DNA of 64,000 bases from an uncultured bacterium (GTDB lineage: Bacteria; Bacillota; Clostridia; Lachnospirales; Lachnospiraceae), in contig CANSLJ010000013.1 in NCBI GenBank assembly GCA_947647735.1, forward strand, positions 41,272-105,271. The letters run 5' to 3'. Made by a program: the position numbers and the translations under genes. A model generated the notes under the pieces. The model saw nothing but the letters and a program-made list of their open reading frames with translations, was not told the DNA's origin and did not search any database. Below, piece by piece: positions 1-64,000 of this stretch (positions are counted from its first letter, which is position 1; each line of letters starts with the position of its first letter).

Positions 1-756
1 GATAATTGTTCTGCAGATATTATTCTCTCGGAAGAGTATGGTTATCTATATAAGTGTGAGGACTATCTTGTTGAACTTACAGATTTCGATTTTTCAGTTT
101 TTTTGGATGAGATGGTTCCGGAAAGTCACAAGTTTACTCCAGAATTGAAAAATGGAGGCTGCATTATTATCAATAAGAGCGTGCTGGAAAGCAAGGGGGC
201 GCCGATTCCAACTTGCTATGAGGATTTGTTAGATCCTGTTTATAAAGATCTGATCTCGATGCCGAATCCTGCCTCGTCTGGTACAGGGTATATGTTTCTG
301 CGTCAGCTTACCAATGAGTGGGGAGAGGACGAGGCGTTTGCATATTTTGATCAGCTGTCCGAAAATGTTCTTCAGTATACCTCATCCGGTTCGGGACCGG
401 TGAATGCGCTTATTCAGGGAGAAGTCGGGATCGGCTTGGGTATGACTTCGCAGGCGGTTGTGGAGATCAACCAGGGCGTAGATTTGGATATTGTGTTTTT
501 TGAGGAGGGTGCACCCTACAGTGTGTATGGAAATGCGGTGCTTGCAAACAGTGCGGATCGCGAATGTGTGATGGAGGTATTCAACTATTTATCAACAGAT
601 CTTTGCAAAGGTAATAATGAGAAATTTTTCCCAGAGCAGATATTTAAGGATTTTATTCCTGAGGCAAAAGGTTTTCCAACGGGCGTTCAGTATGGTGATA
701 TGTCAAATGATACTGTCAGTGAGAAAGAGAGGCTGCTTGGAAAATGGATACATTAA
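1..756 (+). CDS. ABC transporter substrate-binding protein, FbpA-type (5' truncated)
   Basis: The reading frame is open from base 1, so the gene begins upstream of the window and its N-terminus and signal peptide are missing. The visible 251 residues look like the C-terminal two thirds of a type 2 periplasmic-binding fold of the iron(III)/2-aminoethylphosphonate/spermidine-like class: a segment NPASSGTGYMFL, then AYFDQLSENV and a GEVGIGLGMT stretch are typical of FbpA-like proteins. The protein would be a membrane-tethered extracellular receptor that hands substrate to the permease encoded two genes downstream. The ATPase gene overlaps its 3' end by 13 bases, which supports one operon. The substrate cannot be decided from sequence. 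The gene has no evident link to the glycan cluster. Confidence 0.8.
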   Translation, partial: DNCSADIILSEEYGYLYKCEDYLVELTDFDFSVFLDEMVPESHKFTPELKNGGCIIINKSVLESKGAPIPTCYEDLLDPVYKDLISMPNPASSGTGYMFLRQLTNEWGEDEAFAYFDQLSENVLQYTSSGSGPVNALIQGEVGIGLGMTSQAVVEINQGVDLDIVFFEEGAPYSVYGNAVLANSADRECVMEVFNYLSTDLCKGNNEKFFPEQIFKDFIPEAKGFPTGVQYGDMSNDTVSEKERLLGKWIH

Positions 757-1523
757 ATAAGCTGGATATCATCGGAGTGTCAAAGGGATATCAGAAGAAT
801 GATGTACTCAAAGAAATCAGCTTTGAAGTAAAAAACGGGGAATTTCTTTCTATTCTCGGACCGTCTGGTTGCGGGAAGACAACCCTTCTGAGAATTTTGA
901 TTGGACTTTTGGAATTGGATACGGGACGTATTTTGAAAGATGGGGTTGATATTACTCATACATCTGCAGACCAGAGAGGAATGGGTATAGTTTTTCAGAA
1001 TTATGCTTTGTTTGAAAATATGACTGTCTTTAAAAATGTGGAATATGCACTAAAATTTCACAAAGAAACGAAGGGCAATGCAAAAGCGATAGCAGAGGAG
1101 ATGATAGAGATAGTCGGGTTGAAAGACCATATGCAAAAAAAGCCTGGTGACCTTTCCGGAGGGCAGCAACAGAGGGTAGCCATTGCGAGAACGCTGGCGT
1201 TAAAGCCGGATATCATATTGTTGGATGAGCCGATGTCTGCGCTGGATGTTGCAACACGGCTGACAATGCGAGATGAATTGAAAAAATTGCAGGTATCTTT
1301 TGGGACGACGATGATCTATGTAACACATGATCAGGAGGAAGCGTTTGCGCTTTCTGACAGAGTGATGATTATGGATCAGGGAGAGATAAGCCAGCTTGCA
1401 ACACCAGAAGAAATCTGTTCTCATCCTGCGAATGATTATGTTCAGACATTTGTGTTAGATAATTTACAGGAAAAGGTTGATTCGTTGGCAAAGTTTGTTT
1501 ATAGAAAGAACAGAGAGTCATGA
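744..1523 (+). CDS. ABC transporter ATPase (PotA/FbpC-like)
   Basis: A 259-residue nucleotide-binding subunit that powers import of the substrate bound by the upstream receptor. All ABC motifs are present: Walker A GPSGCGKTT at residues 39-47, Q-loop Gln85, signature LSGGQ at 137-141, Walker B ILLDEP at 158-163 and H-loop His195. The C-terminal TOBE regulatory domain common in PotA/FbpC is missing, since only about 45 residues follow the nucleotide-binding fold, so the protein is at the short end of its family. It overlaps the binding-protein gene by 13 bases and the permease gene by 4 bases (ATGA), indicating translational coupling. Substrate class (iron(III), phosphonate or polyamine) is unresolved. 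Confidence 0.9.
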   Translation: MDTLNKLDIIGVSKGYQKNDVLKEISFEVKNGEFLSILGPSGCGKTTLLRILIGLLELDTGRILKDGVDITHTSADQRGMGIVFQNYALFENMTVFKNVEYALKFHKETKGNAKAIAEEMIEIVGLKDHMQKKPGDLSGGQQQRVAIARTLALKPDIILLDEPMSALDVATRLTMRDELKKLQVSFGTTMIYVTHDQEEAFALSDRVMIMDQGEISQLATPEEICSHPANDYVQTFVLDNLQEKVDSLAKFVYRKNRES

Positions 1524-3100
1524 GAAGAAAAAATAAGACTAGGATTATTGTTCATGTATTGATTACAGTGTTTTTTGCTGTCAGTGTGATAGCTCCCATC
1601 TTATCCATGTTGCGGCGGATTACGCCGGATGGATTCAGGGCGGTGATTTACTCTGCCCAGTTTGGGGAAGCTGTTGTGAATTCGTTGACAACGGCATTGA
1701 CGGCGACCATTATATCATTGATACTGGCACTGCTTGCCGCCTTCTGCATAGAGCGTACTTCCCTGAAAGGTAAAGTTATTTTTAATATGTTTTTTGTAAT
1801 TCCTATGCTAATTCCGTCTATTTCCCATGCATTTGGGCTTGTGGCGTTGTTTGGAGCAAACGGGCTGCTTACCCGATTTCTGGGGATAGATGGTGGCATA
1901 TATGGCTTTTGGGGAATTGTTGCCGGTTCAGTGATGTACTCTTTTCCGGTGGCATTTCTTATGTTTAAGAGTATTCTTCAATATGAGGACGGTATGGCCT
2001 ATAGGGCGGCGGGAATTCTTGGAATTCCAGCATTTTGGCAGTTCACTGGCATTACGTTTCCTTATCTGAAAAAAACAATGATTTCCGCTTTTTTTGCTAT
2101 TTTTACAATGATCATTACAGACTATGGTGTTCCGCTCATGATTGGCGGCAAGATAATAACATTGTCAACATTGATGTATAGTAAAGCGGTGGCAATGCTG
2201 GATTATGATGCTGGAAGTGTGATTGGAGCATTTTTGCTTATTCCGGCGGTCATTGCATTTCTGGTAGATATGATGAATTCGGAGAGTGCACACAGCGGAT
2301 TTGTCAACGAGCAGGTTGAGGAGAAAAAGGGGGAGGGAGTCCGGCTGTTGGCTGCTGTTTTGTGCATTTTGCTTTCAGCCTGCATTTTGCTGCCTATACT
2401 GTCTTTTTGTATTATGGTTTTTGAGACAAAATATCCCGTGGACATGACATTCACGCTTCACCATATTGAAAAGACGATGAACCGAGGGGCGGGAAAATAT
2501 CTCCTGAACTCTGTGATGTATTCTGCTCTGGCAGCATGCATGGGTACCGGGCTGGCGTTTTTATGTGCTTATCTGACTGCAAGAATAAATGGAGTGTTCA
2601 GTAGAGGGCTTCACCTGATCTCTGTGACATCCATGGCGATACCAGGTATCGTGCTTGGTCTATCTTATGTGATTTTTTTTAGCAAAATGCCGATTTACGG
2701 TACAATTCTGATTATCGTTCTCGCCAATTCTATTCATTTTTTCGCATCACCGTATTTGATGATGTACAATACATTGGGAAAGGTGAACATGAATTTGGAG
2801 GCGGTAGGAAAAACACTGGGAATAAAAAAGGTACACATTGTTGTAGATGTGATTGTTCCAAAGGTAAAATATACATTGTATGAGATGTTCGCATATTTTT
2901 TCGTAAATTCAATGATGACGATTTCGGCGGTATCTTTTTTGGCACCTCCTTCACCAAAGCCGATAGCATTGATGATCAATCAATTTGAGGCGCAGCTGCT
3001 GATGGAAAGCGCGGCGTTTGTATCGCTGCTGATCTTGCTTATTAATTTTATATTGAAAGGCTTTATAGCTGTAATTAAGTTTAGGGCAATGAAAAAATAG
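1520..3100 (+). CDS. ABC transporter double permease (FbpB/ThiP-like)
   Basis: A 526-residue polytopic membrane protein with two binding-protein-dependent permease domains in one chain, as in FbpB, ThiP and 2-aminoethylphosphonate permeases. About 12 hydrophobic segments are visible, with a polar break near residues 255-275 (EQVEEKKGEG) separating the halves. Each half carries an EAA-type loop: YRAAGILGIPAFWQF in the first half and EAVGKTLGIKKVHIV in the second; these dock on the ATPase. The start codon overlaps the stop of the ATPase gene (ATGA), completing a three-gene importer operon. It is followed by about 65 bases before the glycan genes begin, so this is probably the left boundary of the polysaccharide locus. 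Confidence 0.9.
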   Translation: MRRKNKTRIIVHVLITVFFAVSVIAPILSMLRRITPDGFRAVIYSAQFGEAVVNSLTTALTATIISLILALLAAFCIERTSLKGKVIFNMFFVIPMLIPSISHAFGLVALFGANGLLTRFLGIDGGIYGFWGIVAGSVMYSFPVAFLMFKSILQYEDGMAYRAAGILGIPAFWQFTGITFPYLKKTMISAFFAIFTMIITDYGVPLMIGGKIITLSTLMYSKAVAMLDYDAGSVIGAFLLIPAVIAFLVDMMNSESAHSGFVNEQVEEKKGEGVRLLAAVLCILLSACILLPILSFCIMVFETKYPVDMTFTLHHIEKTMNRGAGKYLLNSVMYSALAACMGTGLAFLCAYLTARINGVFSRGLHLISVTSMAIPGIVLGLSYVIFFSKMPIYGTILIIVLANSIHFFASPYLMMYNTLGKVNMNLEAVGKTLGIKKVHIVVDVIVPKVKYTLYEMFAYFFVNSMMTISAVSFLAPPSPKPIALMINQFEAQLLMESAAFVSLLILLINFILKGFIAVIKFRAMKK

Positions 3101-3165
3101 TTGCGGTTTTTCTGTAATGATTATAGAATATATGTGGCAAAGTCAGAACAAAAGAGGTGTCAATA

Positions 3166-4410
3166 ATGAATATATTACTATATATCGATCCAGGAACCGG
3201 AAGTATGCTCTTTGCGATACTGATTGGAATTATCGGGACATTAAACTATCTGTTGAAGAATGGACTTGTAAAATTGCGCTTTATATTGAGCAGCGGGAAA
3301 AAGGTGGAGACCAATACGGATAAACTGCCGTTTGTGATTTTTTCAGATGATAAAAGGTATTGGAATATATTTGAACCGATCTGTAGAGAGCTTGATAAAA
3401 GAGGGGTGGATGTGGTCTATATGACAGCATCTCCGGATGATCCGGCTATTCAAAATGCTTATGAACATATAAAGGGAGAATTTATAGGGAAAGGTAACAA
3501 AGCTTTTGCTAGAATGAATTTTTTGAATGCCGGGATTGTGTTTTCTACAACACCGGGGCTTGATGTGTATCAGTGGAAACGTTCTAAGGATGTTCAATAT
3601 TATATACACATACAGCATGGAGCAAATGATATTACTGGTTATCATATGTTTGGGGTAGATTATTATGATGCGATAATGCTGTCAGGAGAATATCAGGTAC
3701 AGGAAGTAAGGGAACTTGAAAAACTTCGGGGGCTTCCGGAGAAGGATTTGGTGAAGGTAGGAATTCCCTATATGGACGAGATGGCAAATAGATTACAGAT
3801 GACGCCAAAGAAAGATACAGAGGGGCGTACAGTACTGCTTGCACCATCTTGGGGCAAGAGCTCGATTTTTCAAAAATACGGGGGTAGGATTATAGAGGTA
3901 CTTTTAAAAACAGGGTACCATATTATTGTTCGCCCGCATCCCCAATCATTTGTTTCTGAAAAAGAGACAATGGAAAAGATTATGCAAGAGTACCCGGCAT
4001 CGGACCAGCTTGAATGGAATCAGGATAATGATAATTTTGAGGTGTTAAAACGGACTGATATTTTAGTATCGGATTTTTCTGGAATCATTTTTGACTTTTC
4101 TCTTGTATATGACAAACCTGTCATATATGCTGATACAGACTTTGATACTAGTCCTTATGATGCTTGGTGGTTAGATATGCCGTATTGGACATTGACAGCA
4201 TTGCCACGAGTAGGCCAGAAACTGACGATGGATAATCTGGACAGGCTGAAAGAAATGATAGATGAATGTATTCAAAACCCCAAATATGCACAAGGACGTC
4301 GAGAAGTAAGGGAGGAGACTTGGGAACATAAAGGAGAGGGCGCAAAGCGGGCTGTAGATTACCTGTTGAATAAATATAAAGAATTGACCGAGACGGAGGA
4401 GGTAAAATAG
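3166..4410 (+). CDS. CDP-glycerol glycerophosphotransferase family protein (TagF-like)
   Basis: A 414-residue member of the CDP-glycerol:poly(glycerophosphate) glycerophosphotransferase family, which moves glycerol- or ribitol-phosphate from a CDP donor onto a lipid-linked acceptor at the inner membrane face. A hydrophobic N-terminus (about residues 3-30, containing YIDPGTGS) suggests membrane attachment. Family motifs are the IQHG segment near 149-152, RPHP near 256-259 and VSDFSGIIFDF near 301-311. I chose the ATG at 3166 rather than the in-frame GTG at 3157, because AGAGG at 3153-3157 would overlap that GTG but sits correctly for 3166. The next gene follows after one base. The link to a teichoic-acid-like or phosphoglycerol-decorated glycan is inferred from the family. 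Whether it polymerises or adds single units is unknown. Confidence 0.82.
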   Translation: MNILLYIDPGTGSMLFAILIGIIGTLNYLLKNGLVKLRFILSSGKKVETNTDKLPFVIFSDDKRYWNIFEPICRELDKRGVDVVYMTASPDDPAIQNAYEHIKGEFIGKGNKAFARMNFLNAGIVFSTTPGLDVYQWKRSKDVQYYIHIQHGANDITGYHMFGVDYYDAIMLSGEYQVQEVRELEKLRGLPEKDLVKVGIPYMDEMANRLQMTPKKDTEGRTVLLAPSWGKSSIFQKYGGRIIEVLLKTGYHIIVRPHPQSFVSEKETMEKIMQEYPASDQLEWNQDNDNFEVLKRTDILVSDFSGIIFDFSLVYDKPVIYADTDFDTSPYDAWWLDMPYWTLTALPRVGQKLTMDNLDRLKEMIDECIQNPKYAQGRREVREETWEHKGEGAKRAVDYLLNKYKELTETEEVK

Positions 4411-4411
4411 A

Positions 4412-7174
4412 ATGTCTTTTGGAGAGATTTTAGATGCGTTATTACTGAAACCGTTGCAGTTGATATTTGAAGTGGTTTATGTCATGGCAGACAATGTGAT
4501 CGACAATCCGGGGCTATCGATTATTGTGTTGAGTCTGTTCATGAACTTTTTGGTTCTTCCGTTATATATGCGTGCAGATGCGATACAGGAAGAAGAGCAT
4601 GCGATAGAGAAGAAACTTCAAAAAGGCGTGGATCATATAAAAAGGACGTTCAGCGGCGATGAGCGGATGATGATATTGCAGACTTATTACAGGCAGAATC
4701 ATTATAAACCTGTATATGTTCTGCGTAGTGCAGTTTCGTTATTTTTGCAGATTCCGTTTTTTATTGCTGCCTATCGTTTTCTTTCCGGCTTGCAGCTTTT
4801 AAACGGGGTATCTTTCGGGCCGATTGCGAATCTTGGCAGTCCAGATGGGATGTTGGTATTTAGTGGAATTTCTATCAATTTATTGCCAGTTATTATGACG
4901 GCGGTAAATTTGGTGTCCTGCGTAGTATTTACGAAAGGTAGTCCATTGAAGTCAAAAATACAATTGTATGCCATGGCGCTCTTTTTTTTGGTGTTTTTGT
5001 ATAGTTCTCCGTCAGGACTTGTTTTTTATTGGACGTTAAACAATGTATTTTCCCTTATAAAAACTATTTTTTATAAATTAAAAAATCCAAGAAAAGTACT
5101 AAATGCGATTTCTTCTGGCGTAGGAGTGTTGGTAGCAATTTATGGATTTTTCTTTTATCAAACACCTACTCTAAGAAAAATGGTGTTTTTTGCATGTGCT
5201 GGAATATTATTACAGTTTCCAATTGTATATGAAGTGGTGAGGAGAAAAATAAAATGGAAAAGGAGGCAGGGGGGAGAAAATAAGAAATTGTTTTTGGCTG
5301 GGGCATTGTTTCTGGCTGTTTTAACAGGGGCGGTAATTCCTTCTGCGGTAATTAAGGCATCACCGCAGGAATTTATAGATGTTACACTTTTTTATAATCC
5401 CTTATGGTTTATTGTACATTCTTTTTGCCGGGCAATAGGAACATTTGTAATTTGGACAGGGGTATTTTATTTTTTGGCAAGACCTTCTGTGAGAGTATAT
5501 TTTGACAAAGGTGTATGGCTCATCTCCGGAGTGTTTGCGGCGGATTATATGTTTTTTGGAAAGGAATTGGGGCTTCTTACAAACCAATTAAAATATGAGG
5601 ATAAACTGGAATTTGCATTAAAAGAACAGCTAAAGAATGTTGTGGTAGTTATAGCAGTATTGATACTGTTTTATCTGATTTATCAATATTGGAACAAATT
5701 GGCATCGGAAATACTGGTGATAGGGGTATTAGCTCTTTCTTGTATGACGATTCTTAACATAACAAATATTAATACTTCTGTGAACAGAGTGAAAGAGAGG
5801 GATCTGGAAAAATATATGACGACCCCTCAATTTACCTTAAGTAAAAGTGGGAAAAATGTAATAGTATTAATGCTGGATCGAGCAATAGGCGAATATATTC
5901 CTTATCTATTTCAGGAAAAACCGGAGTTGGAAGCACAATTTTCAGGTTTTACTTACTATGCGAATGCAGTATCTTTTGGGCTATATACTAATTTGGGGAC
6001 GGCACCGCTTTTTGGCGGTTATGAATATACTCCGGTCGAAATGAATAAAAGAGATGAAGAATTATTGGTCGATAAACAGAATGAGGCATTGAAAGTCATG
6101 CCGGTATTATTTGATCAGAATGATTATCAAGTGATGGTCTGTGATCCGCCATATGCAGGATACCAGTGGATTCCGGATTTATCAATTTATGATGAATATC
6201 CGGGGATTGAGAGTTACATATTAAAAAATAAATTTACAGATGATTCAATCAAAGGGCAATGGATGCAGGAAGATAAGAGAAATTTTTTCTGTTATGGTAT
6301 TTTAAAGGCTGCACCACTTTGTTTTCAGAAGACAATATATGATTACGGAAGGTATAATCAGGCAAATAATGATGTCGAGACGATAGATACAAAACAGGTG
6401 AGGCCGGATATGTACACTTCGGTTGGAGTGAGTAATACTTTTATGGATAGGTATAACGCTTTATGCGCTCTACCGGATATGACGGACGCTGTAGATGAGA
6501 ATGTTAATACATTTTTAATGATGGTAAATGAGACGACTCATGAACCGATGCTGTTGCAGGAACCAGACTATGTACCGGCAATGGAAGTGGATAATACAGA
6601 GTATGAAAGAGACCATCAGGACAGGTATACTATAAATGGTCATACATTGAGAATGACAACAGATGTGCATGCTATTTATTACCAGTCAACCATGGCAACA
6701 ATGCTTAAGTTGGGCGATTGGTTTGACTATATGCGGGAAAATGGTATTTATGATAATACAAGAATTATTCTGGTATCGGATCATGGTAGGAGCAGTTTGT
6801 ATGAAGGGGATGAAGCGAGACTAGGGGAGACAGATATATCATCATTTTATCCTTTGTTGATGGTGAAAGATTTTGATAGTAAAGAATTTGTGACATCAGA
6901 AGAATTTATGACAAATGGAGATGTGCCGACACTTGCGATGAAAGACATCATAGAAGACCCAGTTAATCCGTTTACCGGGAAAGCGATAAATTCTGATGAG
7001 AAAACGGCGCATAAACAGTATGTCAGTTCTTCATGGGAATGGGATATAGAAATTAATAATGGGACAACTTATCTCCCTTCTAAATGGTACTCGGTGCACG
7101 ATGATATGCGTGAAGTGGATAATTGGGAATTGATATCTGAGGAAGAGGTGATACTTCCTCCCATGGAAGAGTAA
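4412..7174 (+). CDS. YidC/Oxa1-like domain fused to alkaline-phosphatase/sulfatase-like domain (paralog 1)
   Basis: A 920-residue protein with an unusual architecture. Residues about 1-230 look like a YidC/Oxa1 insertase core: GLSIIVLSLF, a conserved groove-type Arg (R54 in PLYMRAD), a charged cytoplasmic hairpin, LQIPFFIAAYRF, and GLVFYWTLNNVFS. Residues about 230-470 are several more membrane segments. Residues about 480-860 resemble the alkaline-phosphatase superfamily (LtaS/sulfatase-like): metal-ligand Asp489 in VLMLD, candidate nucleophile Thr526 or Thr530 in YTNLGTAPLFGG, a TTHEP segment, and Asp790/His791 in VSDHG. It starts one base after the TagF-like gene, and a close paralog lies at 8158-10902. 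Inference: an outer-face phospho- (for example phosphoglycerol-) transferase or hydrolase acting on a glycan, with the YidC-like half as membrane platform. Substrate unknown. Confidence 0.78.
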   Translation: MSFGEILDALLLKPLQLIFEVVYVMADNVIDNPGLSIIVLSLFMNFLVLPLYMRADAIQEEEHAIEKKLQKGVDHIKRTFSGDERMMILQTYYRQNHYKPVYVLRSAVSLFLQIPFFIAAYRFLSGLQLLNGVSFGPIANLGSPDGMLVFSGISINLLPVIMTAVNLVSCVVFTKGSPLKSKIQLYAMALFFLVFLYSSPSGLVFYWTLNNVFSLIKTIFYKLKNPRKVLNAISSGVGVLVAIYGFFFYQTPTLRKMVFFACAGILLQFPIVYEVVRRKIKWKRRQGGENKKLFLAGALFLAVLTGAVIPSAVIKASPQEFIDVTLFYNPLWFIVHSFCRAIGTFVIWTGVFYFLARPSVRVYFDKGVWLISGVFAADYMFFGKELGLLTNQLKYEDKLEFALKEQLKNVVVVIAVLILFYLIYQYWNKLASEILVIGVLALSCMTILNITNINTSVNRVKERDLEKYMTTPQFTLSKSGKNVIVLMLDRAIGEYIPYLFQEKPELEAQFSGFTYYANAVSFGLYTNLGTAPLFGGYEYTPVEMNKRDEELLVDKQNEALKVMPVLFDQNDYQVMVCDPPYAGYQWIPDLSIYDEYPGIESYILKNKFTDDSIKGQWMQEDKRNFFCYGILKAAPLCFQKTIYDYGRYNQANNDVETIDTKQVRPDMYTSVGVSNTFMDRYNALCALPDMTDAVDENVNTFLMMVNETTHEPMLLQEPDYVPAMEVDNTEYERDHQDRYTINGHTLRMTTDVHAIYYQSTMATMLKLGDWFDYMRENGIYDNTRIILVSDHGRSSLYEGDEARLGETDISSFYPLLMVKDFDSKEFVTSEEFMTNGDVPTLAMKDIIEDPVNPFTGKAINSDEKTAHKQYVSSSWEWDIEINNGTTYLPSKWYSVHDDMREVDNWELISEEEVILPPMEE

Positions 7175-7265
7175 TATAATAATTATAGTTACAAAATTCT
7201 ATAATAGACTATGATATGATGGGGCATGGTATTGTGCGGTAAGAAAGGAATAGGAGAAAAATAGA

Positions 7266-8132
7266 ATGAAGAAAATTATGATAACTGGTTGCAATGGACA
7301 ATTAGGTAGGGCATTGAATCAATTGTACGAAAAAGAATCTAATATTACGATCATTAATACAGATGTATTTCAGGGAGAGGGTATTAAGTCGCTGGATATT
7401 ACAGATGTAAACGCAGTGGTTTCTTTCGTTAGAGAAATTAAGCCAGATGCTATTATTAATTGTGCAGCACATACCAATGTAGATAAATGTGAGACAGATA
7501 TAGATAATGCCTATAAAATTAATGCTATAGGTCCGCGAAATTTGAGTATAGCGGCAACGGAAACAGGGGCAAGGTTGATGCATGTTTCTACGGATTATGT
7601 TTTCCAAGGGACAGAAGATAGAGCATTGACGGAGTTTGATGCGGTAGGGCCGACCAGCATGTACGGAAAGACAAAGTTGGCGGGAGAAAATTTTGTGCGT
7701 GATTTCGGAGATAAGTATTTTATTGTAAGAACGGCATGGCTTTACGGGGATGGTAAGAACTTTGTGAAGACGATGCTAAGGTTGGCGGAGACGCATATGG
7801 AAGTAGGTGTTGTAAAGGATCAATATGGAACGCCCACTAGTGCGCTGGAACTGGCTAAGGCGATCAAGTATTTGCTGCCAACAGAAAATTATGGGCTGTT
7901 TCATGGAACCTGTGAGGGGAGCTGCAGCTGGGCTGACTTTGCATCAGAAATTTTTTGGCTGGCAGGAAAAAATACAAAAGTAAATTACATTACGACAGAG
8001 GAATTTGGTTCGTTAACGAGGCGCCCTGCCTATTCTATATTGGATAATTATATGCTTAGGCTGACTACAGACTTTGCTTTTGCGCCTTGGCAGGATGCGA
8101 TTGCAGAGTATATGAAAACAGTAAGTGTCTGA
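7266..8132 (+). CDS. rfbD: dTDP-4-dehydrorhamnose reductase (RmlD-like)
   Basis: A 288-residue short-chain dehydrogenase/reductase of the RmlD family, which reduces dTDP-4-keto-L-rhamnose to dTDP-L-rhamnose with NAD(P)H in the cytoplasm. The nucleotide-binding motif TGCNGQLGRAL is at residues 7-17, STDYVFQG lies in mid-chain, and the catalytic Tyr-Lys pair is in MYGKTKLAGE. The length is normal for the family. The other three dTDP-rhamnose genes (rmlA, rmlB, rmlC) are not in this window, so they must lie elsewhere if the pathway is complete. The gene sits between the two YidC-AlkP fusion paralogs. RBS GGAG at 7252-7255. The 91-base gap upstream shares short sequence blocks with the gap before the fucokinase gene. 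Confidence 0.9.
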   Translation: MKKIMITGCNGQLGRALNQLYEKESNITIINTDVFQGEGIKSLDITDVNAVVSFVREIKPDAIINCAAHTNVDKCETDIDNAYKINAIGPRNLSIAATETGARLMHVSTDYVFQGTEDRALTEFDAVGPTSMYGKTKLAGENFVRDFGDKYFIVRTAWLYGDGKNFVKTMLRLAETHMEVGVVKDQYGTPTSALELAKAIKYLLPTENYGLFHGTCEGSCSWADFASEIFWLAGKNTKVNYITTEEFGSLTRRPAYSILDNYMLRLTTDFAFAPWQDAIAEYMKTVSV

Positions 8133-8157
8133 ACTGAAGTAAAAACGGAGAAAAGGA

Positions 8158-10902
8158 ATGTCTTTTTTTGAGATATTAGATGCATTATTACTAAAACCGC
8201 TATATTTGCTGTTTGAAATAGTCTATGTGGTGGCAAACAGAGTAGTGGGTAATGCGGGATTATCAATCATTATATTGAGTCTGTTTATGAATTTTCTGGT
8301 ACTTCCGCTCTATATGCGAGCAGATGCAGTACAGGAAGAAGAGCATGCTGTGGAAAAAAAACTCCAAAAAGGAGTGGATCATATTAAAAAGACATTCAGT
8401 GGTGATGAGCGAATGATGCTGCTGCAGACGTATTACAGGCAGAATAACTATAAGCCGGCATATGTCTTGCGCGGTGCAGTTTCGCTGTTTTTGCAGATAC
8501 CATTTTTTATTGCTGCATATCGGTTCCTTTCTGGCTTGCAGATGTTAAATGGTGTTGCATTTGGACCGATCACGGATCTCGGAAAACAGGATGGAATGTT
8601 AGTTGTTGGCGAAATATCCATCAATGTATTGCCGATTATCATGACTGTTGTGAATATTGTGTCCTGCGTGATTTTTACAAAGGGAAGTCCTCTGAAATCG
8701 AAAGTACAGTTGTATGTGATGGCATTATTCTTTCTAGTGTTTTTATACACCTCTCCGGCAGGCCTTGTCTTTTATTGGACATTGAATAATATGTTTTCGT
8801 TGGTGAAGACGATCTTCTATAAATTGAAGAATCCAAGGAAAGTATTGGGAGGGATTTTTTCAGCAACGGGGCTTCTGTTGATAATTTATGGTTTCTTTTT
8901 TTGCCATGCAGTCACGGCGAAGAGGATGGTATTCTTTGCGGTGATGGGGTTATTGATGCAGATACCGTTGGTTTATTATGTATTTAGCGGACATATAAAA
9001 TGGCGAGTGAGGTCTGAGAACTCAAATGCTAGGATGTTCTGGGGGAGCGGAGTTTTTTTGACCGTTTTGTTGGGAGCTGTGATACCATCTACTGTTATAA
9101 AATCATCTCCATTAGAGTTTGTAGATATTACTTATTTTTATCATCCACTGTGGTTTGTTGTCAGTTCTTTTTGCATGGCGTTAGGAATATTTGTAATTTG
9201 GGCAGGCATCTTTTATTTTTTTGCAAAACCTACGATAAGAGAATACTTTGATATAGCAATGTGGGTATTTTCTGGCATTGCAATAGTGAATTATATGTTC
9301 TTTGGTAAGGATCTGGGGATATTAAGTCCTCAGTTAAAATATGAGAAGGACTTAAATTTGATAGGGACAGATCAGATCTGGAATATGATTGTAGTAATAA
9401 TCGTTATGGTGGTGCTTTATATTGTTTATAAGAGATGGGAAAAATTGTCTACAGAGGTGATGCTTACCGGTGTGCTGGCATTATGTTGTATGGCGTCGGT
9501 TAATATTATTGGAATCAATACTTCTGTAAAAAGTATTAAAGAACAGGTAACAGAAGAAATTCCAAGACTTACATTGAGCAAAACAGGTAAAAATGTGATC
9601 GTGTTTATGCTCGACAGGGCCATGGGAGAATATGTTCCTTATTTCATTCAAGAAAAACCAGAATTAAAGGAGATGTTCTCAGGATTTACATATTATCCCA
9701 ATACGATATCTTTTGGGTCTAATACTAATATAGCAACACCAGCTCTTTTTGGGGGATATGAATATACTCCGGTGGAGATAGATAAAAGAAGCGAAGAATC
9801 TTTGGAATCTAAGCAGAATGAAGCGTTAAGGGTAATGCCAGTGCTGTTTGATCAAAATGGATATAAAGTAGTTGTTTGCGATCCGCCGTATGCAGGCTAC
9901 CAGTGGATACCGGATTTGACTATTTATGATGAATATCCTGATATAGAAAGTTATATAACAAACGGGAAGTTTACAGAACTGTCTGCAAGGAAATCGAAAA
10001 TAGAAAATAACAATAGAAATTTTATCTGTTACAGTATGTTTAAGACAGCGCCTCTCTGCGTGCAAGAAATTATATATGACAGGGGACAGTATAATCAGAC
10101 GAGCACAGTAGAGGAAGTGGATTATTCAGGACAGATGATACCTGATCTGTTCAGTGCGACCGGATTAGATGCAGAATTTATGCAGGCATATAATGTATTG
10201 GAAAATCTTCCATATATTACGGAGATAGTGGGAGATAATAAAAATAATTTTCTAATGCTTGAAAATGATACAACACATAAAATCATGATGCTTCAGGAGC
10301 CAGAGTATGTTCCCCAAATGATAGTTAATAATGTGGAGTATGAGAATTGTTCCAGGGATAGATTTGTCCTTGATGGCCGTGAGCTGAAAATGGACGATTA
10401 TTTGCAGGTGACTCATTATCAGATAAATATGGCATCTCTATTGCGCTTAGGAGAGTGGTTTGACTATATGCGGGCGAATGATGTTTATGATAATACAAGA
10501 ATTATTCTGGTAGCTGATCATGGTTATAGTTTGGAACATTGGGAAGATTTCTATTTGGAAGATGGTGAGGACATATCAGCTTATTACCCGTTGCTTATGG
10601 TAAAAGACTTTGACTGTAAAGAATTTGAAATATCCGAAGAGTTTATGACAAATGGAGATGTGCCGACACTCGCAATAAAGGATATTATAGAAGAACCGAT
10701 TAATCCCTTCACAGGGAGAAAGATAGATGCTAGTGAAAAAACGGCACATAAGCAATATGTTTTTTCTTCAGATGAGTGGATGATAGATATTAATAACGGA
10801 AATACGTTTATTCCAGGAGATTGGTTTGCTGTGCATAATGATATGCGAGATCCAAATAACTGGAAATTGGTGACGGAAGATGCAATACTTCCAGCATATT
10901 AG
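8158..10902 (+). CDS. YidC/Oxa1-like domain fused to alkaline-phosphatase/sulfatase-like domain (paralog 2)
   Basis: A 914-residue paralog of the 4412-7174 product, alike from end to end by eye. The YidC-like N-terminal core is very close (GLSIIILSLFMNF, PLYMRADAVQEEEHA, LQIPFFIAAYRF, GLVFYWTLNNMFS). The catalytic half retains VFMLDRAMGEY, the Thr-bearing TNIATPALFGGYEY, a NDTTHK segment and VADHG. Differences concentrate in the middle membrane region and in the loop just after the DHG motif (GYSLEHWED here, GRSSLYEGD in the other), so the two enzymes may use different acceptors. The start is the ATG just after the run GGAGAAAAGGA at 8147-8157. It follows rfbD by 25 bases. Function is inferred as for the paralog: an outer-face phosphotransferase or hydrolase linked to glycan modification. 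Confidence 0.78.
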   Translation: MSFFEILDALLLKPLYLLFEIVYVVANRVVGNAGLSIIILSLFMNFLVLPLYMRADAVQEEEHAVEKKLQKGVDHIKKTFSGDERMMLLQTYYRQNNYKPAYVLRGAVSLFLQIPFFIAAYRFLSGLQMLNGVAFGPITDLGKQDGMLVVGEISINVLPIIMTVVNIVSCVIFTKGSPLKSKVQLYVMALFFLVFLYTSPAGLVFYWTLNNMFSLVKTIFYKLKNPRKVLGGIFSATGLLLIIYGFFFCHAVTAKRMVFFAVMGLLMQIPLVYYVFSGHIKWRVRSENSNARMFWGSGVFLTVLLGAVIPSTVIKSSPLEFVDITYFYHPLWFVVSSFCMALGIFVIWAGIFYFFAKPTIREYFDIAMWVFSGIAIVNYMFFGKDLGILSPQLKYEKDLNLIGTDQIWNMIVVIIVMVVLYIVYKRWEKLSTEVMLTGVLALCCMASVNIIGINTSVKSIKEQVTEEIPRLTLSKTGKNVIVFMLDRAMGEYVPYFIQEKPELKEMFSGFTYYPNTISFGSNTNIATPALFGGYEYTPVEIDKRSEESLESKQNEALRVMPVLFDQNGYKVVVCDPPYAGYQWIPDLTIYDEYPDIESYITNGKFTELSARKSKIENNNRNFICYSMFKTAPLCVQEIIYDRGQYNQTSTVEEVDYSGQMIPDLFSATGLDAEFMQAYNVLENLPYITEIVGDNKNNFLMLENDTTHKIMMLQEPEYVPQMIVNNVEYENCSRDRFVLDGRELKMDDYLQVTHYQINMASLLRLGEWFDYMRANDVYDNTRIILVADHGYSLEHWEDFYLEDGEDISAYYPLLMVKDFDCKEFEISEEFMTNGDVPTLAIKDIIEEPINPFTGRKIDASEKTAHKQYVFSSDEWMIDINNGNTFIPGDWFAVHNDMRDPNNWKLVTEDAILPAY

Positions 10903-10979
10903 GGGTGATTTATAAATTATAGAAAAGTTATACCATATATGATGGAACATAGAGTGTGAAGACAGAAATGGAGAGTCGC

Positions 10980-13900
10980 ATGAACGTAAGTTACAGTAAA
11001 ATAAAACCCTTATTTTTGCAACAAAGCTATATCGATGCTTGGGAAGACTACAGGAGAGCACTCCGAAAGCGTTCTTTTCCTTGCTGGGATGTGATTGTAC
11101 TGACGGCGTCCAACGAAGATCAGGCAGCGGCCTATCGGAAGGAAATTGAATACAGGCTGCAAAACAGTCTTTTGCCGGGAAAAACGAAATATGTGGTGCT
11201 TTCCGATCCAGATGGAAAACGGGTGGGTTCCGGAGGAGCTACACTAAATGTATTAAAATATCTGGCGGAGGCAGAGGGCGGCAGAGATGCGTTTCGTAAG
11301 AAAATACTGGTAATCCATTCCGGTGGGGATTCGAAGAGAGTGCCCCAATACAGTGTCTGTGGAAAGTTGTTTTCACCGGTGCCGAGGGAGTTGCCTAATG
11401 GCAGGGCGTCCACTCTGTTTGATGAGTTTATGGTTGCAACAGCAGGGATTCCGGCAAGGATGCAGAGTGGTATGTTGGTGATGTCCGGTGATGTGTTGTT
11501 GTTATTTAATGTGCTTCAGATTGACTTGCAGTATCAGGGGGCGGCGGCGATTTCCATTAAGGAACCTGTTTCAATCGGGAAAGAGCATGGCGTGTTTTTG
11601 AATGATGGACGGGGCATGGTAAAGCGATTTCTGCATAAACAGTCGGAAGAGCAGCTACAGGCTCTGGGAGCTGTGAATGAACAGGGTATGGTAGATTTGG
11701 ATACCGGTGCAGTAATGTTGGACACAGAATTGCTTCTCGCCTTGTTTTCTCTGATTGCTGTGAAAGATAAAGTGGAGGATAAAAAGTTCGAGACGTTTGT
11801 CAATGAACGGGCAAGAATCAGCTTTTATGGCGACTTTTTATATCCGCTGGCGAAGGACGCCACATTGGAAGAATATTATCTGGAAGCGCCGGAGGGCAGC
11901 TTTTGTGAGGAGTTAGAGAGCTGCAGGAGAAAAATCTGGGAAGTGCTTCATACATTTCAGATGAAGGTGATCTGTCTCTCTCCGGCGGAGTTTATTCATT
12001 TTGGAACGACCAGAGAATTGTTGAAACTGGTGACCAGAGAGGTGGAGAATTATGAATTCCTAAATTGGAAAAAACAAGTTTGTACAAACAGGATAGAACA
12101 AAGGCATTATGCCGCACATAATAGTTTGATTTCTAAAAAGGCTGATATCGGGGAAGGGTGCTATATAGAGGATTGTGATATTGGAAGTCAGGTCTGTGTG
12201 GGGGAGGACAGTGTTTTATCGGGGCTTTGTCTGGAAAAAGGACAGATTCCTTCTGAGGTGGTGTTGCATGCTCTGAGGTTAAAGGATGGCAGATATACAG
12301 TCAGAATTTATGGCATAGAGGATAATCCGAAGGGAACGCTTGAGCAGAATACGACGTTTATATACGGAAGACTTAGGGATATGCTTTCCTATTATGGAAT
12401 TTTGCCAGAACAGATCTGGGGTGGGCAGGAGCCCTATCTTTGGTTTGCAAAGCTTTATCCTGTTTGTGACAGCATGGAGGAAGCGGTGCAGGCTTCCTTG
12501 CAACTTGTAAAGATATCAGAACAGAAGGAGCCTTCTCCAGCGGTGGCAAATTGGCTCTCCATGGAACGGATCAGCCTTTATGAATCTTTTGTGCAGGCGG
12601 ACGTGAGAGCGATTTTGCCCTGGAAGACCAGATTGGAGGATTTAGTGCTGGCTGCCCGCTTTATAGAAAAACTGGAGCAGGGAGTTTCTTATGATGAGGC
12701 TTTGCAGGTATTTGGACAGGTGGGGATTGACCAGGAAAAGTTTGACTTGTTGATGGAGAAGGCTGGCGGAAGTGAGCTTCTGCTAAAAATGAGGATATAT
12801 TATGCAATTTCCCGTTATATGCGAGAGGGAAATATTGTTTTTGCGGGAGATACCAGCTATGATGTATTGGAGCGGCTTTGTTTTGACTGCCTTGGGAAAG
12901 CTGTTTATGACAACAGCAGAAAGTATATTCAGGACAATAAAAATTATCGGCTTCAGAAAGAGCATGTGGCAGTACAACTTCCGGTCAGGGTGAACTGGGG
13001 AGGCGGCTGGACGGATACACCACCATATTGTAATGAAAATGGCGGCGTGGTACTGAATGCCGCCCTGAAATTAAATGGGATTTTGCCGATTCAAGTGGAA
13101 GTGCGGAGACTGGAAACATTACAGGTGGAATTTGCCAGTGAGGATATCGGCGTAAAAGGTGTCTGCAAGACGGTGGAGGAGATAAGAGATTGCCATAATC
13201 CGTTCGATTTTTTTGCGCTTCATAAGGCGGCACTGATTTCCTGTGGCATTGTGCCTTTAGCAGGGACAGAAACTTTGCAGGAAATCCTGCGAAGGCTGGG
13301 CGGCGGTATCTATTTATCCACGAAGGTGGTGGGAGTTCCCAAGGGTTCCGGATTAGGGACGAGCAGTATTCTATCTGGAGCTTGTGTGAAAGCTCTGCAT
13401 GAATTTTTAGGGCTTTCTTGCAGCGATGGAGCACTTTATGATATCGTGCTCTGTATGGAGCAAATGATGAGTACAGGCGGTGGCTGGCAGGATCAGGTAG
13501 GCGGCCTGACAAATGGCATTAAATATATTACTACAAAATCCGGTATCGATCAGAAGATTCAAGTGGAGCAGGTTGTTGTGCCGGAAAAAGCAAAAAAGGA
13601 ATTGCAGGAGCGGTTCGTGCTAATCTATACTGGACAGAGAAGACTTGCGAGAAACTTGTTGCGAGAAGTGGTAGGTAATTATATCGGTGGACGAAAAGAG
13701 TCAGTGGATGCTCTTTCGGCCATGAAGGTGACAGCAGTTAGAATGCGCTGGGCATTGGAAGAGGGAAATATAGACGAACTGGCAAGGCTCTTTAATGAGC
13801 ATTGGGCGCTGTCCAAACAATTGGATATGGGGGCTACCAACACCTGTATTGACCAGATATTCTTATCCTGTGAGGACTTGATTGATGGACGGTTTATCGC

Positions 13901-14030
13901 AGGAGCTGGCGGCGGCGGCTTTTTACAGGCCATATTAAAAAAGGGTGTGACAAAACGGCAGCTCTCAGATCGGCTTCATGAGGTATTTCAGGATAATGGG
14001 GTGGATGTCTGGGAGAGTGAGTTTGTGTAA
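10980..14030 (+). CDS. fkp: bifunctional L-fucokinase / L-fucose-1-phosphate guanylyltransferase (Fkp-like)
   Basis: A 1016-residue two-domain enzyme for the salvage route L-fucose to fucose-1-phosphate to GDP-L-fucose. The N-terminal half is a nucleotidyltransferase-like fold with the diagnostic GSGGATLNVL motif near residues 83-92, followed by a stretch around residues 380-420 that looks like a left-handed beta-helix (IGEGCYIEDCDIG). The C-terminal about 350 residues are a GHMP kinase: NWGGGWTDTPP near 670, PKGSGLGTSSILSGA near 786 and AGAGGGGF near 973. The size fits Bacteroides Fkp (949) and plant FKGP (about 1055). I prefer the ATG at 10980 with GGAG at 10970-10973 over the GTG at 10956. 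The product can feed the GT10 enzyme at 54072. Specificity for a fucose-like sugar other than L-fucose cannot be excluded. Confidence 0.88.
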   Translation: MNVSYSKIKPLFLQQSYIDAWEDYRRALRKRSFPCWDVIVLTASNEDQAAAYRKEIEYRLQNSLLPGKTKYVVLSDPDGKRVGSGGATLNVLKYLAEAEGGRDAFRKKILVIHSGGDSKRVPQYSVCGKLFSPVPRELPNGRASTLFDEFMVATAGIPARMQSGMLVMSGDVLLLFNVLQIDLQYQGAAAISIKEPVSIGKEHGVFLNDGRGMVKRFLHKQSEEQLQALGAVNEQGMVDLDTGAVMLDTELLLALFSLIAVKDKVEDKKFETFVNERARISFYGDFLYPLAKDATLEEYYLEAPEGSFCEELESCRRKIWEVLHTFQMKVICLSPAEFIHFGTTRELLKLVTREVENYEFLNWKKQVCTNRIEQRHYAAHNSLISKKADIGEGCYIEDCDIGSQVCVGEDSVLSGLCLEKGQIPSEVVLHALRLKDGRYTVRIYGIEDNPKGTLEQNTTFIYGRLRDMLSYYGILPEQIWGGQEPYLWFAKLYPVCDSMEEAVQASLQLVKISEQKEPSPAVANWLSMERISLYESFVQADVRAILPWKTRLEDLVLAARFIEKLEQGVSYDEALQVFGQVGIDQEKFDLLMEKAGGSELLLKMRIYYAISRYMREGNIVFAGDTSYDVLERLCFDCLGKAVYDNSRKYIQDNKNYRLQKEHVAVQLPVRVNWGGGWTDTPPYCNENGGVVLNAALKLNGILPIQVEVRRLETLQVEFASEDIGVKGVCKTVEEIRDCHNPFDFFALHKAALISCGIVPLAGTETLQEILRRLGGGIYLSTKVVGVPKGSGLGTSSILSGACVKALHEFLGLSCSDGALYDIVLCMEQMMSTGGGWQDQVGGLTNGIKYITTKSGIDQKIQVEQVVVPEKAKKELQERFVLIYTGQRRLARNLLREVVGNYIGGRKESVDALSAMKVTAVRMRWALEEGNIDELARLFNEHWALSKQLDMGATNTCIDQIFLSCEDLIDGRFIAGAGGGGFLQAILKKGVTKRQLSDRLHEVFQDNGVDVWESEFV

Positions 14031-14036
14031 GAAAAC

Positions 14037-15674
14037 ATGGAAAAAGAGAAAACAGGCGTGGAAAGAATGAAGCAGATAATTTGTATGAATAAAGAGAAGA
14101 GGGGCGTGGCCGGAGCTGCGCTCTTTCTTGCGCTTGTGCCGGGAATTTGTGCTTTTTTGTACTGTTTTCTGAGAGGACAAAGCTTTTCACAGATCTATTT
14201 ACCGGCTTCACCCTGGAATGATGAGCTGTTTTACTATAAGCTGACGGAAAATGTACTTGCCTGTGGTTATCCGCAGGGATATTTTGGGTTTAATGAGAGC
14301 CATGGTCTGTATCTTTCCTTTGCGGCGTGGAGTCCAGTGCTTTTATTGTTCTGGGTAATATGGGGGTTTTTCTTTGGGTGGAATTTGTTGTCTCCGATGG
14401 TCTGCAATTTAGTTCTGTTGTCAATAGCTATGTTGTTTTTTGGCATTCTTGTAAAGCCGGATAAAAGACAGAGCGTACTGATCGGTGTTTTGTACGGGAC
14501 ATTTTTGCCGGTGACAAGATTTGCACTTTCCTGTATTCCGGAGGCAGAATTGTTTGCGCTGTTTATTTTATTCTTGGGATTAGCGATAAGCTGTCAGAGA
14601 GTATATAAGGACTGGATGGTCGGTGTGATGTTTGGGCTTGTGATGCTGATGACATGGATGCGTCCATATTTAATCTTGCTGTTTTTGACGCCAGCGGTAT
14701 TATTGTTTCGGCGGAAGGGAAGGAGATCGCTTATTCTGACAGGTGGGATATCGGCAGTTACGGTGGTTGTTTACATTGCAATCAATCACTTTTTTAGTGC
14801 ACCTTACCTGACGGATCTTTTTTATACGGAGTGGATCACAGTATATTTTGAGCAGGGTGTTTTTGCGGGATTACGCTATACAATCTGGAAGTTATGCACT
14901 TCTTTAGCTTCTGTGGCAAAGATGATGTGGGAAAATCTGACAGTGAAGAATGGGCTGATTTCAGCGGCGGGATTATATTATTTCATTTTTCTGATTTTAT
15001 TTGCTATTCTATTTGTGAAAATGATCTATAGATTTTTGAGTAAAAAGTGGGAAGGCTTTTTATTGGAAGGGCAGATGATTCTTTGCATGGCTGGCTTTTT
15101 CGTGGCGGATCTTTTGATGTATCGGCTGCAGGAGGGGGGACGGCATACGCTGGTTTATATTGTCGGGTGCCTGTTTTTCCTGCCCCTTGTAAATGGAATG
15201 TTCGATGTATTCAAAATTTTTAAGGGAAAAAAAATGCCGATATTATTGTCGGGCGGGATGATAGTAATGTTTTTTGTTCTCTTTATATGTCGTGGAAATA
15301 TTCCGTATGAGTTTGCAGTGCCTTTTGGAAGCGGAGAGTACAGAGAAGATCTGGCGAATATGGAAGAACAGCTCTTGGAAAATATGGAACTTTCAAAGGA
15401 GGCTCCAACATATGACAATACTGTCATATGGGCTGCGTGGGACAGCGTAAACGGAGAAACAAGGACAGTAGATTTCGGGGCATATTATGCGGTGCCTAAG
15501 GGATTCGGGATTAATCTCTGTGATGGCGGCTATATGGATGTGAATTTGGAAAAACTGCAGAGCAGATATATTGGCGTTATCCCGGGCGGCGATTTTGAGA
15601 AGCGCTGTCAGGAGGCAGGGGGACAGATAGCTGGCAGCTGCAGCAGGCTTGTTATTTATGATATGCGTCCTTAA
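14037..15674 (+). CDS. polytopic GT-C-like membrane glycosyltransferase candidate (paralog A)
   Basis: A 545-residue protein with about 10-12 membrane segments and a soluble C-terminal region of about 120 residues. After the first membrane span comes an extracytoplasmic loop with PASPWNDELFYYKL, then YPQGYFGFNESH and AAWSPVLLLF. An acidic pair in the first outer loop is typical of GT-C enzymes, which take sugar from polyprenyl-phosphate. The same signature occurs in the 16740-18386 product, which lies beyond a polyprenyl-phosphate glycosyltransferase, so the three form a plausible GtrB/GtrC-like decoration set. The start follows the fkp stop by 6 bases without a clear RBS; an ATG at 14067 is an alternative. 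Family membership is inferred from topology and motif, not from strong recognition. Confidence 0.6.
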   Translation: MEKEKTGVERMKQIICMNKEKRGVAGAALFLALVPGICAFLYCFLRGQSFSQIYLPASPWNDELFYYKLTENVLACGYPQGYFGFNESHGLYLSFAAWSPVLLLFWVIWGFFFGWNLLSPMVCNLVLLSIAMLFFGILVKPDKRQSVLIGVLYGTFLPVTRFALSCIPEAELFALFILFLGLAISCQRVYKDWMVGVMFGLVMLMTWMRPYLILLFLTPAVLLFRRKGRRSLILTGGISAVTVVVYIAINHFFSAPYLTDLFYTEWITVYFEQGVFAGLRYTIWKLCTSLASVAKMMWENLTVKNGLISAAGLYYFIFLILFAILFVKMIYRFLSKKWEGFLLEGQMILCMAGFFVADLLMYRLQEGGRHTLVYIVGCLFFLPLVNGMFDVFKIFKGKKMPILLSGGMIVMFFVLFICRGNIPYEFAVPFGSGEYREDLANMEEQLLENMELSKEAPTYDNTVIWAAWDSVNGETRTVDFGAYYAVPKGFGINLCDGGYMDVNLEKLQSRYIGVIPGGDFEKRCQEAGGQIAGSCSRLVIYDMRP

Positions 15675-15719
15675 GTTTATGACAAAATAGATTACATGAT
15701 TTTTGTTACGTTTATCCGG

Positions 15720-15736
15720 GTGTATGCTTCATACAC
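15720..15736. promoter_or_regulatory. perfect inverted repeat next to promoter (candidate operator)
   Basis: GTGTATG, spacer CTT, CATACAC: a perfect 7-base inverted repeat with a 3-base spacer. It ends exactly one base before the -35 hexamer of the promoter at 15737-15765. Position and symmetry fit a dimeric regulator, most simply an activator or a repressor that touches RNA polymerase. The regulator is not identified. Confidence 0.5.
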
Positions 15737-15765
15737 TTGCAAGAAATCGGGAAAAGCCTTATACT
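15737..15765 (+). promoter_or_regulatory. sigma-A-type promoter for the 15804 glycosyltransferase
   Basis: -35 TTGCAA at 15737-15742, a 17-base spacer and -10 TATACT at 15760-15765. It lies in the 129-base gap upstream of the ATG at 15804, which has a good RBS (TTGGAGG). Predicted transcription start is about 15772. It would give the glycosyltransferase and the following GT-C-like gene an internal start independent of fkp. Confidence 0.7.
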
Positions 15766-15803
15766 GGAAAATAACCTGACGTCCATAATATTGGAGGAAC
15801 CCC

Positions 15804-16733
15804 ATGAAGTTATTGAGTGTGATCGTGCCCTGTTACAACGAGGAAGAGACAGTCGTTGATTTTTATACAGAATTTATAAAAAACAAATCCTTTTTCATGG
15901 AGAAAGAACTGGATTATGAGATCATCTATGTAGATGACGGTTCTAAAGACAGAACTGTGGAAGAAATCAAAAAACTCCATAAAATGGACGAGCGTGTACA
16001 CATGGTTTCCTTTTCGCGGAACTTTGGGAAAGAGGCCGCTATGTATGCTGGTTTTGAGCATGCAAGCGGAGATTACGTGGTGACGATGGATGTAGACCTG
16101 CAGGATCCACCCTCTTTATTGCCAGAGATGTTTTCCTTTTTGGAGGAAGGTTATGATTCTGTGGCTACAAGGCGGGTGAGCAGAAAAGGAGAGCCGCCAA
16201 TACGTTCCTTTTTTGCAAGAATGTTTTATCGTCTGATGAAGAAAATATCCAAAACGGAAATAGTGGATGGGGCGAGAGATTATCGTTTGATGACGAGGCA
16301 GATGGTAGATGCGATTTTATCTGTAAAAGAGTACAATCGTTTTACGAAAGGTATTTACGGCTGGGTAGGTTTTCGGACAAAATGGATTGAATTTGAGAAT
16401 GTGGAACGTCAGAAAGGGGAGACTAAGTGGTCTTTCTGGAAGTTATTTGCGTATTCTCTGGAGGGGATTATGGCATTCTCTACTGCGCCGCTTGCGTTTG
16501 CTTCTATTTTGGGTATTTTGTTCTGTGTATTAGCGTTTTTGATGATTTTGGTGATTATTGTAAAAACATTGGTCTTTGGAGATCCGACTTCAGGCTGGCC
16601 TTCCATGATCTGTATTTTGTGCCTGATCAGCGGCGTGCAGCTTTTCTGTATGGGCATTATTGGACAGTATCTTTCCAAGGCTTACATGGAAGTGAAGGGG
16701 AGGCCAATTTATATTTGCAAAGAAGAACTTTAA
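15804..16733 (+). CDS. polyprenyl-phosphate glycosyltransferase, GT2 (GtrB/DPM-like)
   Basis: A 309-residue GT2 enzyme that loads a sugar (commonly glucose) from a nucleotide donor onto undecaprenyl phosphate at the cytoplasmic face. The N-terminal GT-A fold shows VIVPCYNEEETV, YVDDGSKDR (Asp-Asp near 44-45) and the DVDLQDPP metal/substrate motif near residue 95. It carries two C-terminal transmembrane segments (about 230-255 and 265-290), the layout of GtrB/YfdH/DPM1-like proteins. It lies between two GT-C-like paralogs that would be its client transferases. It has its own promoter (15737-15765) and a strong RBS. The transferred sugar is not determinable. Confidence 0.9.
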   Translation: MKLLSVIVPCYNEEETVVDFYTEFIKNKSFFMEKELDYEIIYVDDGSKDRTVEEIKKLHKMDERVHMVSFSRNFGKEAAMYAGFEHASGDYVVTMDVDLQDPPSLLPEMFSFLEEGYDSVATRRVSRKGEPPIRSFFARMFYRLMKKISKTEIVDGARDYRLMTRQMVDAILSVKEYNRFTKGIYGWVGFRTKWIEFENVERQKGETKWSFWKLFAYSLEGIMAFSTAPLAFASILGILFCVLAFLMILVIIVKTLVFGDPTSGWPSMICILCLISGVQLFCMGIIGQYLSKAYMEVKGRPIYICKEEL

Positions 16734-16739
16734 CAGTTT

Positions 16740-18386
16740 ATGGATGAACATTCTATGAAGAAAAAATTATCATTTATTTTTCCTGCCATCTTTATCTTAC
16801 TTCCGGTATTGCTTTTTGGTGTGATAACTCTGGTACAATGCGGAAGAAGCGGAGATGGCTTATTTTTGCCTATGCCGATGTGGAATGATGAGGCGGCCTA
16901 TTATGAATTGATAAAGACATGGCTGGCAACAGGGATGCCGAAAGGATACTGGGGATTTGAGGGAGGCCATGCTATTTGGGGAACAGGCGGCGCCTGGAGC
17001 CCGGCTATTTTGTTTCCCTATGCGGTTTGGGGGGAGATGTTTGGTTGGGGTTATAGTTCGGTGGCGGTTGCCAATGTTGCCTTTTTGTGCATTGCAAATG
17101 CGCTGGTGTTGCTTTTATGTAAACCGGATCAAAAGGGAATGTGGTATCTTATTTTGCTGGAGGTGTTTTCCGGGCATGTTTTATTATACTTGAATACGAT
17201 TATGTCAGAAATATTGCGGTATGCGTTGGCGATGGTGCTTGCGGCGATGCTTTACAGGTTGTTGTTCATGGAAGAGACGAAGAAAGATTGGATTTTTCGA
17301 TATGCTGTCGTTCCCATTTATATTATTGTTGTGACACAGATTTATATTTTTTTTGCATTTGCAGTACCAGTTTATATATTTGCTGTGCTGAAAAAGAAAA
17401 AATGGTATGTTAAGGCTATGGTCTCTTTTCTTGCTATGGCGATAGAGGCTGGAGGCAGTTATTATCTATTACATTTGATCTCCAGTAATTACAATATTTA
17501 TAAAGCAGAGATTTTGCTGGAGGCATTGAAGAACAAAGATGTTTTTGGGGCGGTCAGAACGTTTTTATGGATGGTAAAGGTGGGACTGATAGATCTGTGG
17601 AACTGTTTTTTATCTTACGCAGGATATGGTATGTTTCGGTGGTTTGTAACACTGCTGGCAGTGATGGGATGTCTGCCGTTGCTTATGCTGTGTAAAGATG
17701 GCATTAAGTATTTGAGAAATAAGGAGAACGATAAACAGACAATATTCTGGAATCATGACAGGCAAGTGTTCCTGGCGATACCTTATAGTGTTGGATTATT
17801 TGTGTTTATGTATATTACGGTATACTCTCTGGAAGCTTTTACTTTTTACCGGGGGGTCGGGATTGTGATTTTATTTTCTCTGGTGCTGGCTTTGGGGATG
17901 GAAAAGAGAAGGCGGAGTTATCTGCTTTTGGGCTTGTATGCAGTTGGAGTTATCTTTGTGCCGAAAAACCAGAAAGATTTCAATGGGGAGAGGTATGTCA
18001 GCGCAGAGACAAGGGAAGAGTGGGAGGAATTGGGAGAAGAACTGGAAAAGGCAATACCAATATTGAAGGAAGGGGACGAGGTAAAAGCGTCAGAAAAAGA
18101 AGGTATCCGTTGGGCAAATACTGCCGTTTTATACAGTATGGAGCCAAAGCTGATCTGTGCTATGCCGGCGGGGCTGGGCGTGAACTTTGCCATGTACTCG
18201 AATGAGATTGTGGAAGAAGCAGGTTATCTGATTTTTTCTCTGGAGGATAAAGAAAATCTACGGCCAGATTGGTTGGAGCAGTCTCACCAGGAACTTTATG
18301 ATAAGTATGGTGAGATCTTGGAGAGTGATTATTTTATTCAGTATATGGATAATGAGTATATCGTGTATAGAAAGAGGAGCTATTAA
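16740..18386 (+). CDS. polytopic GT-C-like membrane glycosyltransferase candidate (paralog B)
   Basis: A 548-residue membrane protein with about 11 hydrophobic segments and a C-terminal soluble tail of about 110 residues. It is a paralog of the 14037-15674 product: shared features are a first outer loop with PMPMWNDEAAYYEL (compare PASPWNDELFYYKL), GYWGFEGGHA (compare GYFGFNESHG) and AWSPAILFPY, plus a tail in which KLICAMPAGLGVNF matches the position of AVPKGFGINL. The conserved WNDE acidic loop suggests a polyprenyl-phosphate-sugar-dependent GT-C fold. It follows the GtrB-like gene by 6 bases, so the two are very likely co-transcribed. The 39-base gap to the convergent cotH-like gene shows no convincing terminator. 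Confidence 0.6.
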   Translation: MDEHSMKKKLSFIFPAIFILLPVLLFGVITLVQCGRSGDGLFLPMPMWNDEAAYYELIKTWLATGMPKGYWGFEGGHAIWGTGGAWSPAILFPYAVWGEMFGWGYSSVAVANVAFLCIANALVLLLCKPDQKGMWYLILLEVFSGHVLLYLNTIMSEILRYALAMVLAAMLYRLLFMEETKKDWIFRYAVVPIYIIVVTQIYIFFAFAVPVYIFAVLKKKKWYVKAMVSFLAMAIEAGGSYYLLHLISSNYNIYKAEILLEALKNKDVFGAVRTFLWMVKVGLIDLWNCFLSYAGYGMFRWFVTLLAVMGCLPLLMLCKDGIKYLRNKENDKQTIFWNHDRQVFLAIPYSVGLFVFMYITVYSLEAFTFYRGVGIVILFSLVLALGMEKRRRSYLLLGLYAVGVIFVPKNQKDFNGERYVSAETREEWEELGEELEKAIPILKEGDEVKASEKEGIRWANTAVLYSMEPKLICAMPAGLGVNFAMYSNEIVEEAGYLIFSLEDKENLRPDWLEQSHQELYDKYGEILESDYFIQYMDNEYIVYRKRSY

Positions 18387-18425
18387 TTCTAGTATATGCG
18401 CATCTATTATTTATCACGATGTAAG

Positions 18426-20075
18426 CTATAGACCTAAAAAATAGGTATCCAAAAAGGCCATACGTTCCCTGACAAACTGTGTAGTCTCTGTCAGGTCAGT
18501 AGAATTTCCACTGTCAGGACAGATGGCGGTATCTCTGGCAAGGGCTCCGCTCTCTACTAAAAGATTCATGTTCTCTTCCATAATGGAAATAATATGGTCA
18601 TCGGATAAGATACCCGCTCTGTAGTTTAGGTATCGCGCAACCAGAAGGTCATGAGCACCATTGATGTTTTCGTCAAAAAGTTGCTGAATACAAGATTCTG
18701 CATAAATAATGGTAGGATCGTTATTGAATTCAACATAAAGTTTTTCTGGTTCTTGAGCCCAGACTTCACCGAAGGTATAGTTTAAGTCCCAGGGCAGAAT
18801 GTAGGTAATATATCTGCCATCAGGCTGACGACGGGACACCATATATGTGTTCTTGGATTGATTGTCGGCAGCGGAGGTGGCCTGTATGAAAATATAGAAA
18901 TCAGCAATATTTCTTAAGTCTAACAGACTGGCATAGGCATAAGCATTGGGTGTCCAGTAGGCATAGGTCAGGTATTCCTGCAAAGGCATCCAACCGGCAA
19001 GGGTTTTTTCGGGTTCCTTGGGGTAACGCAGCCGCACAGGGTATGCCACCGTAAAATTATTATCAAGAGAGTACTGGAAACTGCTGGGGGAGGGATTCCC
19101 GAATTCAACAAGTTTGTAAAGGGAGTCTCCATCCTTTAGGTGGAGAGTATCTTCGTCGATGGGGGAAAGGACACCACATAATCCATTATATCTGCCGTCC
19201 AAAATAACCTCACAGTAGGTCATTTCGGCACTGTATTCCATAAAATCAGCTTCGGATGCTTTTGCGATTTCATTCCAGAGCGTGAGGGATGTTATATCCC
19301 TGATCTTGCTGCTATCGTTAAACATGGTGATCAGTTTCCATTTTGCGTTTACCCCTATGTCAAAAAGATATTGTTCGTTTTTAGTACCATCGGCTTCTAA
19401 TAGTTTGATGGAATAGTTTTTCTTTCTGCCATAGGAGGTAGAGCTGGCACCACGCTCATGAAAAGTAACCGGACTAAATACAGTCTGGTATTTTTTTGTT
19501 TTCGGATTTGCGTTGAAGATGACAATAGCGCCATAATATCTTGTCTGGGATTCAAAATAATATCCGTCGGGTTCCAGATCAGGATCGTAAATGGGCTCTT
19601 CGGCGTAGGCGGAAGTCATACTGATCAAAGGAAGCCCTGTGATAACAAGAGACAAAGGCTGAGAGGCATCTCCAATTCTGGCACAAAGCGTAAAAGTATG
19701 TCCGCTGCTGATAGCGGTAGATTTATCGAAAAGAAGCGGATCTTCCAAAAAATAAAGTTCCCCTTCGGGGGTGCTGAGAGAAAGCGCGCCTTGCCAGTCA
19801 TCGATGTTCATATTCTGGGATAGATAATAGGTTTGAGTGTCTCCAACATAGGGGAGTGGGTAACCGTTAAAAAGTAGGGTAATACCCTGTGACTGAAACA
19901 GATCAGCTTTTGGAGGAGCAGAGATGAATAATGCTTCAGCCTCCTGGGAGGATATAATGTCTGTGGATAGAATTTTTTTTGATTCAATATAATGGAAATA
20001 AAACAAGACAATCAAAAAAACGATTGTCAACGGAAGGAAAAGATGCTTTGATAATAGTTTGGCTCGGTCAGACAT
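18426..20075 (-). CDS. CotH kinase family protein, membrane-anchored
   Basis: A 549-residue CotH-family protein. CotH proteins are atypical kinases that phosphorylate spore-coat proteins in Bacillus, but related secreted versions exist in many bacteria. One N-terminal hydrophobic segment (about residues 13-29) suggests a membrane anchor with the rest outside the membrane. Family features are HERGASSTSYGRKKNYSIKL, NDSSKIRDITSLTLWNEI, a YCEVILDGRYNGLCG segment, ADNQSKNTYMV, and LPWDLNYTFG with the catalytic-type Asp near residue 430. RBS AGGAG (complement of 20081-20085) and a TATAAT box (complement of 20105-20110) lie upstream. It is on the strand opposite to the glycan genes, next to an orphan Spo0A-type regulator. 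A role in the spore surface is inferred, not shown. Confidence 0.85.
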   Translation of the reverse strand: MSDRAKLLSKHLFLPLTIVFLIVLFYFHYIESKKILSTDIISSQEAEALFISAPPKADLFQSQGITLLFNGYPLPYVGDTQTYYLSQNMNIDDWQGALSLSTPEGELYFLEDPLLFDKSTAISSGHTFTLCARIGDASQPLSLVITGLPLISMTSAYAEEPIYDPDLEPDGYYFESQTRYYGAIVIFNANPKTKKYQTVFSPVTFHERGASSTSYGRKKNYSIKLLEADGTKNEQYLFDIGVNAKWKLITMFNDSSKIRDITSLTLWNEIAKASEADFMEYSAEMTYCEVILDGRYNGLCGVLSPIDEDTLHLKDGDSLYKLVEFGNPSPSSFQYSLDNNFTVAYPVRLRYPKEPEKTLAGWMPLQEYLTYAYWTPNAYAYASLLDLRNIADFYIFIQATSAADNQSKNTYMVSRRQPDGRYITYILPWDLNYTFGEVWAQEPEKLYVEFNNDPTIIYAESCIQQLFDENINGAHDLLVARYLNYRAGILSDDHIISIMEENMNLLVESGALARDTAICPDSGNSTDLTETTQFVRERMAFLDTYFLGL

Positions 20076-20104
20076 AAAAACTCCTGCACATGTATTGTGA
20101 AATA

Positions 20105-20110
20105 ATTATA
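20105..20110 (-). promoter_or_regulatory. -10 box (TATAAT) of the cotH-like gene
   Basis: On the - strand a perfect TATAAT lies about 30 bases before the ATG at 20075, ahead of the RBS AGGAG. The -35 region at 17-base spacing reads CATTAA and is weak, so an activator or an alternative sigma factor may be involved. Confidence 0.45.
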
Positions 20111-20135
20111 GTACATATGCATTTTTCTTAATGTA

Positions 20136-20171
20136 TCCCGGGTACCGTCTATACTTATAGGTACTCCGGGA
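20136..20171. other. GC-rich hairpin between spo0A-like and cotH-like genes
   Basis: TCCCGGGTACC at 20136-20146 pairs with GGTACTCCGGGA at 20160-20171, an 11-base-pair stem with one bulged base and a 13-base loop. It lies just past the 3' end of the spo0A-like gene (read on the - strand) and upstream of the cotH-like promoter. Neither side has a clean U-run, so it may be a weak terminator, an RNA-end stabiliser or a regulatory hairpin. Confidence 0.4.
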
Positions 20172-20187
20172 TGATATTTGATTCAAT

Positions 20188-20565
20188 TTATAAATCTCTC
20201 AGATCAAGTCTTATTTTGTCAGCAATTCTTGCAATATATTCACTGTTGGTGGGGCGGCCCTTGCCTGTCCCTACAGAGTAGCCGAATAGTTCCTCGAAAG
20301 TATCGATATTACCTCTTGTCCAAGATACCTCAATAGCATTCCGGATGGCGCGTTCTACTTTCTGGTCGGTGGTTTTAAATCTTTTAGCGACTGTTGGATA
20401 TAAGAGTTTGGTGACGCTGCTGACAGCCTCCATATCCTTCCCGGAGAGGATGATAGCCTCCCTTAAGTAATGATACCCTTTTAGGTGTGCTGGAATACCC
20501 ATATCCAGCATGATTCTGGTAACATAGCGTTCCAGATCAACCTCATTCATGTTTGCGATATCCAT
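20188..20565 (-). CDS. orphan Spo0A C-terminal DNA-binding domain protein
   Basis: A 125-residue protein that is entirely a Spo0A C-terminal (effector) domain, the DNA-binding part of the master sporulation regulator. It matches the known fold closely by eye: HLKGYHYLREAI, SVTKLLYPTVAKRF, the recognition-helix region DQKVERAIRNAIEVSWTRGNID, and RPTNSEYIARIADKIRLD. There is no receiver domain, and an in-frame TGA six bases upstream of the ATG, with RBS AGGGGA on the - strand, shows that the short form is genuine. Without a receiver it should bind DNA independently of phosphorelay input, or compete with Spo0A at 0A boxes. It probably regulates cotH, the divergent glycan operon, or both (inference). 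Confidence 0.92.
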   Translation of the reverse strand: MDIANMNEVDLERYVTRIMLDMGIPAHLKGYHYLREAIILSGKDMEAVSSVTKLLYPTVAKRFKTTDQKVERAIRNAIEVSWTRGNIDTFEELFGYSVGTGKGRPTNSEYIARIADKIRLDLRDL

Positions 20566-20835
20566 TATTCAAATTCCCCTTTCAAATTATGGCATATAGT
20601 TAATAGGTTCTGCATTTTCTGTAAGAAAATGTTTTCTGTTAGCAATATATTATAATATTTGTCGCGATTTGAAAAGTGTTAGTTATCGCATTTTTTCATT
20701 TTGAAGGAGAAAAATGGGAATAATTTGGAATATAAGGTGACGAATGAAAAGTTCTGTGGTAATATAATAGTGGTTTTTTCTGGGAAATTTTTGGGAATAT
20801 ATTAAAAAGTATATTTGGAAGAATGAGAGTCGAGG

Positions 20836-21636
20836 ATGATGTCTGCTTCTTTTGCTAAGGAAGATGGACTGGTGAGTATTATTGTGCCGGTTCATAATGC
20901 GGAAAATTTTATTATAGAGACGATAGACTGTGTCAGGGAGCAGTCTTATAAGGATTGGGAGCTTTTGTTGATTGAAGATGGCTCTACGGACCATACTATG
21001 GATGTGATGAGTACTTATCTGGAGGAACTTCAGGACGAGAGAGTTAAGCTTGTAAAAAGGGAGATAAGATCGCCGGAGGAGAAGAGCTTTGGGGCGGCGA
21101 GAGCACGGAATCTGGGACTTTCTCTTGCACGAGGCCGATATATTGCTTATCTGGATGCGGATGACCGTTGGGCAGTGGACAAGTTGGAAAAGGAACTGGC
21201 CTTTTTACAGGAGAAGCAGGCCGGGTTTGTGTTTACCGGGTATGAGTTTGGAGATGAAAATGCCAATGGGACTGGAAAGGTGGTACAGGTTCCGGAGACT
21301 ATAAGCTATAAGCAGGCGCTTGCCAATACAACAATTTTTACATCTACGGTTATGCTGGATACAGAAAAGGTAGATAGAAGCTTGATGGAGATGCCTTATA
21401 TTAAGAGTGAGGATACAGCCAGCTGGTGGCGGATATTGAAAGCCGGGGTTACGGCTTATGGGTTGGATGAGAATTTAGTGGTTTACAGGAGGGCAGGGAA
21501 GACCTTGTCTTCCAATAAACTGGAGGCGATCAGGCGTATCTGGAATTTATATCGACAGGCTGCTGAGCTCTCAGTTTTTGCAAGTGTCTGTCATTTCATA
21601 CCATGGGCGTATCGGGCGGTAAAGCGCAGGGTATAG
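20836..21636 (+). CDS. GT2 family glycosyltransferase
   Basis: A 266-residue cytoplasmic GT-A-fold glycosyltransferase with SIIVPVHNAENFI, LLIEDGSTDHTMD and a DADDRW metal-binding motif following YIAYL. The acceptor-side region contains SEDTASWWRIL, typical of this subfamily. It is the first gene of the large + strand polysaccharide operon and is divergent from the spo0A-like gene. The 270-base intergenic region holds a TATAAT at 20763-20768 that could serve as its -10, with a poor -35. Two adjacent ATG codons (20836 and 20839) precede the conserved region; GAGG at 20832-20835 fits the second slightly better. Sugar specificity is unknown. Confidence 0.85.
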   Translation: MMSASFAKEDGLVSIIVPVHNAENFIIETIDCVREQSYKDWELLLIEDGSTDHTMDVMSTYLEELQDERVKLVKREIRSPEEKSFGAARARNLGLSLARGRYIAYLDADDRWAVDKLEKELAFLQEKQAGFVFTGYEFGDENANGTGKVVQVPETISYKQALANTTIFTSTVMLDTEKVDRSLMEMPYIKSEDTASWWRILKAGVTAYGLDENLVVYRRAGKTLSSNKLEAIRRIWNLYRQAAELSVFASVCHFIPWAYRAVKRRV

Positions 21637-21741
21637 GAAAACTTTTCCTGAAAATAAAACATCTAAGATATATGGGTGATAGAATGACAAGTAGTGTTGT
21701 CTTAGTAAATATAGAGCGTATAGAATGTGAAGGAACATGTG

Positions 21742-23286
21742 ATGCAGGAAAAAGAGTCATTTAAGAGAATTGTGCGATTGTCTCTTTCAGGGATATGTCT
21801 GCTGGGGCAAGTCGTGATATATGTTCATTTTTTGTATGAGTTTTATTTTGAGCCGATCAAACAAAATCTTCAGTTTTTTGAAAAGGGGGAGGCACTGTTT
21901 ATTGCAATCTACCTGGTTCTTATTTTCTTTTTTTCCAGTATGTATGGGGGAATGAGGATTGGCTATTTAAAAAACGGGGAAGTGATTTTTTCGCAGATAT
22001 TTGCGACGTTATTGGCGGATGTGATAACATATGGACAGATTTCCATTATGATCACGGCGCTTTATCCGGCGCAGATTTTCCTGTACATGGTAGTGATGCA
22101 GATTGCCTGGTCTGTTTTGTGGATCAATATTGCAAACTTTATCTATCAGCATATTTTCTCACCGAGGCAGATGCTGTTGATCCATGGGGACAGGCCCTAT
22201 GATGATATTGTGGCAAAATTTGGCAGTAGAAAGGATAAGTACGATATTTGCAAATGTATCAGTTATAGGGTTGGTTATGATGACATTTTTATGGAGATTC
22301 TGGAACCTTATGATGCAATTGTAATTTGGGACATTCCGGTGGATGTGCGAAATAAGATTCTAAAGTTTTGCTATGGACATTCCATCAGAGTATATATTAT
22401 GCCTAAAATAACGGATGTTATATTAAAGGGAGCCGAGCAGCTCAGCCTTTTTGATACGCCGATTTTGTTTACCAGAGAATATAAAATGACGATTGACCAA
22501 CGTTTTGTGAAGAGGCTGATTGACATCGTATGTTCCTTGATTCTTATTATAGTAACGTTTCCGCTGATGATTTTGACGGCGCTGGCGGTAAAGATTTATG
22601 ATGGGGGGCCGATTTTATATAAACAGGTTCGCTGTACAATCGGCGGAAAAGAGTTTCGGATTATGAAGTTTCGCAGTATGAGTGTGGATGCGGAAAAAGA
22701 CGGAAAGGCAAGGCTGGCATCGAAAAATGACGCGAGAATAACGCCGGTGGGCAAATTTATCCGGGTATGTAGGTTGGACGAGCTGCCGCAGTTGTTTAAT
22801 ATTTTAGCGGGGGATATGTCTTTTATCGGACCACGGCCTGAAAGGCCGGAGATTATTGCGCAGTATATGGAGATCATGCCGGAGTTTAAATTTCGCACGC
22901 GGGTAAAAGCAGGTCTTGCGGGGTACGCCCAGGTTTATGGAAAGTATAATACAACGCCTTATGATAAGCTGAAACTGGATTTATATTATATAGAAAATTA
23001 TTCTGTGTGGATGGATATTAAACTGATGTTTTTGACGCTGAAGATCTTGCTGATGCCAGACAGTACGGAGGGCATAGAATCTACGCAGATCACGGCCATG
23101 AAACAATCCAATGCCGAATTGATCGAAAAGCGGGCAAGATTGGATAAGGAGGCCCGAGAACGAATCGAGCGGGAACACCAGGAAAGAGCGATTCGAGAGG
23201 CGGAAATTTTAGGGCGACAGCAGGTAGGGAAGGAAGAGGGAGAACCTCTAGCGCCGGAAGGTAGCCCAGATGGGATGATGGAGTGA
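21742..23286 (+). CDS. polyprenyl glycosylphosphotransferase (initiating enzyme 1, WbaP-like)
   Basis: A 514-residue initiating transferase that moves a sugar-1-phosphate (often galactose or glucose) from UDP-sugar to undecaprenyl phosphate. The first about 150 residues contain four or five membrane segments, followed by a soluble Rossmann-like linker and, from about residue 256, the bacterial sugar transferase domain: KRLIDIVCSLI, GGPILYKQVR, FRIMKFRSM, DELPQLFNILAGDMSFIGPR and YAQVYGKYNT. After that domain the chain continues with an unusual 70-residue highly charged Glu/Arg-rich helix and a Pro/Gly tail. I prefer the ATG at 21742 (AGGA at 21731-21734) over the GTG at 21727. It probably starts the repeat unit of this operon. 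Confidence 0.88.
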   Translation: MQEKESFKRIVRLSLSGICLLGQVVIYVHFLYEFYFEPIKQNLQFFEKGEALFIAIYLVLIFFFSSMYGGMRIGYLKNGEVIFSQIFATLLADVITYGQISIMITALYPAQIFLYMVVMQIAWSVLWINIANFIYQHIFSPRQMLLIHGDRPYDDIVAKFGSRKDKYDICKCISYRVGYDDIFMEILEPYDAIVIWDIPVDVRNKILKFCYGHSIRVYIMPKITDVILKGAEQLSLFDTPILFTREYKMTIDQRFVKRLIDIVCSLILIIVTFPLMILTALAVKIYDGGPILYKQVRCTIGGKEFRIMKFRSMSVDAEKDGKARLASKNDARITPVGKFIRVCRLDELPQLFNILAGDMSFIGPRPERPEIIAQYMEIMPEFKFRTRVKAGLAGYAQVYGKYNTTPYDKLKLDLYYIENYSVWMDIKLMFLTLKILLMPDSTEGIESTQITAMKQSNAELIEKRARLDKEARERIEREHQERAIREAEILGRQQVGKEEGEPLAPEGSPDGMME

Positions 23287-23345
23287 AAAATTTCTGACGC
23301 AGGAATGGAGCCGAGGCCGAGATCGTTGACAGGAATGAGGATAGC

Positions 23346-24527
23346 ATGTGGGAATGTAGTTATGGAAAAGAACCTTTAGATATCAGGCTGCTTGTGCTGC
23401 GGTTTCTGCGGAAAAGCCCGCTGGTAGTACTGGCCGCTCTTGTGGGAGCGATTTGCATTGGGGGGCCGTACTTTCTGAAAAAGGTGACTTTCGGACCGGC
23501 AAAAGAATATGAGGCGGTGACGGATTTTTATATTGATTATGCGCTGCAGGAAAGTGGGGAAGAATATACTTATTTTAATCAGACAACCTGGACGCAGTTG
23601 ATTACGGACGATGTCTTTACTGATAAAGTATTGGTATATATGTCATGGGATGGAATGTCCGTGGATGAGGAGACTATACAGGCGGCACCTTTGCCGGATA
23701 TAGAAAAGGCGGCGGGGTTGACCAAACAGCAGTTACGAGAATACCTATATGCAACTATGCTGTCCGATACAAGGATTGTGACAACTACAGTGACGACGAA
23801 TGATCCTGAACTGACCATGAGGATTGAAAAAGCATTGATCAGGGCAATGGAAGATTTCGGAAACGAGCAGAAAGAAATTGAAGAAGTACGTATCCTCCAG
23901 GAGCCGGCAGAGGCATCTCTGGTTGTGGCGGATGTGCGGACGTTTCGGGCCTGTATGTTGGGGGCGGTGATATTTGCTTTTGTGACGGGACTTTATTTGT
24001 TGCTTTATTTTGTGCTGGATGAAGGGATTCATGTTCCGGTGGCCTTTGAGCGGCGATTTGGGGTGCCGATGCTGGGAACAATCTGTTCTGGGGAACTGCC
24101 TGCTTTGGCGAAGAAACTGTTTTTGGAAGATGAGAAGTTTTTTAAGCCCGTACTTGTGACGGCAGACGAAACAGTGGAGTTGGAACAAGTGAAAACAGTT
24201 TTGGAGGACCGGGAGGTAGAGACTGAAAGAAATGAAGAGTTGGAGAAATCCTTGAGAGGGCTTTATCAGAAGACATATGAAGAAATGGAATGTAATGAGT
24301 CTGGGGTGGAGGAGTTACAAAGTAAAAAGCTGATGCTTGTTGTAAAAGCGGGAGCCCATAATGGAAAACGGATAGAAAAGCTTTTGGGTTTTTGCAGGAT
24401 GTGTGATTTGAATGTGGTGGCAGCACTTTTGTGGGAAGCGGATGAGAGGTTGATTAAGGTATATGAGGCGCCTGAGCATGTACTGCATGCGTGGCGGTGC
24501 CGAAGGAGTGTTGGAAAGAAAGCGTAG
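23346..24527 (+). CDS. Wzz/CpsC-like chain-length regulator with degenerate BY-kinase-like C-terminus
   Basis: A 393-residue polysaccharide co-polymerase. Two membrane segments (about 27-45 and 202-222) bracket an extracytoplasmic domain of about 155 residues, as in Wzz/CpsC/CapA. The cytoplasmic C-terminal region of about 165 residues keeps the general course of a CpsD/BY-kinase-type tail (ERRFGVPMLGTI at its start; KLMLVVKAGAHNGKRI and DLNVVAALLW near its end). It has no Walker A, Walker A' or Walker B motif and no terminal tyrosine cluster. It is therefore probably a scaffold without kinase activity, and no separate CpsD kinase is visible nearby. RBS GAGGA precedes the ATG at 23346. Role: setting chain length of the polymer made by the EpsG or Wzy proteins of this locus. 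Confidence 0.72.
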   Translation: MWECSYGKEPLDIRLLVLRFLRKSPLVVLAALVGAICIGGPYFLKKVTFGPAKEYEAVTDFYIDYALQESGEEYTYFNQTTWTQLITDDVFTDKVLVYMSWDGMSVDEETIQAAPLPDIEKAAGLTKQQLREYLYATMLSDTRIVTTTVTTNDPELTMRIEKALIRAMEDFGNEQKEIEEVRILQEPAEASLVVADVRTFRACMLGAVIFAFVTGLYLLLYFVLDEGIHVPVAFERRFGVPMLGTICSGELPALAKKLFLEDEKFFKPVLVTADETVELEQVKTVLEDREVETERNEELEKSLRGLYQKTYEEMECNESGVEELQSKKLMLVVKAGAHNGKRIEKLLGFCRMCDLNVVAALLWEADERLIKVYEAPEHVLHAWRCRRSVGKKA

Positions 24528-24624
24528 CTGCTGATGGAAAAGTTAGGATATAAAAATGGCATGAGTAGTATAGTTGGATGTAGGTTTTAGAGAAATTTGG
24601 AAGATCTCTGGGGGAATGAGTAGG

Positions 24625-25404
24625 ATGACGGTGCAGGTCTTAGCGTCTGTGGTGGATAAAGAACCACAGACGCTGGTGGAAGAGATGCATATAGAGACAG
24701 ATGCGATCATTGTGAATCAGTGTGATCGCTATGGTGTGGAGTGTTTTGACTATCATAACAGGAATATTCGTATTTTTTATATGGCGGAGCGAGGAGTAGG
24801 CCTTAGCCGGAATACTGCTTTGATGCGGGCAGATGGGGATATCTGCCTTTTTTCAGATCAGGATATTATTTATGAAGAAGGGTACGAGGAGAAAATTTTA
24901 CAGGCCTTTGAAGAATGTCCTCTGGCAGATATGATTGTTTTTAATATCGAAGTGGGAGAAGAGAGGAGAACCTATCACAATACAGAGAAAAAGAGGGTGC
25001 ACTGGTATAATTGCGGGCGATATGGTGCGGTCAGTTTTGCTGTAAAGAGAGAAAAACTGTTGGAGTCTGGAGTGACATTTTCTTTGTTGTTCGGCGGAGG
25101 TGCGAAATATAGCGCCGGGGAGGACAGTCTGTTTTTGAAGCAGTTTATGGATAAAGGGTATAGGGTGTTTGCCTCTCCGGTAACGATTGGCAGAGAGATG
25201 GAGGGGGACTCCACTTGGTTTTCCGGTTATCATGAAAAGTTTTTTTATGATAGGGGTGTGCTGTATCATTTTTTGTATGGCCGTTTGGCAAAACTTTGGG
25301 CGCTTAGGTTTTTGCTGGTGCACAAGGAGAAAATGTGCAGGGAGATTTCGGTAAGGGAGGCTTATCGGATTATGCAGGAGGGGATTGCAAGCCAGAAAAG
25401 ATAG
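24625..25404 (+). CDS. GT2-like glycosyltransferase
   Basis: A 259-residue GT-A-like transferase of a subfamily that starts VQVLASVVDKEPQ and carries TDAIIVNQCD, then RGVGLSRNTAL and a CLFSDQDIIYEE segment in place of the usual DXD. GAKYSAGEDSLFL is the acceptor/catalytic-side region. Two ATG codons (24616, 24625) are possible. I took 24625 because the GGGGG run at 24610-24614 is then at proper distance; the TTG further upstream (24574) adds residues not typical of the family. It lies between the chain-length regulator and the EpsG polymerase, so it likely builds the same repeat unit. Donor unknown. Confidence 0.75.
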   Translation: MTVQVLASVVDKEPQTLVEEMHIETDAIIVNQCDRYGVECFDYHNRNIRIFYMAERGVGLSRNTALMRADGDICLFSDQDIIYEEGYEEKILQAFEECPLADMIVFNIEVGEERRTYHNTEKKRVHWYNCGRYGAVSFAVKREKLLESGVTFSLLFGGGAKYSAGEDSLFLKQFMDKGYRVFASPVTIGREMEGDSTWFSGYHEKFFYDRGVLYHFLYGRLAKLWALRFLLVHKEKMCREISVREAYRIMQEGIASQKR

Positions 25405-25488
25405 GCGTATGCCGTATGCTGTATATTATTGTGAGATAAGGCAAAGGGATATGGTGAATATACACAGAGACAATTATGAGGGAAAAGG

Positions 25489-26622
25489 ATGGACTACAGT
25501 ATTTTTGTTTATCTGATACTGACAATGCTTGTGGCAGCACTTGGATGGTTTGTGAATCTTCCTGCCGCCCGCATAAATGGTACAAACAGTAATTCGGACT
25601 TTCTTAAATCGGATCAAAAAATAACCGGTATCACTCGCCAGCAGATGTTAAACCGTATCCTGATTCTGGCAATATTTATGCTTTTGTTTGCCGTATCGGC
25701 CTGTAGGATTGCAGTAGGAAATGATTATTGGGTATACCGCAGCGATTTTTTGTTGATAGAGCAGAATCGGCATGTGTCTTTTGAATTTGGATTTGTCTGG
25801 GTAGTGCGGTTTTTGCAGTCCATGTTGAATCATGATCAGTATTTGCCCATTTTTGCAGTGTTTTCCTTTTTTACAGTGCTGTTTTTTGTAAGGGGAATGG
25901 CGGATCTGAGTGAGCAGTTCTGTTTTACCGTATTTTTGTTGATGACAGGGGGATATTATTTTTCCAGCCTGAATTCGGTGCGCTATTATCTGGTACTGGC
26001 AATTGCTATGTACAGTATCAAATATGTGCTGCGGAGTGAATGGACGAAATTTGTACTATGGATACTGGCGGCAGCGGCATTTCATAAATCAGTTTTGGTA
26101 GTCATTCCGTTGTATTTCTTGGCCTCCCGGGAATGGAAAAAATGGCACATACTGTTTCTTGCAGCGGGGTGCGCGAGTTTACTGTTATTTCAGGATTTTT
26201 ACAGAAGTATTATTTTTCATTTTTATCCTTTTTATGAAGGTTCCATGTTTGACACAGGGGAGACTTCCCTGACAAATATTGCAAAATGTGCGGCAGTGCT
26301 GTTCCTATCGCTGCTTTATTATAAAAAAACGATAAAAGGGGATAAAGGGAACCAGTTTTACTTTTACTGTAATCTGGGAGCACTGGCGCTTTATGTGTTT
26401 GCGTCCTTTATTCCGGAAATATCCCGTATCGGTTATTATTTAAATATTACGAATATTTTTCTGATACCGGGTATTATCGTGAAGATACCAAAGAAGCGGC
26501 AGAAGATTTTGTGGACGGTGTTGGTGGTGTTGGCCTATCTGGCGTATTTTGCGTTGTTTTTGCGGAGTGCTTACAGTACAGATATACGGCTTTTGCCTTA
26601 TAGGAATTGGATTTTTCAGTAG
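25489..26622 (+). CDS. EpsG family polysaccharide polymerase
   Basis: A 377-residue polytopic membrane protein (about 10 segments) of the EpsG family, taken to be Wzy-type polymerases that join lipid-linked repeat units outside the membrane. The hallmark is CRIAVGNDYWVYRSDF after the first hydrophobic block, followed by FEFGFVWVVRFLQ, LNSVRYYLVLAIAM and AAAAFHKSVLVVIPLYF. The charged insert at residues 29-50 is probably a cytoplasmic loop. The ATG at 25489 has GGGAAAAGG just upstream. It is one of three polymerase/ligase-like genes in the window (with 38115 and 60643), pointing to more than one polymer or a composite locus. Confidence 0.85.
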   Translation: MDYSIFVYLILTMLVAALGWFVNLPAARINGTNSNSDFLKSDQKITGITRQQMLNRILILAIFMLLFAVSACRIAVGNDYWVYRSDFLLIEQNRHVSFEFGFVWVVRFLQSMLNHDQYLPIFAVFSFFTVLFFVRGMADLSEQFCFTVFLLMTGGYYFSSLNSVRYYLVLAIAMYSIKYVLRSEWTKFVLWILAAAAFHKSVLVVIPLYFLASREWKKWHILFLAAGCASLLLFQDFYRSIIFHFYPFYEGSMFDTGETSLTNIAKCAAVLFLSLLYYKKTIKGDKGNQFYFYCNLGALALYVFASFIPEISRIGYYLNITNIFLIPGIIVKIPKKRQKILWTVLVVLAYLAYFALFLRSAYSTDIRLLPYRNWIFQ

Positions 26623-26752
26623 GGGGATAGCATACGGTTACGGCTGGTGCGAATTGGAGAAAACGGTTATATTAGTGAAATTATATTAGGGTAACAGAGA
26701 AATATAATATAAATAATATTATGAGAAAGCTGGGAAAAGGAAAACAAAATCT

Positions 26753-27577
26753 ATGAAATTTTCCATTATAACAGTAAGCTTTAACCCAGGGGAAAAGCTG
26801 CTGTTAACGATAAGAAGCGCATTTGCGCAGGAATTTCAGGACTTTGAGATTATTGTGAAAGATGGTAACTCAAAGGATGGCGCTCTGGAGAAATTGAAGA
26901 GAGAAGATGTAGTGCAGCAGGCGATTATCGGGCAAAAGCTGAAATTGATCGTAAAGCCAGATGAAAATGTTTATGATGGCATGAATCAGGCATTAGAAAT
27001 CTGTAGAGGGGATTATATTCTATTTCTTAACTGTGGGGATAAATTTCATGATGATAAAGTGCTTGCCAGGGCGGCGGAAGAGATAGATAAAGGAAGGGAA
27101 TCGCTGGAAAGTGAAGCGATTATTTATTATGGGAATACCTACTGTATGCGAACGGGCTCTATGGTACATTCTGCACCGAAGATTACTGGATTCACCTGCT
27201 ATCGTAATATTCCCTGCCATCAGTCTTGTTTTTATAAAAGAGATTTGTTTCAGAAGAAGAAGTATGATATCAATTTGAAGATTCGGGCGGATTATGATCA
27301 CTTCTTATGGTGCTTTTATCAGGAAAAGACAGACTTTCGATATATGGATTTTGTGGTGTCAGATTACGAAGGCGGGGGTATTTCTGAAACGAGGGAGAAT
27401 CGGAAGGTGGATAAGGCAGAGCAGGAACTTGTGATCAGAAGATATATGAAGGCCGGCGCGATTTTAAGGTATAAGGGGATTATGTTGTTGACGCTTGCGC
27501 CGCTTCGCAGATGGATAGCGGAGAGCAGCAGTTTGTCGAGGGTATATCATGGTATTAAGAGTTTAATTTATCATTAA
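26753..27577 (+). CDS. GT2 family glycosyltransferase
   Basis: A 274-residue GT2 enzyme of the WcaE-like type: FSIITVSFNPGEKL, IVKDGNSKDG, YDGMNQALEICRGDYILFLNCGD (the NCGD takes the place of DXD, as in this subfamily), and a Cys/His-containing NIPCHQSCFYKRDLF segment. KIRADYDHFLW lies on the acceptor side. The 130-base gap upstream is AT-rich, with a 9-base direct repeat (TTATATTAG twice, 14 bases apart) and a TATAAT at 26703-26708, so an internal promoter is possible. The gene is followed by a GT4 gene within 25 bases. Confidence 0.85.
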   Translation: MKFSIITVSFNPGEKLLLTIRSAFAQEFQDFEIIVKDGNSKDGALEKLKREDVVQQAIIGQKLKLIVKPDENVYDGMNQALEICRGDYILFLNCGDKFHDDKVLARAAEEIDKGRESLESEAIIYYGNTYCMRTGSMVHSAPKITGFTCYRNIPCHQSCFYKRDLFQKKKYDINLKIRADYDHFLWCFYQEKTDFRYMDFVVSDYEGGGISETRENRKVDKAEQELVIRRYMKAGAILRYKGIMLLTLAPLRRWIAESSSLSRVYHGIKSLIYH

Positions 27578-27601
27578 AAGAGTTGGAAAGAATAATTGAT
27601 T

Positions 27602-28912
27602 ATGCGTGTATTGTGGATTTGCAATATAATGCTGCCGGTGGTAGCAGAATATCTTGGACTGGAAGCCAGTAATAAAGAAGGATGGCTTACCGGACTGAGT
27701 AATATAATATTAAAAAACCAAAAAGAAAATGATATAGAACTGGGGGTATGTTTTCCGGTATTGGAGGATCTGGCAGAATTTGAGAAGGTGTTGGAAGCAT
27801 CAGGAACCGGGGCAAAAGTACATGCGTTTGGCTTTTATGAAAATGTTCACAGGGCAGAAGTGTATGAAGAAAGAACAGAGGAACGTTTGGGGGAGATCAT
27901 TGAAAGGTTTAGACCAGATGTTGTGCATTGCTTTGGGACGGAATATCCTCATACTTTGGCGGCAGTGAAAGCTTTTAATGACAAGGAGAGAACGCTGATC
28001 GGAATTCAGGGGCTTTGCAGTATTTATGCAAAGTATTTTCGGGCAGATCTTCCAGACTATGTATGGAGGAGGATCACTTTTCGGGACAGGATAAAGCAGG
28101 ATGATCTGCGAAGACAGCATGAAAAGTATGTACAGAGAGGAGTTTATGAAATAGAGGCGGTACAACGGACAGGGCATATTACCGGACGGACAAGCTGGGA
28201 TAAGAAATATACCAGGGAATGGAATCCTGAAGTGAAGTATCATTTTATGAATGAGACACTGCGCTCTAATTTTTATGAAGGGTACTGGAAGGAAGAAGAT
28301 TGTAACAGATATTCGATTTTTTTAAGTCAGGGGGATTATCCGATTAAAGGACTTCATTATATGTTGAGGGCTATGCCGGATATTTTGCAAAAATATCCGA
28401 AGGCGGAAATCTATGTGGCGGGAAACAGTATTATCAAGTCTGCGGCGGAAAGCGGGATAGAGGGCGTAAAGGGGAAGCTGAAGCTGGAATCCTATGGAAA
28501 ATATATTCTGCAGCTGATGAAAGAGACAGGCACTTTCCATAAAGTACATTTTCTGGGAAGGCTCGATGCAGAGCAGATGAAACAGCAGTACTTAAAAAGT
28601 CATGTGTTTGTGTGCCCTTCATCCATTGAAAATTCGCCGAACTCTGTGGGGGAGGCGATGCTGCTTGGTGTGCCGACGGTATGCGCGAATGTGGGGGGGA
28701 TTGCCGATATTTTCACAGATCAGATGGATGGTTTGCTTTATCCGGCGGGGGATGTAAAAAGATTGGCGGAGGCTGTGAAGATCATGTTTGCAGGCGGAGA
28801 CAGAGTGAAGGGTTACAGGGAATCGGCGAGACAGCATGCGAAAAGTACCCATAACGCACAAAGAAACTATGAAAGGTTGATAGAAATTTATATGGAGATA
28901 GCAGAAGGTTAG
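27602..28912 (+). CDS. GT4 family glycosyltransferase
   Basis: A 436-residue retaining GT-B-fold glycosyltransferase. The N-terminal part begins VLWICNIMLPVVAEYLG; the C-terminal donor-binding half carries the E-x7-E type motif in SSIENSPNSVGEAMLLGVP followed by NVGGIADIF. LSQGDYPIKGLHYMLRAMP marks the start of the second Rossmann domain. A TTG at 27596 is in frame two codons upstream; the ATG at 27602 is chosen because the family begins at this methionine. It lies between a GT2 gene and two GT-C-like membrane genes in a contiguous operon. Donor and acceptor are unknown. Confidence 0.85.
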   Translation: MRVLWICNIMLPVVAEYLGLEASNKEGWLTGLSNIILKNQKENDIELGVCFPVLEDLAEFEKVLEASGTGAKVHAFGFYENVHRAEVYEERTEERLGEIIERFRPDVVHCFGTEYPHTLAAVKAFNDKERTLIGIQGLCSIYAKYFRADLPDYVWRRITFRDRIKQDDLRRQHEKYVQRGVYEIEAVQRTGHITGRTSWDKKYTREWNPEVKYHFMNETLRSNFYEGYWKEEDCNRYSIFLSQGDYPIKGLHYMLRAMPDILQKYPKAEIYVAGNSIIKSAAESGIEGVKGKLKLESYGKYILQLMKETGTFHKVHFLGRLDAEQMKQQYLKSHVFVCPSSIENSPNSVGEAMLLGVPTVCANVGGIADIFTDQMDGLLYPAGDVKRLAEAVKIMFAGGDRVKGYRESARQHAKSTHNAQRNYERLIEIYMEIAEG

Positions 28913-28913
28913 A

Positions 28914-30704
28914 ATGAACAGGGTCAGAGAACTTTTTTTAAAATGCAGTAAGAATATCGTATATGGCTTGTTTGCTGTGATTGTATTATATCTGTTTTTG
29001 CTCAGCTTGTTTGGAACCTGTGTGATGGCATATACAGATGAGCATGTGTTTTTCATAAAAGATTTTCCGATACTTATGCTCGTTGGGCTCTTGGCCCTGG
29101 TGGTTTTTATGACATGGGGACAAGGGATGATTAATGCAAAGAGTGCAAAAGCAGAGCAGGATCAGGCGGAAGGAGATATATTTTTTGGTGGGAAGAGAGG
29201 CTTTCGGAACTGGGTTTTGCCGGGAGTGACTGTAGGCTGGTTTGTGTTGTTGGTTATATGGATCTGGGTGACATTACTTCCGCCCATACATGATCAGTAC
29301 TTTGTGTTTTATGGGGCAAAAGAATTTTTGGTGGGAGATTTCACTCGTTGGCAGCCAGGAGGGTACTTTTATATGTATCCTTTTCAAAATACGCTGATGT
29401 TATTTTATACTGTATTTCATGTTTTGTTCAAAGAACAGGCAGTGTTGGCGGTGGAACTGTTTAATTTGGTGTGTTGGTATATGAGTATACTGGCGATAAG
29501 CAGATTGACAGAAGGTTACTTTGGAAAAATAGCGGCAAAATGGACCTATGTGGCATTGCTTGCTTTTCTGCCAATGTGGGGGTATGTAACCTATGTTTAT
29601 GGGACGGTGCCTGGGCTTGCATGTGGGCTTTGGGGTATCTGGCAGGAAAGAAAGTTTGAGGAGACGGAAAGGAATGGCCATCTTGTCGCAGCAGGCATTT
29701 TGTTAATGCTGGCAGTGATGTGGAAAAATAACTACATTATTTTCGCTGTGGCAGTTGCTATCATGATATTTCTGTACGCAGTACGAGAGAAGACAATAAG
29801 ACCGCTCTGGGGAGTTGTATGGATGCTGGGGCTGTATTTTTTGGGAACAAAGGGGACACTGGCGCTGATAGAAACGATCACAGGTCAGGAAATGACGAAT
29901 GGAATACCGTTGATTGCCTGGGTGGCGATGGGGCTCAGAGAGAGCAATATTGCACCGGGATGGTTCAATATGTATACGGAAAAGCTATATGAAAGCTGTG
30001 GATATCAAGGGGCAGAGATGGTGCGTCCGGCGATAGGGGAAATTCAGAGAAACATTGCACTGTTTGGACGAGAGCAAGACTATGCATTGCGGTTCTTTTG
30101 CAGAAAACTTTCTTCTATGTGGAATAATCCTATGATGGAGGGCATGACTATCATAACAAAAAGAAATTCCACAGGGGCGTTGAGTTATACAGTTAAGGAT
30201 ATCCTATATAATGGTGGGATTCTGAATACATTGTTGTTCCTGTGGCAGGATGTAATGCAGAGCGCTTTGTTGTTTGGGTTAGTATTGTTTCTTATTTTAG
30301 GAAGGAAAAAATTAAAACTTGAGAAGTCTTGCTTGATTATTACTGTATTGGGGGGCTTTCTCTTTCACATATTCTGGGAGGGAAAGTGCCAGTATACACT
30401 GCCATATTATATTTTATTGTTTCCTTTCAGTGTGGAGGGATATCTGGTATCTTCGACATATCTGGCAGGAGGAACAGAGGGGCTAAATGGAATAGGAAAG
30501 CGGATGCGTGCATTGTGGAAAGAGGGGAGCGCAAAGTTGATGGCAGCAGTGATTGTGATTGTGCTTATTATTGCCGTGATGCCGGGAAGCTTTATACAGG
30601 CGGTGATTAAAATGAATAGTGATACAGCAGATTACATCTGGTATTGCAAAAATGAGGTACAATGGAAAGAAAGTGAGTATTGCTTTGGAGATCCCTATGA
30701 ATAA
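28914..30704 (+). CDS. polytopic membrane protein, GT-C-like (tandem paralog 1)
   Basis: A 596-residue protein with about 11-13 membrane segments. Shared with the next gene: YTDEHVFFIKDFPILM after the first span, LPPIHDQYFVFYGAKEFL (an acidic outer loop as in GT-C enzymes), NGIPLIAWVAMGLRES with APGWFN, and a C-terminal WYCKNEVQWKESEY. The length and topology fit mannosyltransferase-like or PMT-like proteins that use polyprenyl-phosphate sugars, but I do not recognise a named family. It begins one base after the GT4 stop and overlaps the downstream paralog by 8 bases. Probable role: outer-face glycosylation of the polymer. Confidence 0.55.
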   Translation: MNRVRELFLKCSKNIVYGLFAVIVLYLFLLSLFGTCVMAYTDEHVFFIKDFPILMLVGLLALVVFMTWGQGMINAKSAKAEQDQAEGDIFFGGKRGFRNWVLPGVTVGWFVLLVIWIWVTLLPPIHDQYFVFYGAKEFLVGDFTRWQPGGYFYMYPFQNTLMLFYTVFHVLFKEQAVLAVELFNLVCWYMSILAISRLTEGYFGKIAAKWTYVALLAFLPMWGYVTYVYGTVPGLACGLWGIWQERKFEETERNGHLVAAGILLMLAVMWKNNYIIFAVAVAIMIFLYAVREKTIRPLWGVVWMLGLYFLGTKGTLALIETITGQEMTNGIPLIAWVAMGLRESNIAPGWFNMYTEKLYESCGYQGAEMVRPAIGEIQRNIALFGREQDYALRFFCRKLSSMWNNPMMEGMTIITKRNSTGALSYTVKDILYNGGILNTLLFLWQDVMQSALLFGLVLFLILGRKKLKLEKSCLIITVLGGFLFHIFWEGKCQYTLPYYILLFPFSVEGYLVSSTYLAGGTEGLNGIGKRMRALWKEGSAKLMAAVIVIVLIIAVMPGSFIQAVIKMNSDTADYIWYCKNEVQWKESEYCFGDPYE

Positions 30705-32472
30705 AAAGCAGAAGTTTAATTCTAGTGAGTTTATCTTAAATATAGGATATTATATAGTATTTGTACTGTTTACAGTGATTATAGTGTATTTATTTCTTCT
30801 CAGCCTGTTTACCACATGCTTCATGGTATATACAGACGAGCATGTATATTACTTAAGAGACTTTCCGATTTTGATGGGTGTGGGGCTGGTATTATTTTGC
30901 TTCTTACTTTCCTTTCTTAAGAAGACTGCTGGAAGGAGAGCGGAACGCCGAATAGCAGGTATAGCTGATAGGGAAAAGCGAAGAATACGGAATTTGAAGA
31001 TCCTGACAGTGCTGGCAACGGCAGTTCTGGGGTTTGGAATGATCTGGTTTATCTTGTATATGGATCTTCCGCCTATTTATGATCAGAGTGCCGTGTATAG
31101 TGCGGCGGGGCGACTGCTAACGGGTGATTTTTCTGATTGGAAAAAGGGTGCGTATTTTTCGATGCTGCCCTATCAGAATGGTATGGTGCTGATGATGTGT
31201 CCGTTTGTTGCTGCTTTTGGGGAAAAGGCGGCGCTTGCGATACAAGTATGTAATGTTCCAGTACTATTTCTGACCTATTTGGGACTGGCCAAAATATCAG
31301 GTTTGCTTTTTGATGAAAAGTGTGGGTATTATACTTACCTGGGGCTGCTTTTGACGGTGCCAATGTGGACGCAAGTGACCTTTGTCTATGGGACGATACC
31401 GGAGATATGCCTATCAATCTGGGCAATATATTTGGGATATAAATTTGAAAAAAAAGAAAAGTGGCGTTCTGTGATTGGCAGTGGTATCTGCATTATGTTT
31501 GCCATTTTATGGAAAAGTAACGCAGAAATCTTTATGATAGCTGTTATCCTCATGTTATTTATGCAAGCGATCAGAAGGAAAAAACTGAGAATGCTGGTGG
31601 GGGCAGGGGTTGTATTAACTTTTGGATTAGTGGCAGTAAAAGGAGCACCTATTGCTATGCATTTTATCACCGGCGAGGATACGATGAATGGAATTCCAAT
31701 GACAGCATGGCTTGCTATGGGGTTGCAGGAGAGTGCCATTGCGCCGGGATGGTATAATGAATTCCCGATGAATCTTTATCGAAATGTAAGCAGTGATCCA
31801 GAAGTGATAAAGGGTGAGGTGTGGAAAAGCTTTCAGGATTCGTTTGTGCTGTTTTCCGAACAGAAAGATTATGCTGTGCGGTTTTTTGCACGGAAATTGG
31901 CATCTATGTGGGCGGACCCTGCATTTCAATTTTTTACGACAGTGAATACTAGAAACTTGGCTGGAACTTTTTCCTATGCGATGAAGGATTTTTTTTATAA
32001 TGGCGGGATTATGAATACGCTGATATATCTGTTGTTGGATATTATGCAGAGTATGTATTATTTTGGAGTGGTGCTATATTTATTAATAAAGGGGAAAGAA
32101 TTGAAACTGGAAAGGGGGCATCTCATTGTTGTGTTTTTAGGAGGATTTCTTTTTCACTTTATTGGAGAAGCAAAAAGCCATTATGTGGTGCCTTATTATT
32201 TAGTGTTGATGCCATATGTAGTGCAGGGATATCGTTCCATGGCGGAACGATTGCTGAAGATAAATCTGTGTAATAGAGAAGAAATAAAGGAGTTACGAAC
32301 TAAACGGAGTATAAAAATAGGGGCAGTATTAGCAGCAGCTGTAATCATTATTTCGTTTATGCAGGTGTCAGTGGTTACCAATACATTAAAACTAGGCGGG
32401 GAAGAAAAAGAATATATCTGGTATTGTACTAATGAAATTCAGTGGAAAGAAACGGATTATAAAAAGGTATGA
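30697..32472 (+). CDS. polytopic membrane protein, GT-C-like (tandem paralog 2)
   Basis: A 591-residue paralog of the preceding product, with the same order of motifs: YTDEHVYYLRDFPILM, LPPIYDQSAVYSAAGRLL, NGIPMTAWLAMGLQES with APGWYN, and WYCTNEIQWKETDY at the C-terminus. About 12 membrane segments. The ATG at 30697 overlaps the previous stop (ATGAATAA) and has GGAG at 30687-30690; the longer in-frame form from a GTG at 30619 is unlikely because it would lie deep inside the upstream gene. Tandem duplication with moderate divergence suggests two related sugar-transfer steps or different acceptors. Family assignment is by topology and motifs only. Confidence 0.55.
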   Translation: MNKKQKFNSSEFILNIGYYIVFVLFTVIIVYLFLLSLFTTCFMVYTDEHVYYLRDFPILMGVGLVLFCFLLSFLKKTAGRRAERRIAGIADREKRRIRNLKILTVLATAVLGFGMIWFILYMDLPPIYDQSAVYSAAGRLLTGDFSDWKKGAYFSMLPYQNGMVLMMCPFVAAFGEKAALAIQVCNVPVLFLTYLGLAKISGLLFDEKCGYYTYLGLLLTVPMWTQVTFVYGTIPEICLSIWAIYLGYKFEKKEKWRSVIGSGICIMFAILWKSNAEIFMIAVILMLFMQAIRRKKLRMLVGAGVVLTFGLVAVKGAPIAMHFITGEDTMNGIPMTAWLAMGLQESAIAPGWYNEFPMNLYRNVSSDPEVIKGEVWKSFQDSFVLFSEQKDYAVRFFARKLASMWADPAFQFFTTVNTRNLAGTFSYAMKDFFYNGGIMNTLIYLLLDIMQSMYYFGVVLYLLIKGKELKLERGHLIVVFLGGFLFHFIGEAKSHYVVPYYLVLMPYVVQGYRSMAERLLKINLCNREEIKELRTKRSIKIGAVLAAAVIIISFMQVSVVTNTLKLGGEEKEYIWYCTNEIQWKETDYKKV

Positions 32473-33698
32473 CATTAACATTTGTTTCCAATTATATCAA
32501 TCATCATCAGATTCCGGTATCGGATGAACTTTACCGGTTTTTAGGAGAGGACTATACCTTTATCCAGACGGAGCCGGTGGAAGAAGAACGACTTCAAATG
32601 GGCTGGCAGGACGAGAGCGGGAAGCTTCCTTACCTGAAGCTGTTTTATGAGGAAGCAGAGCAGTGTAGAAATCTGATCATGGACAGTGATGTAGTGATAT
32701 TTGGTGGTACCGATGAGGAGGACTATATACAACCAAGATTGAGGGCTGGGAAGCTGGTATTACGCTATAGTGAAAGAATTTACAAGTCGGGGCAGTGGAA
32801 AGCAATTTCGCCGAGAGGTTTGAAAAAGAAATATGGGGACCATACCCGTTATAGGAAAGCAGCGGTTTATTTATTGTGCGCAGGAGGATATGTGGCGTCT
32901 GACTTTCATCTGATACATTCCTATCCTGATAAGATGCTGAAATGGGGGTACTTTCCGGCAACAAAGCGTTTGGACAAGGAAGTTCTCTTGGGAAAACATA
33001 AGAAAGGGGCTGTCAGCCTGATGTGGGCGGGGCGATTTATAGACTGGAAGCATCCAGAACTTCCTATTTTGCTGGCAGAATATTTAAAGAAAAAAGGATA
33101 TCAATTTCATCTTTCTATGGTTGGTGGTGGTGATATGGAAGCGGACATCAGGCAAATGATCTCAGAAAAAAAACTGGAGGAGGAAGTGAGCCTTTGCGGT
33201 TATTTACAACCGGGCCAGGTGCGTGAGATGATGGAGCGAACGGAGGTTTATCTGTTTACCAGTGATTATAAAGAGGGCTGGGGAGCTGTACTGAATGAGG
33301 CAATGAATAGCGGGTGTGCTGTACTGGCGAGTCATGCAATCGGGGCGGTGCCGTTTTTGTTGAAACATGGAAAGAATGGGATGGTTTTCGAGGATGGGAA
33401 TTTAAAGGATATGGAGGAAAAAGCGGAGCAGCTTTTGAAAAGTGCAACAAAAAGAAAGGAGTTAGGGGAAGCTGCTTATGAGACGATTCTGCAGGAGTGG
33501 AATGCAGAGATGGCAGCAGGTAGGTTAGTGGAGCTGGCAAAGAGGCTGCTGGCAGCTGGCGGCATAAATTTTAAAGAGGGGGATGAGGTACAAAGTGTTA
33601 AGAAGTTAGCGTATAAAAATGGTCCCCTTTCAGCAGCAGAGGTGATTGCGCCGCGGAATATGTATCGGTATTTGACTGCAAAAAGACAGGGGGACTGA
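32469..33698 (+). CDS. GT4 family glycosyltransferase
   Basis: A 409-residue GT-B-fold transferase. The start codon overlaps the previous stop (ATGA). The N-terminal domain begins LTFVSNYINHHQIPVSDELY. The C-terminal half has MWAGRFIDWKHPELPI, MVGGGDMEADI, the GYLQPGQVREMME segment and KEGWGAVLNEAMNSGCAVLAS with the glutamate pair that binds the nucleotide sugar. The last about 45 residues (QSVKKLAYKNGPLSAAEVI) extend past the usual fold. It sits in the continuous operon after the tandem GT-C-like genes. Specificity is unknown. Confidence 0.87.
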   Translation: MTLTFVSNYINHHQIPVSDELYRFLGEDYTFIQTEPVEEERLQMGWQDESGKLPYLKLFYEEAEQCRNLIMDSDVVIFGGTDEEDYIQPRLRAGKLVLRYSERIYKSGQWKAISPRGLKKKYGDHTRYRKAAVYLLCAGGYVASDFHLIHSYPDKMLKWGYFPATKRLDKEVLLGKHKKGAVSLMWAGRFIDWKHPELPILLAEYLKKKGYQFHLSMVGGGDMEADIRQMISEKKLEEEVSLCGYLQPGQVREMMERTEVYLFTSDYKEGWGAVLNEAMNSGCAVLASHAIGAVPFLLKHGKNGMVFEDGNLKDMEEKAEQLLKSATKRKELGEAAYETILQEWNAEMAAGRLVELAKRLLAAGGINFKEGDEVQSVKKLAYKNGPLSAAEVIAPRNMYRYLTAKRQGD

Positions 33699-33763
33699 GA
33701 TAGTATGAGCTCATCAGCCTTATGCAGTTATAGTATATGGGAAATGAAATCAGGAGAAGGATT

Positions 33764-36487
33764 ATGAAGAAACAGCAGGATCTGATCAGTGTTATTGTTC
33801 CTGTCTATAATATAAAAGAATATCTGGAGCGCTGTGTAGATTCCATTTTGGCGCAGACGTGGGAAAATCTTGAGATACTGCTGGTGGATGATGGTTCTGA
33901 TGATGGGACAGAGAAACTGGTGGACGAGCTTCAAAAGAGGGATCCTAGAATCAGAGCGTTTCATAAGGAAAACGGCGGTTCTTCTTCAGCAAGAAATCAG
34001 GGGATTCTCGAGGCAAAGGGAACGTATCTTGGCTTTGTAGATAGTGATGATTATATAGAGCCTTTTATGTACGAGAGACTTTTTCAAGCATTAAAGGAAA
34101 CAGGGATGCCTATTGCCCAGGGCGGGCGAAGAGAGATAGATGAGCAGGGGAATCTTTTGCCGGATATTTGTATTCCATCGGATGAGCAGGTTGTATATGG
34201 GGGAGAAAGCTTTATGCGGGATCTCTTACTGCATAGAGGGGACTGTTCTTTCTGTACAAAGCTGACGGACAGGTCGCTTTTTGAAGGCAGAAAGTTTCCT
34301 GAAGGAAAATTGAATGAGGATTTCCATGTGTTGGTGCAGATGCTGCCGGAGATAGAAGGTATTGTCAGTGTGCCAGAAAGAGTATATAACGTATTTTATA
34401 AAAGTGAAAGCAATACGAGAACGGAATCAGCAGAGAAATTTTCGCGTGTTTACGGGGATAACGTAGATAATGCGGATATGGTATCGAAGCTTGTAAAGGA
34501 TCATTATCCAGAACTGGAGAAAACAGTGTTGCGGTTTGGGCTATACCAGCGATTGGATTATTTATTGCATATTCCGATTGGAGACATGAAAAAGGAAAAT
34601 GAACAGTACAATGGCATCACTGTATATTTGAAAAAGAATAGGGATGAAATTCGAGAAAATACAGAATTGACAAATAAGCAAAAGATTTATTTACTATTAT
34701 TTTCCGTTATGCCAGTGATGATACGGAGAGTGCATCGATGGATAAAGAAAGGATTTTCTCTGGCCTGGATGGTGGTGCCGCTTTTAATTGTTTTTTTTTC
34801 TTACTTTTTTTTGTTGGGGAAAAACTGTGTCTTTGAGATTAATGACCAGTTGGATGAGACACTGTTTACCTATGTGTTGAATGCAAAATATTTATTTTCG
34901 GGAGTAAAAAGTTATCCGGAGATGTTGGGAGGCGTGCCGAAGGGGGGAATGAGCGTATCGGCTTGCCTATTTATACCTCTTTATAAGATATTTCCCGTAT
35001 TCTGGGCATTTATGGTGCAGTATGTTATCGTTGCGGCAACGGCCTATATTGGGATGTATTTCTGTGTGAAAGAACTAACAGGCAACAGCGTGATAGGCTT
35101 TTTATGCGGCGGAATGTTTATGTTTTTGCCCTATCAGCCGGTTTATGGGTTGTCTATTGTGGGGGGACCACTGTTATTTTATGCTTTTCTCTGTTTATAT
35201 AAGCAAAAACATGTTATAATAGACGGACTGCTTATTTTGTACTTTGCGTTGGGGGCTAATTTGGTGCTATTGGGATACGTGGCAATGGGGTTTGTCCTGT
35301 TGGTGGATATTTGGGTGCTTGCCAAAAAGCGAAATAAGTGGTTCTGGCTAGGGAGCCTGGAACTTTTAGTTGTATATATTGTGATAAATTTCCCCCTGTT
35401 TTCAGAACTTCTTTTGGGAAGCGGCGGCTATGTGAGTCATCGGGAGGAGATGGTGATTACCGGGAATGGTGATTTCTGGGGGTGTGTGAGAGATGTATTT
35501 TTGAATAGCGCACAACATGCTTTTAGTTTTCATGAGAGGCTAATTCTGCCAATATTGGTGGTTGTGGTATTCTATGCATTTCGGTGGAAGAAGTGGAAAC
35601 AGCAGGAACAATGCCGAGATCTGTATATTTGGCTGCTGCTGATTATGTCAATCAATGTATTGACAGCACTTTTTTATGGCTTCTGCCAGTCTCAACTTGT
35701 GGTAGATTTCAGAAACAGTGTCAATGGTTTTTTCCATTATTTTTCACCTCAACGAGTGTATTGGATTTTTCCGACTACATGGTATGTAGCGGCAGGGCTG
35801 GCGGCAGGATTGATATGGAAAGATCACGGATTTTTGGGGAAGAAAAAGATATTGGGGGATGTTTTTGCCAGTGCACTTATCTGTGTAATGCTTGTACCAA
35901 CGGCATGGCATATCAGACAAAATAGTATTTGGATATTGAATAAGAGCCAGTATAAAAATAATCGCAATGTGGGCTTGATGAGTTGGGCGGATTATTTTGC
36001 AGAAGATTTAATGCAGGAAATTGAGGAAACCATTTTGAAAAAAACGGGACAGGCTCAGGAAGATTATCGTGTTGCAAGTTTGGGAATGTGCCCGGCAGTG
36101 GCGCTGGAGAGCGGTTTTTACTGCATCGATGGATACTCGAATAATTATAGTTTAGAGTATAAACATGAGTTTCGCGAGATTATAGAGGCGGAATTGGAAA
36201 AATGTCCTGAGATGAAGGGGTACTTTGATGCCTGGGGAAGCCGGTGTTATCTGTTCACGAAGGAGAGTCAGAACTATTATTATCTGGCAAAGGATGCGGA
36301 TTTTTTGTATCGGGAATTGGAGTTGAATACGGAGAAGATGAGGGAGCTGGGGTGTGAGTATCTGTTTTCAGCAGCGGAGATTGAAAAGGGGAATGCCGAA
36401 AAAATAGGACTTGAGTTGTTTGGGGTGTTTGATACAAAAGAGAGTTATTATAGGGTTTGGGTGTATCATTTGACAGAAGTTGAGTAA
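33764..36487 (+). CDS. GT2 glycosyltransferase fused to polytopic GT-C-like membrane domain
   Basis: A 907-residue fusion. Residues about 1-310 are a complete GT2 enzyme (ISVIVPVYNIKEYLERC, LLVDDGSDDGTE, GGSSSARNQGIL, FVDSDDYIEP, EDFHVL). From about residue 325 the chain becomes a membrane protein with 11 or more segments, beginning after a basic linker (RRVHRWIKKG), with an outer loop containing FEINDQLDETLFTYVLN and GVPKGGMSVSACLF; a C-terminal soluble tail of about 170 residues follows. The membrane half resembles YfhO/DUF6044-type proteins (tentative). Start: ATG at 33764 with AGGAG at 33752-33756, not the ATG at 33737. One chain may both make and use, or couple, a sugar transfer across the membrane. 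Confidence 0.75.
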   Translation: MKKQQDLISVIVPVYNIKEYLERCVDSILAQTWENLEILLVDDGSDDGTEKLVDELQKRDPRIRAFHKENGGSSSARNQGILEAKGTYLGFVDSDDYIEPFMYERLFQALKETGMPIAQGGRREIDEQGNLLPDICIPSDEQVVYGGESFMRDLLLHRGDCSFCTKLTDRSLFEGRKFPEGKLNEDFHVLVQMLPEIEGIVSVPERVYNVFYKSESNTRTESAEKFSRVYGDNVDNADMVSKLVKDHYPELEKTVLRFGLYQRLDYLLHIPIGDMKKENEQYNGITVYLKKNRDEIRENTELTNKQKIYLLLFSVMPVMIRRVHRWIKKGFSLAWMVVPLLIVFFSYFFLLGKNCVFEINDQLDETLFTYVLNAKYLFSGVKSYPEMLGGVPKGGMSVSACLFIPLYKIFPVFWAFMVQYVIVAATAYIGMYFCVKELTGNSVIGFLCGGMFMFLPYQPVYGLSIVGGPLLFYAFLCLYKQKHVIIDGLLILYFALGANLVLLGYVAMGFVLLVDIWVLAKKRNKWFWLGSLELLVVYIVINFPLFSELLLGSGGYVSHREEMVITGNGDFWGCVRDVFLNSAQHAFSFHERLILPILVVVVFYAFRWKKWKQQEQCRDLYIWLLLIMSINVLTALFYGFCQSQLVVDFRNSVNGFFHYFSPQRVYWIFPTTWYVAAGLAAGLIWKDHGFLGKKKILGDVFASALICVMLVPTAWHIRQNSIWILNKSQYKNNRNVGLMSWADYFAEDLMQEIEETILKKTGQAQEDYRVASLGMCPAVALESGFYCIDGYSNNYSLEYKHEFREIIEAELEKCPEMKGYFDAWGSRCYLFTKESQNYYYLAKDADFLYRELELNTEKMRELGCEYLFSAAEIEKGNAEKIGLELFGVFDTKESYYRVWVYHLTEVE

Positions 36488-36508
36488 AGCCAAAAGGAGT
36501 AGTGAGGA

Positions 36509-38107
36509 ATGAAGTGGCAGATAAAATCAGTGGAAGAATGTATTGATGGAATCAGAGAAAAAATTTCAGTGCAGGAAATGAGGGGATTTCTTGTTGTGTT
36601 TTTGACAGGAATATGCCTTTATATCCCAATGATCGTATATAGGCTGAACTGTAGTGACGGGAATATTTGCGGGATTATTTATCGGCCCCATAATGATTAT
36701 GATATGGAAGACATAGCGGGCAGATATCTATTGAAATATGCAGCGCATATGAAGAGTATGTATGTATTCAGTTGGCTGGCAGTAATTTTGGGAATTCTAT
36801 TTTTAACGTGGGGAGGCATGTTAATCTGTCGCATTCTTGGAATTCGTTCTACATTAGGGATAGCAGTGGCGGGAGTATTTATTATTCTTTCCCCTTGTTT
36901 TATAGATACATTTACCTTTTATTTTGTGGCAGATGCATACTTATTCTGTTTTGTTTTAGCAGCATTTGCCGTTTACTTATTACATGAAAAACAGACCCTA
37001 ATAAGGATGTTATTAGCGGCGGGCTGTCTGTTTTTATCGCTTACTTTTTATCAGGCATATCTGTTTGTGGCAGTAGTATTATTTTTATATGTTTTGCTCA
37101 GGGATTTGTTAGATGATAAAAAAACAGGAAAAGAAATTGGAAGAGGGCTGTTATATCAGCTGGGGAGCGGCATCATAGCCGTTGTACTGTATGTTGTACT
37201 GAATAAAGTATTTAAAATGGTTGGACTGATATTTTATCAGGAGTCAAGATTTAATATAACAGACATTCTTAATCTGCCGGAACTGGCAAAAGCTACAGTG
37301 CAATCATACGGCGGCTTTTTTCGATATTTTTTTACCATGGATTTTATCAATAATGGCTGGAAGGTGAGATATCTGGCAAACGGCGTGTATTTTATATTAG
37401 GAATGATTTTGCTGATTGCAGCGGTTTATAAGAAGAAGCGGAGCTGGCAGAATATTGTATCTATTATCCTGACGGTTTTTATATTACCGATAGCGTTTAT
37501 GGGGATCGGTATATTGAATTGGCGGGAAGGGCAGCCGAGGATTATAATGCTGCCTGCAATGGTACTGTTTTATGTTGGAATTTGGGCGTTATGGTTTCGA
37601 GAGAAAGAAACTGCTAATATTATTTTAAAGCTATGCGGATGGGGGATTTATATGAGCACAATTTATCTGCTTGTGATCATGAGTGTTTATGTAAGTATCT
37701 ATCAGCTATGCAAAAAATATTATGTGGATAAAACGGATTCCATGGCACAACGCATTATCACAAGGATTGAAAATGAATATCCGGAGACAGTAACAGGCAG
37801 TCCGGTATTTATTTGTGGAGATGTAGATGAGGGGGTATATCCTCAGGATTACTGGATTACGCAGGCTTCCTATATTATGCGTGGTACGCAGGCCTGTGAC
37901 GGTATGTTTGTGGATAATATGCAGGGATATTTTGCAGGATGGAATTTATATATAAAAGCTAATTTTGGAATTGAGTATGAAATGGTTTGGGGACGAGGGA
38001 AAGAGATATATGATTCAGATTTTTATAAAGAGATGCCTACATGGCCTGCGGATGGTTGTGTGCAAAAGACAGATGATGGTATTGTCGTAGTAAAATTGAA
38101 ATATTAG
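36509..38107 (+). CDS. GtrII-like membrane glucosyltransferase
   Basis: A 532-residue polytopic protein (about 11 membrane segments) resembling the GtrII family, which transfers glucose or similar from polyprenyl phosphate to a lipid-linked polymer on the outer face. Features: YRPHNDYDMEDIAGRYL in the first outer loop (acidic, GT-C-like), SLTFYQAYLFVAVVLFLYVLL (a YQAY signature also present in the 59094 product), and a C-terminal outer domain of about 130 residues containing FICGDVDEGVYPQDYW. RBS AAAGGAG at 36493-36499. It follows the GT2/membrane fusion gene by 21 bases and precedes an O-antigen-ligase-like gene by 7. Confidence 0.68.
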   Translation: MKWQIKSVEECIDGIREKISVQEMRGFLVVFLTGICLYIPMIVYRLNCSDGNICGIIYRPHNDYDMEDIAGRYLLKYAAHMKSMYVFSWLAVILGILFLTWGGMLICRILGIRSTLGIAVAGVFIILSPCFIDTFTFYFVADAYLFCFVLAAFAVYLLHEKQTLIRMLLAAGCLFLSLTFYQAYLFVAVVLFLYVLLRDLLDDKKTGKEIGRGLLYQLGSGIIAVVLYVVLNKVFKMVGLIFYQESRFNITDILNLPELAKATVQSYGGFFRYFFTMDFINNGWKVRYLANGVYFILGMILLIAAVYKKKRSWQNIVSIILTVFILPIAFMGIGILNWREGQPRIIMLPAMVLFYVGIWALWFREKETANIILKLCGWGIYMSTIYLLVIMSVYVSIYQLCKKYYVDKTDSMAQRIITRIENEYPETVTGSPVFICGDVDEGVYPQDYWITQASYIMRGTQACDGMFVDNMQGYFAGWNLYIKANFGIEYEMVWGRGKEIYDSDFYKEMPTWPADGCVQKTDDGIVVVKLKY

Positions 38108-38114
38108 GAGAAAT

Positions 38115-39671
38115 ATGAATTCTATAAAAAGGCATATTTTCAGTAAACGATTTTTATATACACTTTGTTTTATAGCCTTTATGCTTATTGATTGGACAAG
38201 AGGCAGTCAAGTGGGCTCTACCTGGGCATGGACCGTCAATATGACAGGTGTGGTAATGGCCGTTATTTTGTTCAGTGCATATTCACCAAGGAAGTTTGTG
38301 AAGCCGGTATATTTGATTTATTCAGCAGTTTGCGCGGTGGTGTTGCTGTTTTCTTATTATTGGTGGAATCTGCATCAAACGGTGATCTATCGGGATAAGC
38401 TTCTAACGGCAGTGTTGAATGTATGGCTGCTGGGGATATTTGTAATAAAAATATTTTCAGATGTGGTTGTTTATAAGACAAAGAGACTGCATTTTGCCAG
38501 GACGGAAATATTAGCGGCAGTGATGCTGCTCTGGATGTTGTTTTCCAGAAATGAAGACGTATGGCCGGGGTGGTATCTGGTGATGTTTGGACTTTTTTAC
38601 CATACAGAATACAGTCATGAGGACATGGAAGCATTAAGGCAGGGGATCCTGAATGGGATTATTGCGGCATTTTTTCTGTTGCAGGGGGCTGCGTTTGTGT
38701 TTCGGCATTTTGATGATCCACATCAGAGATATTGCGGTGTTTATGCAAACTGCAATATTAATGCTATGTTTTATGGGATCGTATGGATTGCTTTTTTAAT
38801 TAAATTGTATGATATTCGTAAAAATCATGATAAAAAATGGAAAGAGATACTCTGTTTTATATTTGTGGGTGTTATGACGGCATTCAGTATTTTAACGATC
38901 AGTAAGACGGCGTGGATATCAATGGTGGTCACGGGCTTTTTTTATGTGATATTTGCGGATTTTCATTATCTGGAATATAGAGCGGGGAAGATGTTGGAAA
39001 AGCTGGTATTATACTTTGCGGTAGTTTTGGTATGCATTCCCGTAACATACGGGGCGGCTCGATATCTTCCGGCGGTGTTTCATCATCCTGTCTGGTATGA
39101 AGGGGAATACAGTGAGGAAAGAGTACATTCCTGGGATTCGTGGGATTCAGAAAAATATGTTTCCTGGGAGGAATTTTCAGAAGGTATCACCGGGAGGGTG
39201 ATGCCCTATCTTAAAGTTATTTTGGGGAAATATCAGACAGGAAGTATGGTAGTATATGCAGCAGAAAAATCGGAACAGGGGGTTTTTGAAACAAAAGATT
39301 TTTCTTCAGCGTATGGCCGCGTATTGGTGTGGAGGCATTATCTCGGAAATGGAACTATGTCAGGGCATTCGTCTACAGAGGGACATTACGATCTGGGATT
39401 TTATGTATGGCACACACAAAATATGTTTGTACAATTATGGTATTATTATGGAATACCATCAGCGGTGTTATTTTTGGTCATCTTAGTTATACTTATTTTT
39501 GCCAGCATAAGAAAGGTGACCAGCGGAGATGAGAGGGCGTTGCTCTGCCTGTTGTATTTTGTCTTTTTTGGTATGTATGGGCTGTTTGAAGCAACATGGT
39601 ATCCAGGACAGATGATATTGCTATTAGCGTTTTTTGTGCCGAAGTTTTTGATTTCTGAGGAAAGGCTGTAG
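38115..39671 (+). CDS. O-antigen ligase/polymerase-like membrane protein
   Basis: A 518-residue protein with about 11 membrane segments and a large outer loop of about 110 residues before the last segments. Signature parts of the O-antigen ligase/Wzy family are YCGVYANCNINAMFYGIVW, the TISKTAWISMVV segment that begins the polymerase core, and HTQNMFVQLWYYYGIPSA (H-x2-N type motif at the end of the large loop). It either polymerises repeat units or ligates finished chains to an acceptor such as peptidoglycan or a lipid. RBS AGGAGAA precedes the ATG. The neighbour 39673 starts one base after its stop. Confidence 0.75.
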   Translation: MNSIKRHIFSKRFLYTLCFIAFMLIDWTRGSQVGSTWAWTVNMTGVVMAVILFSAYSPRKFVKPVYLIYSAVCAVVLLFSYYWWNLHQTVIYRDKLLTAVLNVWLLGIFVIKIFSDVVVYKTKRLHFARTEILAAVMLLWMLFSRNEDVWPGWYLVMFGLFYHTEYSHEDMEALRQGILNGIIAAFFLLQGAAFVFRHFDDPHQRYCGVYANCNINAMFYGIVWIAFLIKLYDIRKNHDKKWKEILCFIFVGVMTAFSILTISKTAWISMVVTGFFYVIFADFHYLEYRAGKMLEKLVLYFAVVLVCIPVTYGAARYLPAVFHHPVWYEGEYSEERVHSWDSWDSEKYVSWEEFSEGITGRVMPYLKVILGKYQTGSMVVYAAEKSEQGVFETKDFSSAYGRVLVWRHYLGNGTMSGHSSTEGHYDLGFYVWHTQNMFVQLWYYYGIPSAVLFLVILVILIFASIRKVTSGDERALLCLLYFVFFGMYGLFEATWYPGQMILLLAFFVPKFLISEERL

Positions 39672-39672
39672 A

Positions 39673-41544
39673 ATGAGTTTACAAAAAGAAGCAAAGCATA
39701 TTCTTTTATATAGAAGATTGTTTTTAATTACTTATGATATAATTGCGGTATTGATAGCCAGCATATTGGCACTTATGATGCGGTATGATCTTAATTGGAG
39801 AATTATCACACCGGAATTTCTTGATTCCGTGTTAAAGTATGCGCCGATTAATGTGTTGACTATGCTGGTGATTTTTTATGTGCTTCGTTTGTATCACAGT
39901 TTATGGGAGTATGCCGGCGTAACAGAAATGCAGAATTCTGTAGTGGCCAGTTTTCTAGTAGCTTTGGTTCAGTTTATTGGCATGCATATATTGGGATATC
40001 GAGTTCCCAGGAGTTATCCGTTTTTATTTGCAATGCTTTTTATTATATTGACTGTAGTCAGCAGGTTTTCTTATCGTTTCTTACGTACTGCAAAGAAAAA
40101 GTATCTGAATAAAAGGCTTGGACAAAATGTTATGATCATAGGAGCTGGCGAGGCGGCCAATATGCTGATTAAAGAGATTGTCTCCAGTAATTATCTGCAT
40201 ATGACAGTAAAATGTCTTATAGATGATTCGGCGGATAAAAAAGGCCGGTTTATTCAAGGTATACGGGTTATGGGGGGAAGAGATGATATCGTGGAACTTG
40301 CAAGGGAGTACGATATCGACGTGATAATTATTTCAATGCCTTCCACTTCTAAATTGGTAATCAGGGATATTGTCAATATATGCAGTGAAACAGGTTGTCG
40401 TCTGCAGACATTGCCTGGGATGTATCAGCTTGTGAATGAAGAAGTCAGTGTGAATGATCTGCGGGATGTGGATGTGGAAGACTTGCTTGGGAGAGATCCC
40501 ATCAAAGTGGATGTGGATTCCATATTGGGTTATGTGAAAGATAGAACGATTCTGGTTACCGGTGGGGGAGGTTCCATTGGAAGTGAACTTTGTCGTCAGA
40601 TTGCAGCTCATAGGCCGAAAAAACTTGTTATTGTGGATATATATGAGAATAATGCTTATGAGATTCAACAGGAGTTAAAACATAACTTTCCCAATCTTGA
40701 TTTGACAGTTCTGATTGCATCGGTACGGAATACAAATCGAATGAATGATATTTTTCAGACATATAAACCGGAAATTGTTTATCATGCGGCAGCCCATAAG
40801 CATGTGCCATTGATGGAGGTGAGTCCTAATGAGGCGATTAAAAATAATGTGTTTGGGACATTAAAAACGGCCCGGGCTGCAGGAGAGAACGGTGTAAAAC
40901 GATTTGTGATGATTTCTACGGATAAAGCGGTGAATCCTACGAATATCATGGGCGCATCCAAGAGAATATGTGAGATGATCATTCAGATATTCAATAAACG
41001 TTATGATACGGAATTTGTGGCAGTGCGATTTGGAAATGTGTTAGGAAGTAACGGCAGTGTGATTCCGCTTTTTAAAAAGCAGATAGAGCAGGGCGGGCCT
41101 GTGACTGTAACTCACCCTGATATTATCCGTTATTTTATGACAATACCGGAGGCGGTTTCTCTCGTATTGCAGGCGGGAGCTTATGCAAAAGGCGGAGAAA
41201 TATTTGTGTTGGATATGGGAGAGCCGGTGCGGATATACGATCTGGCAGTGAATTTGATCAAGCTGTCGGGGTATACTCCTAATGAGGATATTATGATTAC
41301 CTTTACAGGACTTCGCCCTGGCGAAAAATTGTATGAGGAGATGCTGATGGACGAGGAGGGATTGCAGGATACAGGCAATCATATGATTCATATTGGAAAG
41401 CCTATTGAGATTGACGAGGAACAGTTTGAGGAAGATTTATATAAGCTGGGAGAGGCGGCAAATGGTGAGGAAACTGTAGTAAGGGAACTAGTCCGGAAAA
41501 TAGTGCCAACGTACCAATATGAGGGGATGAAAAAGAGTGAGTGA
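39673..41544 (+). CDS. membrane-bound nucleotide-sugar 4,6-dehydratase (PglF/CapD/WbpM-like)
   Basis: A 623-residue enzyme that most likely converts UDP-GlcNAc to the 4-keto-6-deoxy sugar, first step to QuiNAc, FucNAc or bacillosamine. Four N-terminal membrane segments (to about residue 140) are followed by one Rossmann domain (IIGAGEAANML near 155-165) and the catalytic SDR domain (TGGGGSIGSELCRQ near 296, AAHKHVPLME, MISTDKAVNPTNIMGASK near 413-430). The usual catalytic Tyr of YxxxK is Met (MGASK), as is known for PglF-type enzymes. The following genes encode a small initiating transferase and an SDR reductase/epimerase, which makes a QuiNAc/FucNAc-type initiation module plausible. Confidence 0.9.
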   Translation: MSLQKEAKHILLYRRLFLITYDIIAVLIASILALMMRYDLNWRIITPEFLDSVLKYAPINVLTMLVIFYVLRLYHSLWEYAGVTEMQNSVVASFLVALVQFIGMHILGYRVPRSYPFLFAMLFIILTVVSRFSYRFLRTAKKKYLNKRLGQNVMIIGAGEAANMLIKEIVSSNYLHMTVKCLIDDSADKKGRFIQGIRVMGGRDDIVELAREYDIDVIIISMPSTSKLVIRDIVNICSETGCRLQTLPGMYQLVNEEVSVNDLRDVDVEDLLGRDPIKVDVDSILGYVKDRTILVTGGGGSIGSELCRQIAAHRPKKLVIVDIYENNAYEIQQELKHNFPNLDLTVLIASVRNTNRMNDIFQTYKPEIVYHAAAHKHVPLMEVSPNEAIKNNVFGTLKTARAAGENGVKRFVMISTDKAVNPTNIMGASKRICEMIIQIFNKRYDTEFVAVRFGNVLGSNGSVIPLFKKQIEQGGPVTVTHPDIIRYFMTIPEAVSLVLQAGAYAKGGEIFVLDMGEPVRIYDLAVNLIKLSGYTPNEDIMITFTGLRPGEKLYEEMLMDEEGLQDTGNHMIHIGKPIEIDEEQFEEDLYKLGEAANGEETVVRELVRKIVPTYQYEGMKKSE

Positions 41545-41617
41545 ATTGTAAAAAGAAAGGATAAAATATGTCATTATAGATGTGAATGGCGCGAATATGG
41601 CAGAAAGCAGGAAATAC

Positions 41618-42238
41618 ATGTATCAGAAGAGTATAAAAAGAATTATAGGCCTGTTGATGGCTGTTATTATAACTGTTTTCATTTCACCGGTACTATTGCT
41701 GATAGCAATAGCTATTAAATGTGAGAGCAGAGGACCGGTATTATTTAAACAGAAAAGAGTGGGGATACACAAAAAATTATTTGAGATATATAAATTCCGG
41801 TCGATGAAAATAGATACGCCAAAAGATCTTGCCACACATTTGCTGCAAAATCCGGAAAGCTATATTACAAAGGTTGGGAAATTTTTGCGGAAGACAAGTC
41901 TGGATGAACTACCGCAGTTATTTAATATAATTAAGGGAGATATGGCCTGGGTGGGACCGAGGCCGGCACTTTGGAATCAGTATGATCTGATAGAAGAACG
42001 TGACAAATATGGTGCCAATGATGTGATGCCAGGATTAACTGGCTGGGCACAAATTAACGGAAGAGATGAGCTGGAGATTCCAGTGAAGGCAAAGCTGGAT
42101 GGGGAGTATGTAAGAAAATGTAGTTTTTTATTTGATTTGAGATGTTTTTTAGGAACATTTCTCAGCGTCCTCAGACAGGAGGGCATAGTGGAAGGTGGAA
42201 CGGGAGAACTGGAGCGAAAGAAAAAGAAGTCAGAGTAA
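41618..42238 (+). CDS. short initiating sugar-phosphate transferase (PglC-like, initiating enzyme 2)
   Basis: A 206-residue monotopic phosphoglycosyl transferase. It lacks the long multi-span N-terminus of WbaP and keeps only the re-entrant helix and catalytic core: MYQKSIKRIIGLL start, VIITVFISPVLLLIAIAIK, GPVLFKQKRVG, FEIYKFRSMK, TSLDELPQLFNIIKGDMAWVGPRP and GLTGWAQINGRDELE. I chose the ATG at 41618 (AGGA at 41609-41612) because the family begins at MYxK; a GTG at 41582 and an ATG at 41597 are in frame upstream. Being directly after the 4,6-dehydratase gene, it may load the 6-deoxy amino sugar-1-phosphate onto undecaprenyl phosphate (inference). Confidence 0.88.
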   Translation: MYQKSIKRIIGLLMAVIITVFISPVLLLIAIAIKCESRGPVLFKQKRVGIHKKLFEIYKFRSMKIDTPKDLATHLLQNPESYITKVGKFLRKTSLDELPQLFNIIKGDMAWVGPRPALWNQYDLIEERDKYGANDVMPGLTGWAQINGRDELEIPVKAKLDGEYVRKCSFLFDLRCFLGTFLSVLRQEGIVEGGTGELERKKKKSE

Positions 42239-42271
42239 AAGTGATAGGCTTGAGCAGGGTAAAAGGAAAAG

Positions 42272-43156
42272 ATGAGAAAGGTTTTGATAACCGGACTAAA
42301 CAGTTATATTGGAAATTCATTTGAGAATTATATACGAGAGATGCCTGAAAGCGATATGGATACAAGAAAAATATCGCTAAAAGAGGACGGATGGCAACAA
42401 AACAGCTGGGCGGAGTATGATACGGTTTTACATGTGGCGGGACTTGCGCATGTGGATGTGGCACGTGCAAATGATGAAATGAAGCAGAGGTATTATCGTA
42501 TTAACCGGGATCTCGCTAAAGAGGCGGCAGAGAAGGCTAAAAAGGATGGAGTAAGGCAATTTATTTATTTGAGTTCCATTATTGTTTATGGGAACAGCGC
42601 GCCAATCGGGAAGGAAAAAAGAATTACCAAAGAAACAGAACCGACACCCGCGAATTTTTATGGCGACAGTAAATTACAGGGAGAGCAGGCGGTATTAGCA
42701 CTTCAATCGGAGGAGATGTTATCTTCCTTTCATGTACTTGTGTTACGGCTTCCTATGATATATGGAAAAAATTCGAAGGGAAATTTTTCAAAGCTAAAAA
42801 AGTTAGCTGAAAAAACACCAATTTTTCCTAAAATAGAGAATAGAAGGAGTATGCTCTATATTGGAAATCTGTGTGAGCTTATCCGAATTGTAATAGAAGA
42901 AGAGATGGGGGGGATTATCTGTCCTCAGAATAAAGAAATTGTTTCTACCAGTGAGATTGTAAGACTTATAGGAGAGAAAAAGCGAAGGCGGATTATACTG
43001 GTTTCGGGGTTTTCGGCTACTTTGAGGATGTGTGCACATTTTACAGGGTACGTGGATAAAGTATTTGGGAACCTGGAGTACGAGGAGAGCATATCTGGTG
43101 GTGAGCTCCATTATAGAAAGTATGACCTGGAAAAGTCTCTGGAAAATTCTCTTTAA
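42272..43156 (+). CDS. NAD-dependent epimerase/reductase (extended SDR)
   Basis: A 294-residue extended SDR enzyme acting on a nucleotide sugar: nucleotide-binding motif TGLNSYIG near residues 7-14, HVAGLAHVD, LSSIIVYGN and catalytic YGDSK. It is slightly shorter than GalE. The order dehydratase (39673), phosphosugar transferase (41618), SDR (42272) parallels the Rhizobium WreV/WreU/WreQ set for QuiNAc initiation, so a 4-keto reductase making UDP-QuiNAc or UDP-FucNAc is a good candidate; a 4-epimerase is the alternative. It ends by sharing TTAA at 43153-43156 with the stop codon of the convergent next gene. Confidence 0.8.
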   Translation: MRKVLITGLNSYIGNSFENYIREMPESDMDTRKISLKEDGWQQNSWAEYDTVLHVAGLAHVDVARANDEMKQRYYRINRDLAKEAAEKAKKDGVRQFIYLSSIIVYGNSAPIGKEKRITKETEPTPANFYGDSKLQGEQAVLALQSEEMLSSFHVLVLRLPMIYGKNSKGNFSKLKKLAEKTPIFPKIENRRSMLYIGNLCELIRIVIEEEMGGIICPQNKEIVSTSEIVRLIGEKKRRRIILVSGFSATLRMCAHFTGYVDKVFGNLEYEESISGGELHYRKYDLEKSLENSL

Positions 43157-44340
43157 TAGGATTTCAGAGAGGAGAAGCTGTCCGAATATTTTAGAATGAG
43201 GATAAGTCCTGCAAAATAAAACATTCTCTGTAAAAAGGGGATCAGAGGAGATATCTCATAATAGAGATAAGAAATGGGAATGAGGTTAAATAAAAGCAGA
43301 AAGACGCAGTATAGTTGCTCGGGTTTTGTCAGTTTGGTTTCTGTGAAAAGCAAGTAGGAGATGCAGACCATAAGAATACCGACGATCTGAACCTCGGTGT
43401 TGTGGTGATAGCACCAAAAGAGCATGAAAAGAGCTGGGATAGAAAAAATAACCCAGGAGGAGGATTGGCGAAACCTGTAGCAGAGAATAAAGACAATGGG
43501 AATAAAAATGGCAGCTTGAATCAACATAATAAGATTGGTGCTGATGCCGAAACTGGTAAGAAAATCTAAAATACCATAATAAACATATACGGAAATATAT
43601 TTTAAATCAACGCCGACCTGAAATTGCTCTAACAGGATGGTGAGAGGAGAAACATTGACAATGGCAGATACACCAAGCCAGGAAGCAAGCAGAATGCTCC
43701 CGGATATAAGAATACTTTTGTAATATTTTTGGATGAGCAGTGGGATATAGAACAAAAGTGCTATCTGCGGTTTTAACATGGCAATTACCATAAGAAGAGC
43801 TATCAATATCTCGTTTTTGGTGGTATGAGGGTAGTACTCCATTATGATCAGTATGGCTAAAATGGCAAGGATACAGAACATACCGTTGTTCAGCTTATTC
43901 AAAGAACTGCCCCATCCAAAATGGACAAAAAACTGAATGCATAGAAAGACAGACAAAAACTTATTGTGAGAAGATCGCAGAAAAATTTTGTGGAGAAAAA
44001 AAGCACAAAATGCAGCACAGATGGTAAAAAGGCATAGGAACCATATCTTTGCAGCGGTCCATGAAAGGAAGCCGGGATAAAGGATATTGGAGAGAAGGTA
44101 CGACCAGGGAATGGTTGTAGTGCTGTGGTCAAAAACGCCGAAGGCTTCTATGGAGGGAATTCTTCCAAGAATGATATCCATAGGATAGATGCCATGTAAA
44201 ATGCAGGCGCATTCCTGCCAGCGGAGGAAACCGTCAGCTTTGGTAGGGAAAGCTTTTAAATATCCATATATCATAAATAAAGTAAGAGGGATAGAAAAAA
44301 ACAGGATCAGTAATTTATATTGCGTTTTGGATAATTTCAT
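43153..44340 (-). CDS. GT87-like (DUF2029) polytopic membrane protein
   Basis: A 395-residue protein with about 10-11 membrane segments, on the strand opposite to the surrounding operons. Features fit the GT87/DUF2029 family of polyprenyl-phosphate-sugar-dependent mannosyltransferases: a first outer loop with GFLRWQECACIL and YPMDIILGRIPS, GSSLNKLNNGMFCILAI, and the MLKPQIALLFYIPLL motif. It has its own promoter (44395-44423, - strand) and ends in a 4-base overlap with the upstream SDR gene. Probable role: a GT-C sugar transfer to a lipid-linked glycan; acceptor unknown. The reversed orientation suggests separate acquisition or separate control. Confidence 0.68.
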   Translation of the reverse strand: MKLSKTQYKLLILFFSIPLTLFMIYGYLKAFPTKADGFLRWQECACILHGIYPMDIILGRIPSIEAFGVFDHSTTTIPWSYLLSNILYPGFLSWTAAKIWFLCLFTICAAFCAFFLHKIFLRSSHNKFLSVFLCIQFFVHFGWGSSLNKLNNGMFCILAILAILIIMEYYPHTTKNEILIALLMVIAMLKPQIALLFYIPLLIQKYYKSILISGSILLASWLGVSAIVNVSPLTILLEQFQVGVDLKYISVYVYYGILDFLTSFGISTNLIMLIQAAIFIPIVFILCYRFRQSSSWVIFSIPALFMLFWCYHHNTEVQIVGILMVCISYLLFTETKLTKPEQLYCVFLLLFNLIPISYLYYEISPLIPFLQRMFYFAGLILILKYSDSFSSLKSY

Positions 44341-44394
44341 AACAGACCTTTCTGGGCAATGATATTTTGCGATAAAAAACAGTGATTCCCAGAT

Positions 44395-44423
44395 ATTATA
44401 ACAAAAGGAAACCTATGAAGCAA
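44395..44423 (-). promoter_or_regulatory. sigma-A-type promoter of the GT87-like gene
   Basis: On the - strand: -35 TTGCTT (complement of 44418-44423), a 17-base spacer and -10 TATAAT (complement of 44395-44400), 55 bases before the ATG at 44340. The -35 box lies inside the first codons of the divergent GT2 gene at 44415. Confidence 0.6.
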
Positions 44424-45170
44424 CTAATAAGTATTATTACTCCGAGTTTTAACAGTGAGAAAACTATTTATACTACAATTGAATCTATATTAAGGCAAAC
44501 ATATTCTGACATTGAGTATATTATCATAGATGGAAATTCTACAGACAGGACAGTGGAGATTGCAGAATCCTACAGGAGTGCACTGGAAAGAAGAGGCATA
44601 AAATATCATATTATCAGTGAGCCAGACAGGGGAATCTATGATGCTATGAACAAGGGCGTCCATATGGCGAACGGAGAATTGATCGGCATTATCAACAGTG
44701 ATGATTGGTATGAAGAAAATGCGTTGCGGAGAGTGGCAGAAACTTATGAAGAGGAACCATTTGATATGTTCTATGCAGATCTAAGAATCTGGCAGGAAGA
44801 TACAGAAGGAAATTTGAAAGAAAAGATGATAAAGCATTCCAGGCTGAGAAAACTGGCGGTATCCAGGGATTGGAATCATCCGACAACATTTATTACAAGA
44901 AAAGTCTACGAAAAATATCAATATAAGCTGGAAAGCGTACATGACGACTGGGATCTGGTGCTTCGCATAAAGAAAGCAGGGTTACGAATAACCGTTTTAA
45001 ATGAGGTGCTTGCAAATTTTCGTATGGGCGGTGTCAGCAATGAAAAAAATTTAAAAAAAAGTATCCAGAGGGGAAGAGCCAGATATCGGATATACAGGAA
45101 CAATGGATACAGCAGGTGGTACTGGTGGGAATGTGTGGCGATAGAGGCGGTAAAGTGGGTTTTAAGTTAA
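44415..45170 (+). CDS. GT2 family glycosyltransferase (WcaA/WcaE-like)
   Basis: A 251-residue GT2 enzyme: ISIITPSFNSEKTIYTTIES, YIIIDGNSTDRTVEI, EPDRGIYDAMNKGVHMANGE, IINSDDWYEENAL (metal-binding SDD), and HDDWDLVLRI on the acceptor side. The ATG at 44415 with AAGGA at 44405-44409 is preferred over the GTG at 44382. It is the first gene of the second + strand run, divergent from the GT87-like gene with a short shared control region (44341-44414). No clear promoter for this gene was found; TTGCGA at 44367-44372 has poor spacing to any -10. Confidence 0.88.
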   Translation: MKQLISIITPSFNSEKTIYTTIESILRQTYSDIEYIIIDGNSTDRTVEIAESYRSALERRGIKYHIISEPDRGIYDAMNKGVHMANGELIGIINSDDWYEENALRRVAETYEEEPFDMFYADLRIWQEDTEGNLKEKMIKHSRLRKLAVSRDWNHPTTFITRKVYEKYQYKLESVHDDWDLVLRIKKAGLRITVLNEVLANFRMGGVSNEKNLKKSIQRGRARYRIYRNNGYSRWYWWECVAIEAVKWVLS

Positions 45171-45177
45171 AAGATTT

Positions 45178-46524
45178 ATGAAAAATGGGTGGAAAAATAT
45201 AATTCAAAAGACTGTGCTAACAATAGGAATCTTAGTGATATCTATTGTCACAGGTATATTGCTGTTGTGCCTGGTGTATATGCTGCCGACCGGCAGAATG
45301 CAGAAGCATGTAGAAACAGACGTGCTTTTATTGCAGGAAGAGGGAAACTATACGGTATTCTGGGATGGATTTTTTGTGAGGATGCATCCGGGAAATATTA
45401 ATGCGCAGACATTTTTCCTGAATAATCGGGGGATGGCAAGAGACAATCTTACAGACGCAGTTATGTTGGGAAATGCGGTATATGAAAAGGAAGCGAAAGG
45501 TACTTTGGAAAAGGCCTTGGCGGTATATCGCTATTTGGATGAAGATGAAATGCCCATTTCCAGTCTGCAAAATTATTTAGATGGAGAGAACGCAGGGGAA
45601 GAGGTGTCCTACTCTCGATACTGGCATGGATATCTTGTGGTGTTAAAACCATTATTGTGTATTTTCACTTATAGCCAGATAAGAATATTTAATGTTTTAT
45701 TACAAAGCATTTTACTTATATTATTGTGTGTAAAGTTAAGTGGTTTAACGGATTGGAAATACAGTATATGTTTTGTGGGGGGAGGATTGACTGTTTTTCC
45801 TTTTGTGATACCATTTTGTATGCAATATTCGACGGCAACTTATGTAATGCTGCTCAGCAGTATTGTTTATTTATGTAATATAGACTATTGGAAGAAAGAT
45901 GACAGAAGTTTATATTATTTTATGTTGACCGGAATTCTTACAAGTTATGTAGATTTTCTGACTTATCCGATTATAACACTGGGTGGGCTCCTTGTTATCA
46001 GTGTATTGGCAACGGAGAAAAAAACAGGCTTTATCATCCGAAGTTCTGTTATGTGGTGTATAGGTTATTTTGGAATGTGGTTCGGGAAATGGGCAGTGGC
46101 ATCGGTTGTGCTCAGGGAGAATGTTGTTCAGGATGGGCTTGAGCAAATGCTGTTTCGAACGTCGAGTGCGACAGACACTATGTCAGAGAAAAAGGTATCC
46201 GTTTTATCAGCTATTTTTGCCAATTTTTCCAGTATGACCAATGTCTATTACATTGTTGTTTTTATATTGCTATTAATATTTCTTATTGCCCTGGCAAAAA
46301 AACAACCAAATTATTTTCTGAAAAATTTAATAAGGCAGAGGCATTATTTGGTGATCGCTTTATACCCATTTATCTGGTATGGGGTAATAAAGAACCATTC
46401 TTATGATCATAGTTCATTTACCTATAGGGCGCTGTTTGTTACTGTTTTTGCGCTCATGGTAATGATAGTAAGGAGTTGTGAAAATATTGACAGATCTGAC
46501 AGCAATTATCCTGACAAAAAATGA
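45178..46524 (+). CDS. polytopic membrane protein of unknown function
   Basis: A 448-residue protein with an N-terminal span (about 12-35), an extracytoplasmic loop of about 120 residues (YTVFWDGFFVRMHPGNINAQ, MLGNAVYEKEAKG, SYSRYWHGYLVVLKPLL), and then about 8-9 further spans. I do not recognise the family. The large first outer loop followed by multiple spans is compatible with a GT-C-like or polymer-modifying enzyme, and the location between GT2 genes supports a glycan role. There is no good RBS before the ATG at 45178, which is 7 bases after the previous stop. The 3' end overlaps the next gene by 47 bases. Confidence 0.6.
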   Translation: MKNGWKNIIQKTVLTIGILVISIVTGILLLCLVYMLPTGRMQKHVETDVLLLQEEGNYTVFWDGFFVRMHPGNINAQTFFLNNRGMARDNLTDAVMLGNAVYEKEAKGTLEKALAVYRYLDEDEMPISSLQNYLDGENAGEEVSYSRYWHGYLVVLKPLLCIFTYSQIRIFNVLLQSILLILLCVKLSGLTDWKYSICFVGGGLTVFPFVIPFCMQYSTATYVMLLSSIVYLCNIDYWKKDDRSLYYFMLTGILTSYVDFLTYPIITLGGLLVISVLATEKKTGFIIRSSVMWCIGYFGMWFGKWAVASVVLRENVVQDGLEQMLFRTSSATDTMSEKKVSVLSAIFANFSSMTNVYYIVVFILLLIFLIALAKKQPNYFLKNLIRQRHYLVIALYPFIWYGVIKNHSYDHSSFTYRALFVTVFALMVMIVRSCENIDRSDSNYPDKK

Positions 46525-47332
46525 AGAATTGAATATTGCGGACTGTATCAGATCTATTCGAGATCTGGCGCGGCGCATTATTGTGATAGACAGTTTCAGC
46601 ACAGACAGAACTGTCCAAATTGCAGAAGAGCTCGGTGCGGAAGTCCATGAACATGAGTTCATCAATTATTCAAAACAGTTTTTATATGGTTTAAATGAGA
46701 TGAATATTAAAACCACATGGGTACTTCGAATCGATGCAGATGAGCGATTGACGGATGCATCGAGAGAAGAGATAGAGCAATTATGCGATGATAATATGCA
46801 CACGGATGTGAACGGAATCATTTTGCGGTTTGAAGTGACTTTTTTGGGAAAGAAATTAAGACATGGGGGGATTTATCCGTTTCGAAAACTTCTTGTGTTT
46901 AAGTATGGAAAGGGCACAATCGAAGATCGGAATATGGACGAACATATTGTGCTTTTTGAGGGGCGCAGTGTGGAGGCGAAAGAGGATTGTGAACACCATG
47001 ATTATAAGGATCTCAACCATTTTATCAATAAGCATAACTGGTATGCGGGCAGGGAGGTAAAAGATTATATTCAAAATACTATGACGGGGCAGGAGAGTGG
47101 AAAGGAATTAAATCAGAAGGCAGGAATCAAACGCTTTATAAAATTTCATATATATTATAAGCTGCCTATGGGAATGCGGGCGCATTTATATTATATTTAC
47201 AGATACTATGTCAGGCTTGGATTTCTGGACGGAAAGGAAGGAAAAATATATGCCTTTCTGCAGGCTTATTGGTATCGGTATCTGGTGGATGCGAAAATAT
47301 ATGAACATTTGAAAAATAATATGGTTAAGTGA
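46478..47332 (+). CDS. GT2 family glycosyltransferase (WaaE/KdtX-like)
   Basis: A 284-residue GT2 enzyme with LTAIILTKNEELNIADCI, IVIDSFSTDRTVQIAEELGA, INYSKQFLYGL, and VLRIDADERL (DAD metal motif), followed by a LRHGGIYPFRKLLVF segment and an EDCEHHDYKDLNHFINKHNWY stretch typical of WaaE-type transferases. The start is uncertain: a GTG at 46478 or a TTG at 46487, both inside the end of the upstream gene and close behind AGGAG at 46471-46475. The overlap indicates translational coupling. Sugar unknown. Confidence 0.85.
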   Translation: MKILTDLTAIILTKNEELNIADCIRSIRDLARRIIVIDSFSTDRTVQIAEELGAEVHEHEFINYSKQFLYGLNEMNIKTTWVLRIDADERLTDASREEIEQLCDDNMHTDVNGIILRFEVTFLGKKLRHGGIYPFRKLLVFKYGKGTIEDRNMDEHIVLFEGRSVEAKEDCEHHDYKDLNHFINKHNWYAGREVKDYIQNTMTGQESGKELNQKAGIKRFIKFHIYYKLPMGMRAHLYYIYRYYVRLGFLDGKEGKIYAFLQAYWYRYLVDAKIYEHLKNNMVK

Positions 47333-47434
47333 CCAGGCGGTGGAGACAAAACCGGAGATAATATCATTTTGGTAAGCATTGCTGTAAAAAATGATAGAGT
47401 GCCAAAGGGTTTCATATGAGAATGGAGCGATAGA

Positions 47435-48583
47435 TTGAAAACAATTTTGATTATTATGGGGCGTTATCTGCCAGGCTATAAAGATGGCGGACCGGTCAGG
47501 AGTATTAAAAATCTTGTGGACAGGCTTGGAAAGGAATATAATTTTCGTATTCTGACAACAGATAGAGATCATGGAGACGATAAGCCTTATCAGGGAATTG
47601 AAGTGAGAAAATGGAATACCGTAGGAGCGGCGAGGGTTTATTATGTGGAACCTGGCGGGTTTGATGAGAGTACGGTGGAACGGCTGGCATCAGAGTCAGA
47701 ACTTGTATATATGTGCGGGTGCTTCAATGACTATGCAAGAACGACGCTTAAATTAAAAAGGCAGGGGAGGATCAAATGCCGGGTTGTGATTGCGGCAATG
47801 GGGCTGTTTTCTCCGGGAGCTTTTCGCATTAAATATCCGAAAAAAAAGGCCTATATGGTGTTGCTGAAAAGGGCTGGATATTTTAAAAATGTGGAGTGGT
47901 CGGCGAGCAGTGAGGAGGAAGCAGCGGATATCAGACGGGAAGTGGGGAAAGATGCGGTATGTCATTTGGCAGAGGATCTGCCGAGAAAGGTAGAAGAAGC
48001 AAAATTAGCCGAGAGCTCTCCGGAAGGGAAGCTGCGGATAATTTTTCTTTCCCGCATATCGAAAAAGAAGAATCTGGCATATGCGGCAGGATTATTGAAG
48101 GACTTACAGGGACAGGTAGTTTTTGATATTTATGGAAATAAAGAGGATGCATCCTATTGGAAAGAATGTGAGGATCGTTTGAATAAACTGCCGGAAAATA
48201 TATCCTGGAACTATAAGGGAGAAGCACCTGCGGAAGAAGTGATTCATATATTCAGTCAATACGATGTATTCTTATTCCCCACACTGGCCGAGAATTATGG
48301 ACATGTCATTTTGGAAGCAATGTCGGGAGGATGTATTCCTGTTATCAGTGATAAAACACCATGGACTGTGGAAAAGCTTGGCAGATCAGGCAATGTGGTG
48401 GAATTGGAAGAGGCGGCAGACTTTCAGAAAATATTGCAGCGATATGTGGATATGGGGGAGGCAGAATTGAGGGAGAAAAGAGAACATTGTTTTCTATTTT
48501 CAAAAAAGTATCTGCAGGAAGAAGCCAAAAAAGCAGAAAACTCATACAGAAGTATTTTTGAGAAAGAAACGGATGAAGATTAG
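47435..48583 (+). CDS. GT4 family glycosyltransferase
   Basis: A 382-residue GT-B enzyme. IIMGRYLPGYKDGGPVRSI at the N-terminus contains the acceptor-loop GGPVRSI typical of a GT4 subgroup; LRIIFLSRISKKKNL opens the donor domain, and FLFPTLAENYGHVILEAMSGGC carries the two glutamates of the E-x7-E motif. The start is a TTG at 47435 with GGAG at 47424-47427; no nearer ATG precedes the conserved region. The 102-base gap upstream shows no convincing promoter. It heads a series of four consecutive GT4 genes (47435-52116). Confidence 0.87.
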   Translation: MKTILIIMGRYLPGYKDGGPVRSIKNLVDRLGKEYNFRILTTDRDHGDDKPYQGIEVRKWNTVGAARVYYVEPGGFDESTVERLASESELVYMCGCFNDYARTTLKLKRQGRIKCRVVIAAMGLFSPGAFRIKYPKKKAYMVLLKRAGYFKNVEWSASSEEEAADIRREVGKDAVCHLAEDLPRKVEEAKLAESSPEGKLRIIFLSRISKKKNLAYAAGLLKDLQGQVVFDIYGNKEDASYWKECEDRLNKLPENISWNYKGEAPAEEVIHIFSQYDVFLFPTLAENYGHVILEAMSGGCIPVISDKTPWTVEKLGRSGNVVELEEAADFQKILQRYVDMGEAELREKREHCFLFSKKYLQEEAKKAENSYRSIFEKETDED

Positions 48584-48613
48584 CTGGAAGAATGGAAAAG
48601 GGATAAATATCAC

Positions 48614-49753
48614 ATGAAGATTGTACATGTATGCCTGTGCGGGTGTGTTACAGATGGCTGGAGCTATCAGGATAATTTACTGCCGAAGTACCAGAAAAGA
48701 AATGGAAATGACGTAACGGTGATTGCATCAAAATGGATCTGGAATTCTGAAGGAAAAATGGAAATAAGCCATGAAGAACATTATGTTAATCAGGATGGAG
48801 TAAAAATGATTCGGCTCGATGCATTATTCCATGCAGGAGTGGAAGCGAAGCTAAAAATATATCCGGGGTTGATTCGGACAATCGAGAAGGAAACTCCGGA
48901 TATTTTGTTTGTGCATGATCTGAGTTTTTTACAGGTGAATACAATCTGTAATTATCTGAAAAAACACAGAAACGTTACTGCATACTGTGATAACCATGGG
49001 GATTTCAGCAACAGCGCCAGGAACTGGTTTTCTAAAAATCTTCTGCATAAAGGAATCTGGAAAATAGGGGCACAGCGTATCAAGAAATACGTCAAAAGAT
49101 TTTATGGCGTTTTGCCGGCACGTGTCGATTTTTTGAGAGAAATGTACGGCTTACCGGAAGAAAAATGTGAGCTGCTGATCATGGCTGCAGATGATGATCT
49201 TGTAAAATATGCAGGGAAGAAAGAAATTGTGGAAAGAACAAAGGAAAAATATCGGATAGGTGAAAAAGATTTTGTGATCGTAACAGGAGGCAAGATCGAT
49301 CTGTTCAAGCAACAGACACTATTGTTGATGGAAGCTGTCAATGAGATATCAGATATGAATATAAAATTATTTGTTTTTGGTTCGGTTGTGAAGGAATTGA
49401 AAGCGAAATTGCATGAGTTGTGCGGTGAAAGGGTGGAGTATATTGGCTGGCTGAACAACAGAGAATCTTATGAATTGTTTGCGACAGCAGATATAGCGGT
49501 ATTTCCGGGAAGACATTCTGTATATTGGGAGCAGGTGGTTGGACAGGGGATACCAATGATCGTAAAGAGATGGGAAGGCACAGAACATGTAGATTTAGGG
49601 GGAAATGTACTTTTTCTGGATGAAGATTCTGTGGAGGAAATAAAAAAGAAAATAGAGGCGGCCTACAGTAATTTAGAAGCTATGAAAACTGTTGCAAGAA
49701 AGAACAGTCAATTATTCTTATATGATAGTGTTGCGAGGGAAAGTATACGATAA
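48614..49753 (+). CDS. GT4-like glycosyltransferase
   Basis: A 379-residue GT-B-like enzyme: IVHVCLCGCVTDGWSYQDN at the N-terminus, HDLSFLQVNTICNYLK and CDNHGDFSNSARNWFS in the acceptor domain, VIVTGGKIDLFKQQTLLLMEA at the start of the donor domain, and AVFPGRHSVYWEQVVGQGIP in place of the usual E-x7-E, where only one glutamate is evident. This weaker catalytic signature sets it apart from its neighbours. The gene sits 30 bases after the previous stop, preceded by AAAGGG, and 37 bases before the likely start of the next gene. Confidence 0.78.
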   Translation: MKIVHVCLCGCVTDGWSYQDNLLPKYQKRNGNDVTVIASKWIWNSEGKMEISHEEHYVNQDGVKMIRLDALFHAGVEAKLKIYPGLIRTIEKETPDILFVHDLSFLQVNTICNYLKKHRNVTAYCDNHGDFSNSARNWFSKNLLHKGIWKIGAQRIKKYVKRFYGVLPARVDFLREMYGLPEEKCELLIMAADDDLVKYAGKKEIVERTKEKYRIGEKDFVIVTGGKIDLFKQQTLLLMEAVNEISDMNIKLFVFGSVVKELKAKLHELCGERVEYIGWLNNRESYELFATADIAVFPGRHSVYWEQVVGQGIPMIVKRWEGTEHVDLGGNVLFLDEDSVEEIKKKIEAAYSNLEAMKTVARKNSQLFLYDSVARESIR

Positions 49754-49790
49754 ATACACAAATGCATTGTGCTCAGGGAGAAGAGAAAGT

Positions 49791-50906
49791 TTGAAAATAC
49801 TATTTTGCGGAATTATGGTTCCGGAAGAAATAGAATATCGGGTCAAAGATATTTCTGCGGCGGGAAACCGGTTTCAAAATAATGTGATAAAGAATCTGGA
49901 AATGTTGGGACATGAGGTGATTACAGTGTCCTATGTGGCGGTTCCGATTCCGGAGGGGATCAGGAAAACTTTGCAGGATACAGAAAGTAGAAGGTATATA
50001 ATCAGGAAATCAGCGGAGTGGAAGGAAACCTGCAGGGCGGTAATAAACTGCAGGAGAACAGTTGAAAATTTGGTGAAGACAGTAGACAGCGTTATATGCT
50101 ATAATATTTTTTACAGCTACTATTTTCTTCCATGGATGGCCCGAAGACATTTAAAAAAGAATATTCTTATTTTGGCTGATTATAGTGGGCCAGAGAGCTT
50201 TAAAAGTTTGGGGAGAAAGGTATACGCCCGTCTGCAGGCAAAGATACTTCAGAAATATGATACGGTTATGGGACTGTCTGCGAATACAGAAAAGCGTCTG
50301 AAAAAGGGTCAGCAATTTATTTTGATGGAAGGCGGGATTGACCAGGAGTTTTATGATTGTTTTGCCTTTCGGGGGAAAGAGACGGATGGACCAATTATTT
50401 TTATGTATTCCGGACTTTTATCCAGGGTGACAGGCGTTGACTTATTATTGAAGGCAATGGAGGCAAATAGAAAGAAGAATATTCGGCTAGTAATAACCGG
50501 AAAAGGTAACCTTGAACAGTTGGTAAGGGATGCGGCTCAGAGAGATGGCAGGATAGACTATAAAGGACATTTGGCATATAAAAGTTATATTGAAGAACTT
50601 CAAAACGCAGATATATTGGTGAACCCGAGGAATATGGGTCTGCCGGAAAATCAGAATAATTTTCCATCGAAAATTTTGGACTATCTGGCGACAGGAAAGT
50701 CAGTCATTTCAACAAAGTTCGTAGGATGGGAGAAGTTTGAGGAGAATATAAAATTTATAGAAATGGAAGAAATGGAAAAAATATTTTTCGGAACAGGGAA
50801 TACAGAAGAAGAATTTCTGAGGAACAGGAAATTTATAAAAGGGTATTTGTGGCAAAATCAGTTAAGGCGATTATTGGGAGAGAATTGTGAAAATTGTAAT
50901 AGTTAA
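49791..50906 (+). CDS. GT4 family glycosyltransferase
   Basis: A 371-residue GT-B enzyme starting KILFCGIMVPEEIEYRVKDI, with GNRFQNNVIKNLEMLGHEV in the acceptor domain, MYSGLLSRVTGVDLLLKAM at the donor domain, and LPENQNNFPSKILDYLATGKSVI near the end (the E-x7-E equivalent in this subgroup is NNFPSKILDYLATGK). I take the TTG at 49791 as start (GGGAG at 49776-49780), because the open frame back to 49692 overlaps the upstream gene and adds sequence unlike the family. It overlaps the next gene by 20 bases. Confidence 0.82.
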   Translation: MKILFCGIMVPEEIEYRVKDISAAGNRFQNNVIKNLEMLGHEVITVSYVAVPIPEGIRKTLQDTESRRYIIRKSAEWKETCRAVINCRRTVENLVKTVDSVICYNIFYSYYFLPWMARRHLKKNILILADYSGPESFKSLGRKVYARLQAKILQKYDTVMGLSANTEKRLKKGQQFILMEGGIDQEFYDCFAFRGKETDGPIIFMYSGLLSRVTGVDLLLKAMEANRKKNIRLVITGKGNLEQLVRDAAQRDGRIDYKGHLAYKSYIEELQNADILVNPRNMGLPENQNNFPSKILDYLATGKSVISTKFVGWEKFEENIKFIEMEEMEKIFFGTGNTEEEFLRNRKFIKGYLWQNQLRRLLGENCENCNS

Positions 50907-52116
50907 CTCTTCATGTAAAACTTCCAGTACAGGGAAGATAGCATACGGGTTATATAAAAAGCTTACAGAGGCAGGGAATGACTGTATTTTAGCTTATGGG
51001 AATAATGAGGAATATCCTGAGGAGCCCAGGCTTATACGGATCACAAATCAGAGGGAAATTGTTTTTCACAATCGAATCAGCTATATGACAGGATATGAAG
51101 GCAGGTATTCTCATAGAGCAACCCAAAGACTGATCGCTGTTCTGGAGGAGTTTAAACCGGATATTGTACAGTTATATAATTTGCACGGATTTTATCTGAA
51201 TAGTTTTGAACTGCTTCAATATTTGAAAAAAGAAAATATACCAACCGTATATTCCATGTTAGATGAATATGCTTATCTGGGAAGTTGCTGTTATGCATTT
51301 ACATGTGATAAATTCCGAATAAACTGTGAAGGATGTCAAAAGGAATTAAAGCAATATCCAAGAAGCATGTGGCGAAGAACAGGAAAACAGGTAAATCGCT
51401 TAAAAAAGAATATATATGATGATTTTGAACGTTTGGTTTTTGTAGGGCCCGAGTGGGTAAAGAACAGAGCTCTTGAGTCAAGCTTGTTAAAAGATAAGAA
51501 GATAAAAGTTGTAGATGAGTTTATTGATACAGATGGTTGTTTTTATCCGAGAGAAGCTGAGACATTAAGAAGGAAATTGGGAATAGACGAGAACCAGATT
51601 GTTATTCTGGATGTAGCACCATCACATGATGAAAGAAAGGGTGTAAAGTATTTTATAGAGCTGGCCGGAAAAATTCAGGATAAAAATTATGTGTTTATCA
51701 ATGTGGGATATTCAGGAGATGACATGTCTGGATTGCCCCACAATTTTATACCGGTTTCATTTGTGGCAGATCAGAATGAGCTGGCGGTATATTATTCGCT
51801 GGCGGATCTGTTTGTCTGTACAAGTATGGCGGATACTATGCCAAATGTCTGTCTGGATTCGTTGGCGTGTGGTACACCGGTGGCTGGGTTCAGGATAACC
51901 GGGGTTCCTTATGTAGCAGAGGAACCTTTGGGGAGATTTGTAGGACCTGGGAATGTTGAAGAACTGGAACAGATTGTGTTGGAAACGAAGAAGAAAAATA
52001 TGGATACCGTCGAACGGGCGAGAAGTTATGCACTGAAAAGGTATTCGCCGGAGGTATATTTTGATAAGATGAATGAAATATATAGAGAAATGTTGCGAGA
52101 TGGGAATGGAATGTAA
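50887..52116 (+). CDS. GT4 family glycosyltransferase (WcaC-like)
   Basis: A 409-residue GT-B enzyme of the WcaC-like type: YNLHGFYLNSFELLQYLKKE, then a cysteine cluster in GSCCYAFTCDKFRINCEGC (C-C-x4-C-x6-C-x2-C), a known trait of this group, and SMADTMPNVCLDSLACGTPVAGF in the donor domain. Where the family often has WTLHDxW, this protein has YSMLDEYAYLG. GTG start at 50887 with GGGAG at 50877-50881, overlapping the previous gene by 20 bases. Sugar specificity unknown. Confidence 0.87.
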   Translation: MKIVIVNSSCKTSSTGKIAYGLYKKLTEAGNDCILAYGNNEEYPEEPRLIRITNQREIVFHNRISYMTGYEGRYSHRATQRLIAVLEEFKPDIVQLYNLHGFYLNSFELLQYLKKENIPTVYSMLDEYAYLGSCCYAFTCDKFRINCEGCQKELKQYPRSMWRRTGKQVNRLKKNIYDDFERLVFVGPEWVKNRALESSLLKDKKIKVVDEFIDTDGCFYPREAETLRRKLGIDENQIVILDVAPSHDERKGVKYFIELAGKIQDKNYVFINVGYSGDDMSGLPHNFIPVSFVADQNELAVYYSLADLFVCTSMADTMPNVCLDSLACGTPVAGFRITGVPYVAEEPLGRFVGPGNVEELEQIVLETKKKNMDTVERARSYALKRYSPEVYFDKMNEIYREMLRDGNGM

Positions 52117-52185
52117 AGACAAGCGTTTATGTTGATGGATATGTTTTTGTGCGCCTGAGCGAAATGAAAGGAATGGTAGAAATAT

Positions 52186-53076
52186 ATGAAGGCACCTATT
52201 CTTGTATTCACATATAATAGACCTGAACATACAAAAAATTTACTCTCCAGTTTAAGCAGGTGCAAGGGGGCAGAGACTCATGACTTATATATTTTTTCAG
52301 ATGGCCCCAGAAATGAAGCAGCAAAAGATATGGTAGATGCGGTCAGAGCGTATATAAGCAAATTCGAAAAGAAGAATGTATTTAAGTCAGTCACTGTATT
52401 GGAAGAGGAAAAAAATAAAGGTTTGGCAAACTCTATTATTGGGGGAGTGTCTAAATTGATTAGCCAGTATGGAACATGCATTGTTCTGGAAGATGATTTA
52501 TATGTCTCAGATGATTTTATAGCATATATGCAGGCAGGTCTGGATTATTATGAAAAGGATAAAAATGTTGGAGCAATCAGTGGTTTTTCGTTTCCTTTAA
52601 AATGCAAAAAGGATGAGAGAGGCGGGGTGTACAAAAGCAGGACCGGAAACTCATGGGGATGGGCAACCTGGAAATATGTATGGGAGCAAGTTGACTGGCG
52701 GATGTCAGATTACAATTCTTTCAAGGCAGATAACAGGAGCAGAAAAAGGTTTGATGCTCAGCAGAGTGGTATTTCAGAAATGCTGGACCGGCAGATGAGA
52801 GGAGAACTTGATTCCTGGGCAGTGCGCTGGGATTACTTTTTTTTTAAAAAAGGACTATGGACGATTTATCCCTATTCGTCAAAGGTAATCAACAATGGAT
52901 TTGACGGATCGGGAACTCATTGTAAAAATAGGAAAACTTTGCCCATTCAGGAAGTAAGCGGGATGCCGTATGAATTTTGCGCTTTGGATGATTGTAAAAA
53001 TTTAACAAAACAGACATCGGGAAACAGTATGATCAAAGAGATAAAATATTGTTTGAAGAAACTTCTGGGGAGATAA
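52186..53076 (+). CDS. GNT-I-like / GT2-like glycosyltransferase
   Basis: A 296-residue GT-A-fold protein: APILVFTYNRPEHTKNLL, YIFSDGPRNEAAKDMV, CIVLEDDLYVSDDFIAYM (EDD metal site), and NSWGWATWKYVWEQVDW, which is characteristic of bacterial sequences annotated alongside the GNT-I/GT13-type and some GT2 transferases. NNGFDGSGTHC is near the C-terminus. The ATG at 52186 follows AAAGGAATGG. The 69-base gap before it shows nothing clear. The likely role is transfer to a growing lipid-linked oligosaccharide. Confidence 0.78.
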   Translation: MKAPILVFTYNRPEHTKNLLSSLSRCKGAETHDLYIFSDGPRNEAAKDMVDAVRAYISKFEKKNVFKSVTVLEEEKNKGLANSIIGGVSKLISQYGTCIVLEDDLYVSDDFIAYMQAGLDYYEKDKNVGAISGFSFPLKCKKDERGGVYKSRTGNSWGWATWKYVWEQVDWRMSDYNSFKADNRSRKRFDAQQSGISEMLDRQMRGELDSWAVRWDYFFFKKGLWTIYPYSSKVINNGFDGSGTHCKNRKTLPIQEVSGMPYEFCALDDCKNLTKQTSGNSMIKEIKYCLKKLLGR

Positions 53077-53120
53077 AGGGACGATCAGCGCATTAGTGGG
53101 TGCTTTGGAAGGTAAGAGCA

Positions 53121-54035
53121 GTGAGAGAACTTGTTAGTGTTATAGTACCTGTTTACAATACAGAAAAATATGTGGATAAATGTATAGAAAGTATTGTTTT
53201 TCAGACATATCAGAATCTGCAGATAATCCTTATAGATGATGGTTCCACGGATTTATCCGCAGAGAAATGCGATGCATGGAAAGAAAAAGATAAGAGAGTG
53301 GTAGTGATACATCAAAAAAATAAAGGAGTCTCAGCCGCCAGAAATATCGGGATAAACAAAAGTACAGGAAAATGGATTGTATTTATTGACAGTGATGATT
53401 GTGTTGAAAAAAATTATGTTGAGAGATTGGCATTACTTAACACAATTTGGAAAACAAAAGTTTCTTGCTGTCAAAGTAATATATCTGAAGCGTCGCTTAT
53501 TAAAAGCGAATGCGCTATGGAGGGGAACCAATTTTTATTATCACAGTGCTATCGGACAGCGTTATGGTACTATATGTATAAAAAGGAATTATTTGATGGG
53601 ATTACATTTCCAGAAGGAAAATTATCTGAGGATGCGGCAGTTTTATATAAAATAATATATCAGGCCGAAAGCGTGGCGGTTACTTCGGATGTTTTGTATC
53701 ACCGTACAGTTAGAGAGGGAAGCCTGAGCAACAAGGAGCAGGGAATTACTCGCTGTGATATTGACAGGATAGATATTTTAAAAGAGAAGGCAGAATTTTT
53801 TGAACAAAAGAATGAAAAAGATTTGGCTGATCATGCGTGGAAAGATTATTTAGCCAATATTTTGGTGGTTTATAACAGTCAATGCGTAGGAGAGCTGCAA
53901 GTAAATAGAAGAGATTTACTGAAAAAATACAGGGAACGAATTCATAAAGTCCGAAGAAATCGAATGATTTCATGGAGAATGAAATTACTGCTTCTGGCTT
54001 CATATGTGTATCCGATAATATGGAGACTTTTTTAA
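53121..54035 (+). CDS. GT2 family glycosyltransferase
   Basis: A 304-residue GT2 enzyme with VSVIVPVYNTEKYVDKC, IILIDDGSTDLSAEKC, GVSAARNIGINKS and IVFIDSDDCVEKNY, plus GKLSEDAAVLYKII on the acceptor side. The basic C-terminal stretch and last hydrophobic segment (MKLLLLASYVYPIIW) may contact the membrane. The GTG at 53121 with GGAAGG at 53107-53112 is preferred over the GTG at 53100. By eye this gene and the following three are more AT-rich than fkp, so a different origin is possible. Confidence 0.87.
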   Translation: MRELVSVIVPVYNTEKYVDKCIESIVFQTYQNLQIILIDDGSTDLSAEKCDAWKEKDKRVVVIHQKNKGVSAARNIGINKSTGKWIVFIDSDDCVEKNYVERLALLNTIWKTKVSCCQSNISEASLIKSECAMEGNQFLLSQCYRTALWYYMYKKELFDGITFPEGKLSEDAAVLYKIIYQAESVAVTSDVLYHRTVREGSLSNKEQGITRCDIDRIDILKEKAEFFEQKNEKDLADHAWKDYLANILVVYNSQCVGELQVNRRDLLKKYRERIHKVRRNRMISWRMKLLLLASYVYPIIWRLF

Positions 54036-54071
54036 GCGGTAATAAGTTTAAGGGATATCTTAAGGAGAATA

Positions 54072-55073
54072 ATGAAAAAAATAAAAATAAAATTTGAGAT
54101 TAATGATGAAATTAAAGAGCATATTATTCAAAGTTTAAAAGATGATTTTTTCTTTGAAGAGACAGATGATCCGGACTTTGCATTATTCGAATGTGCAACC
54201 GCTCAAAGGTGTTTTAAATATAAGTGTGTAAGAATTTTATATATAGGAGAAAACTTACGTCCGGATTTCAATCTGTTTGATTATGCAATAGGATTTGACA
54301 ATATTCAATTTGGAGATCGATATTTACATCATCCCAATTATTTAGGTCCTCATTTCAGAAAAAGCTTTAATCGGGCTATGCGGAAAAATGAGTATGCAGA
54401 GGAAACGTATCTGCGAAAGGATAAATTTTGTAATTTTGTCGTGTCGAATGGAAGGGATGCTTATCCTATCAGGGAGGAAATGCTTGATAAGTTGAGCGGT
54501 TATAAAATGGTAGATTCGGCAGGCAGATACCGAAACAATATGGATGGCTATATAGTGCCGCTGGGTGAGTTGGATGAATTTCGAAAAAACTATAAATTTT
54601 CACTGGCCTTTGAGAATTCATCCACAGTGGGGTACACGACAGAAAAAATTATCAGGGCATGGTCGGGGATGACGATACCTGTTTATTGGGGCGATCCTGA
54701 GATAGAAAAATATTTTAATAAAAATGCTTTTATTAATGTGATGGCGTATTCCTCTATAGAGGAGGCAATAAAGAGAATTATTGAAATCGATCAGGATGAT
54801 AATTTATATCTAAAAATAATGAAAGAACCGATTATATCGGAAGATAGTCCTTTGCAGGCGATGAAAGAGGAAAATTATCTGATAGATTTTTTGAGAAACA
54901 TTTTTAATCGGACGCCGCAGGAAGCTCTTCGGAGAACCAATGTAGACTATGGCTGGGGGTATCATTACGAAACCAGAATGCGGGTTCAGAATGAAATGGA
55001 GCAAAATAAATTAGCAAGGTTAGTATATAAATTTGGCAAGGTCGAAGAAAAGCTTAAAAGAAGGTTTAAGTAA
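54072..55073 (+). CDS. GT10 family alpha-1,3/1,4-fucosyltransferase-like enzyme
   Basis: A 333-residue GT10 enzyme, the family that moves L-fucose from GDP-fucose to GlcNAc or Glc residues. Diagnostic region near residues 174-195: YKFSLAFENSSTVGYTTEKI, then IRAWSGMTIPVYWGDPEIEKYF and NKNAFINVMAYSS. The N-terminal half has LYIGENLRPDF and YAIGFDNIQFGDRYLHHP, also typical of bacterial FucTs. RBS AAGGAG at 54061-54066. The C-terminal heptad repeats of Helicobacter FucTs are absent. The needed GDP-fucose can come from the fkp gene of the same window (10980-14030). Some GT10 members use other GDP-6-deoxy sugars, so fucose is the best but not the only option. Confidence 0.88.
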   Translation: MKKIKIKFEINDEIKEHIIQSLKDDFFFEETDDPDFALFECATAQRCFKYKCVRILYIGENLRPDFNLFDYAIGFDNIQFGDRYLHHPNYLGPHFRKSFNRAMRKNEYAEETYLRKDKFCNFVVSNGRDAYPIREEMLDKLSGYKMVDSAGRYRNNMDGYIVPLGELDEFRKNYKFSLAFENSSTVGYTTEKIIRAWSGMTIPVYWGDPEIEKYFNKNAFINVMAYSSIEEAIKRIIEIDQDDNLYLKIMKEPIISEDSPLQAMKEENYLIDFLRNIFNRTPQEALRRTNVDYGWGYHYETRMRVQNEMEQNKLARLVYKFGKVEEKLKRRFK

Positions 55074-55123
55074 AAATATAAAATTGGGACTTTATGTGGA
55101 AAATGGAAAGGGAAAATGCATAA

Positions 55124-56032
55124 ATGGGATTGAAAGAAGTCTGTATGTATATTTTACCGAAACCTATATATGTATGGGTGCGTAGCGTTCATACATGTAT
55201 TTATAGATGGTACATTAAACATTACTATCGTAATTTGCATGATATAAATGGTAATTCATGTGAACCTAATAGGGTGCATCTGGACTATTGGTGTGGTGAA
55301 TTGAATATTGGGGATCAATTAGCACCAGTCATATTTCAATATGTAACGGAGAAAAAGGGGATAAATTCCAATATAAGAACCAAGGAAATTAAGCATTTAT
55401 TAACGATTGGAAGTTTGTTAGATGGAAACCATGCAGATGCTGTAGTGTGGGGAAGCGGTGTTTTAGGAATAGAAGGGTTGCGAAGGTTGGCCGAAAGAAA
55501 AGGATATATGAAATATGATATTCGGGCAGTCCGTGGGCCTATCAGCAAAGAGATTATGGAAAGTATGGGATATACTTGCCCTGCTGTTTATGGTGACCCG
55601 GGTGTTCTTATGGCCTTAATCTATAAACCAGTCATAATGAAAAATAAGAAATATAAGATATCTGTAATTTATTCCCATAATACACCTGAAAAAGAAAAAA
55701 AAGAGGGGTATCATATAATTGATATTCGAACAACAGATTATAAGCAGGTGATTGATGAAATAACTGCTTCTGAACGAATTATATCAGAAGCTTTACATGG
55801 TATCATCTTAGCGGAAACATATGGTACACCTGCGGTATTTTTAAGGAGAAGAGGGGCGCCCGGGTTTCCTCTGAAATATTATGATTGGTATTATTCGACA
55901 GAACGTTATACCGTCAAAACAGCGGCAACGGTTGAGGAAGCTATAATGATGGAACCGATGCCATTGCCAGAACTATCAAAGATGAGAGAACAGTTATTAA
56001 AAGTTTTTCCGGCAGATATTTTTATGCAGTAA
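55124..56032 (+). CDS. polysaccharide pyruvyl transferase family protein
   Basis: A 302-residue protein of the pyruvyl transferase family (CsaB/ExoV/WcaK-like), which adds ketal-linked pyruvate from phosphoenolpyruvate to a sugar and gives the polymer negative charge. Family marks: LDYWCGELNIGDQLAPVI, VVWGSGVLG, IRAVRGPISKEIME, VYGDPGVLMALI and SEALHGIILAETYGTPAVFL near residue 220. The length is normal for ExoV-type members. The ATG at 55124 follows AAAGGGAAAATGC. It lies between the fucosyltransferase and a GT4 gene, suggesting an acidic, fucosylated repeat unit (inference). Confidence 0.87.
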   Translation: MGLKEVCMYILPKPIYVWVRSVHTCIYRWYIKHYYRNLHDINGNSCEPNRVHLDYWCGELNIGDQLAPVIFQYVTEKKGINSNIRTKEIKHLLTIGSLLDGNHADAVVWGSGVLGIEGLRRLAERKGYMKYDIRAVRGPISKEIMESMGYTCPAVYGDPGVLMALIYKPVIMKNKKYKISVIYSHNTPEKEKKEGYHIIDIRTTDYKQVIDEITASERIISEALHGIILAETYGTPAVFLRRRGAPGFPLKYYDWYYSTERYTVKTAATVEEAIMMEPMPLPELSKMREQLLKVFPADIFMQ

Positions 56033-56084
56033 ATGGGAAGATAAAAAGTGATGAACAGAAGAACAGTAAAAGTCGGGGGATGCT

Positions 56085-57311
56085 ATGCAGGATAAAAGAA
56101 TCAAGGTGCTAATTACAAATACAATAGAAACATGTATCCCGCCAGTAAAAGGAGGGGCTTTTGCCACACGTGTTGATAATTTGGTAAGGTGTAATGAAGT
56201 TAAAAATAGGCTGGACATTACAGTTCTTTCTAAATATGATGAAAAAGCGGTTGAGGAAAGTAACAAATATTTAAAGAGCAAATTTATCTATATAAAAACG
56301 GACGCTGAAAAAGAAAAGCATTTTCGGGAATCCAAAGTGATCAGACTACTAAACAGTGTTTCTTATAAGGCCTTTCATACTATTTTAATTCCGCCCCCGA
56401 GAATGAGGAAAGCATATCGAGAAATTAAAAGGATGAAGTTTGATTTCATTTTAGGAGCGGGAGGAGATCCATCAGAATACGGCTGGTTTTCCAGAAAAGC
56501 AGGAAGGGAGAGAATGCTGTTTAATGTAGGTGGACATCTCAAGGGTGGTATTGTGACAACTGCAACTTTTGGGAATTTTATTTGCTGTAGTGATTATATT
56601 AAGAATTATTTGTGTGAAGAAATAAAAGATTGCAATATTGTAACTATTTTGAACCGGGTTGATACAAAAAGATTTATGCAAGAACTTCCTTCTGATGAGA
56701 AGCTGGAAATACAAAAAAGATTTGGTTTATTAAATAAAGTAGTTATTTTGTTTATGGGAAGGATAATGCCGGAGAAAGGCGTGGAGGAATTAATAGATGC
56801 TTTTTCTCAGATGAAATATAAGGATAATTGTATATTGCTGATAGCAGGAGCAGCAAATTTCGGAAATGGGGGAAGAACGGAATTTGAGGGAAGAGTTCAA
56901 AAGAAAATAGAAGAACTTGATGATAATATAAAATTACTGGGATTTATCCATCATAATGAATTGTGGAAGTATATGAAAGCGAGTGATATAGCAGTACTGC
57001 CCTCAATGTGGGAAGAGCCGGCCGGAAATGTTGTACCGGAGTGTATGGCAGCAGGATTATCGGTAATTATTACAAATTCCGGTGGAATGACAGAGTACGT
57101 GGACGAAGATACGGCGATAGTGGTGGATAAAAAGCAGGATGTGACAAAACGACTGCAGGATGCGATAGAGTATTTATATGAAAATCCGGATATACGAAAG
57201 AAGATGGGGGATGCCGCCCGTAAAAAATCAGCAGAATTTGATATTATGATCTATTATGATTTACTATGTGATGAATTGTATGATTTGCAAAGACGGTTTG
57301 AAGGCGCTTAG
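56085..57311 (+). CDS. GT4 family glycosyltransferase
   Basis: A 408-residue GT-B enzyme: VLITNTIETCIPPVKGGAF at the N-terminus, LFNVGGHLKGGIVT in the acceptor domain, VILFMGRIMPEKGVEELIDAF opening the donor domain, and LPSMWEEPAGNVVPECMAAG carrying the two nucleotide-sugar-binding glutamates. GGGGGA at 56075-56080 serves as RBS for the ATG at 56085. It is the last soluble glycosyltransferase before the ABC flippase gene. Confidence 0.88.
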   Translation: MQDKRIKVLITNTIETCIPPVKGGAFATRVDNLVRCNEVKNRLDITVLSKYDEKAVEESNKYLKSKFIYIKTDAEKEKHFRESKVIRLLNSVSYKAFHTILIPPPRMRKAYREIKRMKFDFILGAGGDPSEYGWFSRKAGRERMLFNVGGHLKGGIVTTATFGNFICCSDYIKNYLCEEIKDCNIVTILNRVDTKRFMQELPSDEKLEIQKRFGLLNKVVILFMGRIMPEKGVEELIDAFSQMKYKDNCILLIAGAANFGNGGRTEFEGRVQKKIEELDDNIKLLGFIHHNELWKYMKASDIAVLPSMWEEPAGNVVPECMAAGLSVIITNSGGMTEYVDEDTAIVVDKKQDVTKRLQDAIEYLYENPDIRKKMGDAARKKSAEFDIMIYYDLLCDELYDLQRRFEGA

Positions 57312-57354
57312 GCAGTCCGGACGTCAATAACCGGGGAGAACAGGAAAAAGTCAG

Positions 57355-59097
57355 ATGGAGAGTATAAAGAAGCTAAGCGCAATATTCAATAAAAAACAAA
57401 AATTACAGTTTACAGGATTATTTATTATCGAGTTTATAGGCTCTCTCCTTGAGTTGTTGGGAGTATCTATGCTGGTGCCTTTTATAAATGTAATTACAGA
57501 TCCTGCTAAACTGACGGGAAACAGTGATGTTCAAAAGCTGATGGGATTATTTCATCTTCATGGTGAAAGCCAACTCCTTGTTTTTATCGTAGGAGCCATG
57601 ATCGTAGTTTACGCCGGAAAAAATATATATCTGATATTTATGACCTATGTTCAGTATCAGATAATTTGGCGAAATCGTCTTAAAATGGAAATTGACATCA
57701 TGTCATATTATGTCCGGCAGCCTTATGTTTTCCATGTTCAGAGAAATACGGCGGAAATGCAGAGGACGATTTTGACTGATGTGGGAAATGTTTTTGAAGT
57801 TTTGAATAATGTATTTTTGATGACGGCAGAACTGCTTACAGCAACTATGCTTTTGCTTTTGCTATTAAAGATAGATGTGATAACGACATTGGCAATACTG
57901 TTTTTATTGGCAGTATTTTTGTTGCTTTACTTTAGAGTTTTTAAAAGGCGGTTATATCAGTATGGGAAAATTGCGCAACGTTATGGATCGGAGGGACTGA
58001 AGTGCATACATCAGATTTTTGGCGGTATTAAGGAAATTAAGGTAAATGAGTGTGAGGAATACTTTATCAGGGAATTTGAGGATGGAAGAAAAATTCAGAT
58101 AAGCATGATGAAGCGCGGCTCATTTTTTCAGCAGGTTCCCAAGTATGTATTGGAAGCGATAACGATTTGTGGAATTTTAGGTATTGTTTTTTTGAAACTG
58201 TGCATGGGAACAGACACGGTTCAATTGTTTACTCAGATAGGAGTATTTGCGGTTGCGGCATACAGGCTGTTGCCTTCTGCAAATAGAATTACATCAGAAT
58301 TAGCTTATATTTTTAATAATAAGGCGTCTATCGATTTGATACATCATGCGATTGTAAATGATAAGATAGAATTTGGCAAAAAAAATACAGCGAAAAAAAG
58401 ACAGCAGAAAGAAAGTATAGATGGGAAGATGGGAGATATTGTGTTGGAGAATCTCTCTTTTTCCTATCCTAATACGAATGAAAAAATATTGGACAATGTC
58501 TCCATTACAATAAGAGGCGGGGCATCGACTGCGTTAAAGGGACCTTCCGGAGCTGGAAAAACAACGACAGCAGATATTATTTTAGGCATATTAAAGCCGA
58601 CAGAAGGAAGAGTTTACTATGACGGGACGGATATAGAAAAGTTGGGAGGAGCATGGTACAAGCACATTGGATATATTCCTCAGAATATTTATCTGAGTGA
58701 TGACACTATTCGCAGAAATGTGGCATTTGGAGAGAATGAGCCAGATGAAGAAAAGATATGGAAAGCACTTGAAGAGGCACAGTTGAAGGAATTCATCGAA
58801 GGACTGCCGGAGGGCCTGGATGCCAGAATAGGAGAAAATGGAGTGCGCATTTCAGGAGGACAACGTCAACGGATCGGGATAGCCAGAGCGCTTTATGATG
58901 ATCCTGAGATACTGATATTGGATGAGGCGACGTCCGCTTTGGATGGGGAGACAGAAAAAGCGGTGATGGAATCCATCGATTACTTAAAAGGAAAAAAGAC
59001 ATTGATCATCATTGCACACAGACTGTCTACTATTGAAAATTGTGATGTGATTTATGAAGTAAAGAACAGGAAAATACGGAAAGAGGAAAAGATATGA
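57355..59097 (+). CDS. ABC transporter, lipid-linked oligosaccharide flippase-like (PglK/MsbA type)
   Basis: A 580-residue half-transporter with an N-terminal six-span membrane domain (about residues 1-320, beginning FIIEFIGSLLELLGVSMLVPF as in PglK-like proteins) and a C-terminal nucleotide-binding domain: Walker A GPSGAGKTT near 396-404, Q-loop in GYIPQNIYL, signature RISGGQRQRIGIARAL, Walker B ILILDEATSALD and H-loop IIIAHRLS. It would homodimerise. In a glycan cluster that lacks a recognisable Wzx, it is the only flippase candidate for lipid-linked oligosaccharides in this window. The next gene overlaps by 4 bases (ATGA). Confidence 0.88.
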   Translation: MESIKKLSAIFNKKQKLQFTGLFIIEFIGSLLELLGVSMLVPFINVITDPAKLTGNSDVQKLMGLFHLHGESQLLVFIVGAMIVVYAGKNIYLIFMTYVQYQIIWRNRLKMEIDIMSYYVRQPYVFHVQRNTAEMQRTILTDVGNVFEVLNNVFLMTAELLTATMLLLLLLKIDVITTLAILFLLAVFLLLYFRVFKRRLYQYGKIAQRYGSEGLKCIHQIFGGIKEIKVNECEEYFIREFEDGRKIQISMMKRGSFFQQVPKYVLEAITICGILGIVFLKLCMGTDTVQLFTQIGVFAVAAYRLLPSANRITSELAYIFNNKASIDLIHHAIVNDKIEFGKKNTAKKRQQKESIDGKMGDIVLENLSFSYPNTNEKILDNVSITIRGGASTALKGPSGAGKTTTADIILGILKPTEGRVYYDGTDIEKLGGAWYKHIGYIPQNIYLSDDTIRRNVAFGENEPDEEKIWKALEEAQLKEFIEGLPEGLDARIGENGVRISGGQRQRIGIARALYDDPEILILDEATSALDGETEKAVMESIDYLKGKKTLIIIAHRLSTIENCDVIYEVKNRKIRKEEKI

Positions 59098-60671
59098 AAG
59101 AGCCGGTCGAAATATTGAAAAAATATGATAGTATACCAAAAATTTACCGCTATACGTTTTGGTGTACGTTTTTAATAGGAATGGTGACACACTTATATAT
59201 CTTAACAAACAAACTGCCGACGTTTGACGATATGCTTTGTTTGAATTCTTTTGGGGGCAGCTTTTCCTTGGGGAGATGGTTTCTCGGAATTTTGGGCCTT
59301 GTAAAGTATAAAATATTGGGGAATTATAGTATGCCAATGTTAAATGGTACATTGGCGATTTTTCTTATTGCTATTTTTGCATGTCTGGTAAATGCGATTT
59401 TGGAAAATGATAATATATTGGTGGCAATGTTAGCAGGCGGCATGCTGGTGGTCTTTCCGACAATAGCTGGAAACTTAAGTTTTATGTTTACCGGCTATTA
59501 TTATAGTTTTGCGATGGTTTTATTGGGAGGCGGAGTATGGCTTATCAAATCGGGGAAAAGAATATGGCGGCTTACTGCCGGAAGTTTTTTGTTGACGCTG
59601 TCTTTAGCGATCTATCAGGCATATTATCCTTTGGCGATAGGGTTGTTTTTGGTGATTTTGATACTGGACAGCGTGAAGGGCGATGAAAGTGTTCAGGATT
59701 TATTGAAAAAAGCATTCTGGTATTTTGCTGGGCTTGTGATAGGACTTTTACTTTATTTTCTATTAAATCAATTTTGGCTGAAAATTATGCACATGGGGAT
59801 GACATCTCATAAGGGAGTAGATCAGATGAGCAAGATGTCATTGCAAGAACTCCTGGGCAGAATCAGCATGACCTACCGGGCATTTCTTCGAATGTTTACA
59901 AAAAATTACTATGGTATGACGGGGAATATATGGATTAAGCTGGCCATTGGTTTATTATTGATGTCGGCAATTTTCATTTTGATAAAAAGAAGCGCCTCGA
60001 TGATAGTTCAGAAAAAACATTTAGAATGCGCTTTGTTGTGGGTATTTGTTTTATTGCTCCCGATAGGGATACATAGTATATATATTATGGTGAACGAACG
60101 GTACCTTTATACTCTGATGATATATGCAGATGTGTTGTTGTTTATTTTTCCGATTATTTTATGTGATAAGATTATAAGGTGCGAAAAAATAGAAGGAAAA
60201 ATATCTAGGGTTATGGGAGTTGTGAATTGGCTTGTAACTATCATGGTGATATTTTCGGGAATATTTTATGTATATCTGAATAATGCAGCGTATCTGGAGG
60301 CAGAGTTATCTTTATCAGCGGCAAAGTCCTATTACACAACATTAATTACACAGATTAAGTCCCAAGAGGGCTACAGAGAAGATATGGAAGTGGTTTTGAT
60401 TGGGGATAACAGAGATGGTACAGTGTATGAAATAAGCGAAGATTTTTTTCAGGATATAGATATAGGAGGTATTTATGGAACAGACCGAATCGTAAAAGGG
60501 ATTGATAAGGAACGGTTTATGAAATACTATTGCGGATATGATCAGAATATCACAACAGATATTTCCGGTTTAGTGGAAGAGAGCTGGCTTAGTATGCCAT
60601 GTTATCCGAATGATGGCGCTATAAAGATAGTTGAAAATAAAATTATTGTGAAGTTTTCTGAGGTGGAGTAG
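59094..60671 (+). CDS. GtrII-like membrane glucosyltransferase
   Basis: A 525-residue GtrII-family protein, about 11 membrane segments. Features: KLPTFDDMLCLNSFGGSFSLGRWFLG in the first outer loop (acidic DD pair), LSFMFTGYYYSFAMVLL, LTLSLAIYQAYYPLAI (YQAY signature shared with the 36509 product) and an outer C-terminal domain of about 120 residues with VVLIGDNRDGTVYE and PCYPNDGAIK. Such proteins transfer glucose or similar from polyprenyl phosphate to a glycan outside the membrane. Translationally coupled to the ABC flippase gene (ATGA overlap), and its 3' end overlaps the convergent Wzy-like gene by 29 bases. Confidence 0.8.
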   Translation: MKEPVEILKKYDSIPKIYRYTFWCTFLIGMVTHLYILTNKLPTFDDMLCLNSFGGSFSLGRWFLGILGLVKYKILGNYSMPMLNGTLAIFLIAIFACLVNAILENDNILVAMLAGGMLVVFPTIAGNLSFMFTGYYYSFAMVLLGGGVWLIKSGKRIWRLTAGSFLLTLSLAIYQAYYPLAIGLFLVILILDSVKGDESVQDLLKKAFWYFAGLVIGLLLYFLLNQFWLKIMHMGMTSHKGVDQMSKMSLQELLGRISMTYRAFLRMFTKNYYGMTGNIWIKLAIGLLLMSAIFILIKRSASMIVQKKHLECALLWVFVLLLPIGIHSIYIMVNERYLYTLMIYADVLLFIFPIILCDKIIRCEKIEGKISRVMGVVNWLVTIMVIFSGIFYVYLNNAAYLEAELSLSAAKSYYTTLITQIKSQEGYREDMEVVLIGDNRDGTVYEISEDFFQDIDIGGIYGTDRIVKGIDKERFMKYYCGYDQNITTDISGLVEESWLSMPCYPNDGAIKIVENKIIVKFSEVE

Positions 60672-61908
60672 GAAATACGGCATAATCTGTTATGTTTAAT
60701 AAAATAAAGGATAAAAAGTAAAAGATAAAGGAAACATCCAGACAACTCGAAAATCCGTTGTAGGAATTTACTTCCGCGTAGAGAAGACACCAGAAAAACC
60801 AGTCTATAAAGCGTCGTGCTTTCCAGAGGTGGATAGTCATATAGATGAAAGGAGTTAATAACAGTATAAGGGTAAAGAGGATGCCATAATGCAGTGAGTG
60901 CTCAATGAAAGAGAATTCTCCGGCGATGCCAATAAAAGAGAACTCGGGAGTTTTATATTCAGACCCCATTAAAGAGCCGTAACCGTTAAAAAAATGGAAA
61001 GAAATCCGTTCATCTGTCAATAGAAGTTGTAATGCGGCAGCCCGGCCGGTCGTAAGGGGAATTTGTGTAAAACGATAGATCAGATTATCCAAAATACCTG
61101 ATATAAATATAATGGGAAGGGAAATGACGGCCAGAGCGTAAAATTGCCATTTCCTGTAAAACGTGAGGATAGTTATGATGATTCCGACTGTAATTCCCGT
61201 TTTTCCGCCACAGCAGATCAGGGAAAGAAGAGAAAAAACAGCGCAAATACAGTTGGGAAGCAAACGTTTATGGTATTTATTATATAATATATTGATACTA
61301 TAACAGAAATTGAATAAAAAGGCATTTGTCAATGGATGCCCTAAAATAGAAAAGAAGCGGATATGTTCGCTGTCTTCCAGATAGGCGAAACCCGCTACGC
61401 CTGCGTCGCAGGATAAAAAGGAAGCGAGCAGCTTTATAAAAAAGCGATCTGCGATTTTGTCGATCAATGCTGTTATAAACAGAAGTAATATGATACAATC
61501 AAAAAAAACAAGAAAGTGACGGATGCAGTGTTCTTTCTTTAAAGAGGAAAAGGGTGAAAAAAGGATATACTGGGGAAGGATACAACAACAGGCGAAAAGA
61601 AATACGCCGCCCCAGCTGATAGGGTAGATAAACTGGGTCGGTAATAAAGTAATCAATGAAAGGGCAGGAAAAAAATACCAGATACTGGATTGCCGGTTTA
61701 AGATGTTTCTGAATACGAAAAGAAACAGGGCCAATAGTGCTATGTAATTAATGCCCCATAAAAAAGTTCTGTTGGTAAAAGAGGTTACGATTTGTTGGCG
61801 CAATAAATAGGGTGTGATAAAAAGGCCGAATGCCATCCAATAAATGTAAATAGCAGAGTCTGCATCAGAATTACGGAATGTGGTTAGAAATTGTTTCAGT
61901 TTATTCAA
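60643..61908 (-). CDS. O-antigen polymerase (Wzy)-like membrane protein
   Basis: A 421-residue polytopic protein (about 11 spans) resembling Wzy/O-antigen polymerase: HIRFFSILGHPLTNAFLFNF and LICCGGKTGITVGIIIT in the core, a large outer loop with GRAAALQLLLTDERISFHFFNGYGS, then EFSFIEHSLHYGILF. The start is a TTG at 61908 with AAGGGAG just upstream; the frame stays open to a TTG at 61980, but that TTG is part of the -35 hexamer of the promoter found here. It stands alone on the - strand, convergent with the GtrII gene and divergent from an initiating transferase gene. Confidence 0.75.
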   Translation of the reverse strand: MNKLKQFLTTFRNSDADSAIYIYWMAFGLFITPYLLRQQIVTSFTNRTFLWGINYIALLALFLFVFRNILNRQSSIWYFFPALSLITLLPTQFIYPISWGGVFLFACCCILPQYILFSPFSSLKKEHCIRHFLVFFDCIILLLFITALIDKIADRFFIKLLASFLSCDAGVAGFAYLEDSEHIRFFSILGHPLTNAFLFNFCYSINILYNKYHKRLLPNCICAVFSLLSLICCGGKTGITVGIIITILTFYRKWQFYALAVISLPIIFISGILDNLIYRFTQIPLTTGRAAALQLLLTDERISFHFFNGYGSLMGSEYKTPEFSFIGIAGEFSFIEHSLHYGILFTLILLLTPFIYMTIHLWKARRFIDWFFWCLLYAEVNSYNGFSSCLDVSFIFYFLSFILLNITDYAVFPTPPQKTSQ

Positions 61909-61927
61909 AATAAACTCCCTTCTGTCA

Positions 61928-61956
61928 TTGGTCAAGGATAACTGTATATTTAAAAT
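61928..61956 (+). promoter_or_regulatory. possible promoter for the 62021 gene
   Basis: TTGGTC at 61928-61933, a 17-base spacer and TAAAAT at 61951-61956, 65 bases before the ATG at 62021. Both boxes deviate from consensus. Its -10 overlaps the -10 of the divergent promoter, so the two may compete. The gene needs its own promoter because its upstream neighbour is on the other strand. Confidence 0.35.
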
Positions 61957-61980
61957 ACTGGAAAAAATATTTTCTGTCAA
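61952..61980 (-). promoter_or_regulatory. sigma-A promoter of the Wzy-like gene
   Basis: On the - strand: perfect -35 TTGACA (complement of 61975-61980), a 17-base spacer and -10 TATTTT (complement of 61952-61957). The predicted transcription start near 61945 leaves room for the RBS AAGGGAG and the TTG start at 61908. Confidence 0.75.
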
Positions 61981-62020
61981 GTGAACGGACAGGTGATAAG
62001 AGTGATCAGGGAAAAAGAGT

Positions 62021-63439
62021 ATGTTTCAACGAGAATCTTTAATTAAACACTATGTTTTTTTATGTATAGATATATTTGCACTGGCGGTTTCGTTTGTGCT
62101 GGCAAATTATTTACGTTTTAAAGAAATCAGACTTTTGGAATATGAAAATTTATATATTAATGTATTTATAATATCTATTATTGCGTGTGTTGCGGGAAAT
62201 ATTATCTTAAAATTGGACAGGCATATATTTGACAGAGGGGCCTATCAGGAGTTCCTTGCGGTATGCAAGTCGGCCTTCTGCATTGGTGTTTCGGTTATGG
62301 TCTATTTTTTTCTTTCGCAGCAGGGAATTAATTACTCAAGACTGCAATGGGCATATTATTTCAGCATCTATTTTCTGACGGCATATACCGGCCACCAGCT
62401 GGCAAAGTTAATCATTGCACGGTATTATAAAAATAGCCGATCCTGTAAAAAAATCATGTTGATCACATCAACGGATAAGGTGAAGGATATTCTAGAAAAA
62501 TTTCAAAGAACAAATAACTGGTATTTTGAAATTACGTGTATCACTATTGTTGATCAGGATCTGTCGGGAACGAAGATAGAAAAAATACCAGTGATTGCAA
62601 GTAGAGATACCATGCTGGAAAAAGCAAAAAATATTGCTTTAGATGGTGTGTTTATCAATGTGTCGTATGAGAGCCATCTGGTATTTGATGTAAGGCAGAC
62701 ATTGCATGACTTTCAGGAGATGGGGGTTATCGTGCATGTAAATATTGATGCTCTGGAGCTGGATGTGACAGATAAAGTGATCGAAAACCTGGGCTTCTTT
62801 AAAGTGGTATCCTATGCTAGTAAATTGCGGGAACCAGGACAGTTGGTATTAAAACGCTGCATGGATATAGCGGGAGGAATGGTAGGTATTCTTTTTACAC
62901 TGTTTATCGGGGTCTTTGTGGCGATTGCGATTAAGATCGATTCTCCGGGACCGGTTATTTTTTACCAGAATCGTGTCGGCAAAAACGGAAGGCATTTTAA
63001 AATGTATAAGTTTCGCTCAATGTATATAGACGCGGAAGAGCGGAAGAAGGATCTATTACAGCAGAACGAGATGAAAGGAGCTATGTTTAAAATTACAAAT
63101 GATCCTCGCATTACCAGGGTGGGGGGATTTATAAGAAAATATAGTATTGATGAATTGCCTCAATTTTTTAATGTATTAAAGGGCGATATGAGTCTTGTGG
63201 GAACAAGGCCGCCCACAGTAGAAGAAGTTCAGAAATATAAGACAGAGCAGAAGAGAAGACTATCTGTAACGCCTGGAATGACGGGACTTTGGCAGACCAG
63301 CGGGAGAAGTGAGATATATGATTTTGATGAAATCGTGAAATTGGATTTGGAATATATTGATAAGTGGAGCATTGGGCTTGATATAAAGTTGCTGGTGAAG
63401 ACGATTGTTGTCTGCTTAAGAGGAGAAGGGGCCAGATGA
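62021..63439 (+). CDS. polyprenyl glycosylphosphotransferase (initiating enzyme 3)
   Basis: A 472-residue undecaprenyl-phosphate sugar phosphotransferase of the WcaJ/CpsE type. N-terminal membrane block (about 1-130), a CoA-binding-like soluble linker, and the C-terminal catalytic domain: LKRCMDIAGGMVGILFTLFI, SPGPVIFYQNRVGKNGRHF, MYKFRSMYIDAE, SIDELPQFFNVLKGDMSLVG and GMTGLWQTSGRSEI. The usual donor in this group is UDP-glucose or UDP-galactose. Unlike the 21742 enzyme it has no charged C-terminal extension. It is divergent from the Wzy-like gene, and probably starts another glycan operon that continues beyond the window. Confidence 0.9.
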   Translation: MFQRESLIKHYVFLCIDIFALAVSFVLANYLRFKEIRLLEYENLYINVFIISIIACVAGNIILKLDRHIFDRGAYQEFLAVCKSAFCIGVSVMVYFFLSQQGINYSRLQWAYYFSIYFLTAYTGHQLAKLIIARYYKNSRSCKKIMLITSTDKVKDILEKFQRTNNWYFEITCITIVDQDLSGTKIEKIPVIASRDTMLEKAKNIALDGVFINVSYESHLVFDVRQTLHDFQEMGVIVHVNIDALELDVTDKVIENLGFFKVVSYASKLREPGQLVLKRCMDIAGGMVGILFTLFIGVFVAIAIKIDSPGPVIFYQNRVGKNGRHFKMYKFRSMYIDAEERKKDLLQQNEMKGAMFKITNDPRITRVGGFIRKYSIDELPQFFNVLKGDMSLVGTRPPTVEEVQKYKTEQKRRLSVTPGMTGLWQTSGRSEIYDFDEIVKLDLEYIDKWSIGLDIKLLVKTIVVCLRGEGAR

Positions 63440-63534
63440 GTTCTGCGCCGTTGTATTGATATCTTTAGACGTATATTGTATTTTTGCCGTCACTGTACAC
63501 ACATCAAGATTATATTTTAACGGGGGGATAGGAG

Positions 63535-64000
63535 ATGAGGAAGATTAGCGATATCATGTTTCGTGGTGTTTTAAAGACAGGAGAATATATAACAAAAAAG
63601 AACAGAAACAAAGTTGCCAAGTATGGATCGGAATATGGCGGCTGGTATTTACCGGAACAATTGAAATTGGGACAGGATGATATTTGTATAGCTGCCGGTG
63701 CAGGCGAAGATATTAGTTTTGAATGTGAACTTGCTCAAAGATTTCAAGGAAGCATTTTTATTATAGATCCCACGCCGCGAGCAGTAGAACATTATAAAGC
63801 GCTGTGTGCTGCTGTTTTAAATGGGAATAAATTTAGAATAAATAATCAGGACGGTAATTTCTATGAAATATCAGCAGACAATTTAGAGAGAATAAATTAT
63901 TTCCAATATGGTTTGAGTTTTGAGACCTGTCGAAAAAGATTTTATTTTCCGGAAAATGAAGAATGGGTTTCCTGTTCTTTGGAGCCAAATGGGAAATCTG
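63535..64000 (+). CDS. methyltransferase-like protein (FkbM-type), 3' truncated
   Basis: The ATG at 63535 with GGAG immediately upstream (and GGGGGG nearby) opens a frame that remains open to the window end, giving 155 visible residues. IAAGAGEDISFECELAQRF followed by IFIIDPTPRAVEH looks like the SAM-binding glycine loop and the acidic residue after strand 2 of a class I methyltransferase, closest in style to FkbM-like proteins in polysaccharide clusters. The substrate would be a sugar or repeat unit. The assignment is tentative because the catalytic C-terminal part is not in the window. The 95-base gap upstream has a possible promoter (TTGATA, 17 bases, TATTTT). Confidence 0.6.
   Translation, partial: MRKISDIMFRGVLKTGEYITKKNRNKVAKYGSEYGGWYLPEQLKLGQDDICIAAGAGEDISFECELAQRFQGSIFIIDPTPRAVEHYKALCAAVLNGNKFRINNQDGNFYEISADNLERINYFQYGLSFETCRKRFYFPENEEWVSCSLEPNGKS

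Follow-up and report, generated by a model that had tools for sequence, protein, structure and literature searches.

EptA/MCR, LtaS/LtaP, PbgA (YejM) and PptA combine a membrane part with an outer catalytic domain of the alkaline phosphatase (ALP) superfamily carrying an Asp/Glu, Thr and Asp-His set. EptA and LtaS consume phospholipid headgroups, TagF-type enzymes work on lipid-linked polymers, and YidC domains insert proteins. We know of no EptA/MCR, LtaS/LtaP, PbgA or PptA enzyme with a YidC domain, and a search of the open-access literature for YidC joined to a sulfatase, LTA synthase, TagF, teichoic acid or phosphonate returned no such protein by title or abstract start. Sections of one account (PMC10434233) describe PptA as placing phosphocholine on pilin, from a donor given there as unknown and proposed to be phosphatidylcholine.

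The window analysed here, a 64,000-nucleotide stretch of DNA from an uncultured Lachnospiraceae bacterium, encodes two chains that join a YidC/Oxa1-family domain (Y) to a PbgA/EptA/LtaS-type unit (S). Copy 1 (4412..7174, forward strand, 920 aa) begins, as the original prediction stated, one base after a TagF-like gene, the ORF at 3157-4410; copy 2 (8158..10902, forward strand, 914 aa), 64% identical to copy 1, was absent from that account. Between them lies RmlD, a dTDP-4-dehydrorhamnose reductase (7266..8132, forward strand, TIGR01214 over cut-off), which marks a surface-polysaccharide context and stands outside the core parts. The fusion is no assembly artefact, since 16 of 299 genomes of the family show the same architecture. 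Among the matches listed, a relative of the query is encoded in at least 587 of 595 candidate stretches, the full fusion being shown for part of them, and record titles place the parts in many gut and rumen Clostridia. Of the 80 kept loci, 79 match over residues 44-836 or more, and L116, which is cut by a contig end, over residues 1-707. The fusion count leaves out a short fragment (G081), and two loci (L146 and L147) lack a fusion label, a longer opposite-strand ORF having probably masked the fusion. Alignment A2 (50 rows) comprises the two window copies and 48 of the 80 fetched loci; it leaves out L102, which has a stop codon in its reference, L109, L118, L122, L128 and L140 as a precaution, and 26 others by choice. 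Alignments A3 and A4 hold 25 of the 50 A2 rows.

Y spans residues 1-221 of copy 1 (4412..5074, forward strand). The YidC-like character proposed for this part is borne out by PF02096 (60KD_IMP), which matches residues 34-221 over its curated cut-off (E 2.7e-21); two fusions score 76.7 and 82.2 bits against a cut-off of 35, and YidC is the top PDB match of the N-terminal part (profile E about 2e-10). TIGR03592 (cut-off 84.3) gave 88.0 for copy 2 and 84.4 for copy 1 scanned with neighbours, and 79.3 and 82.9, slightly below cut-off, when scored by protein. The best 50 PDB rows for the full-chain model are all taken by the ALP domain, with no match to the YidC part, so the identity of Y rests on the profiles. 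Like YidC/Oxa1 insertases, Y has the same transmembrane (TM) pattern and a cytosolic hairpin in the model; unlike them, it is fused to an enzyme, coexists with an ordinary YidC and has exchanged the groove Arg/Lys for Asn/Gln. The groove residue had been assigned to Arg54, an assignment we reject: R366 of E. coli YidC and R72 of B. halodurans YidC2, the positively charged residues of the hydrophilic groove, align instead to Asn45 (codon 4544-4546, forward strand), present in 50/50 aligned fusions. Asn or Gln occupies the groove position in 22/22 Y-S domains, vs Lys or Arg in 30 of the 31 ordinary YidCs having a residue there (7 of 38 ordinary rows have none at position 45 and lie outside this count). 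Loss of the groove Arg does not prove a non-insertase role, a reading rejected because the ordinary YidC of the same genome has Tyr at this position.

Conservation along the chain is highest in Y (0.77, vs 0.64 in the catalytic domain), whose TM spans contain 15 invariant residues of polar or aromatic type; of all parts, Y is the most strongly constrained. Of the two roles first offered for the YidC half, membrane platform or presenter of lipid or glycan, that of a mere anchor therefore fits poorly; the YidC half may present a lipid.

The membrane part of S, residues 290-470 (5279..5821, forward strand), is predicted from the model, hydropathy and loop charges to form about five TM helices, at 291-316, 331-355, 358-381, 403-426 and 428-469 in the model, with 358-381 weak by hydropathy. 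The catalytic domain follows at residues 478-912 (5843..7147, forward strand) and has the ALP-superfamily fold, as originally proposed; PbgA (6xlp) aligned over model residues 288-912, with an rmsd of 15. The TM helices of the model, the PbgA alignment and loop charges together predict a TM part and an outer catalytic domain in one chain. D489, T526, H710, D790 and H791 (codons at 5876, 5987, 6539 and, for D790-H791, 6779-6784, forward strand) are invariant in 50/50 aligned fusions and retained in 14/14 aligned separate ALP proteins, and by conservation they make up the Asp/Glu, Thr, Asp-His metal/nucleophile set shared with EptA/MCR, LtaS/LtaP, PbgA and PptA. The nucleophile had been sought at Thr526 or Thr530; conservation makes T526 the candidate, and T530, kept in only 19/50, was rejected. 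LtaS-type enzymes have glutamate at the place of D489, and a Thr nucleophile is shared with the LtaS/EptA transferases, sulfatases having Cys/Ser. The top structural matches of S include phosphonate monoester hydrolases and choline sulfatases, rows within 1 Z being tied. NCBIfam and Pfam searches with three of the separate ALP proteins gave 'Sulfatase' and matches below cut-off only.

The neighbouring gene (3157..4410, forward strand, 417 aa; D-T) encodes a 'YIDPGTGSML' TM element (D) joined to a TagF-like transferase domain (T), predicted to be cytosolic. T belongs to the CDP-glycerol glycerophosphotransferase family (PF04464, E 3e-12, 46.6 bits vs a cut-off of 22.1), and TagF 3l7k, an entry with CDPG, is the top Foldseek match of the predicted model (E 1.6e-12). 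Its scores against the equivalogs TarL (15.5 against 1000) and TarF (13.4 against 550) lie far below the cut-offs. In the survey for the same fusion and its TagF neighbour that had been suggested, 15/16 fusion genomes have a TagF-like homologue with 49% or more identity, vs 0/283 others of the 299-genome sample (Fisher p 2e-24). A TagF gene is labelled in 69/80 named loci and, in 67/78 fusion-labelled loci, is the fusion's same-strand neighbour, mostly at a spacing of -4 to +5 bases; in one genome (G004), the TagF-like genes do not adjoin the fusions. Unlike TagF/TarL transferases, T bears the YIDP element or a whole YidC domain, and its neighbours point to choline- or AEP-type headgroups (AEP, 2-aminoethylphosphonate). 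EptA/LtaS-type enzymes use bulk phospholipids, whereas the fusion goes together with a TagF-like enzyme and, in many cases, a CDP/CMP-headgroup supply.

In 15 family genomes, one of which has Y-S too, the YidC domain sits on the TagF-like enzyme instead (Y-T): 18/18 distant TagF-like matches, in these 15 genomes, carry it on the same chain, and both domains are over the Pfam cut-off in 3/3 scanned. A phylum-wide search scoring at most three candidates per genome gave no match spanning both Y-T parts. A separate ALP gene lies within the fetched stretch in 10/18 Y-T loci, with none there in 8/18. The YIDP element appears as a small ORF in 11/18 and as part of the ALP protein in 1, and was not found in 6/18 stretches; two of the small YIDP proteins received no family name from Pfam or NCBIfam. 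In both architectures the model and hydropathy predict T to be cytosolic and S outside. Because the YidC and YIDP elements change chains, Y, T, S and D resemble modules of one machine in varying combinations. The exchange of YidC between an inner and an outer enzyme amounts to a natural experiment, suggesting that the YidC fold is required by the pathway and not by either enzyme.

The YidC domains of Y-S group apart from those of Y-T, each set in a clade of its own (100/100 for both). An AU test with 38 fusion rows vs 38 ordinary YidCs speaks against uniting them in one clade (p 0.0036), as do further builds with 9 (p 0.0096) and 19 (p 0.0003) ordinary YidCs, all tests having been chosen after the tree was seen, with long branches present and the bootstrap of the 38-row build not settled. 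The motif filter dropped 20/30 ordinary YidCs from the 19-YidC build; the 38-YidC build keeps 29/30. The separate clades and the rejection of a single one suggest, provisionally, that YidC was recruited twice; the rejection of a single recruitment, to which all three builds point, is equally provisional.

Upstream of D-T lies a putative AEP-type importer: a PhnS2-like substrate-binding lipoprotein (1..756, forward strand; TIGR03261, E 6.5e-41, scored on the window part of the gene only, as its frame is open across the window start and its 5' end lies before it), a PhnT2-like ABC ATPase (744..1523, forward strand; TIGR03265, E 1.7e-93) and a PhnU2-like permease (1520..3100, forward strand; TIGR03262, E 4.2e-96). 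The PhnS2/T2/U2 equivalogs are the top family in 3/3 and under their curated cut-offs in 3/3. Directly upstream of the PhnS2-like gene, outside the window (L070:18630-19523), is a LicC/PntC-like cytidylyltransferase, with LicC 1jyk as best PDB match (3.3e-25) and a further match (1.4e-9) to 6pd1, an entry listed as nucleotidyl transferase/aminotransferase and presumably T. denticola PntC. It is 78% identical to a cytidylyltransferase in a PEP-mutase/AEP-transaminase operon and 33% identical to the cytidylyltransferase-kinase protein of a sister genome. PEP mutase and AEP transaminase are over cut-offs elsewhere in the source genome; its AEP locus (contig C11) also has a cytidylyltransferase and, by eye, a LicD-like ORF of its own, so that the AEP made there may serve another target.

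Across the 80 named loci, a cytidylyltransferase/choline-kinase cluster occurs in 34, an EamA-type permease in 18 and, as the next neighbour cluster, a generic ABC ATPase in 13, the identities coming from a scan of one representative per cluster; LicD-family genes occur in 4. The LICB2 label (7 loci) was mistaken, the family being CAAX-protease-like, and was excluded from the supply evidence. Any headgroup label is found in 40/78 fusion-labelled loci, some stretches ending at contig ends. Among cultured hosts, the Schwartzia succinivorans locus has PEP mutase and AEP transaminase labels, and that of Butyrivibrio sp. MB2005 a cytidylyltransferase-CobD-like label. PEP mutase, phosphonopyruvate decarboxylase and AEP transaminase are found beside both Y-S and Y-T, and a LicC-type protein is encoded in 13/16 fusion genomes vs 80/283 others (p 3e-5, uncorrected for shared ancestry). 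The supply resembles that of the Lic (phosphocholine) and Pnt (AEP) pathways, with permease, kinase, LicC/PntC cytidylyltransferase and PEP mutase (sections of PMC6697681); Lic-1, however, ends in LicD (sections of PMC10434233), and here the end is a TagF-like enzyme with YidC and ALP. A TagD-like gene was noticed in L031 alone, in no systematic search, and the window neighbours point to AEP, so a glycerol-phosphate headgroup was rejected for the window. AEP in the window, or a choline/ethanolamine-type headgroup in relatives, is more likely than glycerol, and AEP is the most likely headgroup of the source genome. Of the phosphodiester glycan modification with TagF that was first proposed, the general idea is supported by fold, conservation, linkage and swaps.

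The comparisons support a role for the YidC/Oxa1 domain, the outward ALP phosphotransferase and the TagF-like neighbour in phosphodiester or phosphonate surface decoration. The functional unit is larger than the fusion: YidC domain, TagF-like enzyme, ALP enzyme, YIDP element and, often, CDP/CMP-headgroup supply. On balance we lean towards the fusion forming the outer half of a machine for bringing a phosphorus headgroup, activated with CDP or CMP, out of the cytosol and onto a surface polymer. In the source genome, the PhnSTU2-type transporter (window 1-3100) would import AEP, or the PEP-mutase locus would make it from PEP, or both; the upstream cytidylyltransferase would form CMP-AEP; and D-T (3157-4410) would transfer the AEP-phosphonyl group from CMP-AEP to a membrane lipid. 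We infer this lipid intermediate, whose headgroup would then pass the YidC-type groove to the outer leaflet and reach the catalytic unit of the same chain. There the ALP domain (putative metal site D489/T526/D790/H791, with H710) would load the headgroup on T526 and deliver it to an acceptor such as a surface glycan. In relatives the core would be unchanged and the headgroup choline, of ethanolamine/aminopropanol type or another. According to sections of a preprint (PMC10491306), both YidC and further members of the Oxa1 group can scramble lipids, in vitro as well as in simulations. More tentatively, the YidC domain may have been recruited at least twice, by the outer ALP enzyme and the cytosolic TagF-like transferase, as a dedicated lipid-headgroup translocator between an inner enzyme charging lipid from a CDP/CMP-headgroup and an outer enzyme passing the headgroup from lipid to glycan. 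Several observations count against the scheme: the importer matches below cut-off, the Y-T stretches with no ALP gene (8/18) or no YIDP element (6/18), the fusion loci with no headgroup label beside them, the weaker family-wide association of the LicC-type protein, the distance of the TagF-like genes from the fusions in G004, the glutamate of LtaS-type enzymes at the place of D489, and the LicD-like ORF in the AEP locus on C11.

Decoration at two sites without a lipid relay strikes us as unlikely. Here the TagF-like enzyme, acting in the cytosol in the manner of LicD, would load a lipid-linked glycan directly, the ALP unit outside would modify that polymer from an ordinary phospholipid donor or trim it, and YidC would only anchor or assemble the complex. 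TagF-type enzymes do act on lipid-linked polymers. LicD, moreover, puts the CDP-choline headgroup directly on glycans (sections of PMC10434233), and LicD-type genes occur in the few loci noted above and, by eye, in the AEP locus of the source genome itself. Yet the near-perfect pairing of T and S, the exchange of YidC between them and the two apparent recruitments argue that T and S share a membrane-crossing intermediate, and the conservation of Y above that of the catalytic domain is odd for a plain anchor.

That the YidC domain instead serves in cis as a dedicated insertase or chaperone, assisting a partner protein or the membrane portion of S, is improbable. Protein insertion by YidC domains is established, and the positive groove residue is retained as Lys in 16/16 Y-T domains; however, Y-T carries YidC on the TagF-like enzyme and not on S, and the genome has an ordinary YidC. 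The Asn/Gln at the Y-S groove also speaks against insertion but is not decisive, because of the Tyr in that ordinary YidC. Least probable, and to be given very little weight, is S as a phosphodiesterase or phosphonate-ester hydrolase that strips headgroups for scavenging with the adjoining AEP-type importer. The tied hydrolase and choline sulfatase matches fit such an activity, but the linked cytidylyltransferases, PEP mutase and TagF-like transferase are biosynthetic, the whole S unit fits the membrane-bound PbgA layout, and the conserved candidate nucleophile is Thr, as in LtaS/EptA and unlike sulfatases.

If true, the relay from cytosolic T to outer S would amount to a bacterial machine whose insertase-type fold handles lipids, and would provide AEP tailoring pathways, and some of those for phosphocholine, with the transfer step they lack. 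The route of CMP-AEP to the cell surface in the Pnt pathway is left open in sections of PMC6697681, and the locus offers candidate enzymes for it. Sections of PMC10434233 likewise report no evidence at present of Lic-1 and PptA together in one species; here a Lic-type CDP-choline supply is linked with an ALP-type transferase, an analogous combination. Because YidC is exchanged between enzymes, the idea that Oxa1 proteins move lipids (sections of the preprint PMC10491306) becomes testable in a dedicated system. The gut and rumen Clostridia that carry these parts may thereby expose zwitterions on their surface to the immune system of the host.

Examination of 299 family genomes (298 genera) identified the YidC–ALP fusion, which the window carries twice (4412–7174, 920 residues, and 8158–10902, both forward strand), in 16 by our own count; the raw match tallies on which this count rests also contain fragmentary matches and matches to ordinary YidC or to ALP proteins alone. 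A TagF-like homologue of at least 49% identity is present in 15 of the 16 fusion genomes vs. none of the 283 others (Fisher p = 2e-24, the genomes not being independent), in keeping with the TagF neighbour to which the original prediction had drawn attention. In the one exception, G215, the fusion lies where the contig ends. The two genes are adjacent in 13 genomes, separated by one gene in G052 and unlinked in G004. Among 80 named loci, a kept subset of a larger relative set with titles including Lachnospiraceae, Oscillospiraceae, Clostridium punense, Schwartzia, Solobacterium, Butyrivibrio and others, a TagF gene is labelled in 69 and stands next to the fusion on the same strand in 67 of the 78 with a fusion label, at spacings mostly of -4 to +5 bases. 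The distribution of the fusion is patchy, with 3 of 348 genomes in a phylum-wide sample at E ≤1e-60, two of them the window's own genome and one family member.

Of the 69 labelled TagF proteins, 3 are cut by contig ends; the other 66, complete at the start, all have a “YIDPGTG” TM element at the N-terminus. The predicted model of the window's TagF-like protein (3157–4410, forward strand) resembles TagF (3l7k, E 1.6e-12). One YIDP–TagF frame (L041:10535-12700) has 721 residues, about 300 above the usual, the surplus being C-terminal. A fusion relative on a Faecousia sp. contig (L102:2175-4934) has, as read, a stop codon within the matched stretch. In a Clostridiales genome from sheep omasum, one TagF-like gene is flanked by eight labelled fusion ORFs (L149:3-20591), which probably represent seven copies (one truncated where the contig ends, another split across two frames). 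A further genome, G696, yields five YidC matches, their frames 871–929 residues long, plus an ordinary YidC. Such expansion suggests different acceptors or headgroups.

A TagF search also returned 18 distant matches (23–34% identity, long frames, 15 genomes), all with YidC and TagF domains on one chain; PF02096 and PF04464 both lie above the Pfam cut-off in the three scanned. One genome (G022) holds both architectures. A YidC-free ALP gene lies within the fetched stretch of 10 of the 18 YidC–TagF loci, and the YIDP element is a small separate ORF in 11, lies on the ALP protein in one (L175) and was not found in the fetched stretch of six, some of these stretches ending at contig ends. Of these small membrane proteins near YidC–TagF fusions (ORFs of 64–137 residues with a “YIDPS..TY.IQA.AG” TM segment, as at L165:6361-6642, L168:8695-8961 and L171:6681-6875), two were scanned; no Pfam family exceeded its cut-off in them, and NCBIfam gave no match at all. 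The module combinations observed are YIDP–TagF with YidC–ALP, YidC–TagF with separate YIDP and ALP proteins, and YidC–TagF with YIDP–ALP. That the same set is fused in differing ways is strong evidence that the four modules function together.

Alignment of 50 fusions shows that D489, T526, H710, D790 and H791 are unchanged in all, and the set is also present in all 14 aligned YidC-free ALP proteins from related genomes. The originally proposed pair Thr526/530 is thereby narrowed to T526, T530 occurring in only 19 of 50 fusions. The YidC groove arginine, R366 in E. coli and R72 in B. halodurans YidC2, has as its counterpart Asn45 (50/50) and not, as first proposed, Arg54, a separate residue found in 48 of 50. 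Conservation along the chain is highest in the YidC core, where the commonest residue has a mean share of 0.77 (catalytic domain 0.64, membrane part of the ALP unit 0.53), and 15 polar or aromatic residues in the TM spans of the YidC domain are invariant. Judged by these two features of the alignment, selection on the YidC core probably goes beyond anchoring.

In a tree of 76 YidC domains (22 YidC–ALP, 16 YidC–TagF and 38 ordinary YidC), the two fused types form two clades, each at 100/100; a single clade of both was rejected (AU p 0.0036) in a post hoc test, a result to be taken with caution given the long branches and the unsettled bootstrap. The groove position is Lys in all 16 YidC–TagF domains, Asn or Gln in all 22 YidC–ALP domains, and Lys or Arg in 30 of 31 ordinary YidC rows having a residue there. 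The missing groove charge by itself proves nothing, because the ordinary YidC that the window's genome has besides its fusions carries Tyr at this position.

Genes for headgroup supply often adjoin the machine. With one representative of each neighbour cluster scanned and the others named by eye, a cytidylyltransferase/choline-kinase family (34 of the 80 named loci) and an EamA-type permease (18 loci) rank next after TagF in frequency. Less common are ABC ATPases of a generic kind (13), CAAX-protease-like proteins (7), transporters of the NCS1 type (6), nucleotidyltransferase–CobD-like fusion proteins (5), LicD (4), AEP transaminase (3), PEP mutase (2) and BCCT (2). At least one supply gene is labelled in 40 of the 78 loci with a fusion label, and among the 18 YidC–TagF loci, 13 show a match of supply type (E ≤1e-10). 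In the family sample, a cytidylyltransferase occurs in 13 of 16 fusion genomes vs. 80 of 283 others (p 3e-5). Both architectures are found beside genes for PEP mutase, phosphonopyruvate decarboxylase and AEP transaminase, several of which score above curated cut-offs. The nucleotidyltransferase–CobD-like (aminotransferase-fold) fusions (L166:5599-7422, L196:4384-6189 and L037:5269-7074, the last scanned and the others assigned by similarity) suggest a serine- or threonine-phosphate-derived headgroup, e.g., ethanolamine or aminopropanol phosphate.

Directly upstream of the window, a 297-residue cytidylyltransferase (L070:18630-19523), in which no kinase domain was found, is followed by an open lipoprotein-type frame crossing into the window, an ATPase and permease, the TagF-like gene and the fusion. 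It shares 78% identity with its counterpart in a PEP-mutase/AEP-transaminase/decarboxylase cluster (G613) and 33% with the sister genome's cytidylyltransferase–kinase protein; among solved structures LicC comes closest (3.3e-25), followed by 6pd1 (1.4e-9), presumably PntC. The lipoprotein, ATPase and permease best match the PhnS2/T2/U2 models of an AEP-type importer, all three under cut-off. Another contig of the genome encodes PEP mutase and AEP transaminase, both above cut-offs, with decarboxylase, cytidylyltransferase and LicD-like ORFs (by eye). Since a phosphorus-bearing headgroup requires no kinase, AEP is our best guess for the window. In that AEP locus, a 604-residue sulfatase-like protein (L246:3211-5025, by eye), with no obvious TM helices, adjoins the LicD-like and PEP-mutase ORFs.

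Much of the remaining window is a surface-polysaccharide-type cluster (by eye), plausibly an acceptor pathway. Directly after the second fusion lies a 1024-residue bifunctional fucokinase/GDP-fucose pyrophosphorylase-like protein (10956–14030; NF009948 509 bits, under cut-off; PF07959 above cut-off), and the acceptor polymer may contain fucose. The cluster encodes a CotH-kinase-family protein with a hydrophobic N-terminus by eye (18426–20075, reverse strand; PF08757, 1.8e-24) and a 125-residue Spo0A C-terminal DNA-binding domain standing alone (20188–20565, reverse strand; PF08769, 1.9e-40), whose ORF start recurs near the fusion of sister genome G184 (L043:15240-15617).

We propose a lipid relay in which the TagF-like protein would load a headgroup onto a membrane lipid on the inner side, the YidC domain would let the loaded lipid cross, and the ALP unit would use up the headgroup on the outer side. 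PptA, an ALP-superfamily enzyme, transfers phosphocholine to pilin, phosphatidylcholine being the proposed donor though not established, and comparable reactions spend phosphatidylglycerol and phosphatidylethanolamine headgroups (PMC10434233). LicC makes CDP-choline and PntC CMP-AEP, the step following CMP-AEP being left open (PMC6697681). Lipid scrambling has been observed for YidC and other Oxa1 proteins both in vitro and in simulation, although no physiological role has been demonstrated for it (PMC10491306, preprint).

Such a relay would account for the pairing of TagF-like and ALP modules and the exchange of YidC between them, for the constraint on the YidC groove, and for CDP/CMP-headgroup synthesis being kept near an ALP enzyme. 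We give lower weight to decoration directly in the cytosol with YidC as a scaffold, to YidC as a private insertase, and to the ALP unit as a hydrolase. Every module belongs to a known fold family; none of the papers listed in searches of an open-access library concerns the fusion of a YidC domain to enzymes of this sort, and one on Clostridia GlcNAc phosphodiesterases does not deal with these proteins (PMC10704324). We regard the system as a new variation on known headgroup-tailoring systems; should the lipid-relay reading hold, it would amount to a machine of a new kind.
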